Positions 1 to 46,318 of a DNA stretch of 46,318 nt are shown one piece after another. The stretch covers positions 1 to 46,318 of the forward strand of contig NZ_JAOART010000003.1 of the NCBI RefSeq assembly GCF_025210435.1. Direction: 5' to 3'. The position numbers were made by a program, and so were the translations under genes. The notes beneath the pieces are model-generated. The model did no database searches. It was not told where the DNA came from and worked only from the letters and a program-made list of their open reading frames with translations. This DNA comes from Anaeromicrobium sp. Its GTDB lineage: Bacteria; Bacillota; Clostridia; Peptostreptococcales; Thermotaleaceae. Position 1 is the first letter of the stretch. Every line of letters begins with the position of its first letter.

Positions 1-217
1 TATGATTTATTTTGTTATGTTATATTATTCCAGTAAAAAACAAGCTGAAATCTATGCTAAATTTAACTGAATTACATAATAATTACTGGAATTATATTTC
101 CAAATTTGTTGTGATTGTTTGTACAAATTTTACGTAGTTATACTGGATTCTTTATTTTTCAAGACGGTAATTTTTTTACAATTACTACATATTTACATGA
201 AAAATATGAAATATATG

Positions 218-244
218 TAAAGAAATGATAGCATCTGTCGATAT
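218..244 (+). promoter_or_regulatory. Possible sigma-28 promoter upstream of the glycan operon
   Basis: TAAA at 218-221 is followed after exactly 15 bases by GTCGATAT at 237-244. This differs at one base from the Gram-positive flagellar sigma consensus TAAA-N15-GCCGATAT. It lies about 265 bases upstream of the licD-like gene, with a transposase remnant between, so it could drive the glycan operon or be left over from a lost gene. AT-rich sequence makes a chance match possible. Confidence 0.35.
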
Positions 245-296
245 ATTTATTAGCATAAATTATACTTAATTGGAAATTAATAGTCAAATAGTAGGA

Positions 297-498
297 TGGA
301 ATGAATTATTAGCAGAATGAGCTGTTAATTCTGATATATCTAAAACTCAAAGATAGTTTTATAGATGCAACTGAAGAAAGTAAAATAAAAAGAATATATA
401 GGTTCTTTAAATCTTCAACCATAGATCCAGATTATTTATATGGATTTTTAATAAACAAGGTTATTAGGCTTAAATTAATTTATAATTTAGATAAAAAG
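297..498 (+). pseudogene. Remnant of an IS4-like transposase N-terminus (broken)
   Basis: No intact gene lies in the first 507 bases. Reading from 297 gives WNELLAE, a stop, then AVNSDISKTQR and a second stop. A shift of frame near 346 continues as LKDSFIDATEESKIKRIYRF followed by FKSSTIDPDYLYGFLINKVIR. The KRIYRF pattern followed by a stretch of Ile/Leu resembles the N-terminal part of IS4-type transposases. With two stops and a frameshift it is a fossil. The second frame runs in phase into the licD-like gene but is not expected to be translated with it. Nothing recognisable was seen in 1-217. Confidence 0.35.
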
Positions 499-507
499 GT
501 GGTTTTT

Positions 508-1398
508 ATGGACACACAATATAATATTATGTCGTCTGAGGACTTACGTAAAATGCAATTAATACAGCTTGAAATGCTACTAGAGGTTCATCGTATTTGC
601 AAAAAGTACAATATTCAGTACTGTATTATAGCAGGAACTCTCCTAGGGGCTGTACGACATAAGGGGTATATTCCTTGGGATGATGATGCTGATGTGGCAA
701 TGCTTCGCCCTGAATATGAAAGGTTTTGTAAGGTATGCGAAAAGGAGTTAGATGGCACACGTTTTTTTTTGCAAACACATTCTAATACTCATGGTTATCG
801 TTGGGGATATGGGAAAATCAGACGCGTGGGAACAGAGTTTGTTCGTAAGGGTCAGGAACATATGCCTTATCCCACTGGAGTTTTTATTGATATATTTCCG
901 TTAGATAATGTGCCAGATAATATTTATGTTCGTCGAATTCATAATTTGGCATGCACTGTTATTCGAAAAATGCTTTGGTCTGCGGTGGGAGCAAAATCAG
1001 ATAAAAATGTAATCATGCGTGGTATATACCATTGTATTTCATTATTTCCAAGAAATTTTGTTTTCTTACTGTATAACAGTCTAATGAGGGAAAGTAATAA
1101 AAAGTCTACACAGATGGTTAGAATTTTAACCTTTCCTACTCCAGATAATGGCTATTATGGTTATTATAGAAGGTGGTATGTGGAACTTAAAGATATAAAA
1201 TTCGAGGGCCATTATTTTCCTGGCCCTAAAGATTATGATGAATATTTAACTTTTAAATTTGGGAATTACCACGAGTTTCCCCCTCTAGAGGAGCGTAATG
1301 GACATGCAGCTAGCCGATATAGGCTTTCGCCTTCTGAAAAGGGGAAGCTTAATCCTAAGGTATATAAAAATAATACAGAGATAGGGGGGAGTAAATGA
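508..1398 (+). CDS. LicD family phosphotransferase
   Basis: This 296-residue protein belongs to the LicD family, nucleotidyltransferase-fold enzymes that move a phospho-alcohol (phosphocholine in the founding member, other phospho-alditols in relatives) from a CDP-activated donor onto a glycan. The signature is GTLLGAVRHKGYIPWDDDAD at about residues 43-62. It has the GxxLG loop and an acidic cluster that binds metal. The ATG at 508 is chosen because AGGTGG lies five bases upstream; a GTG at 499 is in frame but sits inside that site. It is the first gene of the long operon and overlaps the next gene by four bases. That neighbour makes a CDP-activated product, so the two probably act together. 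The transferred group cannot be read from sequence. Confidence 0.85.
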   Translation: MDTQYNIMSSEDLRKMQLIQLEMLLEVHRICKKYNIQYCIIAGTLLGAVRHKGYIPWDDDADVAMLRPEYERFCKVCEKELDGTRFFLQTHSNTHGYRWGYGKIRRVGTEFVRKGQEHMPYPTGVFIDIFPLDNVPDNIYVRRIHNLACTVIRKMLWSAVGAKSDKNVIMRGIYHCISLFPRNFVFLLYNSLMRESNKKSTQMVRILTFPTPDNGYYGYYRRWYVELKDIKFEGHYFPGPKDYDEYLTFKFGNYHEFPPLEERNGHAASRYRLSPSEKGKLNPKVYKNNTEIGGSK

Positions 1399-2747
1399 AA
1401 AAGGTAATTACTTATGGTTCTTTTGATTTGTTTCACTATGGCCATTATAGACTTTTAAAGCGAGCTAAAGAACTTGGAGATTATCTAATTGTGGGAGTAA
1501 CAACAGAGCAATACGATGAATATAGAGGTAAATTGAATGTGATTGATTCTCTTATGGAAAGAATCGAGAATATTAAACAGACTGGACTTGCGGATGAAAT
1601 TATTATAGAAGACCACGAAGGACAAAAGGTTAAGGATATTCAAAAGTATGGAATAGATATTTTTGTTGTAGGTTCAGACTGGAAGGGCAAATTTGAATTC
1701 TTAAAACAATATTGTGATGTTGTATATCTGGAACGTACAAAAGGAATTTCTAGCACTATGATACGACAGAAAAATTATAAAATTGTCAAATTGGGCATTA
1801 TTGGAAGTGGTAGAATTGCTACACGATTTGCACCGGAAGTTAAGTATGTAAGTGGAACGAATTTAGAGGGGGTTTATAATCCATCTATTCATAGTGCAAG
1901 AAGGTTCGCCCAGCAATTTGAGTTGAAGTTTTTTACGGATGATTTGGAAGCTTTTTTTGAGAAAATTGATGCGGTTTATATAGCATCTCCTCATAATACA
2001 CATTATGAATATATACGCAAAGCATTAGAACAGGGGAAGCATGTATTAAGTGAAAAGCCTATGGTTTTACATGCACATGAGGCAGAAGAAGTTTATCATA
2101 TTGCTAAGGAAAAAGGTCTCATATTGCTAGAAGGAATTAAAACTGCTTATGCGCCAGGATTCTTACAGCTCCTGGCAATTGCCAAAAGTGGTAGAATCGG
2201 TATGATACGTGATATGGAAGCTTGTTTTACAAAGTTAGTAGCGGGGGATATTAGGGAATTGAAACCAGAGGAAAACGGAGGAAGTGTTACGGAACTTGCC
2301 AGTTATCCACTTCTTGCAATTGTGAAGTTACTTGGCACAAACTACAAGGATTTAAGATTTGATACTTTTGTAGATGAAAATGGTATTGATTTATATACAA
2401 AAATTCATATGAAATATGAAAAATCTGTTGCTACTGGAAAAGTTGGTTTAGGAGTAAAATCAGAAGGACAGCTTTTGATTTCTGGTACACAAGGATATAT
2501 TCATGTGGAAGCACCTTGGTGGAAAACCCAGCATTTTGAAATACGACATGAAGAGCAGGATAAAAATGAAAAATTCTTTTCTAAGTTTGCTGGAGATGGC
2601 CTTCGTTATGAACTGAGTGATTTTATCTCCATGATAAACGGTAATGAGAGAAAAGGATTTAAACTGACTCCAAAAGAATCGGTTGCTATTGCAGAAATCA
2701 TTGAGGCATTTTTAGGAAAAGAAAATACAGTTACTATGAAGTATTAA
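1395..2747 (+). CDS. Fused cytidylyltransferase / Gfo-Idh-MocA oxidoreductase
   Basis: This 450-residue protein joins two enzymes. Residues 1 to about 128 are a cytidylyltransferase of the TagD/glycerol-3-phosphate type, with HYGH at 14-17 and RTKGISST at 114-121, the family signatures for nucleotide binding. Residues from about 132 onward are an NAD(P)-dependent Gfo/Idh/MocA oxidoreductase with GSGRIA at 137-142 and an EKP motif typical of the catalytic region. The likely combined role is to reduce a keto precursor and activate the resulting alditol phosphate as a CDP derivative. That would supply the LicD protein just upstream and the TagF-like protein at 11,905. The substrate (glycerol, ribitol or another alditol phosphate) is unknown. 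It overlaps licD by ATGA and starts at ATG after GGGGGAG. Confidence 0.85.
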   Translation: MKKVITYGSFDLFHYGHYRLLKRAKELGDYLIVGVTTEQYDEYRGKLNVIDSLMERIENIKQTGLADEIIIEDHEGQKVKDIQKYGIDIFVVGSDWKGKFEFLKQYCDVVYLERTKGISSTMIRQKNYKIVKLGIIGSGRIATRFAPEVKYVSGTNLEGVYNPSIHSARRFAQQFELKFFTDDLEAFFEKIDAVYIASPHNTHYEYIRKALEQGKHVLSEKPMVLHAHEAEEVYHIAKEKGLILLEGIKTAYAPGFLQLLAIAKSGRIGMIRDMEACFTKLVAGDIRELKPEENGGSVTELASYPLLAIVKLLGTNYKDLRFDTFVDENGIDLYTKIHMKYEKSVATGKVGLGVKSEGQLLISGTQGYIHVEAPWWKTQHFEIRHEEQDKNEKFFSKFAGDGLRYELSDFISMINGNERKGFKLTPKESVAIAEIIEAFLGKENTVTMKY

Positions 2748-2760
2748 TTTGAGGTGAAAT

Positions 2761-3918
2761 ATGAAAAAGATAAAGATATTACAATTTCCCATTGCTAATG
2801 CACGTGGTGGAATTACACAATATGCATTACAAAATTGGAGATTTATAGATAAAAGTCGTTTTCAGTTTGATTTTGCAACAAGAAGCAAAACTTTGGATTT
2901 TGCAGATGAACTTACTGACCAAGGGTGCAAAATTCATTATTTAACATGTTCATCAGAAGAAAATGAATCACAATTTATTAAAGAAGTTAATGAAATCTTA
3001 GATGAGGGCTATGATGCTGTTCATCTTCACACATCCTTTTGGAAAGGTTATTTAGTAGAGAAGCTTGCTATGGAAAGAAAATGCCCCTTAGTAATCGTAC
3101 ACTCCCATAGCACGATGATTGATGTATTGGACGAGCAACAGCGAAAAGAATATATAAAAAAACACAATTTCTATAAAAATAGGCTTCCATTAGAATATGC
3201 TACAGACTTTTGTGCTTGTTCTAAGCTTGCAGCAGAGTGGTTGTATGGTGAGCAAATTCCTAAGAATAGCATTCACATATTAAAAAATGCTATTGATGTA
3301 CCAACATATAGTTTTTGTCCTGAAAGTAGGAAGGATTACCGGGAAAAGTTAGGCCTTAATGGGTGCTTTGTTTTAGGCCATATCGGAAGGTTTGTCTATC
3401 AAAAGAATCATGATATGCTCATTGAAATATTTCGAAAGGTATATGAAAAAATGCCCAATGCAAGACTTATGTTCATAGGTGGCGGTAAGTTGGAAAAACA
3501 AATTCAACAGAAGGTGAAAGAATATGGTTTGGAAAACGTAGTGATGTTTATGGGGAAACGTACGGATGTATCACAACTCCTACAGGCAATGGATGTTTTT
3601 TTATTACCTTCTCGCTTCGAAGGTCTGCCTATTGTTCTTATAGAAGCACAAGTAGCAGGGTTGAAATGCTTTGCAAGTGAGAGTATTTCTACAGAAGCAA
3701 AAATTACCCCTAATTTGGAGTATATTTCAGATTCCACTTCTGATTGGGTAGAATGGATTGTGAAAACTGGGAGGGGCTATGAACGCATAAAAAATGACCA
3801 CTTGATTACACAAGTTGGCTATGATTTGAGGGAACACATTAAAGTGATAGAAAAATTATATGCTGGAGAAGATATTTCTAAATATTGTCCTAGTGCAGAA
3901 GATGAAATTTCTCTATAA
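2761..3918 (+). CDS. Glycosyltransferase family 4 (GT-B), EpsF/Cps-like
   Basis: This 385-residue retaining GT-B glycosyltransferase is probably cytoplasmic and membrane-associated and adds one sugar from a nucleotide donor during glycan repeat synthesis. The C-terminal half has the GT4 donor-binding motif SRFEGLPIVLIEAQVAG, containing the E-x7-E pair, and GxxGRFVYQKNH before it. The N-terminal half has the GGITQYALQNW segment common in exopolysaccharide GT4 enzymes, where the glycine pair lines the acceptor cleft. RBS GAGGTG lies seven bases before the ATG. It sits 13 bases after the fusion gene in the same operon. Sugar specificity is not predictable; the UDP-aminosugar made by the next three genes is one candidate donor. 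Confidence 0.88.
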   Translation: MKKIKILQFPIANARGGITQYALQNWRFIDKSRFQFDFATRSKTLDFADELTDQGCKIHYLTCSSEENESQFIKEVNEILDEGYDAVHLHTSFWKGYLVEKLAMERKCPLVIVHSHSTMIDVLDEQQRKEYIKKHNFYKNRLPLEYATDFCACSKLAAEWLYGEQIPKNSIHILKNAIDVPTYSFCPESRKDYREKLGLNGCFVLGHIGRFVYQKNHDMLIEIFRKVYEKMPNARLMFIGGGKLEKQIQQKVKEYGLENVVMFMGKRTDVSQLLQAMDVFLLPSRFEGLPIVLIEAQVAGLKCFASESISTEAKITPNLEYISDSTSDWVEWIVKTGRGYERIKNDHLITQVGYDLREHIKVIEKLYAGEDISKYCPSAEDEISL

Positions 3919-3946
3919 TAATGGTTGTTGAAGGAGTTGATACACT

Positions 3947-4951
3947 TTGTTTAAGGATAAGACGTTAATGATTACAGGTGGAACTGGTTCTTTTGGGAAA
4001 GCTGTCTTAAAGCGTTTTCTAGATACAGATGTTAAAGAAATACGCATTTTTTCAAGAGATGAAAAAAAGCAGGACGATATACGAAGGTTATATAATAGTA
4101 GTAAGGTTAAATTCTATTTGGGAGATGTGCGAGATTTGCATAGTGTTCAAAGTGCAATGTTTGGAGTGGATTATATTTTCCATGCTGCGGCTTTAAAGCA
4201 GGTGCCGTCATGTGAGTTTTTCCCCATGGAAGCAGTTAAAACTAATATCTTGGGCGTAGAGAATGTTTTGACTGCTGCAATAGCAGAAGGGGTGAAGAAA
4301 GTTATTTGTCTTTCCACGGACAAGGCAGCTTACCCAATCAATGCTATGGGAATAAGCAAAGCAATGATGGAGCGCGTATTTGTGGCAAAATCACGTACTA
4401 CGGATAAAACAGTAATATGTGGTACAAGGTATGGGAATGTAATGGCTTCAAGGGGATCAGTAATTCCATTGTTTATTGATCAAATCAAGCAGGGTAAACC
4501 CATTACTGTTACTGACCCTAATATGACAAGGTTTATTATGAGCCTTGAGGAGGCCGTAGAACTTGTTCTATTTGCTTTTGAAAATGCACAACCGGGAGAT
4601 ATTATGGTACAAAAAGCTCCTGCATGTACAATTGGTGTTTTGGCACAAGCGGTAAAAGAAATATTTCAGGGGAACAATGAAATTCAATATATTGGTATAA
4701 GACATGGTGAAAAGGATTATGAAACTTTGCTTACTAAAGAAGAATGTATACACGCAAGGGACTTGGGTAATTACTATCAGATTCCTGCTGATAATAGGGA
4801 ACTGAACTATTCCCAGTATTTTGAAGTTGGTAAGACGGAAAAAAACATAATTACAGAATACACTTCAAATAATACCACAATTTTAAACGTGGAACAGGTT
4901 AAGGAAAAGCTCTTAAAATTGGATTACGTGCAAAAGGAGTTAATTAAATGA
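3947..4951 (+). CDS. capE: UDP-GlcNAc 4,6-dehydratase, 5-inverting (CapE/WbjB/FnlA type)
   Basis: This 334-residue SDR enzyme should convert UDP-GlcNAc to UDP-2-acetamido-2,6-dideoxy-beta-L-arabino-4-hexulose, the first step to 6-deoxy-L-aminosugars. The NAD(P) loop GGTGSFG is at 11-17. STDKAAYPINAMGISK at 123-138 has Met134 and Lys138, so the usual YxxxK is MxxxK. Met in this position is typical of the CapE/WbjB branch and separates it from PseB, which keeps Tyr. It starts at TTG 3947, chosen because AAGGAG lies 11 bases upstream and no better start fits. It overlaps the reductase gene by four bases. The symbol is by family resemblance. Confidence 0.85.
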   Translation: MFKDKTLMITGGTGSFGKAVLKRFLDTDVKEIRIFSRDEKKQDDIRRLYNSSKVKFYLGDVRDLHSVQSAMFGVDYIFHAAALKQVPSCEFFPMEAVKTNILGVENVLTAAIAEGVKKVICLSTDKAAYPINAMGISKAMMERVFVAKSRTTDKTVICGTRYGNVMASRGSVIPLFIDQIKQGKPITVTDPNMTRFIMSLEEAVELVLFAFENAQPGDIMVQKAPACTIGVLAQAVKEIFQGNNEIQYIGIRHGEKDYETLLTKEECIHARDLGNYYQIPADNRELNYSQYFEVGKTEKNIITEYTSNNTTILNVEQVKEKLLKLDYVQKELIK

Positions 4952-5799
4952 AAATTCTAGTTTTGGGTACGGGAGGTATGGCAGGGCACCTTGTTGCAAT
5001 ATATCTTCGTGAAAAGGGACATAGGGTTACAGGTTTTTCAAAAACTCCCCTTTCCTATTGTGAAAATATTGTAGGTAATGCCTTAGATAAGAAGACTTTA
5101 GAAGAAGCTGTTACCTGTGAACCCTTTGATGCAGTGATTAACTGTATTGGTGTTCTCAATAAAGAAGTAGATAATCATATAGCAGATGGTATTTTTCTCA
5201 ACAGCTATCTTCCTCATTTTATTGTGGATTGTTTAAAAGATACAAAAACAAAATTTATTCATCTAAGTACAGATTGTGTTTTTTTAGGTAAGAGTGGTGC
5301 ATATGGTGAAGATGATTTTAAGGATAGTGATACTTTTTATGGAAGAACAAAGGCGCTGGGAGAAATTAACGATACAAAAAATCTGACTATCAGAACATCA
5401 ATAATTGGCCCGGACCGAAAAGAAAATGGAGTTGGACTGTTAAACTGGTTTCTTAAACAAGATGGATCTGTGAATGGATTTACCTCGGCAATTTGGACAG
5501 GAGTTTCCACAATAACTTTAGCACAGGCCATTGAACGTGCATTAGAGGAGGATTTATGTGGACTTTATCATCTCGTGAATAATCAAACAATTAGCAAGTT
5601 TGAGCTTTTACAGTTATTCAATTGTTATCTAAAGAAGGAGCAAGTTGAAATTTTGTCAGATGATTCGGTTCATGTTGATAAGTCCTTAATAAATAATAGA
5701 AAGGATTTTAACTTTATAGTTCCTTCTTATGAACAAATGATAAAGGATACAAGGGATTGGATTTTTGCTCATAAGGAACTGTATCCACACTATTTTTAA
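4948..5799 (+). CDS. RmlD-like nucleotide-sugar 4-reductase, no cupin domain
   Basis: This 283-residue SDR protein has an N-terminal GTGGMAG nucleotide loop at 7-13, STD at 107-109 and Tyr131/Lys135 in FYGRTKALGE, as in RmlD-type reductases. Between CapE-like and 2-epimerase genes it should reduce the 4-keto group of the 6-deoxy-L-hexulose. CapF, WbjC and FnlB, which do this in UDP-L-FucNAc synthesis, are about 370 residues and end in a cupin domain that epimerises C3. Here the protein stops after the SDR domain. The shorter form matches the reductase of the UDP-L-rhamnosamine/UDP-L-quinovosamine route better. That assignment is inference from length and domain content. Confidence 0.8.
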   Translation: MKILVLGTGGMAGHLVAIYLREKGHRVTGFSKTPLSYCENIVGNALDKKTLEEAVTCEPFDAVINCIGVLNKEVDNHIADGIFLNSYLPHFIVDCLKDTKTKFIHLSTDCVFLGKSGAYGEDDFKDSDTFYGRTKALGEINDTKNLTIRTSIIGPDRKENGVGLLNWFLKQDGSVNGFTSAIWTGVSTITLAQAIERALEEDLCGLYHLVNNQTISKFELLQLFNCYLKKEQVEILSDDSVHVDKSLINNRKDFNFIVPSYEQMIKDTRDWIFAHKELYPHYF

Positions 5800-5812
5800 G
5801 GGGGTGTTTATT

Positions 5813-6937
5813 TTGAAAAAATTAAAATTAATGACTATTGTAGGAACTCGTCCAGAAATGATTAGACTTTCTGAATTGATAAAAAAGGCCGATTCCTATT
5901 TTGAACATATTTTTGTGCATACGGGACAAAATTACGATTATAATCTAAATGAAATTTTTTATAGAGATTTGCAGCTTCGAACTCCTGATTATTATTTGAA
6001 TGTGGTTGGTGATCATTTGGGACAGACCATTGGAAATATTATTTCAAAGTCTTATGATTTAATGGCAAAGCTTCGACCTGATGCTTTGTTAATTCTTGGT
6101 GATACAAATTCCGCACTATCTGCTATTTCAGCAAAGAGGTTAAAAATTCCGATTTTTCATATGGAAGCGGGAAACAGATGCTTTGACGAAAATCTTCCAG
6201 AGGAAACAAATAGGAGAATTGTAGATCATATTTCTGATGTAAACCTTCCTTACACAGAACATGCACGCCGTTATTTGCTGGCAGAGGGTGTACGCAAGGA
6301 ACATATTTATGTAACGGGTTCACCTATAGCAGAGGTCATATATGCACGTAAACAGGAAATTGAAAAAAGCAAGATATTAGAAAACTTATCACTAGAAAAG
6401 GGAAAGTATATTGTCCTTTCAGCACATCGTGAAGAAAATATAGATATTGAAGAAAATTTCTTTAGCCTGATGAATGCTATCAATGTAATGGCAAAGAAGT
6501 ATGAGATGCCTGTTATCTATTCGGTACATCCACGTAGTGCCAATTTAATTGAGAAGAGGCAGTTCAAATTTCACCCCCTTGTTAAGCAGCTTGCACCATT
6601 TTCATTTACAGACTATAGTTTTCTTCAGCAAAATGCTTTTTGTGTAGTATCCGACAGCGGAACTTTGCCGGAAGAAAGTGCAATTTGTAGATTTCCGGCT
6701 GTTAGTATTAGAACTTCTACGGAACGTCCGGAAGCCCTAGACAAAGGATGCTTTATAATTGGAGGAATTACAGAAGAACAGATATTGCAGTCAGTTGATA
6801 TGGCAGTGAAAATGGCACAAAATAGTGACTTTGGTTCTACGGTTACAGATTATTCTGAAATAGGTATTTCATCAACGGTACTTCGTATTATTCAGAGTTA
6901 TGTGGGGATTATTAACAAAAATATTTGGAATAAATAA
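5813..6937 (+). CDS. Non-hydrolysing UDP-N-acetyl-sugar 2-epimerase (WecB/CapG type)
   Basis: This 374-residue GT-B-fold epimerase inverts C2 of a UDP-2-acetamido sugar. The family marks are GTRPEMIRL near residue 11, HTGQNYD, HMEAGNR, SVHPRS and DSGTLPEE. Coming after the CapE-like and RmlD-like enzymes it is expected to act on the UDP-6-deoxy-L-aminosugar, as CapG/FnlC or WbvD do, and not on UDP-GlcNAc itself. The start is taken as TTG 5813, eight bases after AAGGGGGTG. The in-frame ATG-less extension upstream overlaps the preceding gene and lacks a ribosome binding site. The final product is UDP-L-FucNAc or UDP-L-QuiNAc depending on whether C3 is also inverted. Confidence 0.85.
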   Translation: MKKLKLMTIVGTRPEMIRLSELIKKADSYFEHIFVHTGQNYDYNLNEIFYRDLQLRTPDYYLNVVGDHLGQTIGNIISKSYDLMAKLRPDALLILGDTNSALSAISAKRLKIPIFHMEAGNRCFDENLPEETNRRIVDHISDVNLPYTEHARRYLLAEGVRKEHIYVTGSPIAEVIYARKQEIEKSKILENLSLEKGKYIVLSAHREENIDIEENFFSLMNAINVMAKKYEMPVIYSVHPRSANLIEKRQFKFHPLVKQLAPFSFTDYSFLQQNAFCVVSDSGTLPEESAICRFPAVSIRTSTERPEALDKGCFIIGGITEEQILQSVDMAVKMAQNSDFGSTVTDYSEIGISSTVLRIIQSYVGIINKNIWNK

Positions 6938-6955
6938 TTATTTGAGGAGGTTTCA

Positions 6956-8284
6956 ATGAATAATCCACTAGTTTCAATAGTAATACCAGTTTACAATGGA
7001 GGAAATTATTTAAGGGAAGCCATTGACAGCGCATTAGCGCAAACCTATGAAAATTGTGAGGTATTAGTTATAAATGATGGCTCTAATGATAATGGTTTAA
7101 CAGAAAAGATTGCTTTATCTTATGGTGAAAAAATTAGATATTTAAAAAAACAAAATGGTGGGGTTGCAACAGCAGTTAATTTAGGAATTGAAAATATGAA
7201 AGGTGAATATTTTGCGTGGCTTTCTCACGATGATATGTATTACCCTGAAAAAATCGAGAAGCAAATACAAGCTTTACGTGAAAATGGGGATATGACTGCA
7301 ATTGTTCATTCTAACTATGACGTATTAGATGTTGAATCACAAAAATTAACCCCTGTTAATTGGCTTAATCAATATACACTTAAACAGTTGACAAATAGTA
7401 ATTTTGCTCCAGTTTTTTTATGCATTCATGGATGCAGTATCTTAATTCATAAAAGTCATTTTCAACGTGTTGGTTTATATGATGAAAGCCTTATAGCTAC
7501 TCAAGATTCTGTTTTTTTATTTCATCTAATGAGGGATCAAAAATCAGTATTCGTAGAAGAGGAGCTGTTTATAACTAGGTTGCATAAAGATCAAGGAAGT
7601 CGTACAATGGCATGTCATGAACCAGAATATAATAAGATGTTCAAAAACTTTTGTGATATGCTGACGGAAGATGAAATGTGTTTAATGTGTGGTTCAGTAT
7701 ATAATTTTTATAATAGATTATTATGTTTATTAAGACCTATTCCAAAGGGAAAAGTTACTTGTAAATTTATTTTAGAAAAATTACATGAATTACCGATTCC
7801 TAAAGATTATTTTAGCAAACAATATGAACTTTTTAGTTTTTTGCAAAATATTTCAAAAGGTAAAACTGACAAGTTGTGCATTTTTGGAGCGGGAAGATTT
7901 GGAAAAAGATTGCTTAGAGATTTAAGAGGTAGATGTATCACTGTTGATTGTTTTGCAGATAATGATCCTCAAAAAAAGGGTACATTTATTGAGAATATTC
8001 CTTGTATTTCATTTGATGAACTTAAAAAACAAAAAGAACATATATTAGTAATTATTTCCATGTTAGCTTCTGATGAAGTATTTAAGCAATTAAACGAAAA
8101 TGGGTTTAAATATTTTATTACAAAACAGAGTATTGATAGATTTTTATTCAGTATTCCTCCTATTATTCAATTGGAGGAGTTATATACCAATCCAAAAATT
8201 AATTATGAGTCTGAGGATTGCAGATATTTGATAAAGAGTTTTAATAAGACGTTGATGGAAATGATTAAAAATTCTAATAGTTAG
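6956..8284 (+). CDS. GT2 glycosyltransferase with C-terminal GAG Rossmann-like domain
   Basis: This 442-residue protein has a GT-A family 2 domain at about 1-230: SIVIPVYNGGNYLREAIDS at the N terminus, DGS at 41-43 and the metal-binding SHDDM at 90-94. A second domain at about 305-395 begins CIFGAGRFGKRLL and continues with FADNDPQKKG and a CISFDEL motif. This is the same Rossmann-like module that opens the radical SAM proteins downstream. The gene is paralogous to the one at 13,410, with near-identical first 110 residues. In this copy the usual TQDYDMW acceptor motif is TQDSVFL, so catalysis or acceptor choice may differ. RBS GAGGAGG precedes the ATG. The sugar and acceptor are unknown. Confidence 0.85.
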   Translation: MNNPLVSIVIPVYNGGNYLREAIDSALAQTYENCEVLVINDGSNDNGLTEKIALSYGEKIRYLKKQNGGVATAVNLGIENMKGEYFAWLSHDDMYYPEKIEKQIQALRENGDMTAIVHSNYDVLDVESQKLTPVNWLNQYTLKQLTNSNFAPVFLCIHGCSILIHKSHFQRVGLYDESLIATQDSVFLFHLMRDQKSVFVEEELFITRLHKDQGSRTMACHEPEYNKMFKNFCDMLTEDEMCLMCGSVYNFYNRLLCLLRPIPKGKVTCKFILEKLHELPIPKDYFSKQYELFSFLQNISKGKTDKLCIFGAGRFGKRLLRDLRGRCITVDCFADNDPQKKGTFIENIPCISFDELKKQKEHILVIISMLASDEVFKQLNENGFKYFITKQSIDRFLFSIPPIIQLEELYTNPKINYESEDCRYLIKSFNKTLMEMIKNSNS

Positions 8285-8314
8285 AATATAATTAGAAAAG
8301 AAAGGACAATAAGT

Positions 8315-9508
8315 ATGAAATGGACAAGTAAAGGACATCAGTTTGATGATTTAGGTATGTTATTAAAGGATAAAAATCAAGTCTATATCTATGGTGCAGC
8401 TTTAAAGGGTGGTAAGTTATTTGAACTGTTAAGGTCGTGTAATAAGTGGTTGAACTGGGAAATAGCTTTTGTGGATGCAGATAAATGTAAACAGAAAGAT
8501 GGTTATCTAGGTACTCAAGTTTTATCACCAGAAGAATTATTTAACAGTCCAAAAGAAAATCATTTTGTTATTGTTGCAGCATCACCATTCAATACAGTGG
8601 AAATAACAGATATATTATTAAAAAATGGATATGTTTCAGATTTTAATTGTTTTGCATATGAAAAATTTATGAACTTTATTTTACCTATACACTTTGTATA
8701 TAATTATGATATGGTTTTTTTCTCTTCTCAAAGTATTTTACCGAGTACAGTATGTAATTTGAATTGTGAAAGTTGCTTAAATTTTAATCCATATATAAAA
8801 AATCATATTACCGATGATTTTGAATTAGTAAAAAATGATATTGACAGTTTTTTTACTGCAATAGATTATATTGATCGCTTTCAGATTACTGGGGGAGAAC
8901 CATTTTTATATAAGGAACTTGGCAATTTGATTTCATATATTGAAGAAAACTACAGAGATAAAATTTTTAATCTGGAAACTGTTACAAATGGAAGTGTTAT
9001 TCCTTCGGATGAATTGTGTAAGATACTTAAAGAGAATGATGTTCATGTTATTTTAGATGATTATAGAAATGCATTAAAAGATGGAGACAAGAAATTCAAT
9101 GAAATAATGAATAAGTTTAATGAGTATGGTATTCAATACACTCCAAATTTTGTTACGGAATGGTTTAATATATATCCAAAAGGAATAGACCACTCAAATT
9201 GGTCAAAAAAGGAACTTATTGACCATTATGATGCATGTAATAATCCATTTTCAACAATAAGAGACAAAAAAATATATGCATGTAATTATGCACATTATGC
9301 AGAGAAAGCTGGTTTGATTGTTGAAAATTCAAATGATTATTTTGATTTATCTAAATTTACTCCAAAGATGAAAAAAGAACTAGTTGAATTTAGACTTGGT
9401 TATACTAATGAAGGTTATGTTGATTTTTGTAAAACTTGTGCAGGATGGGTCTCTATAAATAAAAATATGGTACCTGTTGCAAAACAGATCAAAAGAAATA
9501 ATGCTTAA
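8315..9508 (+). CDS. Radical SAM protein with N-terminal GAG Rossmann-like domain, paralog 1
   Basis: This 397-residue protein has two parts. Residues 1 to about 115 open with MKWTSKGHQFD and carry a Rossmann-like module (VYIYGAALKGGKL, AFVDAD, VLSPEEL); here the GAG glycine is Ala. The rest is a radical SAM domain with C147-x3-C151-x2-C154 for the 4Fe-4S cluster and GGEP at 193-196 for SAM binding. Four more cysteines (308, 323, 372, 375) near the C terminus are spaced like a SPASM/twitch auxiliary cluster. It probably performs a radical modification of a sugar, lipid-linked glycan or protein. No characterised homologue is recognised. It is the first of three tandem paralogs, 11 bases apart. 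Confidence 0.85.
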   Translation: MKWTSKGHQFDDLGMLLKDKNQVYIYGAALKGGKLFELLRSCNKWLNWEIAFVDADKCKQKDGYLGTQVLSPEELFNSPKENHFVIVAASPFNTVEITDILLKNGYVSDFNCFAYEKFMNFILPIHFVYNYDMVFFSSQSILPSTVCNLNCESCLNFNPYIKNHITDDFELVKNDIDSFFTAIDYIDRFQITGGEPFLYKELGNLISYIEENYRDKIFNLETVTNGSVIPSDELCKILKENDVHVILDDYRNALKDGDKKFNEIMNKFNEYGIQYTPNFVTEWFNIYPKGIDHSNWSKKELIDHYDACNNPFSTIRDKKIYACNYAHYAEKAGLIVENSNDYFDLSKFTPKMKKELVEFRLGYTNEGYVDFCKTCAGWVSINKNMVPVAKQIKRNNA

Positions 9509-9519
9509 GAGGTGGTACT

Positions 9520-10701
9520 ATGAAATGGACAAATAGAGGTCATCAGTTAGATTATATAGGAAATCATTTTGTAAATAGAAATAAAATTTATATTTACGGA
9601 GCAGGGAAATTGGGAGCAGAGTTATTTTCTTATGTGAAATTTCTTGATTGTGTTGAAGCTTTTGTCGATGCAGATGAAGAAAAACAAAAAGATGATTATT
9701 GTGGTGTAAAGGTCATATCGCCTGAAGCTTTTTTGAAATTACCCAAAGATGATCAGATTGTTATATTAGCGGTTTCTATGAAAAATATGGATTACATTTC
9801 AACAAGATTGTTACGAGCTGGATATTTAGAATGTATTAATTTTTTCACTATACATCGATTTATTGACTACTATCTACCAATATACAGTGTTTATGCTAAA
9901 GATAAGGTGTTTTTTTATTCAGGAGCAACTATGCCTAGTACAGTATGTAATCTAAATTGTAAAAGTTGTTTAAATTTCAATCCCCAGATAAAAAAGCATA
10001 TTACTAAAAGTATAGAAGAAATGAAAAAGGATATAGACTGTTATTTTAATTGTGTTGATTATACAGTTAGGTTCCAGATTTGTGGTGGAGAACCCGTTTT
10101 GTATCCACAACTTGCTGATTTATTAATATATATTGGAGAAAATTATAGAAGTAAGATACGAACTTTTGAAATTGTAACAAATGGTACTATAGTACCTTCA
10201 GAAAAATTATGCCAGGCTTTAAAAAAATATGATGTTCTTGTTTATCTTGATGATTATACGGAAGCATTGCCAGAAAAAAAACATATCAGAGCTACTATAA
10301 TGGATAAGTTCCATCATTTTGATATTAGTTTTGTTGATAATAAAGTGGATGTATGGTTTGATTTATGTCCAATGACAACAGATAATTCATATATGTCTGA
10401 AGAAGAGTTGATTGATTATCATGATGCGTGTCAAATTCCTTGGATAGAGTTTCGTGATGGCAAAATATATAATTGTAATTTTTCCAGCTTTGCTATGAAA
10501 GCCGGATTGAACGTTGAGTCAGAAAATGACTATTTTGATTTGAGGAATATTACATCAGAAAATAAAAAGGAATTAGTTGAGTTTCGTATGGGTTATACTG
10601 AAAACGGGTATGTAGATTTTTGTAGACGTTGTGCAGGTTGGTGTACAATTAATAAAAAACCTGTTCCAGTTGCAAAACAGTTGAAAAGAAATAAGGATTA
10701 A
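9520..10701 (+). CDS. Radical SAM protein with N-terminal GAG Rossmann-like domain, paralog 2
   Basis: This 393-residue paralog has MKWTNRGHQLD at the N terminus, then IYIYGAGKLGAEL with a complete GxGxxG loop. The radical SAM cluster cysteines are C143, C147 and C150, followed by LNFNP, and GGEP is at 189-192. C-terminal cysteines at 304, 319, 368 and 371 match those of paralog 1 in spacing. It has the closest likeness to paralogs 1 and 4, including the motif LDDYTEALP in the middle of the barrel. RBS AGAGGTGG is eight bases upstream of the ATG. Function is unknown; a radical step on a glycan or its carrier is the best guess from the neighbours. Confidence 0.85.
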   Translation: MKWTNRGHQLDYIGNHFVNRNKIYIYGAGKLGAELFSYVKFLDCVEAFVDADEEKQKDDYCGVKVISPEAFLKLPKDDQIVILAVSMKNMDYISTRLLRAGYLECINFFTIHRFIDYYLPIYSVYAKDKVFFYSGATMPSTVCNLNCKSCLNFNPQIKKHITKSIEEMKKDIDCYFNCVDYTVRFQICGGEPVLYPQLADLLIYIGENYRSKIRTFEIVTNGTIVPSEKLCQALKKYDVLVYLDDYTEALPEKKHIRATIMDKFHHFDISFVDNKVDVWFDLCPMTTDNSYMSEEELIDYHDACQIPWIEFRDGKIYNCNFSSFAMKAGLNVESENDYFDLRNITSENKKELVEFRMGYTENGYVDFCRRCAGWCTINKKPVPVAKQLKRNKD

Positions 10702-10712
10702 GAGGTGTCATA

Positions 10713-11888
10713 ATGAAGTGGACGAATAAAGGTCATCAGTTTGATGAAATAGGAAAATTGTTTAAAAATATTAACAGAGTGTATATCTATGGTGCTGGCA
10801 TGTATGGTGAAAAATTATATAAAAATATTAAATTTATTAATTGTATTGAAGCATTTGTAGATGGGAACATTGAAAAGCAGGAAAGTGGATATTTAGGTAA
10901 GAAAGTAATTTCTCCTGAAGAATTTTTCAAAATTAATCCTAATGGTGACCATATTGTGATAGTGGCAGCGTCTATGGGAAATACGCCAGTAATTTTAAAA
11001 GAATTATTATTATCAGGATATAAAGAGTGTATAAATTGTTTTGCTTATAACCGTTTTGTTGAATTTTATTTCCCTATTTTTAGTTTGTATAGATATGATA
11101 AGTTGTATTTTGAAGAAATGACAACATCAATTACTCAGAGATGTACATTAAAATGTGAAAAATGTTCATGTTTATTTCCGTATGTTAATGATCCTAAGGA
11201 TTATGAGCTACAAAGTCTAAAGGAGGATATGGATTGCTTTTTTTCTAAGATAGATTATTTGCAAAGATTAAGTATTATTGGTGGAGAACCATTTTTGTTT
11301 TCTAATCTTACAGAGTATGTATCATATATTTGCGAAAATTACTTAGAAAAAATCGGAAAAATAGTAATTGTGTCCAATGGAACTATTGTACCTAATAAAG
11401 AACTAGCTTATGTTTTGAAAAAAAATAAAATTGTTGTTGAAATTAGTGATTATACTAAATCATTACCATTTTTAAATAAAAAATTAGAAAAATTGAAGAG
11501 TTACTTGAATCAACAAGGTATAGAAATAATAGAAATCTTTCATGATCAGTGGGTTGATTTTGGATTTGAAAGTGTGGATAATAGTGATTTCACATCAAAA
11601 CAACTCATTTCATTATTTAAGAAATGTGATATACGTTGCAGAGGATTAAAAGACAAAAGTCTAATAATGTGTATGCCATCAGAACATGCTAATGTAGTAC
11701 TTTCTAAATTTAAAGACGATGAAAATTATTTTGATTTATTAAATGAGTGTGAAAATATAAAGAAAATAATTTTAGAGTATAATATGGGATATACAAATGA
11801 GGGTTATTTGCATATGTGTAAGTATTGTAATGGTGGAGTTCCAATAAATAAACATATAATCGAATCGGCAAAACAAATTAAAATGTAG
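10713..11888 (+). CDS. Radical SAM protein with N-terminal GAG Rossmann-like domain, divergent paralog 3
   Basis: This 391-residue paralog keeps the MKWTNKGHQFD start, the IYGAGMYGEKL Rossmann loop, C144-x3-C148-x2-C151 and GGEP at 190-193. It differs from the other three. The LNFNP motif after the cluster is replaced by a Cys-rich SCLFPYVN segment, an additional cysteine appears at 309, and the central DDYTEALP motif is ISDYTKSLP. C-terminal cysteines at 305, 320, 369 and 372 are retained, so an auxiliary cluster is still likely. The differences around the active site suggest a different substrate or reaction from paralogs 1, 2 and 4. It ends one base before a stretch that also encodes the next gene's RBS. 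Confidence 0.85.
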   Translation: MKWTNKGHQFDEIGKLFKNINRVYIYGAGMYGEKLYKNIKFINCIEAFVDGNIEKQESGYLGKKVISPEEFFKINPNGDHIVIVAASMGNTPVILKELLLSGYKECINCFAYNRFVEFYFPIFSLYRYDKLYFEEMTTSITQRCTLKCEKCSCLFPYVNDPKDYELQSLKEDMDCFFSKIDYLQRLSIIGGEPFLFSNLTEYVSYICENYLEKIGKIVIVSNGTIVPNKELAYVLKKNKIVVEISDYTKSLPFLNKKLEKLKSYLNQQGIEIIEIFHDQWVDFGFESVDNSDFTSKQLISLFKKCDIRCRGLKDKSLIMCMPSEHANVVLSKFKDDENYFDLLNECENIKKIILEYNMGYTNEGYLHMCKYCNGGVPINKHIIESAKQIKM

Positions 11889-11904
11889 AATGAGGGTAAT
11901 TTAT

Positions 11905-13374
11905 ATGATTAAATCTTTGAAAAATAGAATTTTAGAATTGCTAGATACAATTACAGAAATGGTAAATTTATTGTGCCAAGTACAAGATAAAAAAGTATTC
12001 ATTTCAGATTGTTACGAAGCAATTGAGTCTATAATGGGTCATATTGAGAAAGAACAAACATCCCCTGTAAAGACACTTAGGTTGTTAGATGAAATTCAAG
12101 ATGCTTTTGTTTTAGGGTTAAATAATATAGAAATCATTAATGACTCTTATGTTAAAGAACTGAAAAAAAATGTTGTTTTACTTAAATCTGTATTAAGAGA
12201 GGAAGTTAATGAACAACTTAATGTAGTATTTTTCCCATACAAGGAATCGATGTGGGATAGTCTGGCTACCATATATGAGGCGGCTGTAAATGACTCTAAT
12301 TGTGTAGCGAAGGTTGTTCCTATTCCTTATTATAAATTAGAACACGAATCAGTCCAGCCAGTTTATGAAGGTGATTTATTTCCTGAAGATATTCAAAAGG
12401 TGAATTATAATAATTATGATTTGGAAACAGAACAACCAGATATTATATTCGTACATAATATTTATGATCAGTACAATACGATTACACAAGTATCTGAGCA
12501 GTATTTCACATCAAATTTAAAAAAATATACAGATATGTTGGTTTATGTACCATACCATATTTCATCACCAGTTAAGGCAGAGAAGGATGATTCACGCATG
12601 TCATATAAACTTCCAACTATCAAAAATGTAGATAAAGTGGTGCTTGCCGGGGAATTTGTAGAAAAAGAGGCATTAAGAGATGGGATTCCAAAAGAAAAGA
12701 TTTTAACACTTGGTTCACCTAAATTTGATGGAATGTTAAAAGTTTTAAATGAAGATACTGAATTTCCTGATGAGTGGAAAGACGTTATTGAAGGGAAGAC
12801 AGTATTTTTACTTAATACTGGATGTTTATATTTTGTTAATGATATTCGAGCTGCTGCTGTTATGCTAGATTTAATACTTGATATTCCTAGGTATATTGAT
12901 AATGTAGCATTAATTTGGAGACCGCATCCGTTAACCGAAGCTGCTGTAAAAAGATATGCACCAGAATTGTCAGGTCTTTTAGAGAGTTATTATGAGGCAA
13001 TAAAAAACAAAAGTCCTCATGTTAAGAATACTATATTAGATCAAAATGAAAGCTACTTCCCTGCGTTAAAGGTAGCAGATGTTTTACTAACAAATTTTAG
13101 TTCTATATTGGATTCGTATTTGTTGACAGAGAAAAAAGTGATTTATTTAGGTGAAAAAATGCCTGAAAGTTCATTGATTCCATCAGATACATTTTATTAT
13201 TTTTTTGATAAAGATGAACCTTGGTTTGAACTTGCGAAAAAAATAGCCAAAGGGTATGATCCGTTAGCTAAAAAAAGAAAAGAGATTGCATCTAAATTTT
13301 ATGAATGTTTAGATGGAACAAGTGGAGAAAAGATTTATAAAGCCGTTAAAGAATGTGTTTTAAGAAATCAATAG
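11905..13374 (+). CDS. CDP-glycerol glycerophosphotransferase-like protein (TagF-like GT-B)
   Basis: This 489-residue protein has an N-terminal helical region of about 100 residues and then a GT-B-like fold. WRPHP at 338-342 and ADVLLTNFSSILDSYLL at 391-407 match the nucleotide-binding motifs of TagF-type polyglycerol-phosphate synthases, which move glycerol phosphate from CDP-glycerol to an acceptor. The N-terminal half with FVHNIYDQYNT and YVPYH segments is the acceptor side. The start is ATG 11,905, eight bases after TGAGGG; an ATG 15 bases earlier overlaps that site. With the cytidylyltransferase fusion and LicD at the operon start, it argues for an alditol-phosphate decoration of the glycan. 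The alditol is not known. Confidence 0.72.
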   Translation: MIKSLKNRILELLDTITEMVNLLCQVQDKKVFISDCYEAIESIMGHIEKEQTSPVKTLRLLDEIQDAFVLGLNNIEIINDSYVKELKKNVVLLKSVLREEVNEQLNVVFFPYKESMWDSLATIYEAAVNDSNCVAKVVPIPYYKLEHESVQPVYEGDLFPEDIQKVNYNNYDLETEQPDIIFVHNIYDQYNTITQVSEQYFTSNLKKYTDMLVYVPYHISSPVKAEKDDSRMSYKLPTIKNVDKVVLAGEFVEKEALRDGIPKEKILTLGSPKFDGMLKVLNEDTEFPDEWKDVIEGKTVFLLNTGCLYFVNDIRAAAVMLDLILDIPRYIDNVALIWRPHPLTEAAVKRYAPELSGLLESYYEAIKNKSPHVKNTILDQNESYFPALKVADVLLTNFSSILDSYLLTEKKVIYLGEKMPESSLIPSDTFYYFFDKDEPWFELAKKIAKGYDPLAKKRKEIASKFYECLDGTSGEKIYKAVKECVLRNQ

Positions 13375-13409
13375 TGTATATATTTTTAAAAATTTTATGG
13401 AGGAATCAT

Positions 13410-14630
13410 ATGAATACACCTATGGTATCAATTGTTATTCCAGTTTATAATGGACAAAATTATTTAAAAGAAGCTATAGACAGTGCCTTGTCACAAACCT
13501 ATTCAAATTTTGAAGTGATTGTAGTTAATGATGGTTCGAATGATGGAGGTATTACGGAGAAAATTGCATTATCATACGGCACTAAAATTAGGTATTTTTA
13601 TAAAGAAAATGGTGGCGTTGCAACAGCCCTTAATCTTGCAATTCAAGAAATGCGTGGCCAATATTTTTCTTGGTTATCTCACGATGATATGTATTATCCA
13701 AATAAGCTTAATCGTGAAATCCAAGCTTTGCAGGAGCATGGAGATATGTCTGCTCTAGTTTATAGCGATTATGATATATTAGAAGTAGAAACGAATACAA
13801 TTGATTCTACTAATTTGAGCAAAATTTTTTCTCTAAGTAAGTTAACTAATTCTGTATTCCCAATTTTACAGAACATAATTCATGGTTGTACACTTTTGAT
13901 TCATAAAAGTCATTTTGAGCGTGTGGGCTTGTTTGATGAAAAGCTAATTACAACGCAAGATTATGATATGTGGTATCGCATGTTTCGTGGGCAGAAAACT
14001 ATTTTTATTCCTGAATCGTTGATAAAGATTCGTATACATAAAGAATCAGGTACGAATACTATTTCTTGTTTTACTAAAGAAGTAGGTACTCTTTATATGA
14101 AATTTATCAATTCTTTATCAGATAAAGAAATAGATGAAATTTTTATACATCCTGCAATATTATATAATAAAATTGCAGGATTAATGAAAGATTATGCTTT
14201 AATGGAAGAATATAAAATTGTTATGGAGAAATTAATGAGAATAGATGGGCCCCAAAATATTTGGGGAGGTCTCGAAAAATTCAAGGAATGCATAGATAGT
14301 TTTTCAAATGGAAATGCAGAAAAAATCTGTGTTTTTGGAGCAGGGCATTATGGTGAAAGGTTATACTATGATCTTCATAGCAGGTTAATTAAAATTGATT
14401 TATTTGCCGATAACAATCCTGAAAAATGGGGTAGCAGCATTAATGGGGTTTCTTGTATTTCACCTAAACAGTTATATGAAATTAAAAATAATACATTAGT
14501 AATTGTAGCAATGCGAACTCCTACGGAGGTAGTATTGAAAATGAAAAATGATGAATATCCTTATGTAATAACGAAACAACAGCTTGATGGAAAGATTGCT
14601 CAAACAATTCCTTTAAATAATTCTATATAA
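13410..14630 (+). CDS. GT2 glycosyltransferase with C-terminal GAG Rossmann-like domain, second copy
   Basis: This 406-residue paralog of the gene at 6,956 has the same two-domain plan. The GT-A family 2 domain has SIVIPVYNGQNYLKEAIDS, DGS at 41-43, SHDDM at 90-94 and an intact TQDYDMWYR motif at about 182-190. That last motif carries the acidic residue that usually acts as catalytic base and is missing from the first copy. The C-terminal Rossmann-like module begins CVFGAGHYGERLYYDL at about 307, followed by FADNNPEKWG. The ATG at 13,410 follows GGAGG by six bases; an upstream in-frame extension overlaps the previous gene and is not likely used. It sits between the TagF-like gene and the fourth radical SAM gene. 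Confidence 0.86.
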   Translation: MNTPMVSIVIPVYNGQNYLKEAIDSALSQTYSNFEVIVVNDGSNDGGITEKIALSYGTKIRYFYKENGGVATALNLAIQEMRGQYFSWLSHDDMYYPNKLNREIQALQEHGDMSALVYSDYDILEVETNTIDSTNLSKIFSLSKLTNSVFPILQNIIHGCTLLIHKSHFERVGLFDEKLITTQDYDMWYRMFRGQKTIFIPESLIKIRIHKESGTNTISCFTKEVGTLYMKFINSLSDKEIDEIFIHPAILYNKIAGLMKDYALMEEYKIVMEKLMRIDGPQNIWGGLEKFKECIDSFSNGNAEKICVFGAGHYGERLYYDLHSRLIKIDLFADNNPEKWGSSINGVSCISPKQLYEIKNNTLVIVAMRTPTEVVLKMKNDEYPYVITKQQLDGKIAQTIPLNNSI

Positions 14631-14738
14631 CTATGTTTCGACGATTTAATTTGCATTCATAATTTCATTTTTAAGGGAATTTAAGTTTTATACAAAGGAT
14701 ATTGATATAAATAAAATATTTTAAAAAGGAGTTATCCT

Positions 14739-15908
14739 ATGAAGTGGACTAATAGAGGTTATGAATTTGATAAGCAAGGTGTTTATTTAAAAGGAATAAA
14801 AAAAATCTATATTTATGGTGCTGGTAAGCTTGGTATGGAATTTTTGCATATGTTTAGAACTTTTGATGATTTTGATTGTGAAATTAAATTTATTGATGCA
14901 GATAGAGCTAAACAAAAAGCAGGATATCTTGATTTGAAAGTGTTGTCACCTGAAGAATTTTTCCAAACATCTAAAGAGGAGCATATTGTCATAGTTGCAG
15001 CTTCTATTCAAAACACTATAACCATTATGGAAAAAATGCAAGCATTTGGATATGAAGAGGATGTAGATTGTTTTACTGTGCAACGATTTTTGCCAATTTA
15101 TTCGGGGTATGTAAGAGATAAGGTTTACTTTCCTTCCATATCTTTTTTACCAACTACAAGATGTAATTTGAATTGTGAAGCTTGTCTAAACTTTAATCCG
15201 TATAACAAAAATCAAACAGATATAGATTTGAATATTTTAAAAGCAGATGTTGATATATTTTTTCAATGTGTAGATTATATTGGATTATTCCATATCAGCG
15301 GCGGAGAACCTTTGCTTTATCCGCAACTTGGTCATTTAATCGAATATATTGATAATAATTATAGAAAAAAAATATATAGGTTGGAGATAACAACAAATGG
15401 CACTATTATACTATCTGATGAAATATGTAAAATATTAAAAAAGCATAATGTGAATGTTATTTTGGATGATTATACAGAGGCTTTACCTCAAAATAAACAA
15501 AGATTTGAGAAGGTAATGAATAAGATGAAAGCGCATTGTATTGAGTACTTCATAAACAAAGTGGATAGTTGGATTGATCTTTGCCCTTTAACAACAAATC
15601 ATTATGATTGGAATGATCAAAAATTAATGGATTTCTATGAAGCTTGCAAAAATCCTTTTCAGGAATTACGTGATAAAAAGATATATAGCTGTAATTATGC
15701 CAGCTATGCTATGAAAGCGGGTTTGAATGTAGATTCTTGCAATGATTATTATGACCTTACTACGTTTAACCTGAAAAAGAAAAAAGAATTGATAGAGTTT
15801 AGATTAGGCTATACTGAAAAAGGGTATGTTGACTTTTGTAAGAAATGTAGTGGATTATCTACAACAATTAATAAAAATATTGTTGTAGTTGCGAAGCAGA
15901 AATCGTGA
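14739..15908 (+). CDS. Radical SAM protein with N-terminal GAG Rossmann-like domain, paralog 4
   Basis: This 389-residue paralog is separated from the other three by the TagF-like and GT2 genes. It starts MKWTNRGYEFD and has IYGAGKLGMEF as the Rossmann loop. The radical SAM cluster cysteines are C142, C146 and C149, followed by LNFNP; GGEP is at 188-191, and the C-terminal cysteines are at 303, 318, 367 and 370. The 108 bases before it are AT-rich with no clear terminator, so it may be read through from the GT2 gene or from a weak local promoter. RBS AAAAAGGAG lies nine bases before the ATG. It is the last gene of the island and ends close to a hairpin terminator. Confidence 0.85.
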   Translation: MKWTNRGYEFDKQGVYLKGIKKIYIYGAGKLGMEFLHMFRTFDDFDCEIKFIDADRAKQKAGYLDLKVLSPEEFFQTSKEEHIVIVAASIQNTITIMEKMQAFGYEEDVDCFTVQRFLPIYSGYVRDKVYFPSISFLPTTRCNLNCEACLNFNPYNKNQTDIDLNILKADVDIFFQCVDYIGLFHISGGEPLLYPQLGHLIEYIDNNYRKKIYRLEITTNGTIILSDEICKILKKHNVNVILDDYTEALPQNKQRFEKVMNKMKAHCIEYFINKVDSWIDLCPLTTNHYDWNDQKLMDFYEACKNPFQELRDKKIYSCNYASYAMKAGLNVDSCNDYYDLTTFNLKKKKELIEFRLGYTEKGYVDFCKKCSGLSTTINKNIVVVAKQKS

Positions 15909-15967
15909 AAATAATAGTTGTATAACTATATACGTATAATCCTGTACGCTTATAATTAGATAAAATG

Positions 15968-15987
15968 AGGGACGAGTAATCGTCCCT
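15968..15987. terminator. Bidirectional terminator between radical SAM 4 and YaaR
   Basis: AGGGACG at 15,968-15,974 pairs with CGTCCCT at 15,981-15,987 across a six-base loop. The flanks are AT-rich in both directions (ATTT on the plus side, CATTTTAT on the minus side). It lies between two converging genes and can end transcription from both sides. Confidence 0.7.
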
Positions 15988-15989
15988 AT

Positions 15990-16454
15990 TTACATAAACA
16001 TATCCATAAGCATACCCTTAATGTCATCTAACCTTTTTACCACATTTATCCTATCCACTTCACCACTTAAAAACTCATTTGTCAATTCACTAAGGGCCTT
16101 GTCAACCTTCTTAACCTTAGTAAAGACCCTGTGACGACCCCTTCTATCTAAAAAATTATCCTTTTCAAACATATAAGAATTAGTAACGGCCACATCCATA
16201 AATTCCTTTACCAACTTTTTATATTCTATCATATCTTGAATATACAATTTATCAGATAATCTATCTGCCTTTTCCGTTATTTTAGAATAAAGGTCTTCTA
16301 GCTTTTCTTTCACATCTTCAGATTTTAACTTATTAAATTGGTCCTTGAATTTAATAGTCTTTTCTGAATCTAACTTCACAAGGGGGGGAGTTTTTTGTAT
16401 TTTATTCATTTGTAGTTTAGGTATTTTATTTATCATATTAGTTATATTATTCAA
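15990..16454 (-). CDS. YaaR family protein (DUF327)
   Basis: This 154-residue protein fits the YaaR/DUF327 family. It has a disordered N terminus of about 35 residues, then a helical domain containing YKKLVKEFMDVAV, RRGRHRVFTKVKKVDKALSEL and, at the end, a DIKGMLMDMF segment. This family is common in Firmicutes and its molecular role is not established. The start is TTG at 16,454, after AAGGAGTG at a normal distance. It is the only minus-strand gene in the flagellar block. It has a sigma-28-like promoter of its own, which links it to filament-stage flagellar genes. Confidence 0.8.
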   Translation of the reverse strand: MNNITNMINKIPKLQMNKIQKTPPLVKLDSEKTIKFKDQFNKLKSEDVKEKLEDLYSKITEKADRLSDKLYIQDMIEYKKLVKEFMDVAVTNSYMFEKDNFLDRRGRHRVFTKVKKVDKALSELTNEFLSGEVDRINVVKRLDDIKGMLMDMFM

Positions 16455-16494
16455 CTAAAACACTCCTTAATATATAGAACCTATTATACTATAC

Positions 16495-16522
16495 ATATCG
16501 GCAATTATGACATTTTTTTTTA
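16495..16522 (-). promoter_or_regulatory. Sigma-28-like promoter of the YaaR gene
   Basis: On the minus strand TAAA (16,522-16,519) is followed after 16 bases by a perfect GCCGATAT (16,502-16,495). The start codon is 41 bases beyond. This closely fits the flagellar sigma factor consensus. Confidence 0.6.
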
Positions 16523-16583
16523 ATAATATATAAAAAATATTATGATATAATTATTATAATATAGATACGGAGGAGAGATTAAC

Positions 16584-16928
16584 TTGGAAAAACTACTTAA
16601 AGAAATCCTTGTAGAGATAAAAGATATGAAAAGTCATATGGGTACTATTAAAGATGATATAAATATGGTAAAAGAAGATGTATGTGAATTGAAAGAAGAT
16701 ATGTCTAAACTAAAAGAAGATGTATATGAATTAAAAGAAGAACAAAAGCATATGAACAAAAAAATTGATTCAATCCACGAACAAGTATTTATTAATGCAG
16801 AAAACATTGCTTAAAATACTATGGAAATGAGAAAAATATCTGAAGATATAGAGTTCATAAAATACAAAGAAAGTAAAACGGAAGAAGATTTATTCAAACT
16901 GAAAAATAGACTTGAAATTATAAAATAG
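16584..16928 (+). pseudogene. Coiled-coil protein gene with an in-frame stop
   Basis: From TTG 16,584 (GGAGGAG eight bases upstream) the frame gives 76 residues that are strongly heptad-like. They contain repeated units VKEDV, LKEDM and LKEDV, then KKIDSIHEQV. A TAA at 16,812-16,814 interrupts it. The same frame continues without further stop for 37 codons (NTMEMRKISEDIEFIKYK, then ESKTEEDLFKLKNRLEIIK) to TAG at 16,926. The downstream part has the same coiled-coil character, so the ancestral protein was probably about 114 residues. The 76-residue product might still be made. Relatives of this type are small uncharacterised proteins common in Firmicutes, and no function is assigned. Confidence 0.65.
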
Positions 16929-16947
16929 GGGCGGATTAACCGTCCCT
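16927..16947 (+). terminator. Hairpin terminator after the coiled-coil gene
   Basis: AGGGGCGG at 16,927-16,934 pairs with CCGTCCCT at 16,940-16,947 (eight pairs, one G-U, loop ATTAA), followed by ATTCTATAATTT. Its sequence is close to the terminator at 15,968. Confidence 0.6.
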
Positions 16948-16987
16948 ATTCTATAATTTGAATATATGTTCATTAGGGAAAAAACTT

Positions 16988-17013
16988 TAACTTTAATGTA
17001 AATATGCCGATAT
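16988..17013 (+). promoter_or_regulatory. Sigma-28-like promoter of the FliK-like gene
   Basis: TAAC at 16,988-16,991 and a perfect GCCGATAT at 17,006-17,013 are 14 bases apart. They lie 35 bases upstream of the start codon at 17,048. The -10 is exact; the -35 and spacing deviate slightly from the consensus. Confidence 0.5.
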
Positions 17014-17047
17014 ATATTATAGAAAGTATATGAGGTGGGAGATTAAA

Positions 17048-19243
17048 TTGTTAGATATAAAGAATAATATATTAAATAAAATAAATTCATACGACAGTTT
17101 ACCTAAAAATAATTTAAATGTGGAAGGAATTGTTTTAGAAAAGGATAAGAAGGAACTGGTCCTTCAAACAAAGACTAATAAGCTGAATATAACCCTAAAA
17201 GAAGATATGGATATACAAGTGGGAGATAAAGTAAATTTAAAGAGAAATCAAATAAAAAAGATGGAAGTAGTAAAGGAAGATAATATAACTAAAAATAGGT
17301 ATGAGACCATATTAAAATCTATGGGATTGGAACTTAATGATAAAAACATAGAAGCCATAAAGGAACTTGAAGAAAATGGCATGAAGGTAAATAGTGAAAA
17401 TGTGGGAGCCATGGTAGCTTCTAAAGATTATTTAGATATAGTAAAGGAAAATCTAGATTATCATATGGCTATTAAATTAGAAGAAAAGAATATAGATATA
17501 TCTAAGGATTCTCTATATAAGATAGGAAAGGCAATAGAAGCTATTAATAAAGATAGCATACAGGTAGAGAATAAGGTTGAGGACCTTAGCACAGAAGAAG
17601 CACAAAAAATTGCTAAGTCTATATATGGCAAAGAAGCGGGAAAGGACATACTAGATATTATAAAATCCCTTCATAAAGAGGGCATAGAAGTAAATAAGGA
17701 TAATGTTGATAAAGTATACAATCTATTTTATAAACTAGATTGTATAAAGGATATAGAAGATGAGATTATAATTAGTTTATATAGGGAAGAAGAAATTATT
17801 AGTATAGAGAGTTTGTATAAAAATAAAATGAATATTACTAATGGTGATATAGGGGGAATAAGTGGCTCTAATATGGTTGCCAATATATATGAAAGTACAA
17901 CTATAAAAGACAATAATATGAATATACAAAGTGAAGAAAATACAAAAGTAGTAAAAGTAAGGAAGACCATAGATAACCTTAATGACAAATTAGATTATAA
18001 AATAGTTAATAAATTATCTAGGGCGATAGATGGGAATATAGAAGATGAACATATAGAGGTACTAGAGAAAAAAGTAGATAAAATTAATAGTGAAATAGAA
18101 CCTCTTAAAAATAAAAATCCTTTTTCAGCAGAACATGTTAAAGAGGAGAAATCTCTTTTAGTAAAGGGATTAAAGAGAGTATTAGATGTAGGTAAAATAT
18201 TAGACAAAATTAAAACTTTAAAACCGGAGCACATTACTTATCATGTAGGAAGAAAACTAACTTTCACATTAAGTAACATAGAAAAAACATATGATGAAAT
18301 GAATTTTATTAAAATAAATAAAAAAATAGAAGAAGTAGAATTAAATAAAATAGATAATATACAAAGGGAGTACGATAAAATCCAAAGTACATTAACACCA
18401 GAAAAGATAATAGAGATGACTAAAAGGGCTTATAATGTACTTACTATGCCTATGGAAGAAATAAATAGATTTAAGGTGAAAAAGGCATATGATACTAAAT
18501 TGAATATTATAAAAAATATATCTAAATATGACAAGGATATATTACCAATAATATTTAAAAATAATATTAACTTAACATTAAATGAAATAGACAGAGTTCA
18601 GAGTATATTAAAAGGAGAAGAAAGTCTTATGGAAACTATGGAAAAGGCATTAACCTCCTTAGAAACATCTCCTATTATAGAAGAACAGATAAAAGAAATG
18701 AAAAGATTATCAAAGGATATTTCAGATAATGTGAAAGCAGGAAAAGATATAGAAAAAGAATATGAGAAATTATTAAATCTAATGGAGAATATGCATAACA
18801 ATAGTGATTTATCTCAACATAATAAGGATCAAATGGAGGATATGGTAAATAATATACGTCTGTATAAAAAGCTAAATAGTAGGGATACATTCATAGATAT
18901 TCCCATAGAGATAAATGGTAATATGAAAAATTTTCAAATATATATGAAAAATAAGGAAGTAATGTCTGATGGTTTAAATATGGCTTTGTATGTGGAAACT
19001 AATAGCTTGGGAAAATTAAACATAAATGTAAACATTAAAAATAATAATGTGAATATAGAAATAGCTACAAAAACTCCAGATGCCATTGATGAATTTGAAG
19101 GTTTTGAAAACTTTCTAAAGGAAAACTTAGAATCAGTAGGATATAGTTTAGATATTTTAAATATTATTAAAGACGATGAAAATAAGAAGGATATGGACCA
19201 TATAAAATATTCTAGTGCATCCTTTGTAGACATGGTCGTATAG
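17048..19243 (+). CDS. Large flagellar-locus protein, possibly FliK-like
   Basis: This 731-residue protein is rich in Lys, Glu, Ile and Asn and mostly predicted helical. Residues 20-75 form a small beta-type segment (VEGIVLEKDKKELVLQ, then a GDKVNL turn). The C-terminal part (MALYVETNSLGKLNINVNIK followed by VNIEIATKT) resembles the alternating beta pattern of the FliK hook-length-control C-terminal domain, and similar proteins occur beside clostridial flagellin genes. A role in hook length or export switching is therefore possible but not proven. The start is taken as TTG 17,048, after GAGGTGGGAG; an ATG 18 bases earlier has no such site. It is preceded by a sigma-28-like promoter. Confidence 0.5.
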   Translation: MLDIKNNILNKINSYDSLPKNNLNVEGIVLEKDKKELVLQTKTNKLNITLKEDMDIQVGDKVNLKRNQIKKMEVVKEDNITKNRYETILKSMGLELNDKNIEAIKELEENGMKVNSENVGAMVASKDYLDIVKENLDYHMAIKLEEKNIDISKDSLYKIGKAIEAINKDSIQVENKVEDLSTEEAQKIAKSIYGKEAGKDILDIIKSLHKEGIEVNKDNVDKVYNLFYKLDCIKDIEDEIIISLYREEEIISIESLYKNKMNITNGDIGGISGSNMVANIYESTTIKDNNMNIQSEENTKVVKVRKTIDNLNDKLDYKIVNKLSRAIDGNIEDEHIEVLEKKVDKINSEIEPLKNKNPFSAEHVKEEKSLLVKGLKRVLDVGKILDKIKTLKPEHITYHVGRKLTFTLSNIEKTYDEMNFIKINKKIEEVELNKIDNIQREYDKIQSTLTPEKIIEMTKRAYNVLTMPMEEINRFKVKKAYDTKLNIIKNISKYDKDILPIIFKNNINLTLNEIDRVQSILKGEESLMETMEKALTSLETSPIIEEQIKEMKRLSKDISDNVKAGKDIEKEYEKLLNLMENMHNNSDLSQHNKDQMEDMVNNIRLYKKLNSRDTFIDIPIEINGNMKNFQIYMKNKEVMSDGLNMALYVETNSLGKLNINVNIKNNNVNIEIATKTPDAIDEFEGFENFLKENLESVGYSLDILNIIKDDENKKDMDHIKYSSASFVDMVV

Positions 19244-19253
19244 GGGGGGAATT

Positions 19254-19412
19254 ATGAAAAAGAATATAAAGAAGGCTTATAATATATATGAACATGAAGA
19301 AAAAAATCACTTACAAGTAGTAATTCCTGAGAGAGTATATAAGATAGTACCTAAAATATTAGAATATATTGAAAAAGTAGATGAAAAAAAGACTAAAGGT
19401 ATAAAGCCTTAG
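19254..19412 (+). CDS. Small unknown protein in the flagellar locus
   Basis: This 52-residue protein (MKKNIKKAYNIYEHEEKNHL at the start, ending KKTKGIKP) is lysine-rich and carries no recognised domain. It is supported by the strong GGGGGG site seven bases before ATG 19,254, close packing after the FliK-like gene, and a reading frame with the same codon bias as its neighbours. The flagellin promoter overlaps its 3' end. Function is unknown; a DNA-binding or chaperone-like role would be speculation. Confidence 0.55.
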   Translation: MKKNIKKAYNIYEHEEKNHLQVVIPERVYKIVPKILEYIEKVDEKKTKGIKP

Positions 19413-19429
19413 TATTTTTTTTCCGATAT
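19402..19429 (+). promoter_or_regulatory. Sigma-28-like promoter of flagellin
   Basis: TAAA at 19,402-19,405 is followed by TCCGATAT at 19,422-19,429 with a 16-base gap, 24 bases before the flagellin ATG. One -10 mismatch and one extra spacer base separate it from TAAA-N15-GCCGATAT. Confidence 0.55.
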
Positions 19430-19452
19430 AAATGGTGAATAGGAGGGACGTT

Positions 19453-20250
19453 ATGAGAATAAGAACTAATTTATCTGCAATGAATGCCCATAGACTACTT
19501 AGTAGAACATACAATGAAAATAGCAATGTACTAGAAAGATTATCATCTGGAAAAAGAATTAATAAAGCCAGTGATGATGCTGCGGGGATGGCAATAGCTT
19601 CAAAAATGCACGACCAAATTAGGGGACTTAGGATGGCATCACAAAATGCACTAGATGGCATATCCTTAGTTCAAACGGCAGATGGTGCTTTAGCTGAAAT
19701 GCAGAGCATGTGTCAAAGAATAAGAGAATTAGGTGTTCAGGGAGCTACTGGGACCTTAAATTCTGAGGATAAAGATAATATACAAAAGCAGATTGATGAG
19801 CTAGTTGAGGAAATAGATAGGGTAGCAAAGGATACGGATTTTAATAAAAATAAACTTTTAAATGAAAAGGATAAAAAATTAGAGTTACAAGTGGGTGCTA
19901 ATAAAGGTCAATTACTTGAATTAAATTTGGAAAATATGGATGCAAAGTCCTTAGGCGTAGATGGATTAGATGTTAATTCTGGAAATATAGCCACAGAACT
20001 GGATAAAGCCATTAGTAAAATATCTAGTGTTAGAAGTCAATTAGGAGCATATCAAAATGGACTTGAAAGAATAATTAGTAATATAGATAATAGTGAATTA
20101 AATATAACTACCGCTTTGTCTAAAGTAGAAGATGCAGATATGGCCTATGAAATGGCAGAGTTCACAAAATTAAACATATTACAACAATCAGGTATGGCCA
20201 TGTTATCACAAGCTAATCAAAAGCCACAGGCTGTACTTCAATTATTGTAG
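19453..20250 (+). CDS. fliC: Flagellin, short form
   Basis: This 265-residue flagellin is the filament subunit, exported through the flagellar type III apparatus. The conserved N-terminal D0/D1 part has LSAMNAHRLL and SSGKRINKASDDAAGMAIAS. The C-terminal part ends EDADMAYEMAEFTKLNILQQ and then AMLSQANQKPQAVLQLL. Between them only a short linker remains, so surface domains D2/D3 are absent. Start is ATG 19,453 after AGGAGGG; an upstream in-frame extension includes the RBS. It is the only flagellin gene in the window. Surface Ser/Thr residues in D1 would be the sites for any O-glycan made by the adjacent island. Confidence 0.95.
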   Translation: MRIRTNLSAMNAHRLLSRTYNENSNVLERLSSGKRINKASDDAAGMAIASKMHDQIRGLRMASQNALDGISLVQTADGALAEMQSMCQRIRELGVQGATGTLNSEDKDNIQKQIDELVEEIDRVAKDTDFNKNKLLNEKDKKLELQVGANKGQLLELNLENMDAKSLGVDGLDVNSGNIATELDKAISKISSVRSQLGAYQNGLERIISNIDNSELNITTALSKVEDADMAYEMAEFTKLNILQQSGMAMLSQANQKPQAVLQLL

Positions 20251-20266
20251 TAGGTGATTTAGATTT

Positions 20267-20689
20267 ATGGATAACAAATATTACATTAATAAAATAAGTA
20301 CATCAAATGAAGCAGGACTTGTAGCTGTAATGTATGAATTATTAATAAGATATATGGAAAATTGTATAGTTAAAATTGAAAATGAAGAAATAGAATATAT
20401 ACATATAAAAAAATGTAAAAATATATTAAATGAATTTTTCTTAATCACAGAGGGAGATAATAAAATTTCTAATAATATTAGAGGTCTATTATTATATGTA
20501 AACAAATTAATAGATGAAGGGTATAATTTTAAAGATATAGATAAATACAGAGAAAGTATTAAAATTATAAGACCTTTGTATGAGGCGTGGAATGAATTAA
20601 GTATGTGTGAAAGTAATGACCTAAATAGATATAATGGTTATGGAATGGACAAGGTGTATACTCAAAATAATTTTAATGGGAAAGGATAG
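20267..20689 (+). CDS. Divergent FliS-like flagellar protein
   Basis: This 140-residue protein has the FliS shape: a short N-terminal tail, then EAGLVAVMYELLIRYMENCI, matching the LT-LMLYNG-xxKFI region of canonical FliS, and further helices ending in a polar tail. The typical ASREGLTLML sequence is replaced by NEAGLVAVMYE. It is placed directly after flagellin, where FliS would act as export chaperone binding the flagellin C terminus. A second, canonical FliS gene lies at 22,784. The two could serve different clients or this one could have lost flagellin binding. Confidence 0.6.
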   Translation: MDNKYYINKISTSNEAGLVAVMYELLIRYMENCIVKIENEEIEYIHIKKCKNILNEFFLITEGDNKISNNIRGLLLYVNKLIDEGYNFKDIDKYRESIKIIRPLYEAWNELSMCESNDLNRYNGYGMDKVYTQNNFNGKG

Positions 20690-20697
20690 GGTGAATA

Positions 20698-21054
20698 ATG
20701 AGAGTAGATGCTATGAACAACAATGGTATGGAATATAAAAAGGTAGAAAATGTGGAGGTTGTGAGAAGTACTCAACAGGTAAAAGCACAGATTGATAATG
20801 GTAATAAGAAAAAAAATAAGGAATTTAATGGTGAAAAGCAACTAATGAAAGAAATTCAAAAGATGAATAGCGATTTACCTTTTAGAAACACATCTTTAAA
20901 ATTTGCAATCCATGATAAAACTAATGAAATTATGGTAAAAGTTATAAATGATGATACCCACGAAGTAATAAGGGAGATACCATCAGAGAAGGTATTAGAT
21001 ATGGTAGCTGCTGTACTTGAGAGAACGGGATTAATATTAGACACTAAGGCGTAG
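20698..21054 (+). CDS. flaG: FlaG flagellar protein
   Basis: This 118-residue protein has a variable charged N-terminal half and the FlaG core LKFAIHDKTNEIMVKVINDD, followed by VIREIPSEKVLDMVAAVLER. FlaG proteins influence filament length or assembly; the mechanism is not fully known. It is located between the FliS-like gene and fliD with nine to twelve-base gaps, as in many Firmicutes. The start is the ATG at 20,698 after GGGTGAATA; the RBS is weaker than that of the neighbours. Confidence 0.9.
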   Translation: MRVDAMNNNGMEYKKVENVEVVRSTQQVKAQIDNGNKKKNKEFNGEKQLMKEIQKMNSDLPFRNTSLKFAIHDKTNEIMVKVINDDTHEVIREIPSEKVLDMVAAVLERTGLILDTKA

Positions 21055-21066
21055 GGGGGGGATTAA

Positions 21067-22713
21067 ATGGGCAGTATGAGAATAAGTGGTATAGCCTCTG
21101 GTATGGATACGGACACTATGGTTGCAGACCTTATGAAGGCTGAAAGAAGAAAGGTAGATAAAATACAACAGGATAAACAGCTTTCAGTATGGAGGCAAGA
21201 ACAATACAATGATATTAATAAATCTATTTCACAGTTTATTTTAGATACTAGGAAAGATTTATTTGGCACAACTAGTTATTATAGAACGTCAGACACATTA
21301 GACTGGGTAAACAAGGCCACATCTTCTGACGAAAGTATATTCACTGCAAATGCAACTACAAGTGCTCCGACAGGAACCCATACTATGAAGATAACACAGC
21401 TTGCTGAAGGTGTTAATGTTGGTAGTACTGGTGAGGTGCAAATAGGTGGTAAGACGGCAAAATCAGAAAATACCTTAAGTGAATTAGGGATTGCTGACGG
21501 AAAGATTACCTTTGAAATAATTGTAGATGGAACGACAAAGGAAGTTGATATAAATTACAAGGGGTCAGATACTATTGAAGAATTTGTTAATAAAATAAAT
21601 AACGCACAAAGTTCTGATGGAGAGCCATTGGGAATTCAAGCTAGCTTTGATGATGCTAATGGAAGATTATTTTTAGCTACAAAGGAAACTGGGGAGAATT
21701 CACAGATAAAAGTAAAAACTGGTGGCGATACGGGAGGATTATTAACTGGAGCAAGTTCTAAATTTAAAATGGAACAGGATCTTTTAGATTGGAATAATGG
21801 AAAGAAAGCACAAGGACAAGATGCAATTATTGAATTTGATGGAGCTAAAAATTTGAAATATTCTTCCAACACATTTTCTGTAAATGGAATAGATATAAAT
21901 CTAAACTCAAAACCAGCAAATACTGGTACGGAATATACCATAAAAGTAGACACGGATGTGGATGGTGTATACGATAAAATAAAGGGTTTTGTGGATAAGT
22001 ATAATGAATTAATAGGAAAATTAAATGAAAAAATAGCAGAAAAAAGATACAGAAAATATGACCCTCTTACAAAAGACCAAAAGAAAGCCATGAAGGAAAA
22101 TGACATAAAGCTTTGGGAAGAAAAGGCAAAGAGTGGACTTTTAAGAAATGATAAATATATTGAAAGCTTAATGCAAAATGTGAGAAGTGGATTATATGAA
22201 CCTGTAGAAACGGATAGTGGGAATCTATCTCCATATGATCAATTATTTGATATAGGTATTACTACAGGGGAATGGAAGGATAAAGGAAAATTAGTAATAG
22301 ATGAAAAAAGACTTAAGGATGCTATTAGGAATGATGGAGAGGGAGTGATGAACTTATTATTCAGCCCATCGGATAAGGATAATAGTTCTAAGTCAGGTAT
22401 TGTAAATCGCATGTATGATGATATGATAGATGGCATGAAAGAAATCATAGATAAATCTGGAACAGGAGATAATACGGAACTATATAGACATGTTAAGAGT
22501 ACTATTTTACTAGACTTTGTTAAGGGAACAGATGGAAGAAGGGGGTCCGTAAGTTTAATAGACGAAGAGATATCCTCATTTGAAAAAAGAATTGGAAGGG
22601 AAGAAGCAAGGCTTATTAAGGTTGAAGGTAGGTACTGGGCTCAATTTACTGCTATGGAGAAAGCCATAAGCGAAATGCAATCTCAAAGTTCCTGGTTAGC
22701 GGGACAAATGTAG
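21067..22713 (+). CDS. fliD: Flagellar filament cap protein FliD (HAP2)
   Basis: This 548-residue protein is FliD, which forms the cap at the filament tip and guides flagellin folding. The N-terminal signature is SMRISGIASGMDTDTMVADL with a following helical stretch (MKAERRKVDKIQQDKQ). A conserved NGIDINLNSK hairpin, typical of the FliD family, lies in the middle. The C-terminal D0/D1 helices include SLIDEEISSFEKRIGREEAR. The length is usual for FliD. RBS is GGGGGGG before ATG 21,067, and the gene is 12 bases after flaG and followed by fliS, which chaperones related export. Confidence 0.93.
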   Translation: MGSMRISGIASGMDTDTMVADLMKAERRKVDKIQQDKQLSVWRQEQYNDINKSISQFILDTRKDLFGTTSYYRTSDTLDWVNKATSSDESIFTANATTSAPTGTHTMKITQLAEGVNVGSTGEVQIGGKTAKSENTLSELGIADGKITFEIIVDGTTKEVDINYKGSDTIEEFVNKINNAQSSDGEPLGIQASFDDANGRLFLATKETGENSQIKVKTGGDTGGLLTGASSKFKMEQDLLDWNNGKKAQGQDAIIEFDGAKNLKYSSNTFSVNGIDINLNSKPANTGTEYTIKVDTDVDGVYDKIKGFVDKYNELIGKLNEKIAEKRYRKYDPLTKDQKKAMKENDIKLWEEKAKSGLLRNDKYIESLMQNVRSGLYEPVETDSGNLSPYDQLFDIGITTGEWKDKGKLVIDEKRLKDAIRNDGEGVMNLLFSPSDKDNSSKSGIVNRMYDDMIDGMKEIIDKSGTGDNTELYRHVKSTILLDFVKGTDGRRGSVSLIDEEISSFEKRIGREEARLIKVEGRYWAQFTAMEKAISEMQSQSSWLAGQM

Positions 22714-22783
22714 TAGTGAGTAAAAGTCTAAAGTTTTTAGCATAAATTCAGATAAGTCACCTGTAGAAAGGGAGTAGATAAGT

Positions 22784-23170
22784 ATGGCAATGAGAAATCC
22801 ATATGCAGGATTAAATCAATATAAACAAAATAATATAATTCAAGCGTCAAGGGAAGGGTTAACCTTAATGCTTTTTAATGGAATCATAAAGTTCATAAGC
22901 CAGGCAAAGATACATGTAGATAATAAGAGCATAGAAAATGCCCATAATGCTATAATAAGAGCTGATGATATAATAATAGAATTAAATTCCACATTAGATA
23001 TGCAATATGATATATCTAAGAACTTGAGGAGTTTATACTTTTATATGTCTAAAAGATTGGCAGATGCTAACATGAGAAAGGATAAGGAAATATTAGACGA
23101 AGTACTAGAATTAGTTACAGAACTAAGAGATACTTGGAAGGAAGCTATGGAAATAGCTAATAAAAAGTAG
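22784..23170 (+). CDS. fliS: Flagellar export chaperone FliS
   Basis: This 128-residue FliS has NPYAGLNQYKQNNIIQASRE at the start, then LTLMLFNGIIKFISQA, which is the canonical family signature for binding the flagellin C-terminal helix. It prevents flagellin polymerising in the cytoplasm and delivers it to the export gate. The 70 bases upstream after fliD contain TCTAAAG and GATAAG stretches without a clear promoter. RBS is AAAGGGAG. The gene that follows is a probable second chaperone seven bases away. Confidence 0.95.
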   Translation: MAMRNPYAGLNQYKQNNIIQASREGLTLMLFNGIIKFISQAKIHVDNKSIENAHNAIIRADDIIIELNSTLDMQYDISKNLRSLYFYMSKRLADANMRKDKEILDEVLELVTELRDTWKEAMEIANKK

Positions 23171-23176
23171 GTTATT

Positions 23177-23656
23177 ATGAATAAAATAAATGAATTAATA
23201 AATATATGTGATAATAAGCTTGAACTTTTAAAAAAGATGCTACAAATGACAAAGAATCAAAACCATATAGTCCTTACAACAGATATGGGTAAATTAACAA
23301 ATAATATAAAGGAAAAACAAAAAATAATAGACAAAATAAATGAATTAGATATGGAGTTTTTAAAAGTATTTAATGAAGTGAAAACTCTTTTAAATGTAAA
23401 ATCCATGGAAGAAATATCCTTAACCCAATATCCTCAATTTGTAGAAGTAAAAACCAGAATAGAAAAAATCATGGAATACTTAGAGGATATAAAGAAAATA
23501 GATGACGAAAATACACTATTAGTAGAAAATGAATTTAACGAATTAAAGAAAAAAATGAAAAATGTAAAAGTTCAACAAAGCAGTAGAAAAATTGCATCTG
23601 CCTATAATAAAAAATATGCTTCCGTAAGTGGTGTCTTTTTAGATAATAATAATTGA
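23177..23656 (+). CDS. FlgN/FliT-like flagellar chaperone
   Basis: This 159-residue protein is almost entirely helical and coiled-coil (KLELLKKMLQMTKNQ, IKEKQKIIDKINELDMEFLK, MEYLEDIKKIDDENTLLVEN). Size, composition and its place directly after fliS match FlgN- or FliT-type export chaperones, whose sequence is poorly conserved. FliT handles FliD and FlgN handles FlgK/FlgL. From the neighbourhood FliD is the more likely partner. The RBS is weak (GTAGGTT), and translational coupling to fliS is possible. Its last codons overlap the -35 of the raiA RNA promoter. Confidence 0.65.
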   Translation: MNKINELINICDNKLELLKKMLQMTKNQNHIVLTTDMGKLTNNIKEKQKIIDKINELDMEFLKVFNEVKTLLNVKSMEEISLTQYPQFVEVKTRIEKIMEYLEDIKKIDDENTLLVENEFNELKKKMKNVKVQQSSRKIASAYNKKYASVSGVFLDNNN

Positions 23657-23681
23657 TATTTCTTTAAAAAGAGTGTATAAT
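23653..23681 (+). promoter_or_regulatory. Vegetative promoter of the raiA-type RNA
   Basis: TTGATA at 23,653-23,658 and a perfect TATAAT at 23,676-23,681 are 17 bases apart, the ideal housekeeping-sigma arrangement. The expected transcription start is about 23,688, at the edge of the conserved RNA. It overlaps the stop codon of the chaperone gene. Confidence 0.75.
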
Positions 23682-23687
23682 ATATTG

Positions 23688-23936
23688 TGCATGATGTAGG
23701 TCTGTGGTTGAAAGTCCAAGCCAGTCGCAGGCAAAAGGACCCACGTAAGGTAATTTTAAAAAGTAAATTATTGATCATGGTGCGGCTTAGAAGTAAGACC
23801 TGCCAGTTAAATCTGAGAGAAGTAATAGTGAGGCAAACCCGGAGCAAACCTTCCAGCAGGCGAGTGTGGGGGCAAAGACCAGGTCAGCTATGATTATGCA
23901 AGTTAAAACTTCCATATTAATATGGGGGTTTTTTAT
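23688..23936 (+). ncRNA. raiA-motif structured RNA
   Basis: This is a GC-richer block of about 210 bases with a strong promoter and a terminator but no credible gene. It contains GGTCTGTGGTTGAAAGTCC near the 5' end, GGACCCACGTAAGG, CTTAGAAGTAAGACCTGCC and CCTTCCAGCAGGCGAGTG. It is followed by the long-form HPF/RaiA gene, and raiA-motif RNAs in Clostridia are defined by just this size and location. Its function is unsettled; involvement in sporulation or starvation physiology has been proposed for clostridial members. I identify it from context and general features and could not run a covariance model. A separate terminator suggests a free-standing RNA. Confidence 0.7.
23907..23936 (+). terminator. 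Terminator of the raiA-type RNA
   Basis: AACTTCCATA pairs with TATGGGGGTT through a short TTAA loop (two G-U pairs), followed by TTTTTTATTTT. Confidence 0.8.
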
Positions 23937-24116
23937 TTTATAAAAAATTATTATAATTGTTGAATATGCCTTAAATAAGATATGATTATAAAGTATTATA
24001 AGGTGGACTTTCTACCATACTATAAGTATAAATAAATTTTTGCACCTTCTTTTAGAAAAAAATCAAATTACATGTTTATATTTTTATTTAAAGGGTATGA
24101 ATGTAATATGAAAAAC

Positions 24117-24146
24117 TTGTCCATATATAAAAAGTGTAAATATAAT
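24117..24146 (+). promoter_or_regulatory. Possible promoter of hpf
   Basis: TTGTCC at 24,117-24,122 and TATAAT at 24,141-24,146 have an 18-base spacer and lie about 90 bases before the hpf start. The stretch 23,937-24,116 shows nothing else recognisable. Confidence 0.4.
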
Positions 24147-24236
24147 TCATATTATATGAATATTAATTATATAAAGGATAAAGGGTTAAGATTTAAAAAC
24201 ATCTTTTACCTATTATTTTGGAAGGGGCTGAAGTAT

Positions 24237-24764
24237 ATGAGAATCAAAGTCAATGGAAAGAATGTGGTAGTGACTCCAGCTTTAAAGGCAGCAGTAGAAA
24301 TGAAATTGGAGAAATTCGACAAATACTTCAAGGAGGATACAGAAGCTCAAGTAACGATGGGTGTTCAAAAGAATAGACAAATTATTGAGATAACTATTCC
24401 TATTAATGGTTCCATACTTAGGGTGGAAGAAGCCACTGAAGATATGTATTCTGCTATAGATAAGGCAGTGGACAAATTAAATAGTCAGATAAGAAAACAT
24501 AAAACTAAGCTAGAGAGAAAATATAGAGGACATAATCATATAAGGTTTGAACATATCCCTGCTTATGAAGACAGTCAGTTAGATGCAAAGATTGTAAAGA
24601 CTAAAAAATTTGCAATGAAACCTATGGGTGAAGAAGAAGCAATACTTCAAATGGAGTTATTAGGACATAGCTTCTATGTATTTACAAATGCTGAAACAGA
24701 TGATGTAAATGTAATATATAAAAGGAAAGATGGAAATTATGGTTTAATAGAACCTTCTTTTTAA
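24237..24764 (+). CDS. hpf: Long-form ribosome hibernation promoting factor
   Basis: This 175-residue protein is long HPF, which occupies the decoding centre of idle ribosomes and joins 70S particles into 100S dimers. The N-terminal ribosome-binding domain covers about 1-100 (MRIKVNGKNVVVTPALKAAV at the start). The C-terminal dimerisation domain begins near IVKTKKFAMKPM and ends VIYKRKDGNYGLIEP. The ATG at 24,237 gives the normal length; an open frame extends 165 bases upstream but its translation is unlike any HPF and it lacks an RBS. Its neighbour, the raiA-type RNA, is typical for Clostridia. A long terminator follows. Confidence 0.93.
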   Translation: MRIKVNGKNVVVTPALKAAVEMKLEKFDKYFKEDTEAQVTMGVQKNRQIIEITIPINGSILRVEEATEDMYSAIDKAVDKLNSQIRKHKTKLERKYRGHNHIRFEHIPAYEDSQLDAKIVKTKKFAMKPMGEEEAILQMELLGHSFYVFTNAETDDVNVIYKRKDGNYGLIEPSF

Positions 24765-24788
24765 ATAAGATATAATATTATATGGATA

Positions 24789-24824
24789 AAAGCCTTCTTA
24801 TAAATTTAAATATAAGAGGGCTTT
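24789..24824 (+). terminator. Terminator after hpf
   Basis: AAAGCCTTCTTATA pairs over 14 bases with TATAAGAGGGCTTT across AATTTAAA (one T-G pair), followed by CTTAGTGT. The U-tract is poor but the stem is long. Confidence 0.7.
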
Positions 24825-25006
24825 CTTAGTGTACTTTACCAAAGTTCTTAACCTAAAATTTATTTATATTAAAGGATATACCTAATTACACATAGAAATA
24901 TTCCATATACACAAACTAACAAAATTTAATGAAAATTTGGAGAAAAGACATATTTGTGATATTATAAAAAAAATTAAACTTTTATAATTAAGATGAGGTG
25001 AACCGC

Positions 25007-25615
25007 ATGTTTTTAGAGGGAATCACATTAGGTGTAATAATAGGAAAGTTAAGAGGCGGAAGGCTATGGAGTATAGGACGGATTAAGATGAAAATGTGGC
25101 CATTAATAATAGTTGCCCTATTAATTCAGTTTTTGTCCATGTTTATAGGATCTTATAGTTGGAGTAGTCATATTGTTCCTTATGCATATATAGTATCCTT
25201 AGGTTTAATACTTGTATTTTTAATATTTAATTTTCATAAAAAATCCCTATGGATAATATTTGCAGGAATATTCCTTAATATGCTAGCTTTAATATTACAC
25301 AAAAATGCCATGCCCATAGCCATGGATTTAGTGAAAAATACAAACTATGGACAAAGTATTAGTGAAATTAATAATAACAATTTAATTAATTATATAAGTT
25401 TTGAAAAAATAGAAGGATTTAGTAAATATTTAGGACGATTTATTTTTATTAAGAGACCATATATATGTCCATCCATAATGAGTATAGGTGATATATTAGT
25501 ATCAATTGGAGTCTTGGTCTTTACACAAAGTCAAATGATGAATAATTATTATGGTAAGTATTCCTATTCAAGTAGAAGTAAAATGATAAATTTTAGATAT
25601 AGTGGGAATAAATAA
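25007..25615 (+). CDS. DUF5317 family membrane protein
   Basis: This 202-residue protein has about four to five hydrophobic segments (near residues 28-46, 58-78, 84-100 and 155-175). A GKLRGGRLWSIGRIKMKMWP region after the first short helix resembles the DUF5317 family found across Firmicutes. The function of this family is not known. The start is ATG 25,007 after GAGGTG; an in-frame GTG nine bases earlier is part of that site. It has its own terminator and lies between hpf and secA on its own. The 180 bases upstream are AT-rich with no convincing promoter. Confidence 0.7.
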   Translation: MFLEGITLGVIIGKLRGGRLWSIGRIKMKMWPLIIVALLIQFLSMFIGSYSWSSHIVPYAYIVSLGLILVFLIFNFHKKSLWIIFAGIFLNMLALILHKNAMPIAMDLVKNTNYGQSISEINNNNLINYISFEKIEGFSKYLGRFIFIKRPYICPSIMSIGDILVSIGVLVFTQSQMMNNYYGKYSYSSRSKMINFRYSGNK

Positions 25616-25616
25616 A

Positions 25617-25644
25617 GGAAGAACTAAAGTTCTTCCCTTTTTTT
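25617..25644 (+). terminator. Terminator after the DUF5317 gene
   Basis: GGAAGAAC at 25,617-25,624 and GTTCTTCC at 25,629-25,636 form a perfect eight-pair stem with a TAAA loop, followed by CTTTTTTT. Confidence 0.88.
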
Positions 25645-25730
25645 AAGTTGATAAATCTATATATGTATTCTAATTAATAATTATATATGTTAAAATTAAG
25701 TTTAAAGCAAGAATTGAGAGGATGATACAA

Positions 25731-28421
25731 ATGGGTTTTTTTGATAAGATATTAGGACGATTTAATGATAGGGAAGTTAAAAAATTATATAAAACTGTGG
25801 ATAAGATAGAGGCATTAGAACCTCAGATACAAAAACTTTCAGATGAAGAATTGAGAAATAAAACAAGTGAATTTAAAGAGAGACTAAATAAGGGAGAAAC
25901 TCTAGAGGATATATTACCAGAGGCCTTTGCCGTAGTAAGGGAAGGGGCTGTAAGGTCCTTAGGTATGCGTCATTATAGGGTTCAATTACTTGGAGGTATA
26001 GCCATACATCAAGGGCGTATAGCTGAAATGAAAACGGGTGAAGGTAAGACCCTAGTGGCTACAGCACCTGTATATTTAAATGCCCTAACAGGGAAAGGAG
26101 TCCATGTAGTTACAGTAAATGATTACTTAGCTAAGCGTGACATGCAGTGGATGAGCAAGGTATATGGTTTTTTAGGTCTAAGCGTAGATTGTATAGTCCA
26201 TGGAATGGATAATGAACAGAGGCGTGATGCATACAATGCAGATATAACTTATGGTACAAATAATGAATTTGGTTTTGATTATTTAAGGGACAACATGGTC
26301 ACTTATAAAAGTGAAATGGTTCAAAGGGAACTTAACTTTGCCATAGTAGATGAGGTGGACTCCATCCTTGTGGATGAGGCTAGAACTCCCCTTATCATAT
26401 CAGGTGCTGGAGAAAAATCTACAAAGATGTATTTAGATGCAGATAGGTTTGTTAGAACATTAAAGAAGGAGTTAGATTACACTGTAGATGAAAAGGAAGG
26501 TACTGTAGTATTAACAGATGATGAAGAAGAGGGAAAATCAGGTGTAAAGAAGGCTGAAGAGCATTTTAGAATAGACAATTTAGCAGATCCTGAACATATT
26601 CAATTATCCCATCATATTAATCAAGCCCTAAAGGCTCATTCTACCATGGAGAAGGATAAGGACTATGTAATAAAGGATGGAGAAGTAGTAATTGTAGATG
26701 AGTTTACAGGAAGACTTATGTTTGGTAGAAGATTTAGTGAAGGTCTTCACCAAGCCATAGAAGCAAAGGAAGGTATGAAGGTACAAAGGGAATCTAAGAC
26801 CTTAGCCACTGTAACATTACAAAACTACTTTAGAATGTATAATAAATTATCTGGTATGACAGGTACTGCTAAGACGGAAGAAGAAGAATTTAAACATATA
26901 TACAATATGGATGTTGTAGTTGTACCTACAAATAAACCTATAGCCCGTGAAGATTTATCGGATATTATATATAAGTCTAAAATGGCTAAATTAAATGCTG
27001 TAATAAATACAATAGAGGAAAGACATAAAATTGGTCAGCCCGTATTAGTGGGTACCATATCCATATCAGACTCTGAGCTAATAAGTAAACTACTTAAAAA
27101 GCGTGGAATAAAACATGAAGTATTAAATGCTAAACAACATGAGAGGGAAGCTGAAATAGTGGCTCAAGCAGGTCATTTTGGATCAGTAACTATAGCTACT
27201 AATATGGCTGGTCGTGGAACGGATATTAAACTAGGTGGAAATCCAGAGTTTATGGCTAAAAATGAAATGGAGAAGAAGGGATACTCAGATTACCTAATAT
27301 CCATGAGCACTAGTTTTGCTCCAACTGAGGATAAGGCCATTATAGAGGCTCGTGAAACTTACAATAAGTTACACGATAAATATAAAGAGCATACGGATAA
27401 GGAATATGAAAAGGTATTTAATGCAGGTGGTCTTTATATAATAGGTACAGAAAGACACGAATCACGAAGAATAGACAATCAGCTAAGGGGTCGTTCTGGA
27501 CGTCAAGGAGACCCGGGGGCTTCGCAATTTTATATATCATTGGAAGATGATTTAATGAGATTATTTGGAAGTGACAGAATTCAAGGTGTAGTAGAAAAGT
27601 TAGGAATGGAAGAGGACGAACCATTAGAGGCTAGAATTCTTAGCAAATCCATAGAAGGTGCTCAAAAGAGAGTCGAAGGAAGAAACTTTAGTATTCGTAA
27701 ACATGTACTACAATATGATGATGTAATGAATAAACAAAGGGATGTAATATATAAAGAAAGAAAACGTGTATTAGAAGGTCATGACTTGAGAGATGAAATA
27801 ATGAACATGTTAAAAGCCCTAGTGGAGAGTGCTGTTAATTCCTATACTGCTGGAGAACAATATCCAGAACAATGGAATTTAAAAGGCCTTAAAGAAAACT
27901 TAAGGACCATATTCTTATCAAAGGACAGCTTAGAGTTTAATAATGTGGAGAATTTAACTATAGAAAGTCTCAACAATGAAATAATAGAAATTGGTAAAAA
28001 GTTATATGAAGAGAAGGAAAATGAGGTTGGCCCTGAGCGAATGAGAGAACTTGAGCGAATGGTAATGCTTAGGGTAGTAGATACTAGATGGATGGACCAT
28101 ATAGATGCTATGGATCAGCTAAGACAAGGTATAGGCCTTAGAGCTTATGGTCAAGAGGACCCAGTTCGTGCTTACCAAAATGAAGGATTTGATATGTTTG
28201 AAGAAATGATTGGATCTATTCAAGAGGAAACTTTAAAGTATCTATTTAATGTAACTACAGAGACTGATACACAAAGAAAGCAAGTGGCCATAATCAGTGG
28301 AACTAACAGTTCAAATTCCAACACTACAGGAACCATAAGAAAGGGCCAAAGAACAGGTAGAAATGAACTTTGTCCATGTGGAAGTGGTAAGAAATATAAG
28401 AGATGCTGTGGTAGTAAATAA
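25731..28421 (+). CDS. secA: Preprotein translocase ATPase SecA
   Basis: This 896-residue SecA drives protein export through SecYEG. Walker A is MKTGEGKT, the DEAD region is [14 protein letters not shown], and [14 protein letters not shown] and [10 protein letters not shown] are further helicase motifs. The C-terminal zinc-binding tail [14 protein letters not shown] is intact and is where SecB or ribosomes attach. The length is normal. The start is ATG 25,731, nine bases after GAGAGG; an upstream ATG overlaps that site. The position after hpf and before prfB is a widely conserved order in Firmicutes. A perfect palindrome lies just beyond the stop. Confidence 0.97.
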
Positions 28422-28431
28422 TTTTATTAAA

Positions 28432-28466
28432 TATTTAACGCTAAACGATTTGTTTAGCGTTAAATA
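28432..28466 (+). repeat. Perfect 15-bp inverted repeat between secA and prfB
   Basis: The arm at 28,432-28,446 (TATTTAACGCTAAAC) is exactly complementary to 28,452-28,466 across a GATTT loop. No U-tract follows, so it may be a weak terminator, an RNA processing or stability hairpin, or an operator. Confidence 0.6.
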
Positions 28467-28492
28467 CGTGTGTAGAAAAAGGATGGTGAAAT

Positions 28493-29603
28493 ATGTTAAA
28501 CATTCAAGAATATAATCAAAAGCTAAGAAATATGGATGGAAAAATAAAAAATCTTGGGGTGTCTCTTTGACACGGAGAGATTAGAAAATGAGTTAGAAGA
28601 ATTAGAGAAAAAGACTATACAAGGGGATTTTTGGAATGATTCTAATAGGGCTCAATTAATACTTCAAAAAATTAAGGTATTAAAGGATAAAATAGATACA
28701 TTTAATAATTTAAAAGAAAAGCATGAAGAAATAGAGATTTTATTAGAAATGGCCCAGGAAGAAAATGATGAATCATTAGAAATGGATATAAAGTCGGAAT
28801 TAAAGGATTTAAATGAAAATATAGAAAAGCTTAGAATAGAAACCCTTTTATCGGGAGAATATGATAAAAATAATGCCATACTATCTATCCATGCAGGGGC
28901 AGGGGGATTAGATGCTCAAGACTGGGCAGAAATGTTACTTAGAATGTATTTAAGATGGTGTGATAAAAGGGCATTTAAAGTAAAGACCCTAGATATAATA
29001 AGGGACACAGAAGCTGGAATCAAAAGTGTTACCCTTCTTATAAAGGGAGAGAATGTATATGGATATTTAAAAGGGGAAAAGGGTGTACATAGACTAGTTA
29101 GAATTTCACCCTTTGATTCTTCTGGAAAGAGGCATACTTCCTTTGCATCTATAGACATAATGCCAGAAATAGATGATAATGTGAATGTGAATATTAATCC
29201 TATAGATTTGAAGATAGACACCTATAGGGCAGGAGGAGCTGGAGGACAGCATGTTAATACAACAGATTCAGCAGTACGTATAACCCATATTCCTACAGGG
29301 GTAGTAGTACAATGCCAAAATGAAAGGTCTCAGCATATGAATAAGGATGTGGCCATGAAAATGCTAATGTCAAAACTTATTGAATTAAAGGAAGCTGAGA
29401 ACAAAGAGAAGATAGAAGATATAAAGGGTGATTATAGTCAGATTGCCTGGGGAAGCCAGATAAGGTCATATGTATTTAATCCATATAATCTAGTTAAGGA
29501 CCACAGAACTAATGCTGAAATAGGAAATGTAGGTTCTGTTATGGATGGAAATATAGATTTTTATATAAATGAATATCTAAAATGGAAAAAGGGTCAAAAA
29601 TAG
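28493..29603 (+). CDS. prfB: Peptide chain release factor 2 with +1 programmed frameshift
   Basis: RF2 releases polypeptides at UGA and UAA. Translation starts at ATG 28,493 and reads 25 codons to CTT TGA (28,565-28,570). The in-frame UGA and the C following it cause a +1 slip, giving 369 residues in all. A GGGGTG sequence lies a few bases upstream of the slip site as the stimulatory anti-SD contact. The RF2 specificity tripeptide SPF is present in RISPFDSSG, and the catalytic GGQ is in RAGGAGGQHVNTTDS. The frameshift makes RF2 level self-regulating. It follows secA with a palindrome between and is followed by tex after 11 bases. Confidence 0.95.
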
Positions 29604-29614
29604 GGGGGATACTA

Positions 29615-31765
29615 ATGATAATAGATGTTTTATCAAGGGAATTTAATATAAGCACTAAGCAAATAGAAAGTACTATAAATTTAATAGATGAAGGGTGTAC
29701 AGTTCCATTTATAGCTAGATATAGGAAAGAAGTAACAGGGGGACTTAGTGATGTAATACTTCGTGAGCTTAACGATAGGTTAACCTATCTTAGGAATTTA
29801 GAAAAAAGAAAAGAAGAAGTAATAAGAATCATAGAAGAACAAGGAAAGCTCACAGAAGAATTAAGGGATAAAATATTAAGGGCTAAAGTACTTCAAAAGG
29901 TGGAAGATTTATATAGACCCTATCAACAAAAGAGAAGAACTCGCGCTACCATAGCAAAGGAAAAGGGATTAGAACCCTTTGCCTTAGATATACTAAAGGG
30001 AATCATAGATGATTTAGAAAATGAATCTAAAAAATATATAGATGAAGAGAAGGAAGTAAATACAATTGAGGATGCCATAAAGGGTGCCATGGATATAATA
30101 GCAGAAATCATATCTGATAATGCAACTTATAGGGAAAAAATAAGGAACCTAAATGTAGAAAAGGGTAGTATACAATCAACAGGATTAGAAACGGAAGAAG
30201 AGAATGTATACGACATGTATAAAGAATATGTGGAAAAAGTAAAGACTATTCCAAATCATAGGATACTTGCCGTAAATAGGGGAGAAAAGGAAAAGGCCCT
30301 AAAGGTAAAAGTAATCAGTCCTGATGAAGAAATAATAGAATTATTAGAAAAAAGTATTATAAATAATGAAAATAAAAAACATAAAAATATATTAAAGGAA
30401 GTAATAACAGATGCATATAAAAGACTCATTTCCCCATCCATAGAAAGGGAAATTAGAAATATGCTTACAGAAAGGGCAGAGGATGAAGCCATAAAGGTAT
30501 TTGCTAAGAATACTAAACCCCTTTTGATGGTTCCACCAGTAAAAAATGTTAAAGTATTGGCCATAGATCCAAGTTATAGAACAGGATGTAAAATATCAGT
30601 ATTAGATGATACGGGTAAATTATTAGAGTATACAACTATCTATCCTAATGCACCTCAAAATGAAGTGGAAAAATCTAAAGAAATATTAAAAGAATTAATA
30701 GATAAACATGATATAGATATTATTCCTATAGGTAATGGTACCGCATCCCGTGAAACGGAAATGCTAGTAGCCGAACTTTTATCGGAGATAGATAAAACCG
30801 TATATTACACCATAGTAAGTGAAGCAGGAGCTTCTGTATATTCTGCATCTAAGCTTGCAGCAGAAGAATATCCAGATATTAATGTATCCATACGTGGAGC
30901 CATATCCATAGGACGAAGACTTCAAGACCCCCTAGCTGAATTAGTAAAAATAGATCCAAAGAGTATAGGTGTTGGTCAATATCAACATGATTTAAATCAA
31001 AGTAAGTTAGGAGATGCTTTAACGGGAGTAGTAGAAGATTGTGTAAACACAGTGGGTGTAGATTTAAACATAGCAACTCCAGCACTCCTTGAATATGTAT
31101 CTGGTATAAGCAAATCTATAGCTAAAAATATAGTTGCCTATAGGGAGGAAAATGGAAAATTCAAAGATAGGAAAGAAATAAAGAAGGTTAAGAGACTTGG
31201 AGATAAGGCATTCCAGCAATGTGCAGGTTTCTTAAGGATTTCAGATGGGAAAAACCCACTAGATAACACGGCAGTTCATCCCGAGTCTTATAAGGTAGTA
31301 TTAAAATTACTTAGTGATCTATCCTATACAAATGAAGAAATAAAAAATGGTAAAATGGTAGATATGGAAGAGCGAATAAAAGAAAAATATGGTGACACTA
31401 AGACCATGGCAGGGGAACTAGAAATAGGAGTTCCTACCCTATTAGATATAATAGGCGAATTAAAGAAGCCAGGCCGTGATATAAGAGAAGAAATGCCAAA
31501 GCCTGTATTTAGAAGTGACGTTCTTAAGATGGAAGATCTAAAGGTTGATATGGAGCTTACAGGTACGGTAAGAAATGTGGTGGATTTTGGTGCCTTTGTG
31601 GATATTGGAGTAAAGCAGGATGGTTTAGTTCATATATCCCAATTAAGTGACAAATTTGTAAAAAATCCTATGGATGTGGTAGCTGTAGGAGATGGAGTTA
31701 AGGTAAAGATTATAGATATAGATTTGAAAAAGGGAAGAATTAGTTTGACCATGAAGGGCTTATAA
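29615..31765 (+). CDS. tex: Tex family RNA-binding transcription accessory protein
   Basis: This 716-residue Tex protein has the N-terminal helical domain, a YqgF/RNase H-like core (LAIDPSYRTGCKISVLDDTG near residue 330), tandem helix-hairpin-helix motifs and a C-terminal S1 domain (GTVRNVVDFGAFVDIGVKQD, then GLVHISQLSDKFV). Tex binds nucleic acids and affects transcription and stress or toxin gene expression in several bacteria. ATG 29,615 is chosen, about six bases after a run of six Gs, and gives the usual MIIDVLSREF-like start. The ORF could be extended upstream into prfB but without an RBS. It is closed by a 30-base palindrome. Confidence 0.93.
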   Translation: MIIDVLSREFNISTKQIESTINLIDEGCTVPFIARYRKEVTGGLSDVILRELNDRLTYLRNLEKRKEEVIRIIEEQGKLTEELRDKILRAKVLQKVEDLYRPYQQKRRTRATIAKEKGLEPFALDILKGIIDDLENESKKYIDEEKEVNTIEDAIKGAMDIIAEIISDNATYREKIRNLNVEKGSIQSTGLETEEENVYDMYKEYVEKVKTIPNHRILAVNRGEKEKALKVKVISPDEEIIELLEKSIINNENKKHKNILKEVITDAYKRLISPSIEREIRNMLTERAEDEAIKVFAKNTKPLLMVPPVKNVKVLAIDPSYRTGCKISVLDDTGKLLEYTTIYPNAPQNEVEKSKEILKELIDKHDIDIIPIGNGTASRETEMLVAELLSEIDKTVYYTIVSEAGASVYSASKLAAEEYPDINVSIRGAISIGRRLQDPLAELVKIDPKSIGVGQYQHDLNQSKLGDALTGVVEDCVNTVGVDLNIATPALLEYVSGISKSIAKNIVAYREENGKFKDRKEIKKVKRLGDKAFQQCAGFLRISDGKNPLDNTAVHPESYKVVLKLLSDLSYTNEEIKNGKMVDMEERIKEKYGDTKTMAGELEIGVPTLLDIIGELKKPGRDIREEMPKPVFRSDVLKMEDLKVDMELTGTVRNVVDFGAFVDIGVKQDGLVHISQLSDKFVKNPMDVVAVGDGVKVKIIDIDLKKGRISLTMKGL

Positions 31766-31771
31766 TGGGTA

Positions 31772-31801
31772 AAATGATTCAAGTATATACTTGAATCATT
31801 T
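31772..31801 (+). terminator. Palindromic terminator after tex
   Basis: AAATGATTCAAGT and its perfect complement form a 30-base palindrome centred at 31,786/31,787, followed by CCTTATTTTCTT. Confidence 0.65.
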
Positions 31802-31906
31802 CCTTATTTTCTTAAAAACTCTTAAAAATAAGAATATTACCTATATTTGGATAAAAAAATATTGTATAATATATGAAAGCGTAATGAAAAGGAGATGGAT
31901 AAGAAT

Positions 31907-33163
31907 ATGAGAAAAGTATCAATACTATCATTAATACTAGTTGTGATTCTTTCTTTTACAGGATGTAGTAAATATGAAAATAGACTATATAGTGCTTTAG
32001 AAAAATCACAAAAAATAAACTCTATGGAAAGTGATACAACAATTACTTTTAACCTAGACGTGGAAGATGCAGATGAAAGAGATAGAGCCCAAATAGAGGA
32101 AACTAAAAGGGCTATAAATGATTCTAAATTTTCCATACATAACAAGGTTAAGCAAAATGATGAAAAAACTATAGTAAACGCTCAGATGGATTTGGATATG
32201 AACGTGGCTGGTACAGGTGTTAATACTACCATATGGGTAAAATCTGATACAAGTAAAAAGGTGCCCCTATTATCAGAGGTCATAAAAATACCAACTGTAG
32301 TTAGTGGATTTCTTCCTCCTGAACAACAGGGGAAAGAATATTTAGTATATGACTTTAATAATATGATGGACACAAATGCTAAAAGTACTATGGATATGGG
32401 AAAGTTAACTAGTGCTAGCAAGGAAATGCAATCGAAATTAAGAAACTTTGCAAGAAAGTACGTTACTAAATTTAATCCAGGATTTAAAATGGTAGATTAC
32501 AAGGGTAAGGAAAAGATAGATGGAAGAGAATTAGCTAAATATGAGCTTAAGTTAGAAGATAGGGAACTAAAAAAGCTTGTAAGATATATGGCTAATGATT
32601 TCTTAGAAAATGAAGAAGTTCTAGGTTTCATAAAGGATTATGCAAATATTATGATAGATGCATCCCAAGTATCTAAACTTGAAGGTGAAGATACAAAGGC
32701 AGACATTAATAGGGACATGGAAGAATTTAAAAATAATATTCCAGAGTTAAAAGAAAAAATAAATAAATTTTTAGATGTATATGATGACGTTCAATTATTA
32801 GGAAATAGGGGAATTCTTATAGAATACAAGATAAATGAAGAAGGATTTATTGTAAGTGAAAATGGAACTATAGATTTAAATATTGATTTAGAGAAGATAG
32901 AAAAGGCTAATAGACAATTAAAAGAATATGATGAAAATGAAGAAGCTATGGTAAGACCTGACAAAAAAGGAGTAATCAAATTAACAATTAACTACAATAG
33001 TGAAATATATAATATTAATAAGGATATGGATATTAGTATGCCTAACTTAACAATAGAAAACACTATGTATATGAGTGATTTGATGAAACCAAGGGTATAT
33101 GAAGAACCTATTGAGATAAAAGAGGAAGTTGTTATTCAAGAACCTGTAGTTGTAGAGGAATAA
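31907..33163 (+). CDS. Putative lipoprotein, function unknown
   Basis: This 418-residue protein has a signal peptide (KVSILSLILVVILSFTGC) with a lipobox ending in Cys20, so it is probably anchored on the outer face of the membrane. The body is charged and mixed alpha/beta with no recognised domain (YLVYDFNNMMDTN, KFNPGFKMVDYKGKEKIDG and YKINEEGFIVSENGTIDLN are readable stretches). The end is an acidic Val/Glu-rich tail (EEPIEIKEEVVIQEPVVVEE). The shape recalls substrate-free lipoproteins of the LppX/LolA-like type, but that is a guess. The ATG at 31,907 is used; an ATG 12 bases upstream abuts AAGGAG. The last 33 bases reappear at 38,727. Confidence 0.75.
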   Translation: MRKVSILSLILVVILSFTGCSKYENRLYSALEKSQKINSMESDTTITFNLDVEDADERDRAQIEETKRAINDSKFSIHNKVKQNDEKTIVNAQMDLDMNVAGTGVNTTIWVKSDTSKKVPLLSEVIKIPTVVSGFLPPEQQGKEYLVYDFNNMMDTNAKSTMDMGKLTSASKEMQSKLRNFARKYVTKFNPGFKMVDYKGKEKIDGRELAKYELKLEDRELKKLVRYMANDFLENEEVLGFIKDYANIMIDASQVSKLEGEDTKADINRDMEEFKNNIPELKEKINKFLDVYDDVQLLGNRGILIEYKINEEGFIVSENGTIDLNIDLEKIEKANRQLKEYDENEEAMVRPDKKGVIKLTINYNSEIYNINKDMDISMPNLTIENTMYMSDLMKPRVYEEPIEIKEEVVIQEPVVVEE

Positions 33164-33172
33164 ATATAAGGA
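33130..33172 (+). repeat. Left copy of a 43-bp direct repeat flanking the phosphonate operon
   Basis: The segment covers the last codons of the lipoprotein gene (VIQEPVVVEE and stop) and nine bases beyond. It matches 38,727-38,769 at 40 of 43 positions. The two copies bracket about 5.6 kb holding the phosphonate genes. Confidence 0.8.
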
Positions 33173-33211
33173 AGAACTTCTAGTTAGAATAGAACTAGGA
33201 GTTCTTTTTTT
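33172..33211 (+). terminator. Terminator after the lipoprotein gene
   Basis: AAGAACTTCTAGTT pairs with AACTAGGAGTTCTT (14 pairs, one T-G) across AGAATAG and is followed by seven Ts. The downstream 33,212-33,366 region is AT-rich and probably carries the promoter of the phosphonate operon, but no clear -35/-10 pair was found. Confidence 0.88.
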
Positions 33212-33366
33212 ATGTTATAAAAAATAAATATACATATTTTTATAGAAGAGATTATAACCATCCTCACTTGAATGTTTTACATGGTTTTAACATTTGTTTA
33301 ATCTTATTTTAACTAAAATAGATTAAACTTATTATGAAGTAAAAAAACTGAATGGAGGTAAAAACT

Positions 33367-34119
33367 TTGCTACAGTTAAAAAATATAAAAAAGCAGTTTC
33401 ATAAAAAAGTAGTATTAGAAAATATTACAATAGATATTCAAAAAGGAGAAATAGTTTCTTTATTAGGACCAAGTGGAAGTGGTAAAACCACATTATTAAA
33501 TATGATTTTAGGATTAACAAATATAGACAATGGAAAGTTGATTTATGATGGGGTGGATCTAACAAATGCTCCCATGAAGGAAAGAGGATTTAATATAGTA
33601 TTTCAAGATTATGCTTTGTTTCCAAATTTGAATGCTTATGAAAATATAGTATACGGGTTGAGAAATAATCCAAGCTTAGCTACGAAAGAAGAACTTGAAG
33701 GATTTATAGCCATCTTAGGTTTAAAACCACATCTTAAAAAGAAAATAAGTGAATTATCAGGAGGACAAAAACAAAGAGTTGCTTTAGCTCGAACATTGGT
33801 TACAAAACCAAGAATCCTTCTTTTAGATGAGCCATTTAGTGCCCTTGATGGGGTCATAAAGGAATCTATTAAGGAAAAAATAAAAGCTATTGCAAGGGAG
33901 TATGAACTAACTACCATTATTGTTACCCATGATCCAGAGGAAGCATTAACTCTATCAGATAAAGTCCTAATTATTAATGAAGGAAAGGTATCCCAGTTTG
34001 CTAAGCCACAAGAAATAATAAATGAACCTAAAAATAATTTTGTTGAAGATTTTATTATAAGTCAATTACACGCTAAGAGAGAAAATATATATAATCTTTT
34101 TGGTATGTGTTATGGGTAG
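33367..34119 (+). CDS. ABC transporter ATPase for 2-aminoethylphosphonate
   Basis: This 250-residue ATPase has Walker [11 protein letters not shown]-loop VFQDYALFP, signature [13 protein letters not shown] and Walker B ILLLDEP. It belongs to the spermidine/iron/phosphonate group. As first gene of an operon with a fused permease, a binding lipoprotein, PhnW and PhnX, its likely cargo is 2-aminoethylphosphonate. TTG 33,367 follows GGAGG by eight bases; an upstream ATG is inside the RBS. It overlaps the permease gene by eight bases, indicating coupled translation. Confidence 0.9.
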
Positions 34120-35728
34120 AGTTAAGGGCGAGATTAAATTATGTTTTTTTATTATTTCTTTCATGTTTATAGGCTTTTTAATTACGCCCCTCATTATTCT
34201 ATTTTTAAAATCATTGCAAACTGGGGATGGAATAGGAATTTCAAATTATATAGTCGCCATAGTTGATAAAGAGTTAGTCCAGGCAATATTAAATAGTATT
34301 AAGGTGTCTACAGCCACGGCTGTTATAACAACTTGTTTAGCTTTTATACTTGCTTATACGATAAATTATACAAATTTGAATAAACACATAAAGGCAATTA
34401 TAAGAGTTGGAATCCTAATGCCCATGCTTTTACCTACAATAACTTATGGATTTGCCATTATATACTCTCTAGGGAAACAGGGAATTATAGTGAGGTTTTT
34501 AGGAAAAGAACTATTTCAAATATATGGATTTACAGGATTGTTGATTGGGTATGTTATATACACATTACCAATGGCATTTATTTTGATAAATAATTCCTTT
34601 AAATATATAGATAAAAAGTTTGTTATTGTTTCAAAGCTAATGGGAGATAAGGGATTTACTACTTTTAAAAATACAGTATTACATCCTTTAGTGGGAACCA
34701 TAGGAGGAGCCTTTGCAATATCATTTATAGCAAGTTTTACAGACTATGGAATACCAGCATCTATTGGGGGAGCTTATAGTGTAGTTTCTACTCAACTATA
34801 TCAAGTTATGCTAGGTTCTATACCTGATTTTAATAATGGGGCTGTAATTGCAGTTTTTATGTTAATACCAGCAGTCTTTGGTGTGTTATTACTAAATTAT
34901 TTAGAAAAGTTTAACTATCATTTTGACAAAGTTACAGATATTCAATTACCTAAAAATAGAATTGAAGATATTTGTTTTGGAACCATATCATTAGGGATGG
35001 TAGTAGGAATACTTTTAATATTTATGATTATGTTTATAGTGCCATTTGTTGAAAGTTATCCTTATAATATGAGTCCAACTTTTGAAAACTTCATTAGGGT
35101 GCTTACAGCTAATAATCTTTCAAGGGTATATAAGAACTCAGTTATAATAGGAATGTGTTCGGCTTTAATAGGAACTGTAGTAGCATATATATGTGCAATT
35201 GTTAATGTGAGGACACAAATTAATAAAAAAGTAAAGCTATCAATTGATGGTATATCTATGATAACAAATACTGTTCCAGGGATGGTGTTGGGTATAGCCT
35301 ACCTACTGTGTTTTAATAATAGTAACTTAAAAGGAACATTTATAATAATCATAGCATGTAATATTGTCCATTTTTTTACTACCCCCTACCTTATGGCAAA
35401 AAATTCTCTATCTAAAATGAATCCATCCTTTGAAACTACAGGGGAGCTTATGGGAGATAGCTGGGTTAAAACAGTATTTAGAGTGATTTTACCAAACTCT
35501 GCATCTACTGTGGTAGACATGTTTAGTTATTACTTTATTCAATCTATGGTTACGATTAGTGCAGTTATATTTCTTGTTAGTGCACGAACCTCATTAGTAA
35601 CCAGTAAGATTAAACAATTACAGCATTATGCAAAGTTTAGTGATATTTTTACATTATCCTTACTAATATTTTTAACAAATATTGTTGTTAAGGTATCCTG
35701 TGATTATATACAAAAGAAATATAAATAA
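34112..35728 (+). CDS. Fused double-domain ABC permease for 2-aminoethylphosphonate
   Basis: This 538-residue membrane protein is two MetI-type permease halves joined, about twelve transmembrane helices in total. Each half carries an EAA-like loop: [20 protein letters not shown] near residue 170 and [20 protein letters not shown] near 450. Fused permeases of this FbpB-like type are common for iron and for aminoethylphosphonate systems. The start is taken as ATG 34,112, overlapping the ATPase gene. No separate RBS stands out, in agreement with coupling. The gene for the binding lipoprotein follows after 23 bases. Confidence 0.87.
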
Positions 35729-35751
35729 AAAATAAAATTAAGGAGAGTTGG

Positions 35752-36747
35752 ATGATGAAAAAGATATTAAAAGCTATGATTTCATGTACGTTATTATTAG
35801 CTGTAGTAGTGGCATTTTCTGCTTGTGGTATTCAAGGTAGTCAAGGGGAAGAATCAGTTATTATTTATACCAATGGGGATGAAGAGGCTATTGCTTCTAT
35901 GGAATATGCTCTGAATGGAGCAGGTTATGAGGGAAAGTATATTTTACAATCCTACGGAACATCAGAGCTTGGAGGAAAGCTTATTGCAGAGGGAGATAAG
36001 ATTGATGCTAATATTGTAACTATGAGTTCGTATTTTATAGAAAGTGCACAAAAACAAAATAATATGTTTGCAGAGTTAGTGTTTGAAACCAATTCATTAG
36101 AGGAATATCCATCCTACTATACACCTATTTTAGCTATTACAGGTGGATTGTTTGCAAATGAAAATATTATGAAAGAAGAAAATCTTACAGTGCCAACATC
36201 AATTAAAGACTTAACAAAGGCAGAATTTCAAGATTTTGTATCTATACCAAACATAATGGATTCATCTACTGGATGGTTACTTATTCAAGCCATCATCAGT
36301 GAATATGGAGAAGAAGAGGGACAAGAGATTCTTAGACAGTTAATCAAAAATTGTGGACCTCACATTGAAAGTTCAGGGTCAGGACCTATAAAAAAGGTAA
36401 GAGCTGGAGAGGTTGCAGTAGGATTTGGGTTACGCCATCAAGCTGTTGGCGATAATATTGCAGGATTACCAATAGCGTGTATTGATCCAACGGAAGGAAA
36501 TTTTTCTCTGATAGAGGGTATTGCAGTAGTTGATAAAGATGAAGAAATAACAAAACTTGCGCAAGAAATGGCAGAGGTAATAGTTCATAATGCTAGAGAA
36601 GATTTAATAAAATATTATCCTGTTGCACTTTATGAGGGAGAAAGGGTAAGTGATGAGAATAAACCAGGAAATCCAAAGAAATTTGAAGAAGCACTTACAG
36701 TAGATATTCTAAAAGAGCATCAAGAATTTTTCAAGAATTCAAAATAG
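35752..36747 (+). CDS. 2-aminoethylphosphonate-binding lipoprotein
   Basis: This 331-residue extracytoplasmic solute-binding protein has a signal peptide and lipobox (LLAVVVAFSACG). Next comes a type 2 periplasmic-binding fold (VIIYTNGDEEAIASMEYALN, then the hinge near IVTMSSYFIESA and DSSTGWLLIQAI). It resembles the iron/AEP-binding family 1 proteins. It follows the permease and precedes phnW, so it probably delivers 2-aminoethylphosphonate to the transporter. Two adjacent ATGs are possible (35,752 and 35,755), both a normal distance from AGGAGAG. Confidence 0.87.
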   Translation: MMKKILKAMISCTLLLAVVVAFSACGIQGSQGEESVIIYTNGDEEAIASMEYALNGAGYEGKYILQSYGTSELGGKLIAEGDKIDANIVTMSSYFIESAQKQNNMFAELVFETNSLEEYPSYYTPILAITGGLFANENIMKEENLTVPTSIKDLTKAEFQDFVSIPNIMDSSTGWLLIQAIISEYGEEEGQEILRQLIKNCGPHIESSGSGPIKKVRAGEVAVGFGLRHQAVGDNIAGLPIACIDPTEGNFSLIEGIAVVDKDEEITKLAQEMAEVIVHNAREDLIKYYPVALYEGERVSDENKPGNPKKFEEALTVDILKEHQEFFKNSK

Positions 36748-36766
36748 ATGAATGGAGGTTTAGATT

Positions 36767-37861
36767 ATGAATAACTATAAGCTTTTGACACCAGGACCAC
36801 TTACTACTACAAACACAGTAAAGGAAGAAATGTTAATTGATCGTTGTACCTGGGATGATGATTATAAGTCTATAACTCAAAAGATAAGAAAGCAGCTTCT
36901 TGAAATCGGAAAAGCTTCATTAGATAATTATACCACTGTATTAATACAAGGGAGTGGGAGTTTTGCTGTGGAATCTGTTATAACTACTGCCATGTCCCAT
37001 GAAGATAAACTTTTAATTATTAGTAATGGGGCTTATGGAGAGCGAATAATAGAAATGTCACAATATATAGGTATTAATCATGTTCCATATAGATTATCCT
37101 ATGATGAAGTGCCAAAGGAAGAAGAAATAATAAATATACTTAAAGAAGATAAAGAAATTTCTCATATAGTTATGGTTCATTGTGAAACAACAACAGGAAT
37201 ATTAAATCCTATTGAAGTGATTGCTAAATTAGCAAAGGAACATGAAAAGACTCTCATAATCGATGCTATGAGTAGTTTTGGGGGTATTGAAATTAACATA
37301 GAAGAATTAGGGATAGACTTTCTGATTAGTAGTGCAAATAAGTGTATTCAAGGGGTTCCAGGATTTAGTTTTGTCATTGGAAAAAAGAATAAACTTCTTA
37401 AATGTGAAGGAAATTCAAGAAGTTTATGCTTAGACTTATTTGAACAATGGAAGGTAATGGACAAAGATGGGAAATGGAGATATACTTCACCTACTCATGT
37501 TGTTGGAGGATTTTCTAAGGCAATAGATGAGTTAATAGAAGAAGGAGGAGTTACTCAAAGATATATGAGATATAAAACCAATAATAAACTACTTCGTAGT
37601 AGACTTAAGGAAATAGGTTTTAATCCATATATACAAGAAGAAAATCAGTCACCTATAATAACTACATTTTTATTTCCAACTCAAGACTTTGACTTTATAA
37701 GCTTTTATAACTATATGAAAGAAAGAGGATTTGTAATTTATCCAGGAAAATTGACAGATGTAGATACTTTCCGTATGGGAAACATTGGAGAAATTTATGA
37801 AGAAGATATAAATAATCTTTGTGATGTAATTAACGAATATGTAAAGGTGGTTAGAAAATAA
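36767..37861 (+). CDS. phnW: 2-aminoethylphosphonate:pyruvate aminotransferase
   Basis: This 364-residue PLP enzyme converts 2-aminoethylphosphonate and pyruvate to phosphonoacetaldehyde and alanine. Family marks are LLTPGPLTTT at the N terminus, QGSGSFAVES for the cofactor phosphate, the conserved Asp166 (IDAMSSFGG) and the Schiff-base Lys192 in SSANKCIQGVPGF. The length matches the family (about 365). RBS is TGGAGG. Its stop codon overlaps the phnX start by one base, so the two catabolic steps are translated together. Confidence 0.95.
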   Translation: MNNYKLLTPGPLTTTNTVKEEMLIDRCTWDDDYKSITQKIRKQLLEIGKASLDNYTTVLIQGSGSFAVESVITTAMSHEDKLLIISNGAYGERIIEMSQYIGINHVPYRLSYDEVPKEEEIINILKEDKEISHIVMVHCETTTGILNPIEVIAKLAKEHEKTLIIDAMSSFGGIEINIEELGIDFLISSANKCIQGVPGFSFVIGKKNKLLKCEGNSRSLCLDLFEQWKVMDKDGKWRYTSPTHVVGGFSKAIDELIEEGGVTQRYMRYKTNNKLLRSRLKEIGFNPYIQEENQSPIITTFLFPTQDFDFISFYNYMKERGFVIYPGKLTDVDTFRMGNIGEIYEEDINNLCDVINEYVKVVRK

Positions 37862-38673
37862 TGATGATAGAAGGTGTAATATTTGATTGGGCAGGAACTA
37901 CGGTAGATTTTGGGTGCTTTGCTCCTGTAAATGTTTTTATTGATATATTTAAAGATGCTGGCATAGAGGTTACTATGAAAGAAGCTAGAGAACCAATGGG
38001 AATGTTAAAGATTGATCATATACGAGCCATGTTACAAATGCCAAGAATTAGTGCTTTATGGGAAGAAAATAAAGGCAGAGCCTTTGATGAAAATGATGTA
38101 AATGAACTATATTCAAAATTTGAGCCAGCCTTAATGGATTCACTATCTAAGTATACTGATCCAATTCCAGAAGTAATAGATACTGTGAAAATAATAAAAG
38201 AAAAAGGGCTTAAGATAGGTTCAACAACTGGTTATACAAACAATATGATGAATATTGTAACAAAAGAGGCAAAGGAAAAAGGCTATAGGCCGGATCTTTG
38301 GGTAACACCAGATGCAACTAATAAACTAGGAAGACCCTATCCATATATGATATATAAAAATATGGAAAAACTTAAACTTACTGCACCTTGGAAGGTAGTT
38401 AAAGTAGGTGATACATCATCAGATATTAAAGAAGGAGTTAATGCTGGTGTGTGGTCAGTAGGTGTTATTATTGGAAGTTCTGAAATGGGATTAAGTTATG
38501 AGGAATTTAATAGTTTTTCAGATATTGAGAAAGAGGAAGTGATTAAGGAGACAGAAGAAGTTTTTATGAAAAATGGAGCCGATTTTACTATAAAATCTAT
38601 GGCAGATCTTCCAGAATTACTAGAGACAATCAATGATTTAATAAATCAAGGGAAGAGACCAAAGGCTAGATAA
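37861..38673 (+). CDS. phnX: Phosphonoacetaldehyde hydrolase
   Basis: This 270-residue HAD-superfamily enzyme splits phosphonoacetaldehyde into acetaldehyde and phosphate. The nucleophile is Asp9 in FDWAGTTVD. The Schiff-base lysine unique to this family is Lys50 in GMLKIDHIR, and GDTSSDIKEGVNAGVWSVG is the HAD metal loop. The start is at 37,861, overlapping phnW by one base, with the RBS inside phnW. It ends the phosphonate operon; the acetaldehyde made would enter fermentative alcohol or acetyl-CoA metabolism. Confidence 0.95.
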   Translation: MMIEGVIFDWAGTTVDFGCFAPVNVFIDIFKDAGIEVTMKEAREPMGMLKIDHIRAMLQMPRISALWEENKGRAFDENDVNELYSKFEPALMDSLSKYTDPIPEVIDTVKIIKEKGLKIGSTTGYTNNMMNIVTKEAKEKGYRPDLWVTPDATNKLGRPYPYMIYKNMEKLKLTAPWKVVKVGDTSSDIKEGVNAGVWSVGVIIGSSEMGLSYEEFNSFSDIEKEEVIKETEEVFMKNGADFTIKSMADLPELLETINDLINQGKRPKAR

Positions 38674-38726
38674 GGTCATGGTAAATAGGTAAGTTCATAT
38701 AAGTTTTAGTTAAAATAGAAATTTAA

Positions 38727-38769
38727 TGTTATTCAAGAACTTGTAGTTGCAGAGGAATAAATAAAAGGA
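38727..38769 (+). repeat. Right copy of the 43-bp direct repeat (3' end of a lipoprotein gene)
   Basis: Encoding the end VIQELVVAEE and a stop, this fragment matches the tail of the lipoprotein gene at 33,130 but has no gene body in front of it. It abuts a strong terminator, as the tail of a lipoprotein gene should. It may be the original gene end, displaced by insertion of the phosphonate segment. Confidence 0.75.
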
Positions 38770-38793
38770 GTATCCCCCATGGGATGCTCCTTT
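38764..38793 (+). terminator. Terminator after the phosphonate operon
   Basis: AAAGGAGTATCCC pairs with GGGATGCTCCTTT (13 pairs, one T-G) across CCAT, followed by ATAAGTG. The 180 bases after this (38,794-38,973) contain only a short unsupported frame and AT-rich leader. Confidence 0.75.
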
Positions 38794-38973
38794 ATAAGTG
38801 TAGATGAAAATCTTAAATTTATATTAAATGAGAATCGGATAGGAAGGAATTATATGAAAAAAGGAGAATTATATACAGTTCAAAATTAAAGTCTTAAAAG
38901 GAAGATCTAATGAATATTATAAATAGTGTAAATAAGGGGCGCTATTTAACTAAAAGGGGGAGAAAAAGGTTAT

Positions 38974-39432
38974 ATGGATATGATTTCATTAAAAACTATA
39001 CTTTTTATCATGATTCCAGAGAATATATTAATACTTTTAAGTGGATTGTATTTAGTAAATGAGGGGAAACAGAAATGGACTAAAATCATATTTTTAGTCA
39101 TGGTACAATCTATGAGTTTAATTATGATCAAAAGATATGTACCATTTCCCGCATATATTTTTGTAGTTACAGGTATATACATATGCTTAATATATTTTAT
39201 TTTAGGCATATCCTATAAAAAGGCCATATGGGCAGTTATAATACCTATCATATCCATATATATTATAGAGAGCTCGGTGTTAATTTTTATGGAAGTGAAA
39301 ATAAATCATTTATTTTATTCAGATTGGGATAAAATTAGATTTTCACTACCTCATGAAATATTTCTCTTAGCCACATATTTAATTTGTAAATACACTAATC
39401 TATCTTTAACAGAAGAATTAGATATGTGTTGA
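38974..39432 (+). CDS. Small membrane protein, resembling sensor-kinase N-terminal regions
   Basis: This 152-residue protein has about five hydrophobic segments (near residues 7-25, 35-52, 55-78, 84-104 and 130-142) and ends with a short polar tail (NLSLTEELDMC). The arrangement, with PENILILLSGLYLVNEGKQK and FPAYIFVVTGIYI, resembles the membrane domains that precede GHKL histidine kinases in Clostridia, but the kinase part is absent. It might be a truncated sensor or an independent membrane protein. RBS AGGGGGAG lies 12 bases before the ATG. Just after its stop begins the ribU promoter. Confidence 0.5.
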   Translation: MDMISLKTILFIMIPENILILLSGLYLVNEGKQKWTKIIFLVMVQSMSLIMIKRYVPFPAYIFVVTGIYICLIYFILGISYKKAIWAVIIPIISIYIIESSVLIFMEVKINHLFYSDWDKIRFSLPHEIFLLATYLICKYTNLSLTEELDMC

Positions 39433-39457
39433 ATAATTAAATTAATTAATATATAAT
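39429..39457 (+). promoter_or_regulatory. Promoter of the FMN riboswitch / ribU transcript
   Basis: TTGAAT at 39,429-39,434 and TATAAT at 39,452-39,457 have an ideal 17-base spacer. The -35 overlaps the stop codon of the membrane protein gene and the riboswitch begins about 30 bases further on. A second TATAAT at 39,471 has no matching -35. Confidence 0.65.
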
Positions 39458-39488
39458 GATGTTAAGAAAATATAATATTGAAAATTAG

Positions 39489-39613
39489 GTATTCTTCGGG
39501 GCAGGGTGAAATTCCCGACCGGCGGTAAAAGTCCGCGAACCATAATATTATTATGGTTGAACTGGTGTGATTCCAGTACCGACAGTAAAGTCTGGATGGT
39601 AGAGGAAGGTTTA
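39489..39613 (+). promoter_or_regulatory. FMN riboswitch (RFN element)
   Basis: The conserved RFN pieces are all present in order: TTCGGGGCAGGGTGAAATTC, CCGACCGGCGGTAAAAGTCC, a variable AATATTATT loop, then ACTGGTGTGATTCCAGTACC and CGACAGTAAAGTCTGGATGG with AGAGGAAGG closing. FMN binding normally favours the terminator just after it, lowering uptake of riboflavin when FMN is plentiful. Confidence 0.96.
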
Positions 39614-39627
39614 TTTATGACTTTTTT

Positions 39628-39660
39628 ATGTCCGAAGTGTACTATGCTTCGGGCATTTTA
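39628..39660 (+). terminator. Terminator of the FMN riboswitch expression platform
   Basis: ATGTCCGAAG at 39,628-39,637 pairs over ten bases with CTTCGGGCAT at 39,647-39,656 (one T-G), followed by TTTTATTTTA. Confidence 0.8.
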
Positions 39661-39709
39661 TTTTAGCATATGCCTGACTATAGAATTACCTATCTAAGGA
39701 GGAATATAT

Positions 39710-40321
39710 ATGAATAAGATGAGTACTATTAATGGAGGTACTTTAGGAAAGACCCATGTAATGGCTAGAATAGCTGTATTGTCAGTTTTTTCTTATGTAT
39801 TAATGTTATTAGAATTGCCACTATTTTTCTTTCCAGAGTTTTTAAAAATTGATTTAAGTGATTTGCCAGCCTTAATAGGAGCCTTATCATTAGGGCCTAT
39901 GGCAGGAATATTAATAGAACTTATTAAAAATTTACTTAACTTAATTACAAAGTCATCTACTGGAGGAATTGGAGAACTTGCAAACTTTTTAATAGGAATA
40001 TCTTTAATAGTACCAGCTAGTATGGTTTATAAGAATAATAGAAGTAGAAAGGGCGCATTAATGGGAATGGCTTTAGGAACTTTAGCTATGGCCATTGTGG
40101 GAGGATTAGCCAATTATTATGTATTGATTCCCTTTTATTCAAATTTCATGCCTATAGAAGCCATAATAGATATGAGTAAAGCAACTAATAAATATATAGT
40201 AGATTTAAAGTCCTTAATATTATATGGTGTAGTTCCATTTAATTTAATAAAAGGAACGGTAGTATCAGCTGTAACTTTAGTAATATATAAAAAAATATCA
40301 CCTATTTTAAAGATAAGGTAA
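39710..40321 (+). CDS. ribU: Riboflavin ECF transporter S component
   Basis: This 203-residue integral membrane protein is RibU, the riboflavin-binding subunit that works with the shared ECF energising module. The N-terminal segment MARIAVLSVFSYVLMLLELP, the FLKIDLSDLPALIGALSLGP loop and LIELIKNLLNLITKSSTGG match the family. About six transmembrane segments are visible. The FMN riboswitch directly upstream confirms the vitamin. RBS AAGGAGG lies at a normal distance before ATG 39,710. The EcfA/EcfT parts are not in this window. Confidence 0.93.
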   Translation: MNKMSTINGGTLGKTHVMARIAVLSVFSYVLMLLELPLFFFPEFLKIDLSDLPALIGALSLGPMAGILIELIKNLLNLITKSSTGGIGELANFLIGISLIVPASMVYKNNRSRKGALMGMALGTLAMAIVGGLANYYVLIPFYSNFMPIEAIIDMSKATNKYIVDLKSLILYGVVPFNLIKGTVVSAVTLVIYKKISPILKIR

Positions 40322-40325
40322 GCTA

Positions 40326-40361
40326 ATGGCGGTTATTTGTAAAATAACCGTCATATTTTTT
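40326..40361 (+). terminator. Terminator after ribU
   Basis: ATGGCGGTTATTT pairs over 13 bases with AAATAACCGTCAT across GTA (one G-T), followed by ATTTTTTTG. Confidence 0.88.
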
Positions 40362-40420
40362 TGTTTTTCTTGAATGATTCCATGTGAAATTATATAATTG
40401 ATTTTGGATAATAATATAAT

Positions 40421-40656
40421 TATAGATTTCTCATGTGGAAATTGGCTTTGTGTGAGCCTACTTCAGGAAAATGTATTAAAATTTTTTTCCATCCAAGTCA
40501 CCTGTCACATGCTAAAGTGTGAATATTGAATATGGGTTCATGCTTCATGTTTACTATGAATATGATGTTGTGACGTTCCACGATTCCAAAAAATTTTAAT
40601 ACATTTTCCTTTGTAGGCAAGTTACTTTGTAGATGAAATTTAGAATGATAAATCTA
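40421..40656. repeat. Palindromic intergenic repeat, copy A
   Basis: The 360-base gap between ribU and tsaE is filled mostly by this element. The outer ends TATAGATTT and AAATCTA are complementary. The inner ends, GCCTAC at 40,456-40,461 and GTAGGC at 40,613-40,618, are too, and the stem at 40,466-40,487 pairs perfectly over 22 bases with 40,588-40,609. Inside, GTCACA (40,504) and TGTGAC (40,569) form a second stem enclosing a conserved GGTTCATG. Two other copies are at 42,325 and 44,812. It has no reading frame of note. Confidence 0.85.
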
Positions 40657-40681
40657 GAATAGATTAAATGAGGTGTAACAT

Positions 40682-41140
40682 TTGAAGACTATAGTAAGTA
40701 GTAGTGAAGATAAAACTTTTAATATAGGATATAAACTTGGAACTCTGATTCGAAAGGGAGATATAGTGTGTTTGACGGGGGATTTAGGTGCAGGGAAGAC
40801 CACTATGACAAAGGCCATTGCTAAAGGTCTTAAGATAGATGAATACATAACTAGTCCAACTTTTACCATTGTCCATGAGTATGAAGGTCGTGAAAAGCTA
40901 TATCATTTTGATGTATATAGGGTAGGATCTGTAGAAGAGATGGAAGATATAGGATATGAAGAGTATTTTTATTCAGAAGGAGTTTGTGTAATAGAATGGG
41001 CTAACTTAATTGAGGAAATAATACCTGAGAATCATCTTTGGATTAATATAAAATATGGACCCAATAATGAGAGAATTATGGACATGGCACCTACTAGTGA
41101 TCATTTTGAAAAAATAGTTGAGGAGTTGGAGAAAATATGA
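40682..41140 (+). CDS. tsaE: tRNA t6A37 threonylcarbamoyltransferase ATPase TsaE
   Basis: This 152-residue P-loop ATPase is TsaE, needed to cycle the TsaBDE complex that puts threonylcarbamoyl on A37 of ANN-decoding tRNAs. Walker A is GDLGAGKTT. The following SPTFTIVHEYEG and HFDVYRVGSVEEMEDIGYEE segments are characteristic, and VIEWANLIEE is the tryptophan motif. The start is TTG 40,682, six bases after AGGTG. It overlaps tsaB by four bases and leads the tsaE-tsaB-rimI operon. Confidence 0.95.
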   Translation: MKTIVSSSEDKTFNIGYKLGTLIRKGDIVCLTGDLGAGKTTMTKAIAKGLKIDEYITSPTFTIVHEYEGREKLYHFDVYRVGSVEEMEDIGYEEYFYSEGVCVIEWANLIEEIIPENHLWINIKYGPNNERIMDMAPTSDHFEKIVEELEKI

Positions 41141-41856
41141 AAATATTAAGTATAGATACCTCTTCCATAGTGTCTACTGTGAGCATAATGGATGAACATA
41201 AGCTTATGGGTGAAGAAATAGTAAATAGTAAATTAACCCACTCTGAAAAGCTAATGCCGGCTATAGATAGGGTTTTAAAAAATTGTGATCTTACTATAGA
41301 TGACATAGATGTAATTGCAGTGGCCTTGGGACCTGGGTCCTTTACGGGGATAAGAATTGGAATAGCCACAGCTAAGGCATTAGCCCATAGTAAGGGAAAA
41401 AATATAATAGGAATATCAACTCTAGATGGACTAGCCCTTAATATGCCCATGTGTCATATGTTAGTATGTCCCATACTAGACGCCAGAAGAAATCAAGTAT
41501 ATACGGCTGTTTATAAGTGGGATAGGGATAATTTAGAAATAATAAGAAAACATGAGGCCATAGAATTAGATAGTGTATTAGAATATTTAATGGATAGACC
41601 TGAGAGTGTGGTATTTTTAGGTGATGGAGTAGAAAAATATAGACAGGTTATAGAAGAAAAGCTAAAGGATAAGGCTTATTTTGCACCAAATAGTGTAAAT
41701 ATGCCAAGGGCATCATCCATAGGTGAGATTGCCTTAAAAAGAGCTAGTTCTAATGATTTTGACAATTTATATGGATTAAATCCCACATATCTAAGGAAGT
41801 CTGAAGCAGAAAGACAATATGAAGAAAAGATGAGAAGATGTGATTCAAATGATTAA
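41137..41856 (+). CDS. tsaB: tRNA t6A37 threonylcarbamoyltransferase subunit TsaB
   Basis: This 239-residue ASKHA-fold protein is TsaB, the non-catalytic partner of TsaD. MKILSIDTSS at the N terminus, a THSEKLMP segment and ALGPGSFTGIRIGIATAKAL are the family marks. The C-terminal half with ILDARRNQVYTAVYK is normal. ATG 41,137 overlaps the tsaE stop (ATGA). Its end overlaps the rimI start. Its partner tsaD is 3 kb further on and in a separate unit. Confidence 0.94.
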   Translation: MKILSIDTSSIVSTVSIMDEHKLMGEEIVNSKLTHSEKLMPAIDRVLKNCDLTIDDIDVIAVALGPGSFTGIRIGIATAKALAHSKGKNIIGISTLDGLALNMPMCHMLVCPILDARRNQVYTAVYKWDRDNLEIIRKHEAIELDSVLEYLMDRPESVVFLGDGVEKYRQVIEEKLKDKAYFAPNSVNMPRASSIGEIALKRASSNDFDNLYGLNPTYLRKSEAERQYEEKMRRCDSND

Positions 41857-42283
41857 TACTAGACTTATGACGATAGATGACATAGAGCAGGTATTAGACG
41901 TGGAGAACAATTCTTTTGCCCTTCCTTGGAGTGAAAATGCCTTTAGAAAGGAAATGAAGGAGAATGATTTAGCCCTATATGTGGTCATAGAGGAGAATGG
42001 TAGGGTAGTTGGATATGCAGGTCTGTGGGTCATTGGACATGAGGGGCATATTACTAATGTGGCCGTACATCCCCAGTTTAGAAAAAAGGGATATGGAGAT
42101 TTATTAATAGATAGACTCTTATGTGAAGGAGAAAAGAAGGGCATAAATGCATATACCCTAGAAGTACGAGTTTCCAATAGACCAGCCCAGAAATTATACG
42201 AAAAATACGGATTTAAAAGTGTGGGCATAAGACCTAAATACTATGAAGATAATAAGGAAGATGCCATGATAATGTGGAAATAA
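41849..42283 (+). CDS. rimI: Ribosomal protein bS18 N-alanine acetyltransferase (GNAT)
   Basis: This 144-residue GNAT protein has VIGHEGHITNVAVHPQFRKK followed by GYGDLLIDRLL, covering the acetyl-CoA loop, and a LEVRVSNRPAQKLYEKYGFK C-terminal motif typical of RimI. RimI acetylates the N terminus of ribosomal protein bS18 and often sits with tsa genes. The start could be GTG 41,840 or ATG 41,849; the ATG is listed because it overlaps the tsaB stop in a coupled arrangement. A terminator follows immediately. Confidence 0.88.
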   Translation: MINTRLMTIDDIEQVLDVENNSFALPWSENAFRKEMKENDLALYVVIEENGRVVGYAGLWVIGHEGHITNVAVHPQFRKKGYGDLLIDRLLCEGEKKGINAYTLEVRVSNRPAQKLYEKYGFKSVGIRPKYYEDNKEDAMIMWK

Positions 42284-42317
42284 AACTATTGAAGGAATTG
42301 ATTCTTTCAATAGTTTT
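42282..42317 (+). terminator. Terminator after rimI
   Basis: AAAACTATTGAA at 42,282-42,293 pairs perfectly with TTCAATAGTTTT at 42,306-42,317, and three further Ts follow. Its first bases overlap the rimI stop codon. Confidence 0.85.
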
Positions 42318-42324
42318 TTTGCAT

Positions 42325-42563
42325 TATAGATTTCGTGATTATAAATTTGCTTTATGTGAGCCTACTTCAGGAAAATATATTGAAAATTTTTTCCACCCAA
42401 GTCCTTGTCACAAGCGAAAGTGTGAATCTTCGTAGATAGGTTCATGAGTCATGTTCAAATAGCATAGGATGTTGTGACGTTCCAGGGTTCCAAAAATTTT
42501 CAATATATTTTCCCTTGTAGGCAAGTTACTATATAAAGAAAACTTAGTGTTGCGAAATCTATA
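42325..42563. repeat. Palindromic intergenic repeat, copy B
   Basis: This is the clearest copy. The outer terminal inverted repeat is 11 of 11 (TATAGATTTCG at 42,325 and CGAAATCTATA at 42,553-42,563). The inner stem 42,370-42,391 is perfectly complementary to 42,492-42,513. Compared with copy A the stem has A for G with T for C at position 8 and G for A with C for T at position 13, both pairs staying matched. The interior keeps GTCACA...TGTGAC and GGTTCATG. It lies between rimI and a small Cys-rich gene. No transposase is encoded. Confidence 0.87.
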
Positions 42564-42571
42564 TAGATGGA

Positions 42572-42632
42572 TTTATCTTATCCTTTGTAGGAAAGCTCAT
42601 ATATAAGGTCAATCTAGTGTTCATAAATCTAT
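42572..42632. repeat. Partial tandem duplicate of the right end of repeat copy B
   Basis: TCCTTTGTAGGAAAGCTCA followed by TATATAAGGTCAATCTAGTG and TTCATAAATCTATA repeats the right arm of copy B (42,511-42,563) with several substitutions. It looks like a local duplication or a degenerate half element. The bases 42,633-42,715 contain a TATAAT at 42,671 that may serve the next gene. Confidence 0.5.
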
Positions 42633-42715
42633 AGTGGGTCTTGAATAATTTTATAGGTACTTTTACAAACTATAATAGTATAGACTATTTCATGATTTAA
42701 AGAAGGAGGAAGAAC

Positions 42716-42913
42716 ATGAATAACAGAAGTAAAGAGCAATTAATTGCAATAGGTGAAACCTGTAATAAATATAGTAGCCTATATGGAGAGGGATTAAGTA
42801 ACTCTGCTCATATGTGGACTAGTTGCGAAACTTGTTCCCATTTCACTCAAGGGCACCAATGTGATTTGAATCTAATGGAAAAGAATGACGATACGGCAAG
42901 AGAAGAAGGTTAA
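42716..42913 (+). CDS. Small Cys/His-rich protein, unknown function
   Basis: This 65-residue protein has Cys16, Cys37, Cys40, His42, His47 and Cys49, in the segment SCETCSHFTQGHQCDL. The CxxC and CxxxxHxC spacing could bind zinc or an iron-sulfur cluster. The strong GGAGGAAG before ATG and a terminator after it show it is a genuine gene, expressed alone. No family was recognised. Similar tiny proteins in Clostridia are uncharacterised. Confidence 0.65.
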   Translation: MNNRSKEQLIAIGETCNKYSSLYGEGLSNSAHMWTSCETCSHFTQGHQCDLNLMEKNDDTAREEG

Positions 42914-42933
42914 ATTTACTATTAATATAATGG

Positions 42934-42967
42934 GGAATGTGATTAGGAACTATCCTAGTCACATTCC
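42934..42967 (+). terminator. Terminator after the Cys-rich gene
   Basis: GGAATGTGATTAGGA pairs with TCCTAGTCACATTCC over 15 bases (one T-G) across ACTA, followed by TTATTTA. Confidence 0.75.
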
Positions 42968-43071
42968 TTATTTAGGCATATGGAGTTAGGTTATAGAAGA
43001 TAAAATTAATATATTTTGTAAATTTCTTTGTAAAAATATTATGGTTTTATATACCATGATTAGTAAAACTA

Positions 43072-43080
43072 TGATATAAT
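43072..43080 (+). promoter_or_regulatory. Extended -10 promoter of the fluoride-riboswitch transcript
   Basis: TGATATAAT at 43,072-43,080 is an extended -10 (TGN-TATAAT) with no strong -35. It precedes the riboswitch by about 50 bases. Confidence 0.45.
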
Positions 43081-43128
43081 GGTTCCAGTTATAAGGGGTA
43101 CTAAATAAGCCCTATTTAATTTAATAAT

Positions 43129-43187
43129 ACAGGTGATGGAGTTCGCCTTTAACTATTGTTTAAATACAATTAATGACTCCTACTGAG
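43129..43187 (+). promoter_or_regulatory. Fluoride riboswitch (crcB motif)
   Basis: ACAGGTGATGGAGTTCGCCT followed by TTAAC, a variable ATTGTTTAAATACAAT hairpin, and TAATGACTCCTAC match the fluoride aptamer: the GGxGATGGxGTTCGCC start and the ATGACTCCTAC end. The downstream half of the aptamer forms the 5' arm of a terminator, so fluoride binding prevents termination and turns on the antiporter gene. Confidence 0.93.
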
Positions 43188-43216
43188 ATTTAAAGATCTA
43201 AGTAGGAGTTTTTTTG
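43176..43216 (+). terminator. Terminator of the fluoride riboswitch
   Basis: ACTCCTACT at 43,176-43,184 pairs with AGTAGGAGT at 43,201-43,209, extended by an inner AGAT/ATCT stem and followed by seven Ts. Overlap with the aptamer end explains the switch. Confidence 0.85.
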
Positions 43217-43264
43217 TTTTAAAATGATTTTTAAATCTAAAAATAATCTTATTAAGGGGAAAGG

Positions 43265-44452
43265 ATGAAAATTATGGTTTTTAGTTTGGGTGTAATAATT
43301 ATATTAGGTTTATTAGTGAATAAGCTTTTCAACAAATTGGGTCTACCAGGTCTTTTGGGAATGATATTATTAGGTATTGTGATTGGACCCTATGGAATGA
43401 ATCTTATTAGTGATAGTATGTTGAGGATTTCTTCAGATTTGAGAAAAATTGCTTTAATAATAATTTTATTAAGGGCAGGATTGGGAATAAAAAAAGAAAC
43501 CTTACATAAAATTGGAGTTCCTGCAATTAAAATGAGTTGTTTACCAGGACTTATGGAAGGGATTACGATTCTTTTTTTAGGAAGTTATATCTTAAAAATT
43601 TCCAAAATAGAATCAGGATTACTGGCTTTTATCATAGCAGCCGTATCTCCAGCTGTTATAGTTCCACAGATGCTTGATTTCATTCAAAGGAAAAAGGGTG
43701 CTACTAAGGGGATTCCCACATTGATTTTAGCAGGAGCATCAATAGATGATGTCTTTGCAATTACATTATTTACTACATTTTTAGGTTTATATGGAGGAAA
43801 GAATATAAGCATACCTATTAAAATATTAGAAATTCCTTTGTCCATAATACTAGGCATTTTATTAGGTTTAATATGTGGAATAATATTGATTAAAGTTTTC
43901 AGAAAATATCATATTAGAGATACTAAAAAAGCTCTTATATTAATATCCATAGCAATTATATTGACTACCCTTGAAGATAGTTTAAAAAATATAATACCTA
44001 TTGCAAGTTTACTTGGTGTAATGACTATTGGATTTATCCTTTTAGAAAAATATCCTAAAGTAGCAAATAGATTATCAAGTAAATTTAATAAAATATGGGT
44101 ATTTGCAGAAATTCTTTTATTTGTATTAATAGGGGCTCAAGTAAATGTCTATGTGGCCCTTGACTCTGGTATGTTAGGATTGTTTATTATTACAATTGGA
44201 TTATTAGCCAGATCCATCGGGGTTTTAATTTCCGTTGCTGGAACTAATTTTAATTGGAGGGAAAGGGTATTTTGCGTAATAGCATATGTACCAAAGGCAA
44301 CAGTTCAAGCTGCCATAGGAGCAGTCCCCTTAGCAGCAGGTGTAGAATCAGGAGAGCTGATTTTAGCAATCGCCGTATTGTCCATTATTGTTACTGCACC
44401 ACTAGGAGCCTTTGGTATAAAGGTTACAGGAGAAAAATGGCTAGTTGATTAA
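43265..44452 (+). CDS. Cation:proton antiporter under fluoride control
   Basis: This 395-residue membrane protein belongs to the CPA/NhaP-KefB family of monovalent cation/proton antiporters, with about 11-12 transmembrane segments. LGLPGLLGMILLGIVIGPYG-like text opens it, and LLRAGLGIKKETLHKIG and ILAGASIDDVFAITLF carry the buried acidic residues of the transport site (Asp pair in SIDDVF). Fluoride riboswitches are known to control such antiporters, which may remove fluoride or balance acid load. Two starts are possible: ATG 43,265 close to AGGGGA, or ATG 43,274 with AAAGG at better spacing. Confidence 0.88.
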   Translation: MKIMVFSLGVIIILGLLVNKLFNKLGLPGLLGMILLGIVIGPYGMNLISDSMLRISSDLRKIALIIILLRAGLGIKKETLHKIGVPAIKMSCLPGLMEGITILFLGSYILKISKIESGLLAFIIAAVSPAVIVPQMLDFIQRKKGATKGIPTLILAGASIDDVFAITLFTTFLGLYGGKNISIPIKILEIPLSIILGILLGLICGIILIKVFRKYHIRDTKKALILISIAIILTTLEDSLKNIIPIASLLGVMTIGFILLEKYPKVANRLSSKFNKIWVFAEILLFVLIGAQVNVYVALDSGMLGLFIITIGLLARSIGVLISVAGTNFNWRERVFCVIAYVPKATVQAAIGAVPLAAGVESGELILAIAVLSIIVTAPLGAFGIKVTGEKWLVD

Positions 44453-44466
44453 AATGCAGAGAATAT

Positions 44467-44494
44467 ATAGAACTGTTCAAATGAACAGTTCTAT
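44467..44494. terminator. Bidirectional terminator between antiporter and minus-strand gene
   Basis: ATAGAACTGTTCA and TGAACAGTTCTAT are perfectly complementary with an AA centre. Converging genes end on both sides, and its last base is the final base of the minus-strand stop codon. Confidence 0.65.
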
Positions 44495-44700
44495 TATAAA
44501 TGTTTGTTATTTTTTACAGGATCTTGAGAATGAAGATATGGCTGAACAAAGGATTGTTCCGTTAAAATCATATTGAGCACATCCGTCTCTGTTACTTGAG
44601 TTAAAAGTGCATCAGATAAAATATTATCTCTTGAGGCCTTTTCAAAAAAGCCCTCTTCATATTCTTCGTCATTTTTTCTTTGTTTTGGTTTTTTATGCAT
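44494..44700 (-). CDS. Small unknown protein on the minus strand
   Basis: This 68-residue protein begins MHKKPKQRKNDEEYEEGFFE (basic then acidic) and has a hydrophobic-helical middle DALLTQVTETDVLNMILTEQ. The ATG at 44,700 has AAGGAGATATAAA upstream at the ideal distance, which is why the shorter form is chosen over an open frame 51 bases longer. No domain was recognised. It is expressed against the direction of its neighbours and shares a terminator with the antiporter. Confidence 0.55.
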   Translation of the reverse strand: MHKKPKQRKNDEEYEEGFFEKASRDNILSDALLTQVTETDVLNMILTEQSFVQPYLHSQDPVKNNKHL

Positions 44701-44811
44701 TTTATATCTCCTTTTTAATAAAAATAAAGATTTGTAGTTATAGTATGGCACAGAGATTATTTAATAATTCTAAAATTAATTAATTTTATATTGGATAAAG
44801 AATAAAGTTAT

Positions 44812-45006
44812 TAGTGGAAATAGGCTTTATGTGGGCCTACTTCAGAAAAATATATTAAATTTTTTTCCATCGAAGTCACCTGTCACATGTTAGCGTGTGA
44901 ATTTTAAAAAGAGGTTCATGTGTCATTTTGACTATGCTTAGGATATAGTGATGTTCTACGATTCCCCCAAATTTAATATATTTTCCTTCGTAGGCAAGTT
45001 ACTTTA
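44812..45006. repeat. Palindromic intergenic repeat, copy C (lacks outer arms)
   Basis: This copy keeps GGCCTAC, the inner stem and GTAGGCAAGTTAC but the outer TATAGATTT ends are gone. Stem positions (left from 44,845, right 44,969-44,986) show A for A at position 13 and T for A at position 16 with matching partners, plus one A-C mismatch near the base. The interior GTCACA is retained while TGTGAC has become AGTGAT. It lies directly upstream of tsaD. Confidence 0.8.
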
Positions 45007-45092
45007 GGGGGGGAGGTTTATTAAATCTTTTGCTAAAACATATGTAGTTGGATATAATATTAAAGAATACATTAGACAAGAGGAGTGGGTTT

Positions 45093-46142
45093 ATGAAAAA
45101 AAATAATCCTAAGAATGGAGAATACTACTTAACTCTTGCCATTGAAAGCAGTTGTGATGAAACGTCAGCGGCAGTCTTGAAAGATGGAAGAGAAGTTTTA
45201 TCTAATATAATATCTACTCAAATAGAGGAACACAAAAAATTTGGTGGGGTAGTACCAGAAGTAGCTTCTAGAAAGCATGTGGAAAATATAAATATGGTAA
45301 TAGATGAGGCCTTAGAAAAGGCAAATGTGACCTTGGATAATATAGACCATATAGGAGTAACTTATGGCCCTGGCCTTGTGGGAGCTTTGCTAGTAGGTTT
45401 ATCTACTGCTAAGGCCATGGCCTATGCACTAGATATGCCTTTAGTGGGAGTAAATCATATAGAAGGGCATATATGTGCAAATTATATTGAACACAAGGAA
45501 TTAAAACCTCCATTTATGTGTCTTATAGTATCAGGTGGACATACTCATTTAGCCCATGTGAAGGACTATGGTGTATATGACATGTTAGGACGAACTAGGG
45601 ACGATGCAGTGGGAGAAGCCTTTGATAAGGTGGCTAGGGCCATGGCATTAGGATACCCTGGTGGACCCATAATTGATGAGCTAGCAAAGAAGGGCAACCC
45701 TGAGGCCATAAAGTTTCCTAGAGTTTATTTGGAAAATGGGTCCTATGATTTTAGTTTAAGTGGATTAAAATCTGCCGTACTCAATTATTTAAACAGTCAG
45801 AGGCAAAAGGGTATTGAGATAGTAAAAGAACATGTGGCCGCATCTTTCCAAATGGCAGTCTTAGATGTATTAGTTAAGAAGGCCATAGATGGAGCTGTGG
45901 AAAAGAAATTAGATACTATAGTAATAGCTGGTGGTGTTGCAGCTAATAGTGGTCTTAGACAGCTGTTAAGAGAAGAGGGAAAAAAACATAATATAAAAGT
46001 ATTATATCCATCCCTTCAGTTGTGTACAGATAATGCTGCCATGATTGGTTGTGCAGCTTACTATAATTACAAGGCAGGGAAAATTTCAGATATGTATTTA
46101 AATGCAGTACCAGGATTAAAACTAGGGGCTGTGGAAAAATAA
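45093..46142 (+). CDS. tsaD: tRNA t6A37 threonylcarbamoyltransferase TsaD
   Basis: This 349-residue metalloprotein transfers the threonylcarbamoyl group to tRNA A37. The signature is [20 protein letters not shown] near the N terminus. The metal ligands His122 and His126 are in [27 protein letters not shown] follows, and [14 protein letters not shown] carries a further conserved Asp. ATG 45,093 is used after AGAGGAG; an in-frame extension upstream has no site. It is transcribed separately from tsaB and is preceded by repeat copy C. Confidence 0.96.
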
Positions 46143-46186
46143 CAATAAAAAGGGGCAGTTATAAACATAACTGCCCCTTTTTATTG
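46143..46186 (+). terminator. Strong terminator after tsaD
   Basis: A perfect 20-base stem runs from CAATAAAAAGGGGCAGTTAT to its complement across AAAC. The 3' arm contains TTTTTATTG, so it works in both directions. Confidence 0.92.
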
Positions 46187-46196
46187 TATAAGTGAA

Positions 46197-46318
46197 AACC
46201 ACCTGCTGTGCGGGTGGTTCAAAAAAGCTTCCAGCGGTGAGCAGAAAATAAAAGACTCCTTTGTTAGAATAGTATTTAGGTTTGCCGACCAAATACAAAA
46301 CAAAGGAGAATGCCCAAA
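46197..46318 (+). mobile_element. 5' end of an IS200-like insertion element, cut by the window edge
   Basis: The hairpin AACCACCTGC-TGT-GCGGGTGGTT (46,197-46,219) is the type of subterminal structure found at the left end of IS200/IS605 elements. Downstream, CTCCTTTGTT at 46,256-46,265 is perfectly complementary to AACAAAGGAG at 46,299-46,308, so the ribosome binding site before an ATG at 46,310 is locked in a stem, a known way IS200 limits transposase translation. Only ATG CCC AAA (Met-Pro-Lys) of the gene is inside the window, so identity rests on structure alone. Confidence 0.5.

Follow-up and report, generated by a model that had tools for sequence, protein, structure and literature searches.

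Six of the seven genes at positions 6956–15908 of a 46,318-nt stretch of Anaeromicrobium sp. DNA (GCF_025210435.1, contig NZ_JAOART010000003.1; the whole stretch is hereafter the window) encode enzymes bearing one homologous, Rossmann-like module of ~100 residues, N-terminal in four radical SAM proteins (rSAMs) and C-terminal in two GT2 glycosyltransferases. The six are intact open reading frames, and all seven genes lie on the + strand (Table 1). Our best explanation, held at about even odds, is a flagellin-glycan (surface-glycan) island in which the six enzymes carry a domain of the PglD_N/WbaP-DUF/PglF-N kind, most likely uridine-nucleotide-binding, and in which SpeY-like rSAMs alter sugars of an L-QuiNAc glycan.

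Table 1 Genes of the window discussed in the text
Feature	Position	Strand	Evidence
LicD; cytidylyltransferase–GFO/IDH/MocA oxidoreductase fusion; GT4	499–3918	+	domain scan
CapE/FnlA-like UDP-GlcNAc 4,6-dehydratase/5-epimerase	3947–4951	+	CapE E 5.7e-154; TIGR04130 535 bits, cut-off 730 not reached
RmlD-like reductase, 283 aa, QnlA-like by context	4948–5799	+	PF04321 1.9e-19; 2ggs
CapG/WecB-like 2-epimerase, QnlB-like by context	5765–6937	+	CapG E 1.4e-160; TIGR00236 over cut-off
GT2, module at C terminus (residues 302–398, ~7859–8149)	6956–8284	+	Pfam GT2 E 5e-31; AF2 of module pLDDT 94.8
rSAM, module at N terminus (residues 18–120), GAA replaces GAG	8315–9508	+	Pfam Radical_SAM; module profile
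rSAM, module at N terminus (residues 18–116)	9520–10701	+	full-length AF2 pLDDT 94.2, pTM 0.90; top fold match SpeY
rSAM, module at N terminus (residues 18–117)	10713–11888	+	Pfam Radical_SAM; module profile
Glycerophosphotransferase-like protein	11890–13374	+	PF04464 E 6.6e-5, just over cut-off
GT2, module at C terminus (residues 320–416)	13353–14630	+	Pfam GT2 E 6.9e-29; module profile
rSAM, module at N terminus (residues 18–119)	14739–15908	+	Pfam Radical_SAM; module profile
Flagellin	19432–20250	+	domain scan
FliS	20267–20689	+	domain scan
ORF between FliS and FliD	20698–21054	+	position
FliD	21067–22713	+	domain scan

Aligned with hhalign, the four rSAM modules and the two GT2 modules match with a probability of 97.2 (E 3.4e-11). 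A six-row profile searched against the organism's own genome gave eight matches at E ≤ 1 (25 candidates scored), comprising all six window proteins, a frame of 633 aa (7.7e-6) and a weak eighth match (0.018); with a wider 97-row profile two more frames appeared, of 218 aa (4.4e-10) and 300 aa (6.7e-4). The alignment and the own-genome search rule out chance or generic Rossmann similarity as the source of the likeness, and bear out a first-pass annotation that had placed one domain on these six proteins, at these termini and in a glycan locus. Its motif strings hold less strictly: the same three segments are present, but YIYGAG is exact in three of the four rSAMs (YIYGAAL in the 8315 copy), the second reads FVDAD, FVDAD, FVDGN and FIDAD in rSAMs and FADND and FADNN in GT2s, and the third (VISPEEF/CISFDEL-type) likewise varies among the six. 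The module profile gave no match in the glycerophosphotransferase-like protein.

AF2 models were built for a single rSAM of the four (9520–10701, full length) and a single GT2 module of the two (from 6956–8284); the folds of these two copies do not differ, in line with the single domain proposed. Foldseek relates the GT2 module to Rex (2vt3, 5.8e-5), VioB (7txp, 1.5e-4), WbaP (8t53, 5.6e-4) and 3nkl (9.5e-4), with TMq values of 0.64–0.71, defining a small Rossmann-like fold and ranking Rex, an NADH sensor, above the UDP-type relatives. Profile comparison with solved structures gives the order 3nkl (2.4e-12), Rex (2.5e-10), VioB (1.5e-7) and WbaP (8.8e-5). Scanned singly with Pfam, 25 of 97 modules match PglD_N, the commonest Pfam family among them. 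Three of the seven window proteins scanned score 13.7–15.2 bits for PglD_N, below its cut-off of 23.4, the others having no listed match; Methyltransf_14 reaches 20.9 for a window module (cut-off 23.5).

Both fold and profile liken the module to the DUF (PF13727) of WbaP-type large phosphoglycosyl transferases and to the PglF/WbpM-type N-terminal domain (3nkl), which are likewise accessory, non-catalytic domains of glycan enzymes. Those domains, in the excerpted accounts, are attached to bundles of membrane helices and to cores of the PGT or dehydratase type, whereas the module here is joined to rSAMs, GT2s, methyltransferases and more. With the PglD_N domain of PglD/NeuD/VioB acetyltransferases it has in common a Gly-rich loop, the β2 Asp and the VioB profile match; however, PglD_N systems have a hexapeptide acetyltransferase partner, of which there is none in the window, the window modules stay under the PglD_N cut-off and the uracil-anchoring Asp is not kept. 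Conservation centres on G10 (166/174), G12 (150/174) and the β2 Asp (155/176). The third Gly of the loop occurs in 115/176 modules and a stricter Gly-loop pattern in 106/176 (rSAM 26/29, GT2 22/29, FkbM 11/16, others 47/102), so some copies look degenerate. No residue of the module consistently takes the place of the second, uracil-anchoring Asp of the PglD-type relative, as the position after the β2 Asp varies, being most commonly Asn overall and, in the rSAMs of the window, either Ala or Gly. The sub-threshold Pfam scores, the unfixed uracil Asp, the degenerate copies and the place of Rex at the head of the fold list all speak against a uridine ligand.

The module is not peculiar to this locus. 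In related genomes (best ≤17 candidates scored per genome of the class, best ≤4 per genome in a further search) it is fused to glycosyltransferases, FkbM/TylF methyltransferases, LicD, WbsX and others, and strong matches cluster, 46 of 57 lying within 20 kb of another, a count set against a crude uniform chance model. The 37 stretches examined, with L018 left out as a near-duplicate of L019 and many contigs stopping inside islands, hold 29 rSAM, 29 GT2, 16 FkbM and 105 other module proteins; these classes come from our own profiles, and the mixed 'other' class takes 105 of the 179. The layout of GT2-module with rSAM-module genes thus recurs, and a limited literature search found no published description of it. 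The first-pass annotation had named wide occurrence away from glycan genes, with a known unrelated role, as counter-evidence: the domain is indeed wide, but most of the partners to which Pfam gives a name are glycan-related, and a differing role, NADH sensing, is that of distant relatives such as Rex. A stretch holds up to 10 module enzymes. In proteins above 190 aa the module is N-terminal in 111, C-terminal in 50 and internal in 4; a further 11 complete module ORFs are ≤190 aa, three of which (L075 twice, L077) have a hydrophobic N-terminal stretch (19-residue Kyte–Doolittle maximum 3.0, 3.5 and 2.0). In the same stretches 23 of 52 GT2-like proteins have no module. Directly upstream of the rSAM-module gene lies a GT2-module gene in 10/29 cases and another rSAM-module gene in 6/29, against a background in which GT2-module genes make up 19 of the 307 genes there.

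Recruitment of one domain by the operon itself, as first proposed, does not survive comparison of the sequences. With all classes pooled, modules are no more alike within islands than between them (difference 0.0007, 248/500 shuffles), and module distance correlates with catalytic-part distance within each enzyme class; on these two grounds we reject recruitment within 6956–15908, though one result favours the first proposal: considered separately, rSAM–GT2 pairs have slightly closer modules inside an island than across islands (difference 0.014, 28/1000 shuffles, one of five pairings tested). The trend is opposite for rSAM–FkbM pairs (987/1000 shuffles), and 'other–other' pairs are more alike within islands by plain comparison (0.222 versus 0.194). 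Two sister genomes (L067/L068 and L081) contributed stretches that were counted as a single island in the within-island comparisons, and the shuffles ignore kinship.

The four rSAMs match Pfam Radical_SAM at E 2.7e-11 to 5.5e-8. SpeY provides the first four fold matches of the modelled enzyme (best 4.4e-12, TMt 0.61–0.65); BtrN follows at 2.5e-4, and SuiB, ChlB and anSME are also matched, SpeY being ahead by five orders of magnitude. Across 29 rSAM rows C143, C147, C150, C304, C319 and C371 are invariant and C368 is kept in at least 90%, a CxxxCxxC motif plus four further cysteines that would fit one auxiliary cluster, as in twitch rSAMs. Fold and cysteine set thus resemble the twitch dehydrogenases SpeY and BtrN, which are antibiotic-pathway enzymes, whereas the present proteins form a paralogous array in a glycan island with the module added. 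The NCBIfam twitch model NF033640 scores at most 28.8 bits on them (cut-off 170), and the weak matches to NCBIfam models include PapB-type maturases. An N-terminal Rossmann domain is found in many B12 rSAMs, according to an excerpted report (PMC11659888); we rejected a cobalamin-binding role, as the four rSAMs have no B12-binding Pfam match at E ≤ 1 and the module is common to the GT2s. rSAM relatives without the module exist, so the module is dispensable for the radical chemistry.

Immediately upstream of these genes, adjacent FnlA-, RmlD- and 2-epimerase-type genes form a UDP-L-QuiNAc-type trio, homologous to the FnlA, QnlA and QnlB described in a source available in excerpt (PMC6467956). 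Its predicted product could also be L-RhaNAc or another 6-deoxy-HexNAc, and the FnlA model stays under its NCBIfam cut-off. Among solved structures the reductase matches only the RmlD-type protein 2ggs at E ≤ 1e-5, and it has no CapF match. The trio is found in all four retrieved loci with at least two rSAM-module genes and in none of 12 with one (Fisher 5.5e-4). One locus (L082) has the trio without rSAM-module genes; this and the SPASM peptide-modifying rSAMs and anSME among the fold matches speak against a sugar-dehydrogenase reading.

Flagellin, FliS and FliD lie 3.5–7 kb downstream of the glycan genes, making flagellin, judged from gene order, the likely target of the island. Clostridium flagellin glycosylation islands likewise adjoin these three genes; unlike them, the window has no MptE-like (Maf-type) match among the genes scanned, some small ORFs lying outside the scan. 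The term 'radical' is absent from the main text of a 2026 Clostridium survey (PMC13317340). Flagellin is present in all 12 genomes of the class with strong module matches that were also searched for it, and lies within 25 kb of modules on the same contig, by eye, in only four (G056, G098, G125, G148), so the module is not confined to flagellar loci.

Uridine nucleotides are bound by published relatives of the WbaP and PglD types, so our first choice for the module is that it senses UDP or holds a UDP-sugar, with docking as the main rival, and the nucleotide or nucleotide-sugar first suggested as a common ligand is plausible by this analogy. As excerpted, the WbaP report describes a DUF stabilised by UMP, UDP and UTP and destabilised by UDP-Gal, with WbaP inhibited by UMP (PMC10942596); the N-terminal domain of a PglD-type enzyme serves as a platform for UDP, with Asp40 close to the ribose (PMC8040287, also in excerpt). 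By analogy, the module would bind UDP, UMP or a UDP-sugar and could either keep the UDP end of the sugar donor next to the catalytic domain, in the manner of PglD-type acetyltransferases, or throttle the enzyme once uridine nucleotides accumulate, as proposed for WbaP. The four twitch-type rSAM paralogs would most likely oxidise, or otherwise alter, sugar hydroxyls of the L-QuiNAc-containing glycan, working together with the neighbouring GT2s; here we infer ligand, sugar substrate, reaction and order of steps. The WbaP excerpt (PMC10942596) terms it puzzling that two enzyme classes with unrelated functions have this domain in common. A domain of that kind is now seen on many enzyme families grouped in islands, so that a single assay of binding or interaction could account for an entire class of glycan loci. 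The presence of the module on rSAMs, GT2s and other glycan enzymes gives a hint of a shared device for control or docking. The rSAMs also suggest that the making of flagellin glycans or surface glycans involves SpeY-like radical chemistry linked to a single sugar pathway, a proposal open to checking by glycan mass spectrometry.

Docking, in which the module pairs with itself, other modules or a membrane-anchored stand-alone module to build one enzyme complex, is the scaffold reading of the first-pass annotation, which we consider rather unlikely. The number of module enzymes per island, the stand-alone ORFs with their three strongly hydrophobic N termini and the slight rSAM–GT2 excess argue for it, as do excerpted accounts in which WbaP DUFs supply most dimer contacts (PMC10942596) and DUFs take part in a modelled EpsZ–EpsW complex (PMC12802240); but likeness within islands is missing over all classes and reversed for rSAM–FkbM, conservation sits in the Gly-loop and Asp with no evident surface, and the dimerising β-hairpin of WbaP is not visible among the predicted elements of the modelled module. 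Distinctly doubtful is a general assembly tag of surface-glycan islands, borne by unrelated enzymes (radical dehydrogenases, transferases, methyltransferases and phosphotransferases), with uridine-gated pairing and stand-alone, partly membrane-tethered anchors, giving a switchable complex with radical oxidation of L-QuiNAc-type sugars on the flagellin glycan. It seems quite improbable that the module has no ligand and is for the most part a remnant with a structural or stabilising role: co-inheritance with the catalytic part, some degenerate copies and the module-free rSAMs and GT2-like proteins would suit it, yet Gly and Asp are kept over unrelated partners and fusion occurs at both ends. Very unlikely is a Rex-like module that binds NAD(H) to sense or supply redox state. 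GxGxxG with a β2 acid is an NAD signature as well, and Rex is the best fold match and second by profile, but GT2, FkbM and LicD partners need no redox input, 3nkl rather than Rex heads the profile list and PglD_N is the most-matched Pfam family.

Our preferred uridine reading, like any other reading of the module, is compatible with rSAMs that act on the flagellin polypeptide in the manner of peptide maturases, not on sugar; as the question touches nothing but the rSAM half, our confidences need not sum to one. We think it unlikely. The SuiB, ChlB and anSME fold matches, the weak PapB-type hits and the nearby flagellin are consistent with it, whereas the lead of SpeY, the GT2–rSAM gene pairs, the link to the trio and module-free relatives beside LicD and GT2 (L084, L085) argue for sugar.

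The four radical SAM (rSAM) proteins and two GT2 glycosyltransferases of the window carry one homologous Rossmann-like domain, as the first-pass annotation proposed: the rSAM modules are alignable with the GT2 modules, and hhalign of the two sets gives a probability of 97.2 (E 3.4e-11). A profile of the six found eight matches at E ≤ 1 in its own genome, namely the six themselves, a 633-residue frame about as long as PglF/WbpM and one weak match. The structural expectation of a common Rossmann-type fold held in the two AlphaFold2 models, of the whole rSAM 9520-10701 (pLDDT 94.2, pTM 0.90; 29 rows) and the GT2 module of 6956-8284 (pLDDT 94.8, pTM 0.87; 97 rows). The latter resembles Rex, VioB, WbaP and 3nkl (TMq 0.64-0.71); the whole rSAM model also matches Rex (1.0e-4). 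Among solved structures, a 97-row profile of the wider module set detects 29 sequences at E ≤ 0.05, including 3nkl (2.4e-12), Rex (2.5e-10), VioB (1.5e-7), WbaP (8.8e-5), the PglD-type acetyltransferase 7l7z (1.7e-4) and FkbM 2py6 (0.0017). The Pfam families matched among these 97 modules (E ≤ 0.01) are PglD_N (25), CoA_binding (19), Methyltransf_14 (7), 2-Hacid_dh_C (7) and C2185-like_N (6), with ten more at 1-2 each.

A search of named genomes that used the rSAM alignment returned 17 loci (L018, a near-duplicate of L019, was removed), chiefly Lachnospiraceae and other Clostridia by name. The family also occurs outside its own phylum, in one Treponema (L011) and two Synergistales (L020, L024), which suggests transfer between phyla. 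The window, 16 loci and 20 class-genome stretches hold 179 module proteins at E ≤ 1e-3. Within the family, all 17 genomes have some match at E ≤ 0.001, those below 1e-15 being confined to the own genome (six) and G009 (three); across the class, 25/291 genomes, own included, match at E ≤ 1e-12. Matches cluster: leaving out the own genome, 46/57 lie ≤20 kb from another, whereas 2000 uniform placements averaged 1.5 such matches and never exceeded 9.

Partner domains are diverse. In the class islands, 78 module proteins were compared with Pfam at E ≤ 1e-5 (figures from 25 of 40 families); the matches listed comprise GT2 and FkbM (10 each), CTP_transf_like (4), Glyphos_transf, DUF4422, MptE-like and AP_endonuc_2 (3 each), TupA, GT4 and Radical_SAM (2 each), and LicD, WbsX, GT11, deacetylase, WcbI, TylF and others once. 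The 101 proteins from rSAM loci and window (25 of 31 families) list Radical_SAM 32, GT2 19, FkbM 7, WbsX, DUF4422 and TylF 3 each, plus others; the rSAM excess arises because this set was found via rSAM. Single representatives match HAD, GT-D, GT4, LicD, a sulfatase family and DUF5672. For three of the 20 representatives scanned, no partner family reached E ≤ 0.01. Our literature search, mostly outside subscription journals, found no published account of this architecture. A 2026 Clostridium flagella paper (PMC13317340) lacks the word 'radical' in its main text, and a C. jejuni capsule cluster including an rSAM protein is tabulated in PMC8743553.

The idea that this operon recruited one domain to six of its proteins is not supported. 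Across classes, modules of one island exceed those of different islands in identity by 0.0007, a difference reached in 248/500 shuffles, and module distances correlate with catalytic distances within each class (r = 0.479 for rSAM, 0.647 for GT2, 0.467 for FkbM; as large in 0/1000, 0/1000 and 1/1000 permutations); the absent likeness and the class-wise correlation speak against operon-specific recruitment. Module genes seem mostly to move already fused. By pairwise shuffles, rSAM-GT2 is the sole pairing of five to hint at co-adaptation, with no correction for the number of tests or for kinship: +0.014 (28/1000 shuffles), against -0.025 for rSAM-FkbM (987/1000), -0.005 for GT2-FkbM (502/1000), -0.002 for rSAM-other (628/1000) and 0.000 for GT2-other (659/1000).

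Our first choice is that the module's role involves a uridine nucleotide, by analogy with two relatives. In PglD-type Pcryo_0637 the N-terminal domain is the UDP platform: Asp40 and Ser11 lie close to the ribose, Asp41 at the uracil (PMC8040287). The module residue corresponding to Asp41, however, varies. The WbaP DUF, similar to a domain of PglF-like dehydratases, gains stability with UMP, UDP and UTP and loses it with UDP-Gal, and UMP inhibits full-length WbaP (apparent IC50 4.1 uM; PMC10942596). The same source has DUFs making most WbaP dimer contacts, via a beta-hairpin. Docking by the module is a rival with which fused travel is compatible, but that pattern is easier to reconcile with a shared invariant ligand than with a private docking code. 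Another rival is NAD(H) binding. The first loop glycine is kept in 166/174 modules, the second in 150/174, the third less (115/176) and the beta-2 Asp in 155/176, a stricter loop pattern being satisfied by 106/176. Three stand-alone modules (L075:11125-11649, L075:12900-13397, L077:15439-15927) have a strongly hydrophobic N-terminal stretch and look, from sequence, as if membrane-anchored; eight other complete module ORFs ≤190 aa have no obvious such stretch.

All 29 aligned rSAM rows keep C143, C147, C150, C304, C319 and C371, and C368 is almost invariant, as would be expected for a SAM cluster plus one auxiliary cluster. A short signature upstream of the module, MKWTxxGxxxD, is present in all four window rSAMs and recurs across phyla (W3 ≥90% in 29 rows). 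The four closest folds to the rSAM model are SpeY (4.4e-12 to 8.0e-12, TMt 0.61-0.65), titled a twitch radical SAM dehydrogenase, followed by peptide-modifying SuiB (5.8e-7), anSME (1.1e-5) and BtrN (2.5e-4). The rSAM profile matches 11/390 other class genomes at E ≤ 1e-20 (best 5.4e-53), none from profile residue 1. Among loci read, L084, L085, L087 and L089 hold module-free relatives of ~300 aa, two of which (L084:6611-7510, L085:6490-7416) adjoin LicD with GT2 nearby; G343 (L088) has a relative with the module. The pairing noted in the window recurs in other genomes: the gene directly before an rSAM-module gene (n = 29) is GT2-module in 10, rSAM-module in 6, other module in 4 and module-free in 9, GT2-module genes being 19/307 genes in those loci. 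Overlaps of 4 to 17 bases between GT2-module and rSAM-module genes (L013:13686-16002, L009:8778-11188, L010:8724-11185) suggest translational coupling.

The window (G000:C134; assembly 3.96 Mb, 148 contigs) has the gene order of a flagellin glycosylation island, and no scanned window protein matches a Maf-type transferase. Proteins similar to the 1395-2747 fusion occur at 54-61% identity in module islands L015, L068 and L070.

Gene order of the island and adjoining flagellar genes
Feature	Position	Strand	Remarks
LicD		+	
Cytidylyltransferase fused to GFO/IDH/MocA oxidoreductase	1395-2747	+	beside LicD
GT4		+	
CapE/FnlA-like enzyme	3947-4951	+	
RmlD-like reductase	4948-5799	+	
CapG/WecB-like epimerase	5765-6937	+	
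GT2	6956-8284	+	
rSAM	8315-9508	+	signature 8315-8365
rSAM	9520-10701	+	signature 9520-9570
rSAM	10713-11888	+	signature 10713-10763
Glycerophosphotransferase-like protein		+	
GT2	13353-14630	+	
Fourth rSAM	14739-15908	+	signature 14739-14789
Protein weakly similar to FliK, 737 aa	17030-19243		between island and flagellin; similar to a FliK-type C-terminal region and to DUF6240, neither match reaching the cut-off
Flagellin			
FliS			
FliD			

The CapE-like (5.7e-154), RmlD-type (no CapF match) and CapG-like (1.4e-160) trio fits the FnlA/QnlA/QnlB set assigned to UDP-L-QuiNAc (PMC6467956), as well as the Megavirus conversion of UDP-L-RhaNAc into UDP-L-QuiNAc (PMC9614988). Counting members at ≥40% identity over ≥200 residues, the trio is complete in each of the four retrieved loci that have at least two rSAM-module genes (L009, L010, L013, L016) and in 0/12 with one (Fisher 5.5e-4), the stretches of L011, L012 and L024 ending early. 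We infer that the rSAM substrate may be an L-QuiNAc-type sugar. The epimerase is the only trio member in L020 and L024, and L082 carries all three but no rSAM-module gene.

Flagellin_N occurs in 13/14 searchable rSAM-locus genomes versus 60/148 class genomes, sets drawn differently. In the class sample (own excluded, hand count), flagellin is found in 12/12 strong-module genomes versus 47/135 others (Fisher 8e-6, kinship uncorrected). Flagellin shares a contig with a nearby rSAM gene in L013, with a match at the stretch edge, in the L017 genome, about 11 kb from a second rSAM gene on contig C258 rather than in L017 itself, in L012, about 17 kb away, and in the window, at 3.5 kb; elsewhere among the searched genomes it is >100 kb distant or on different contigs.
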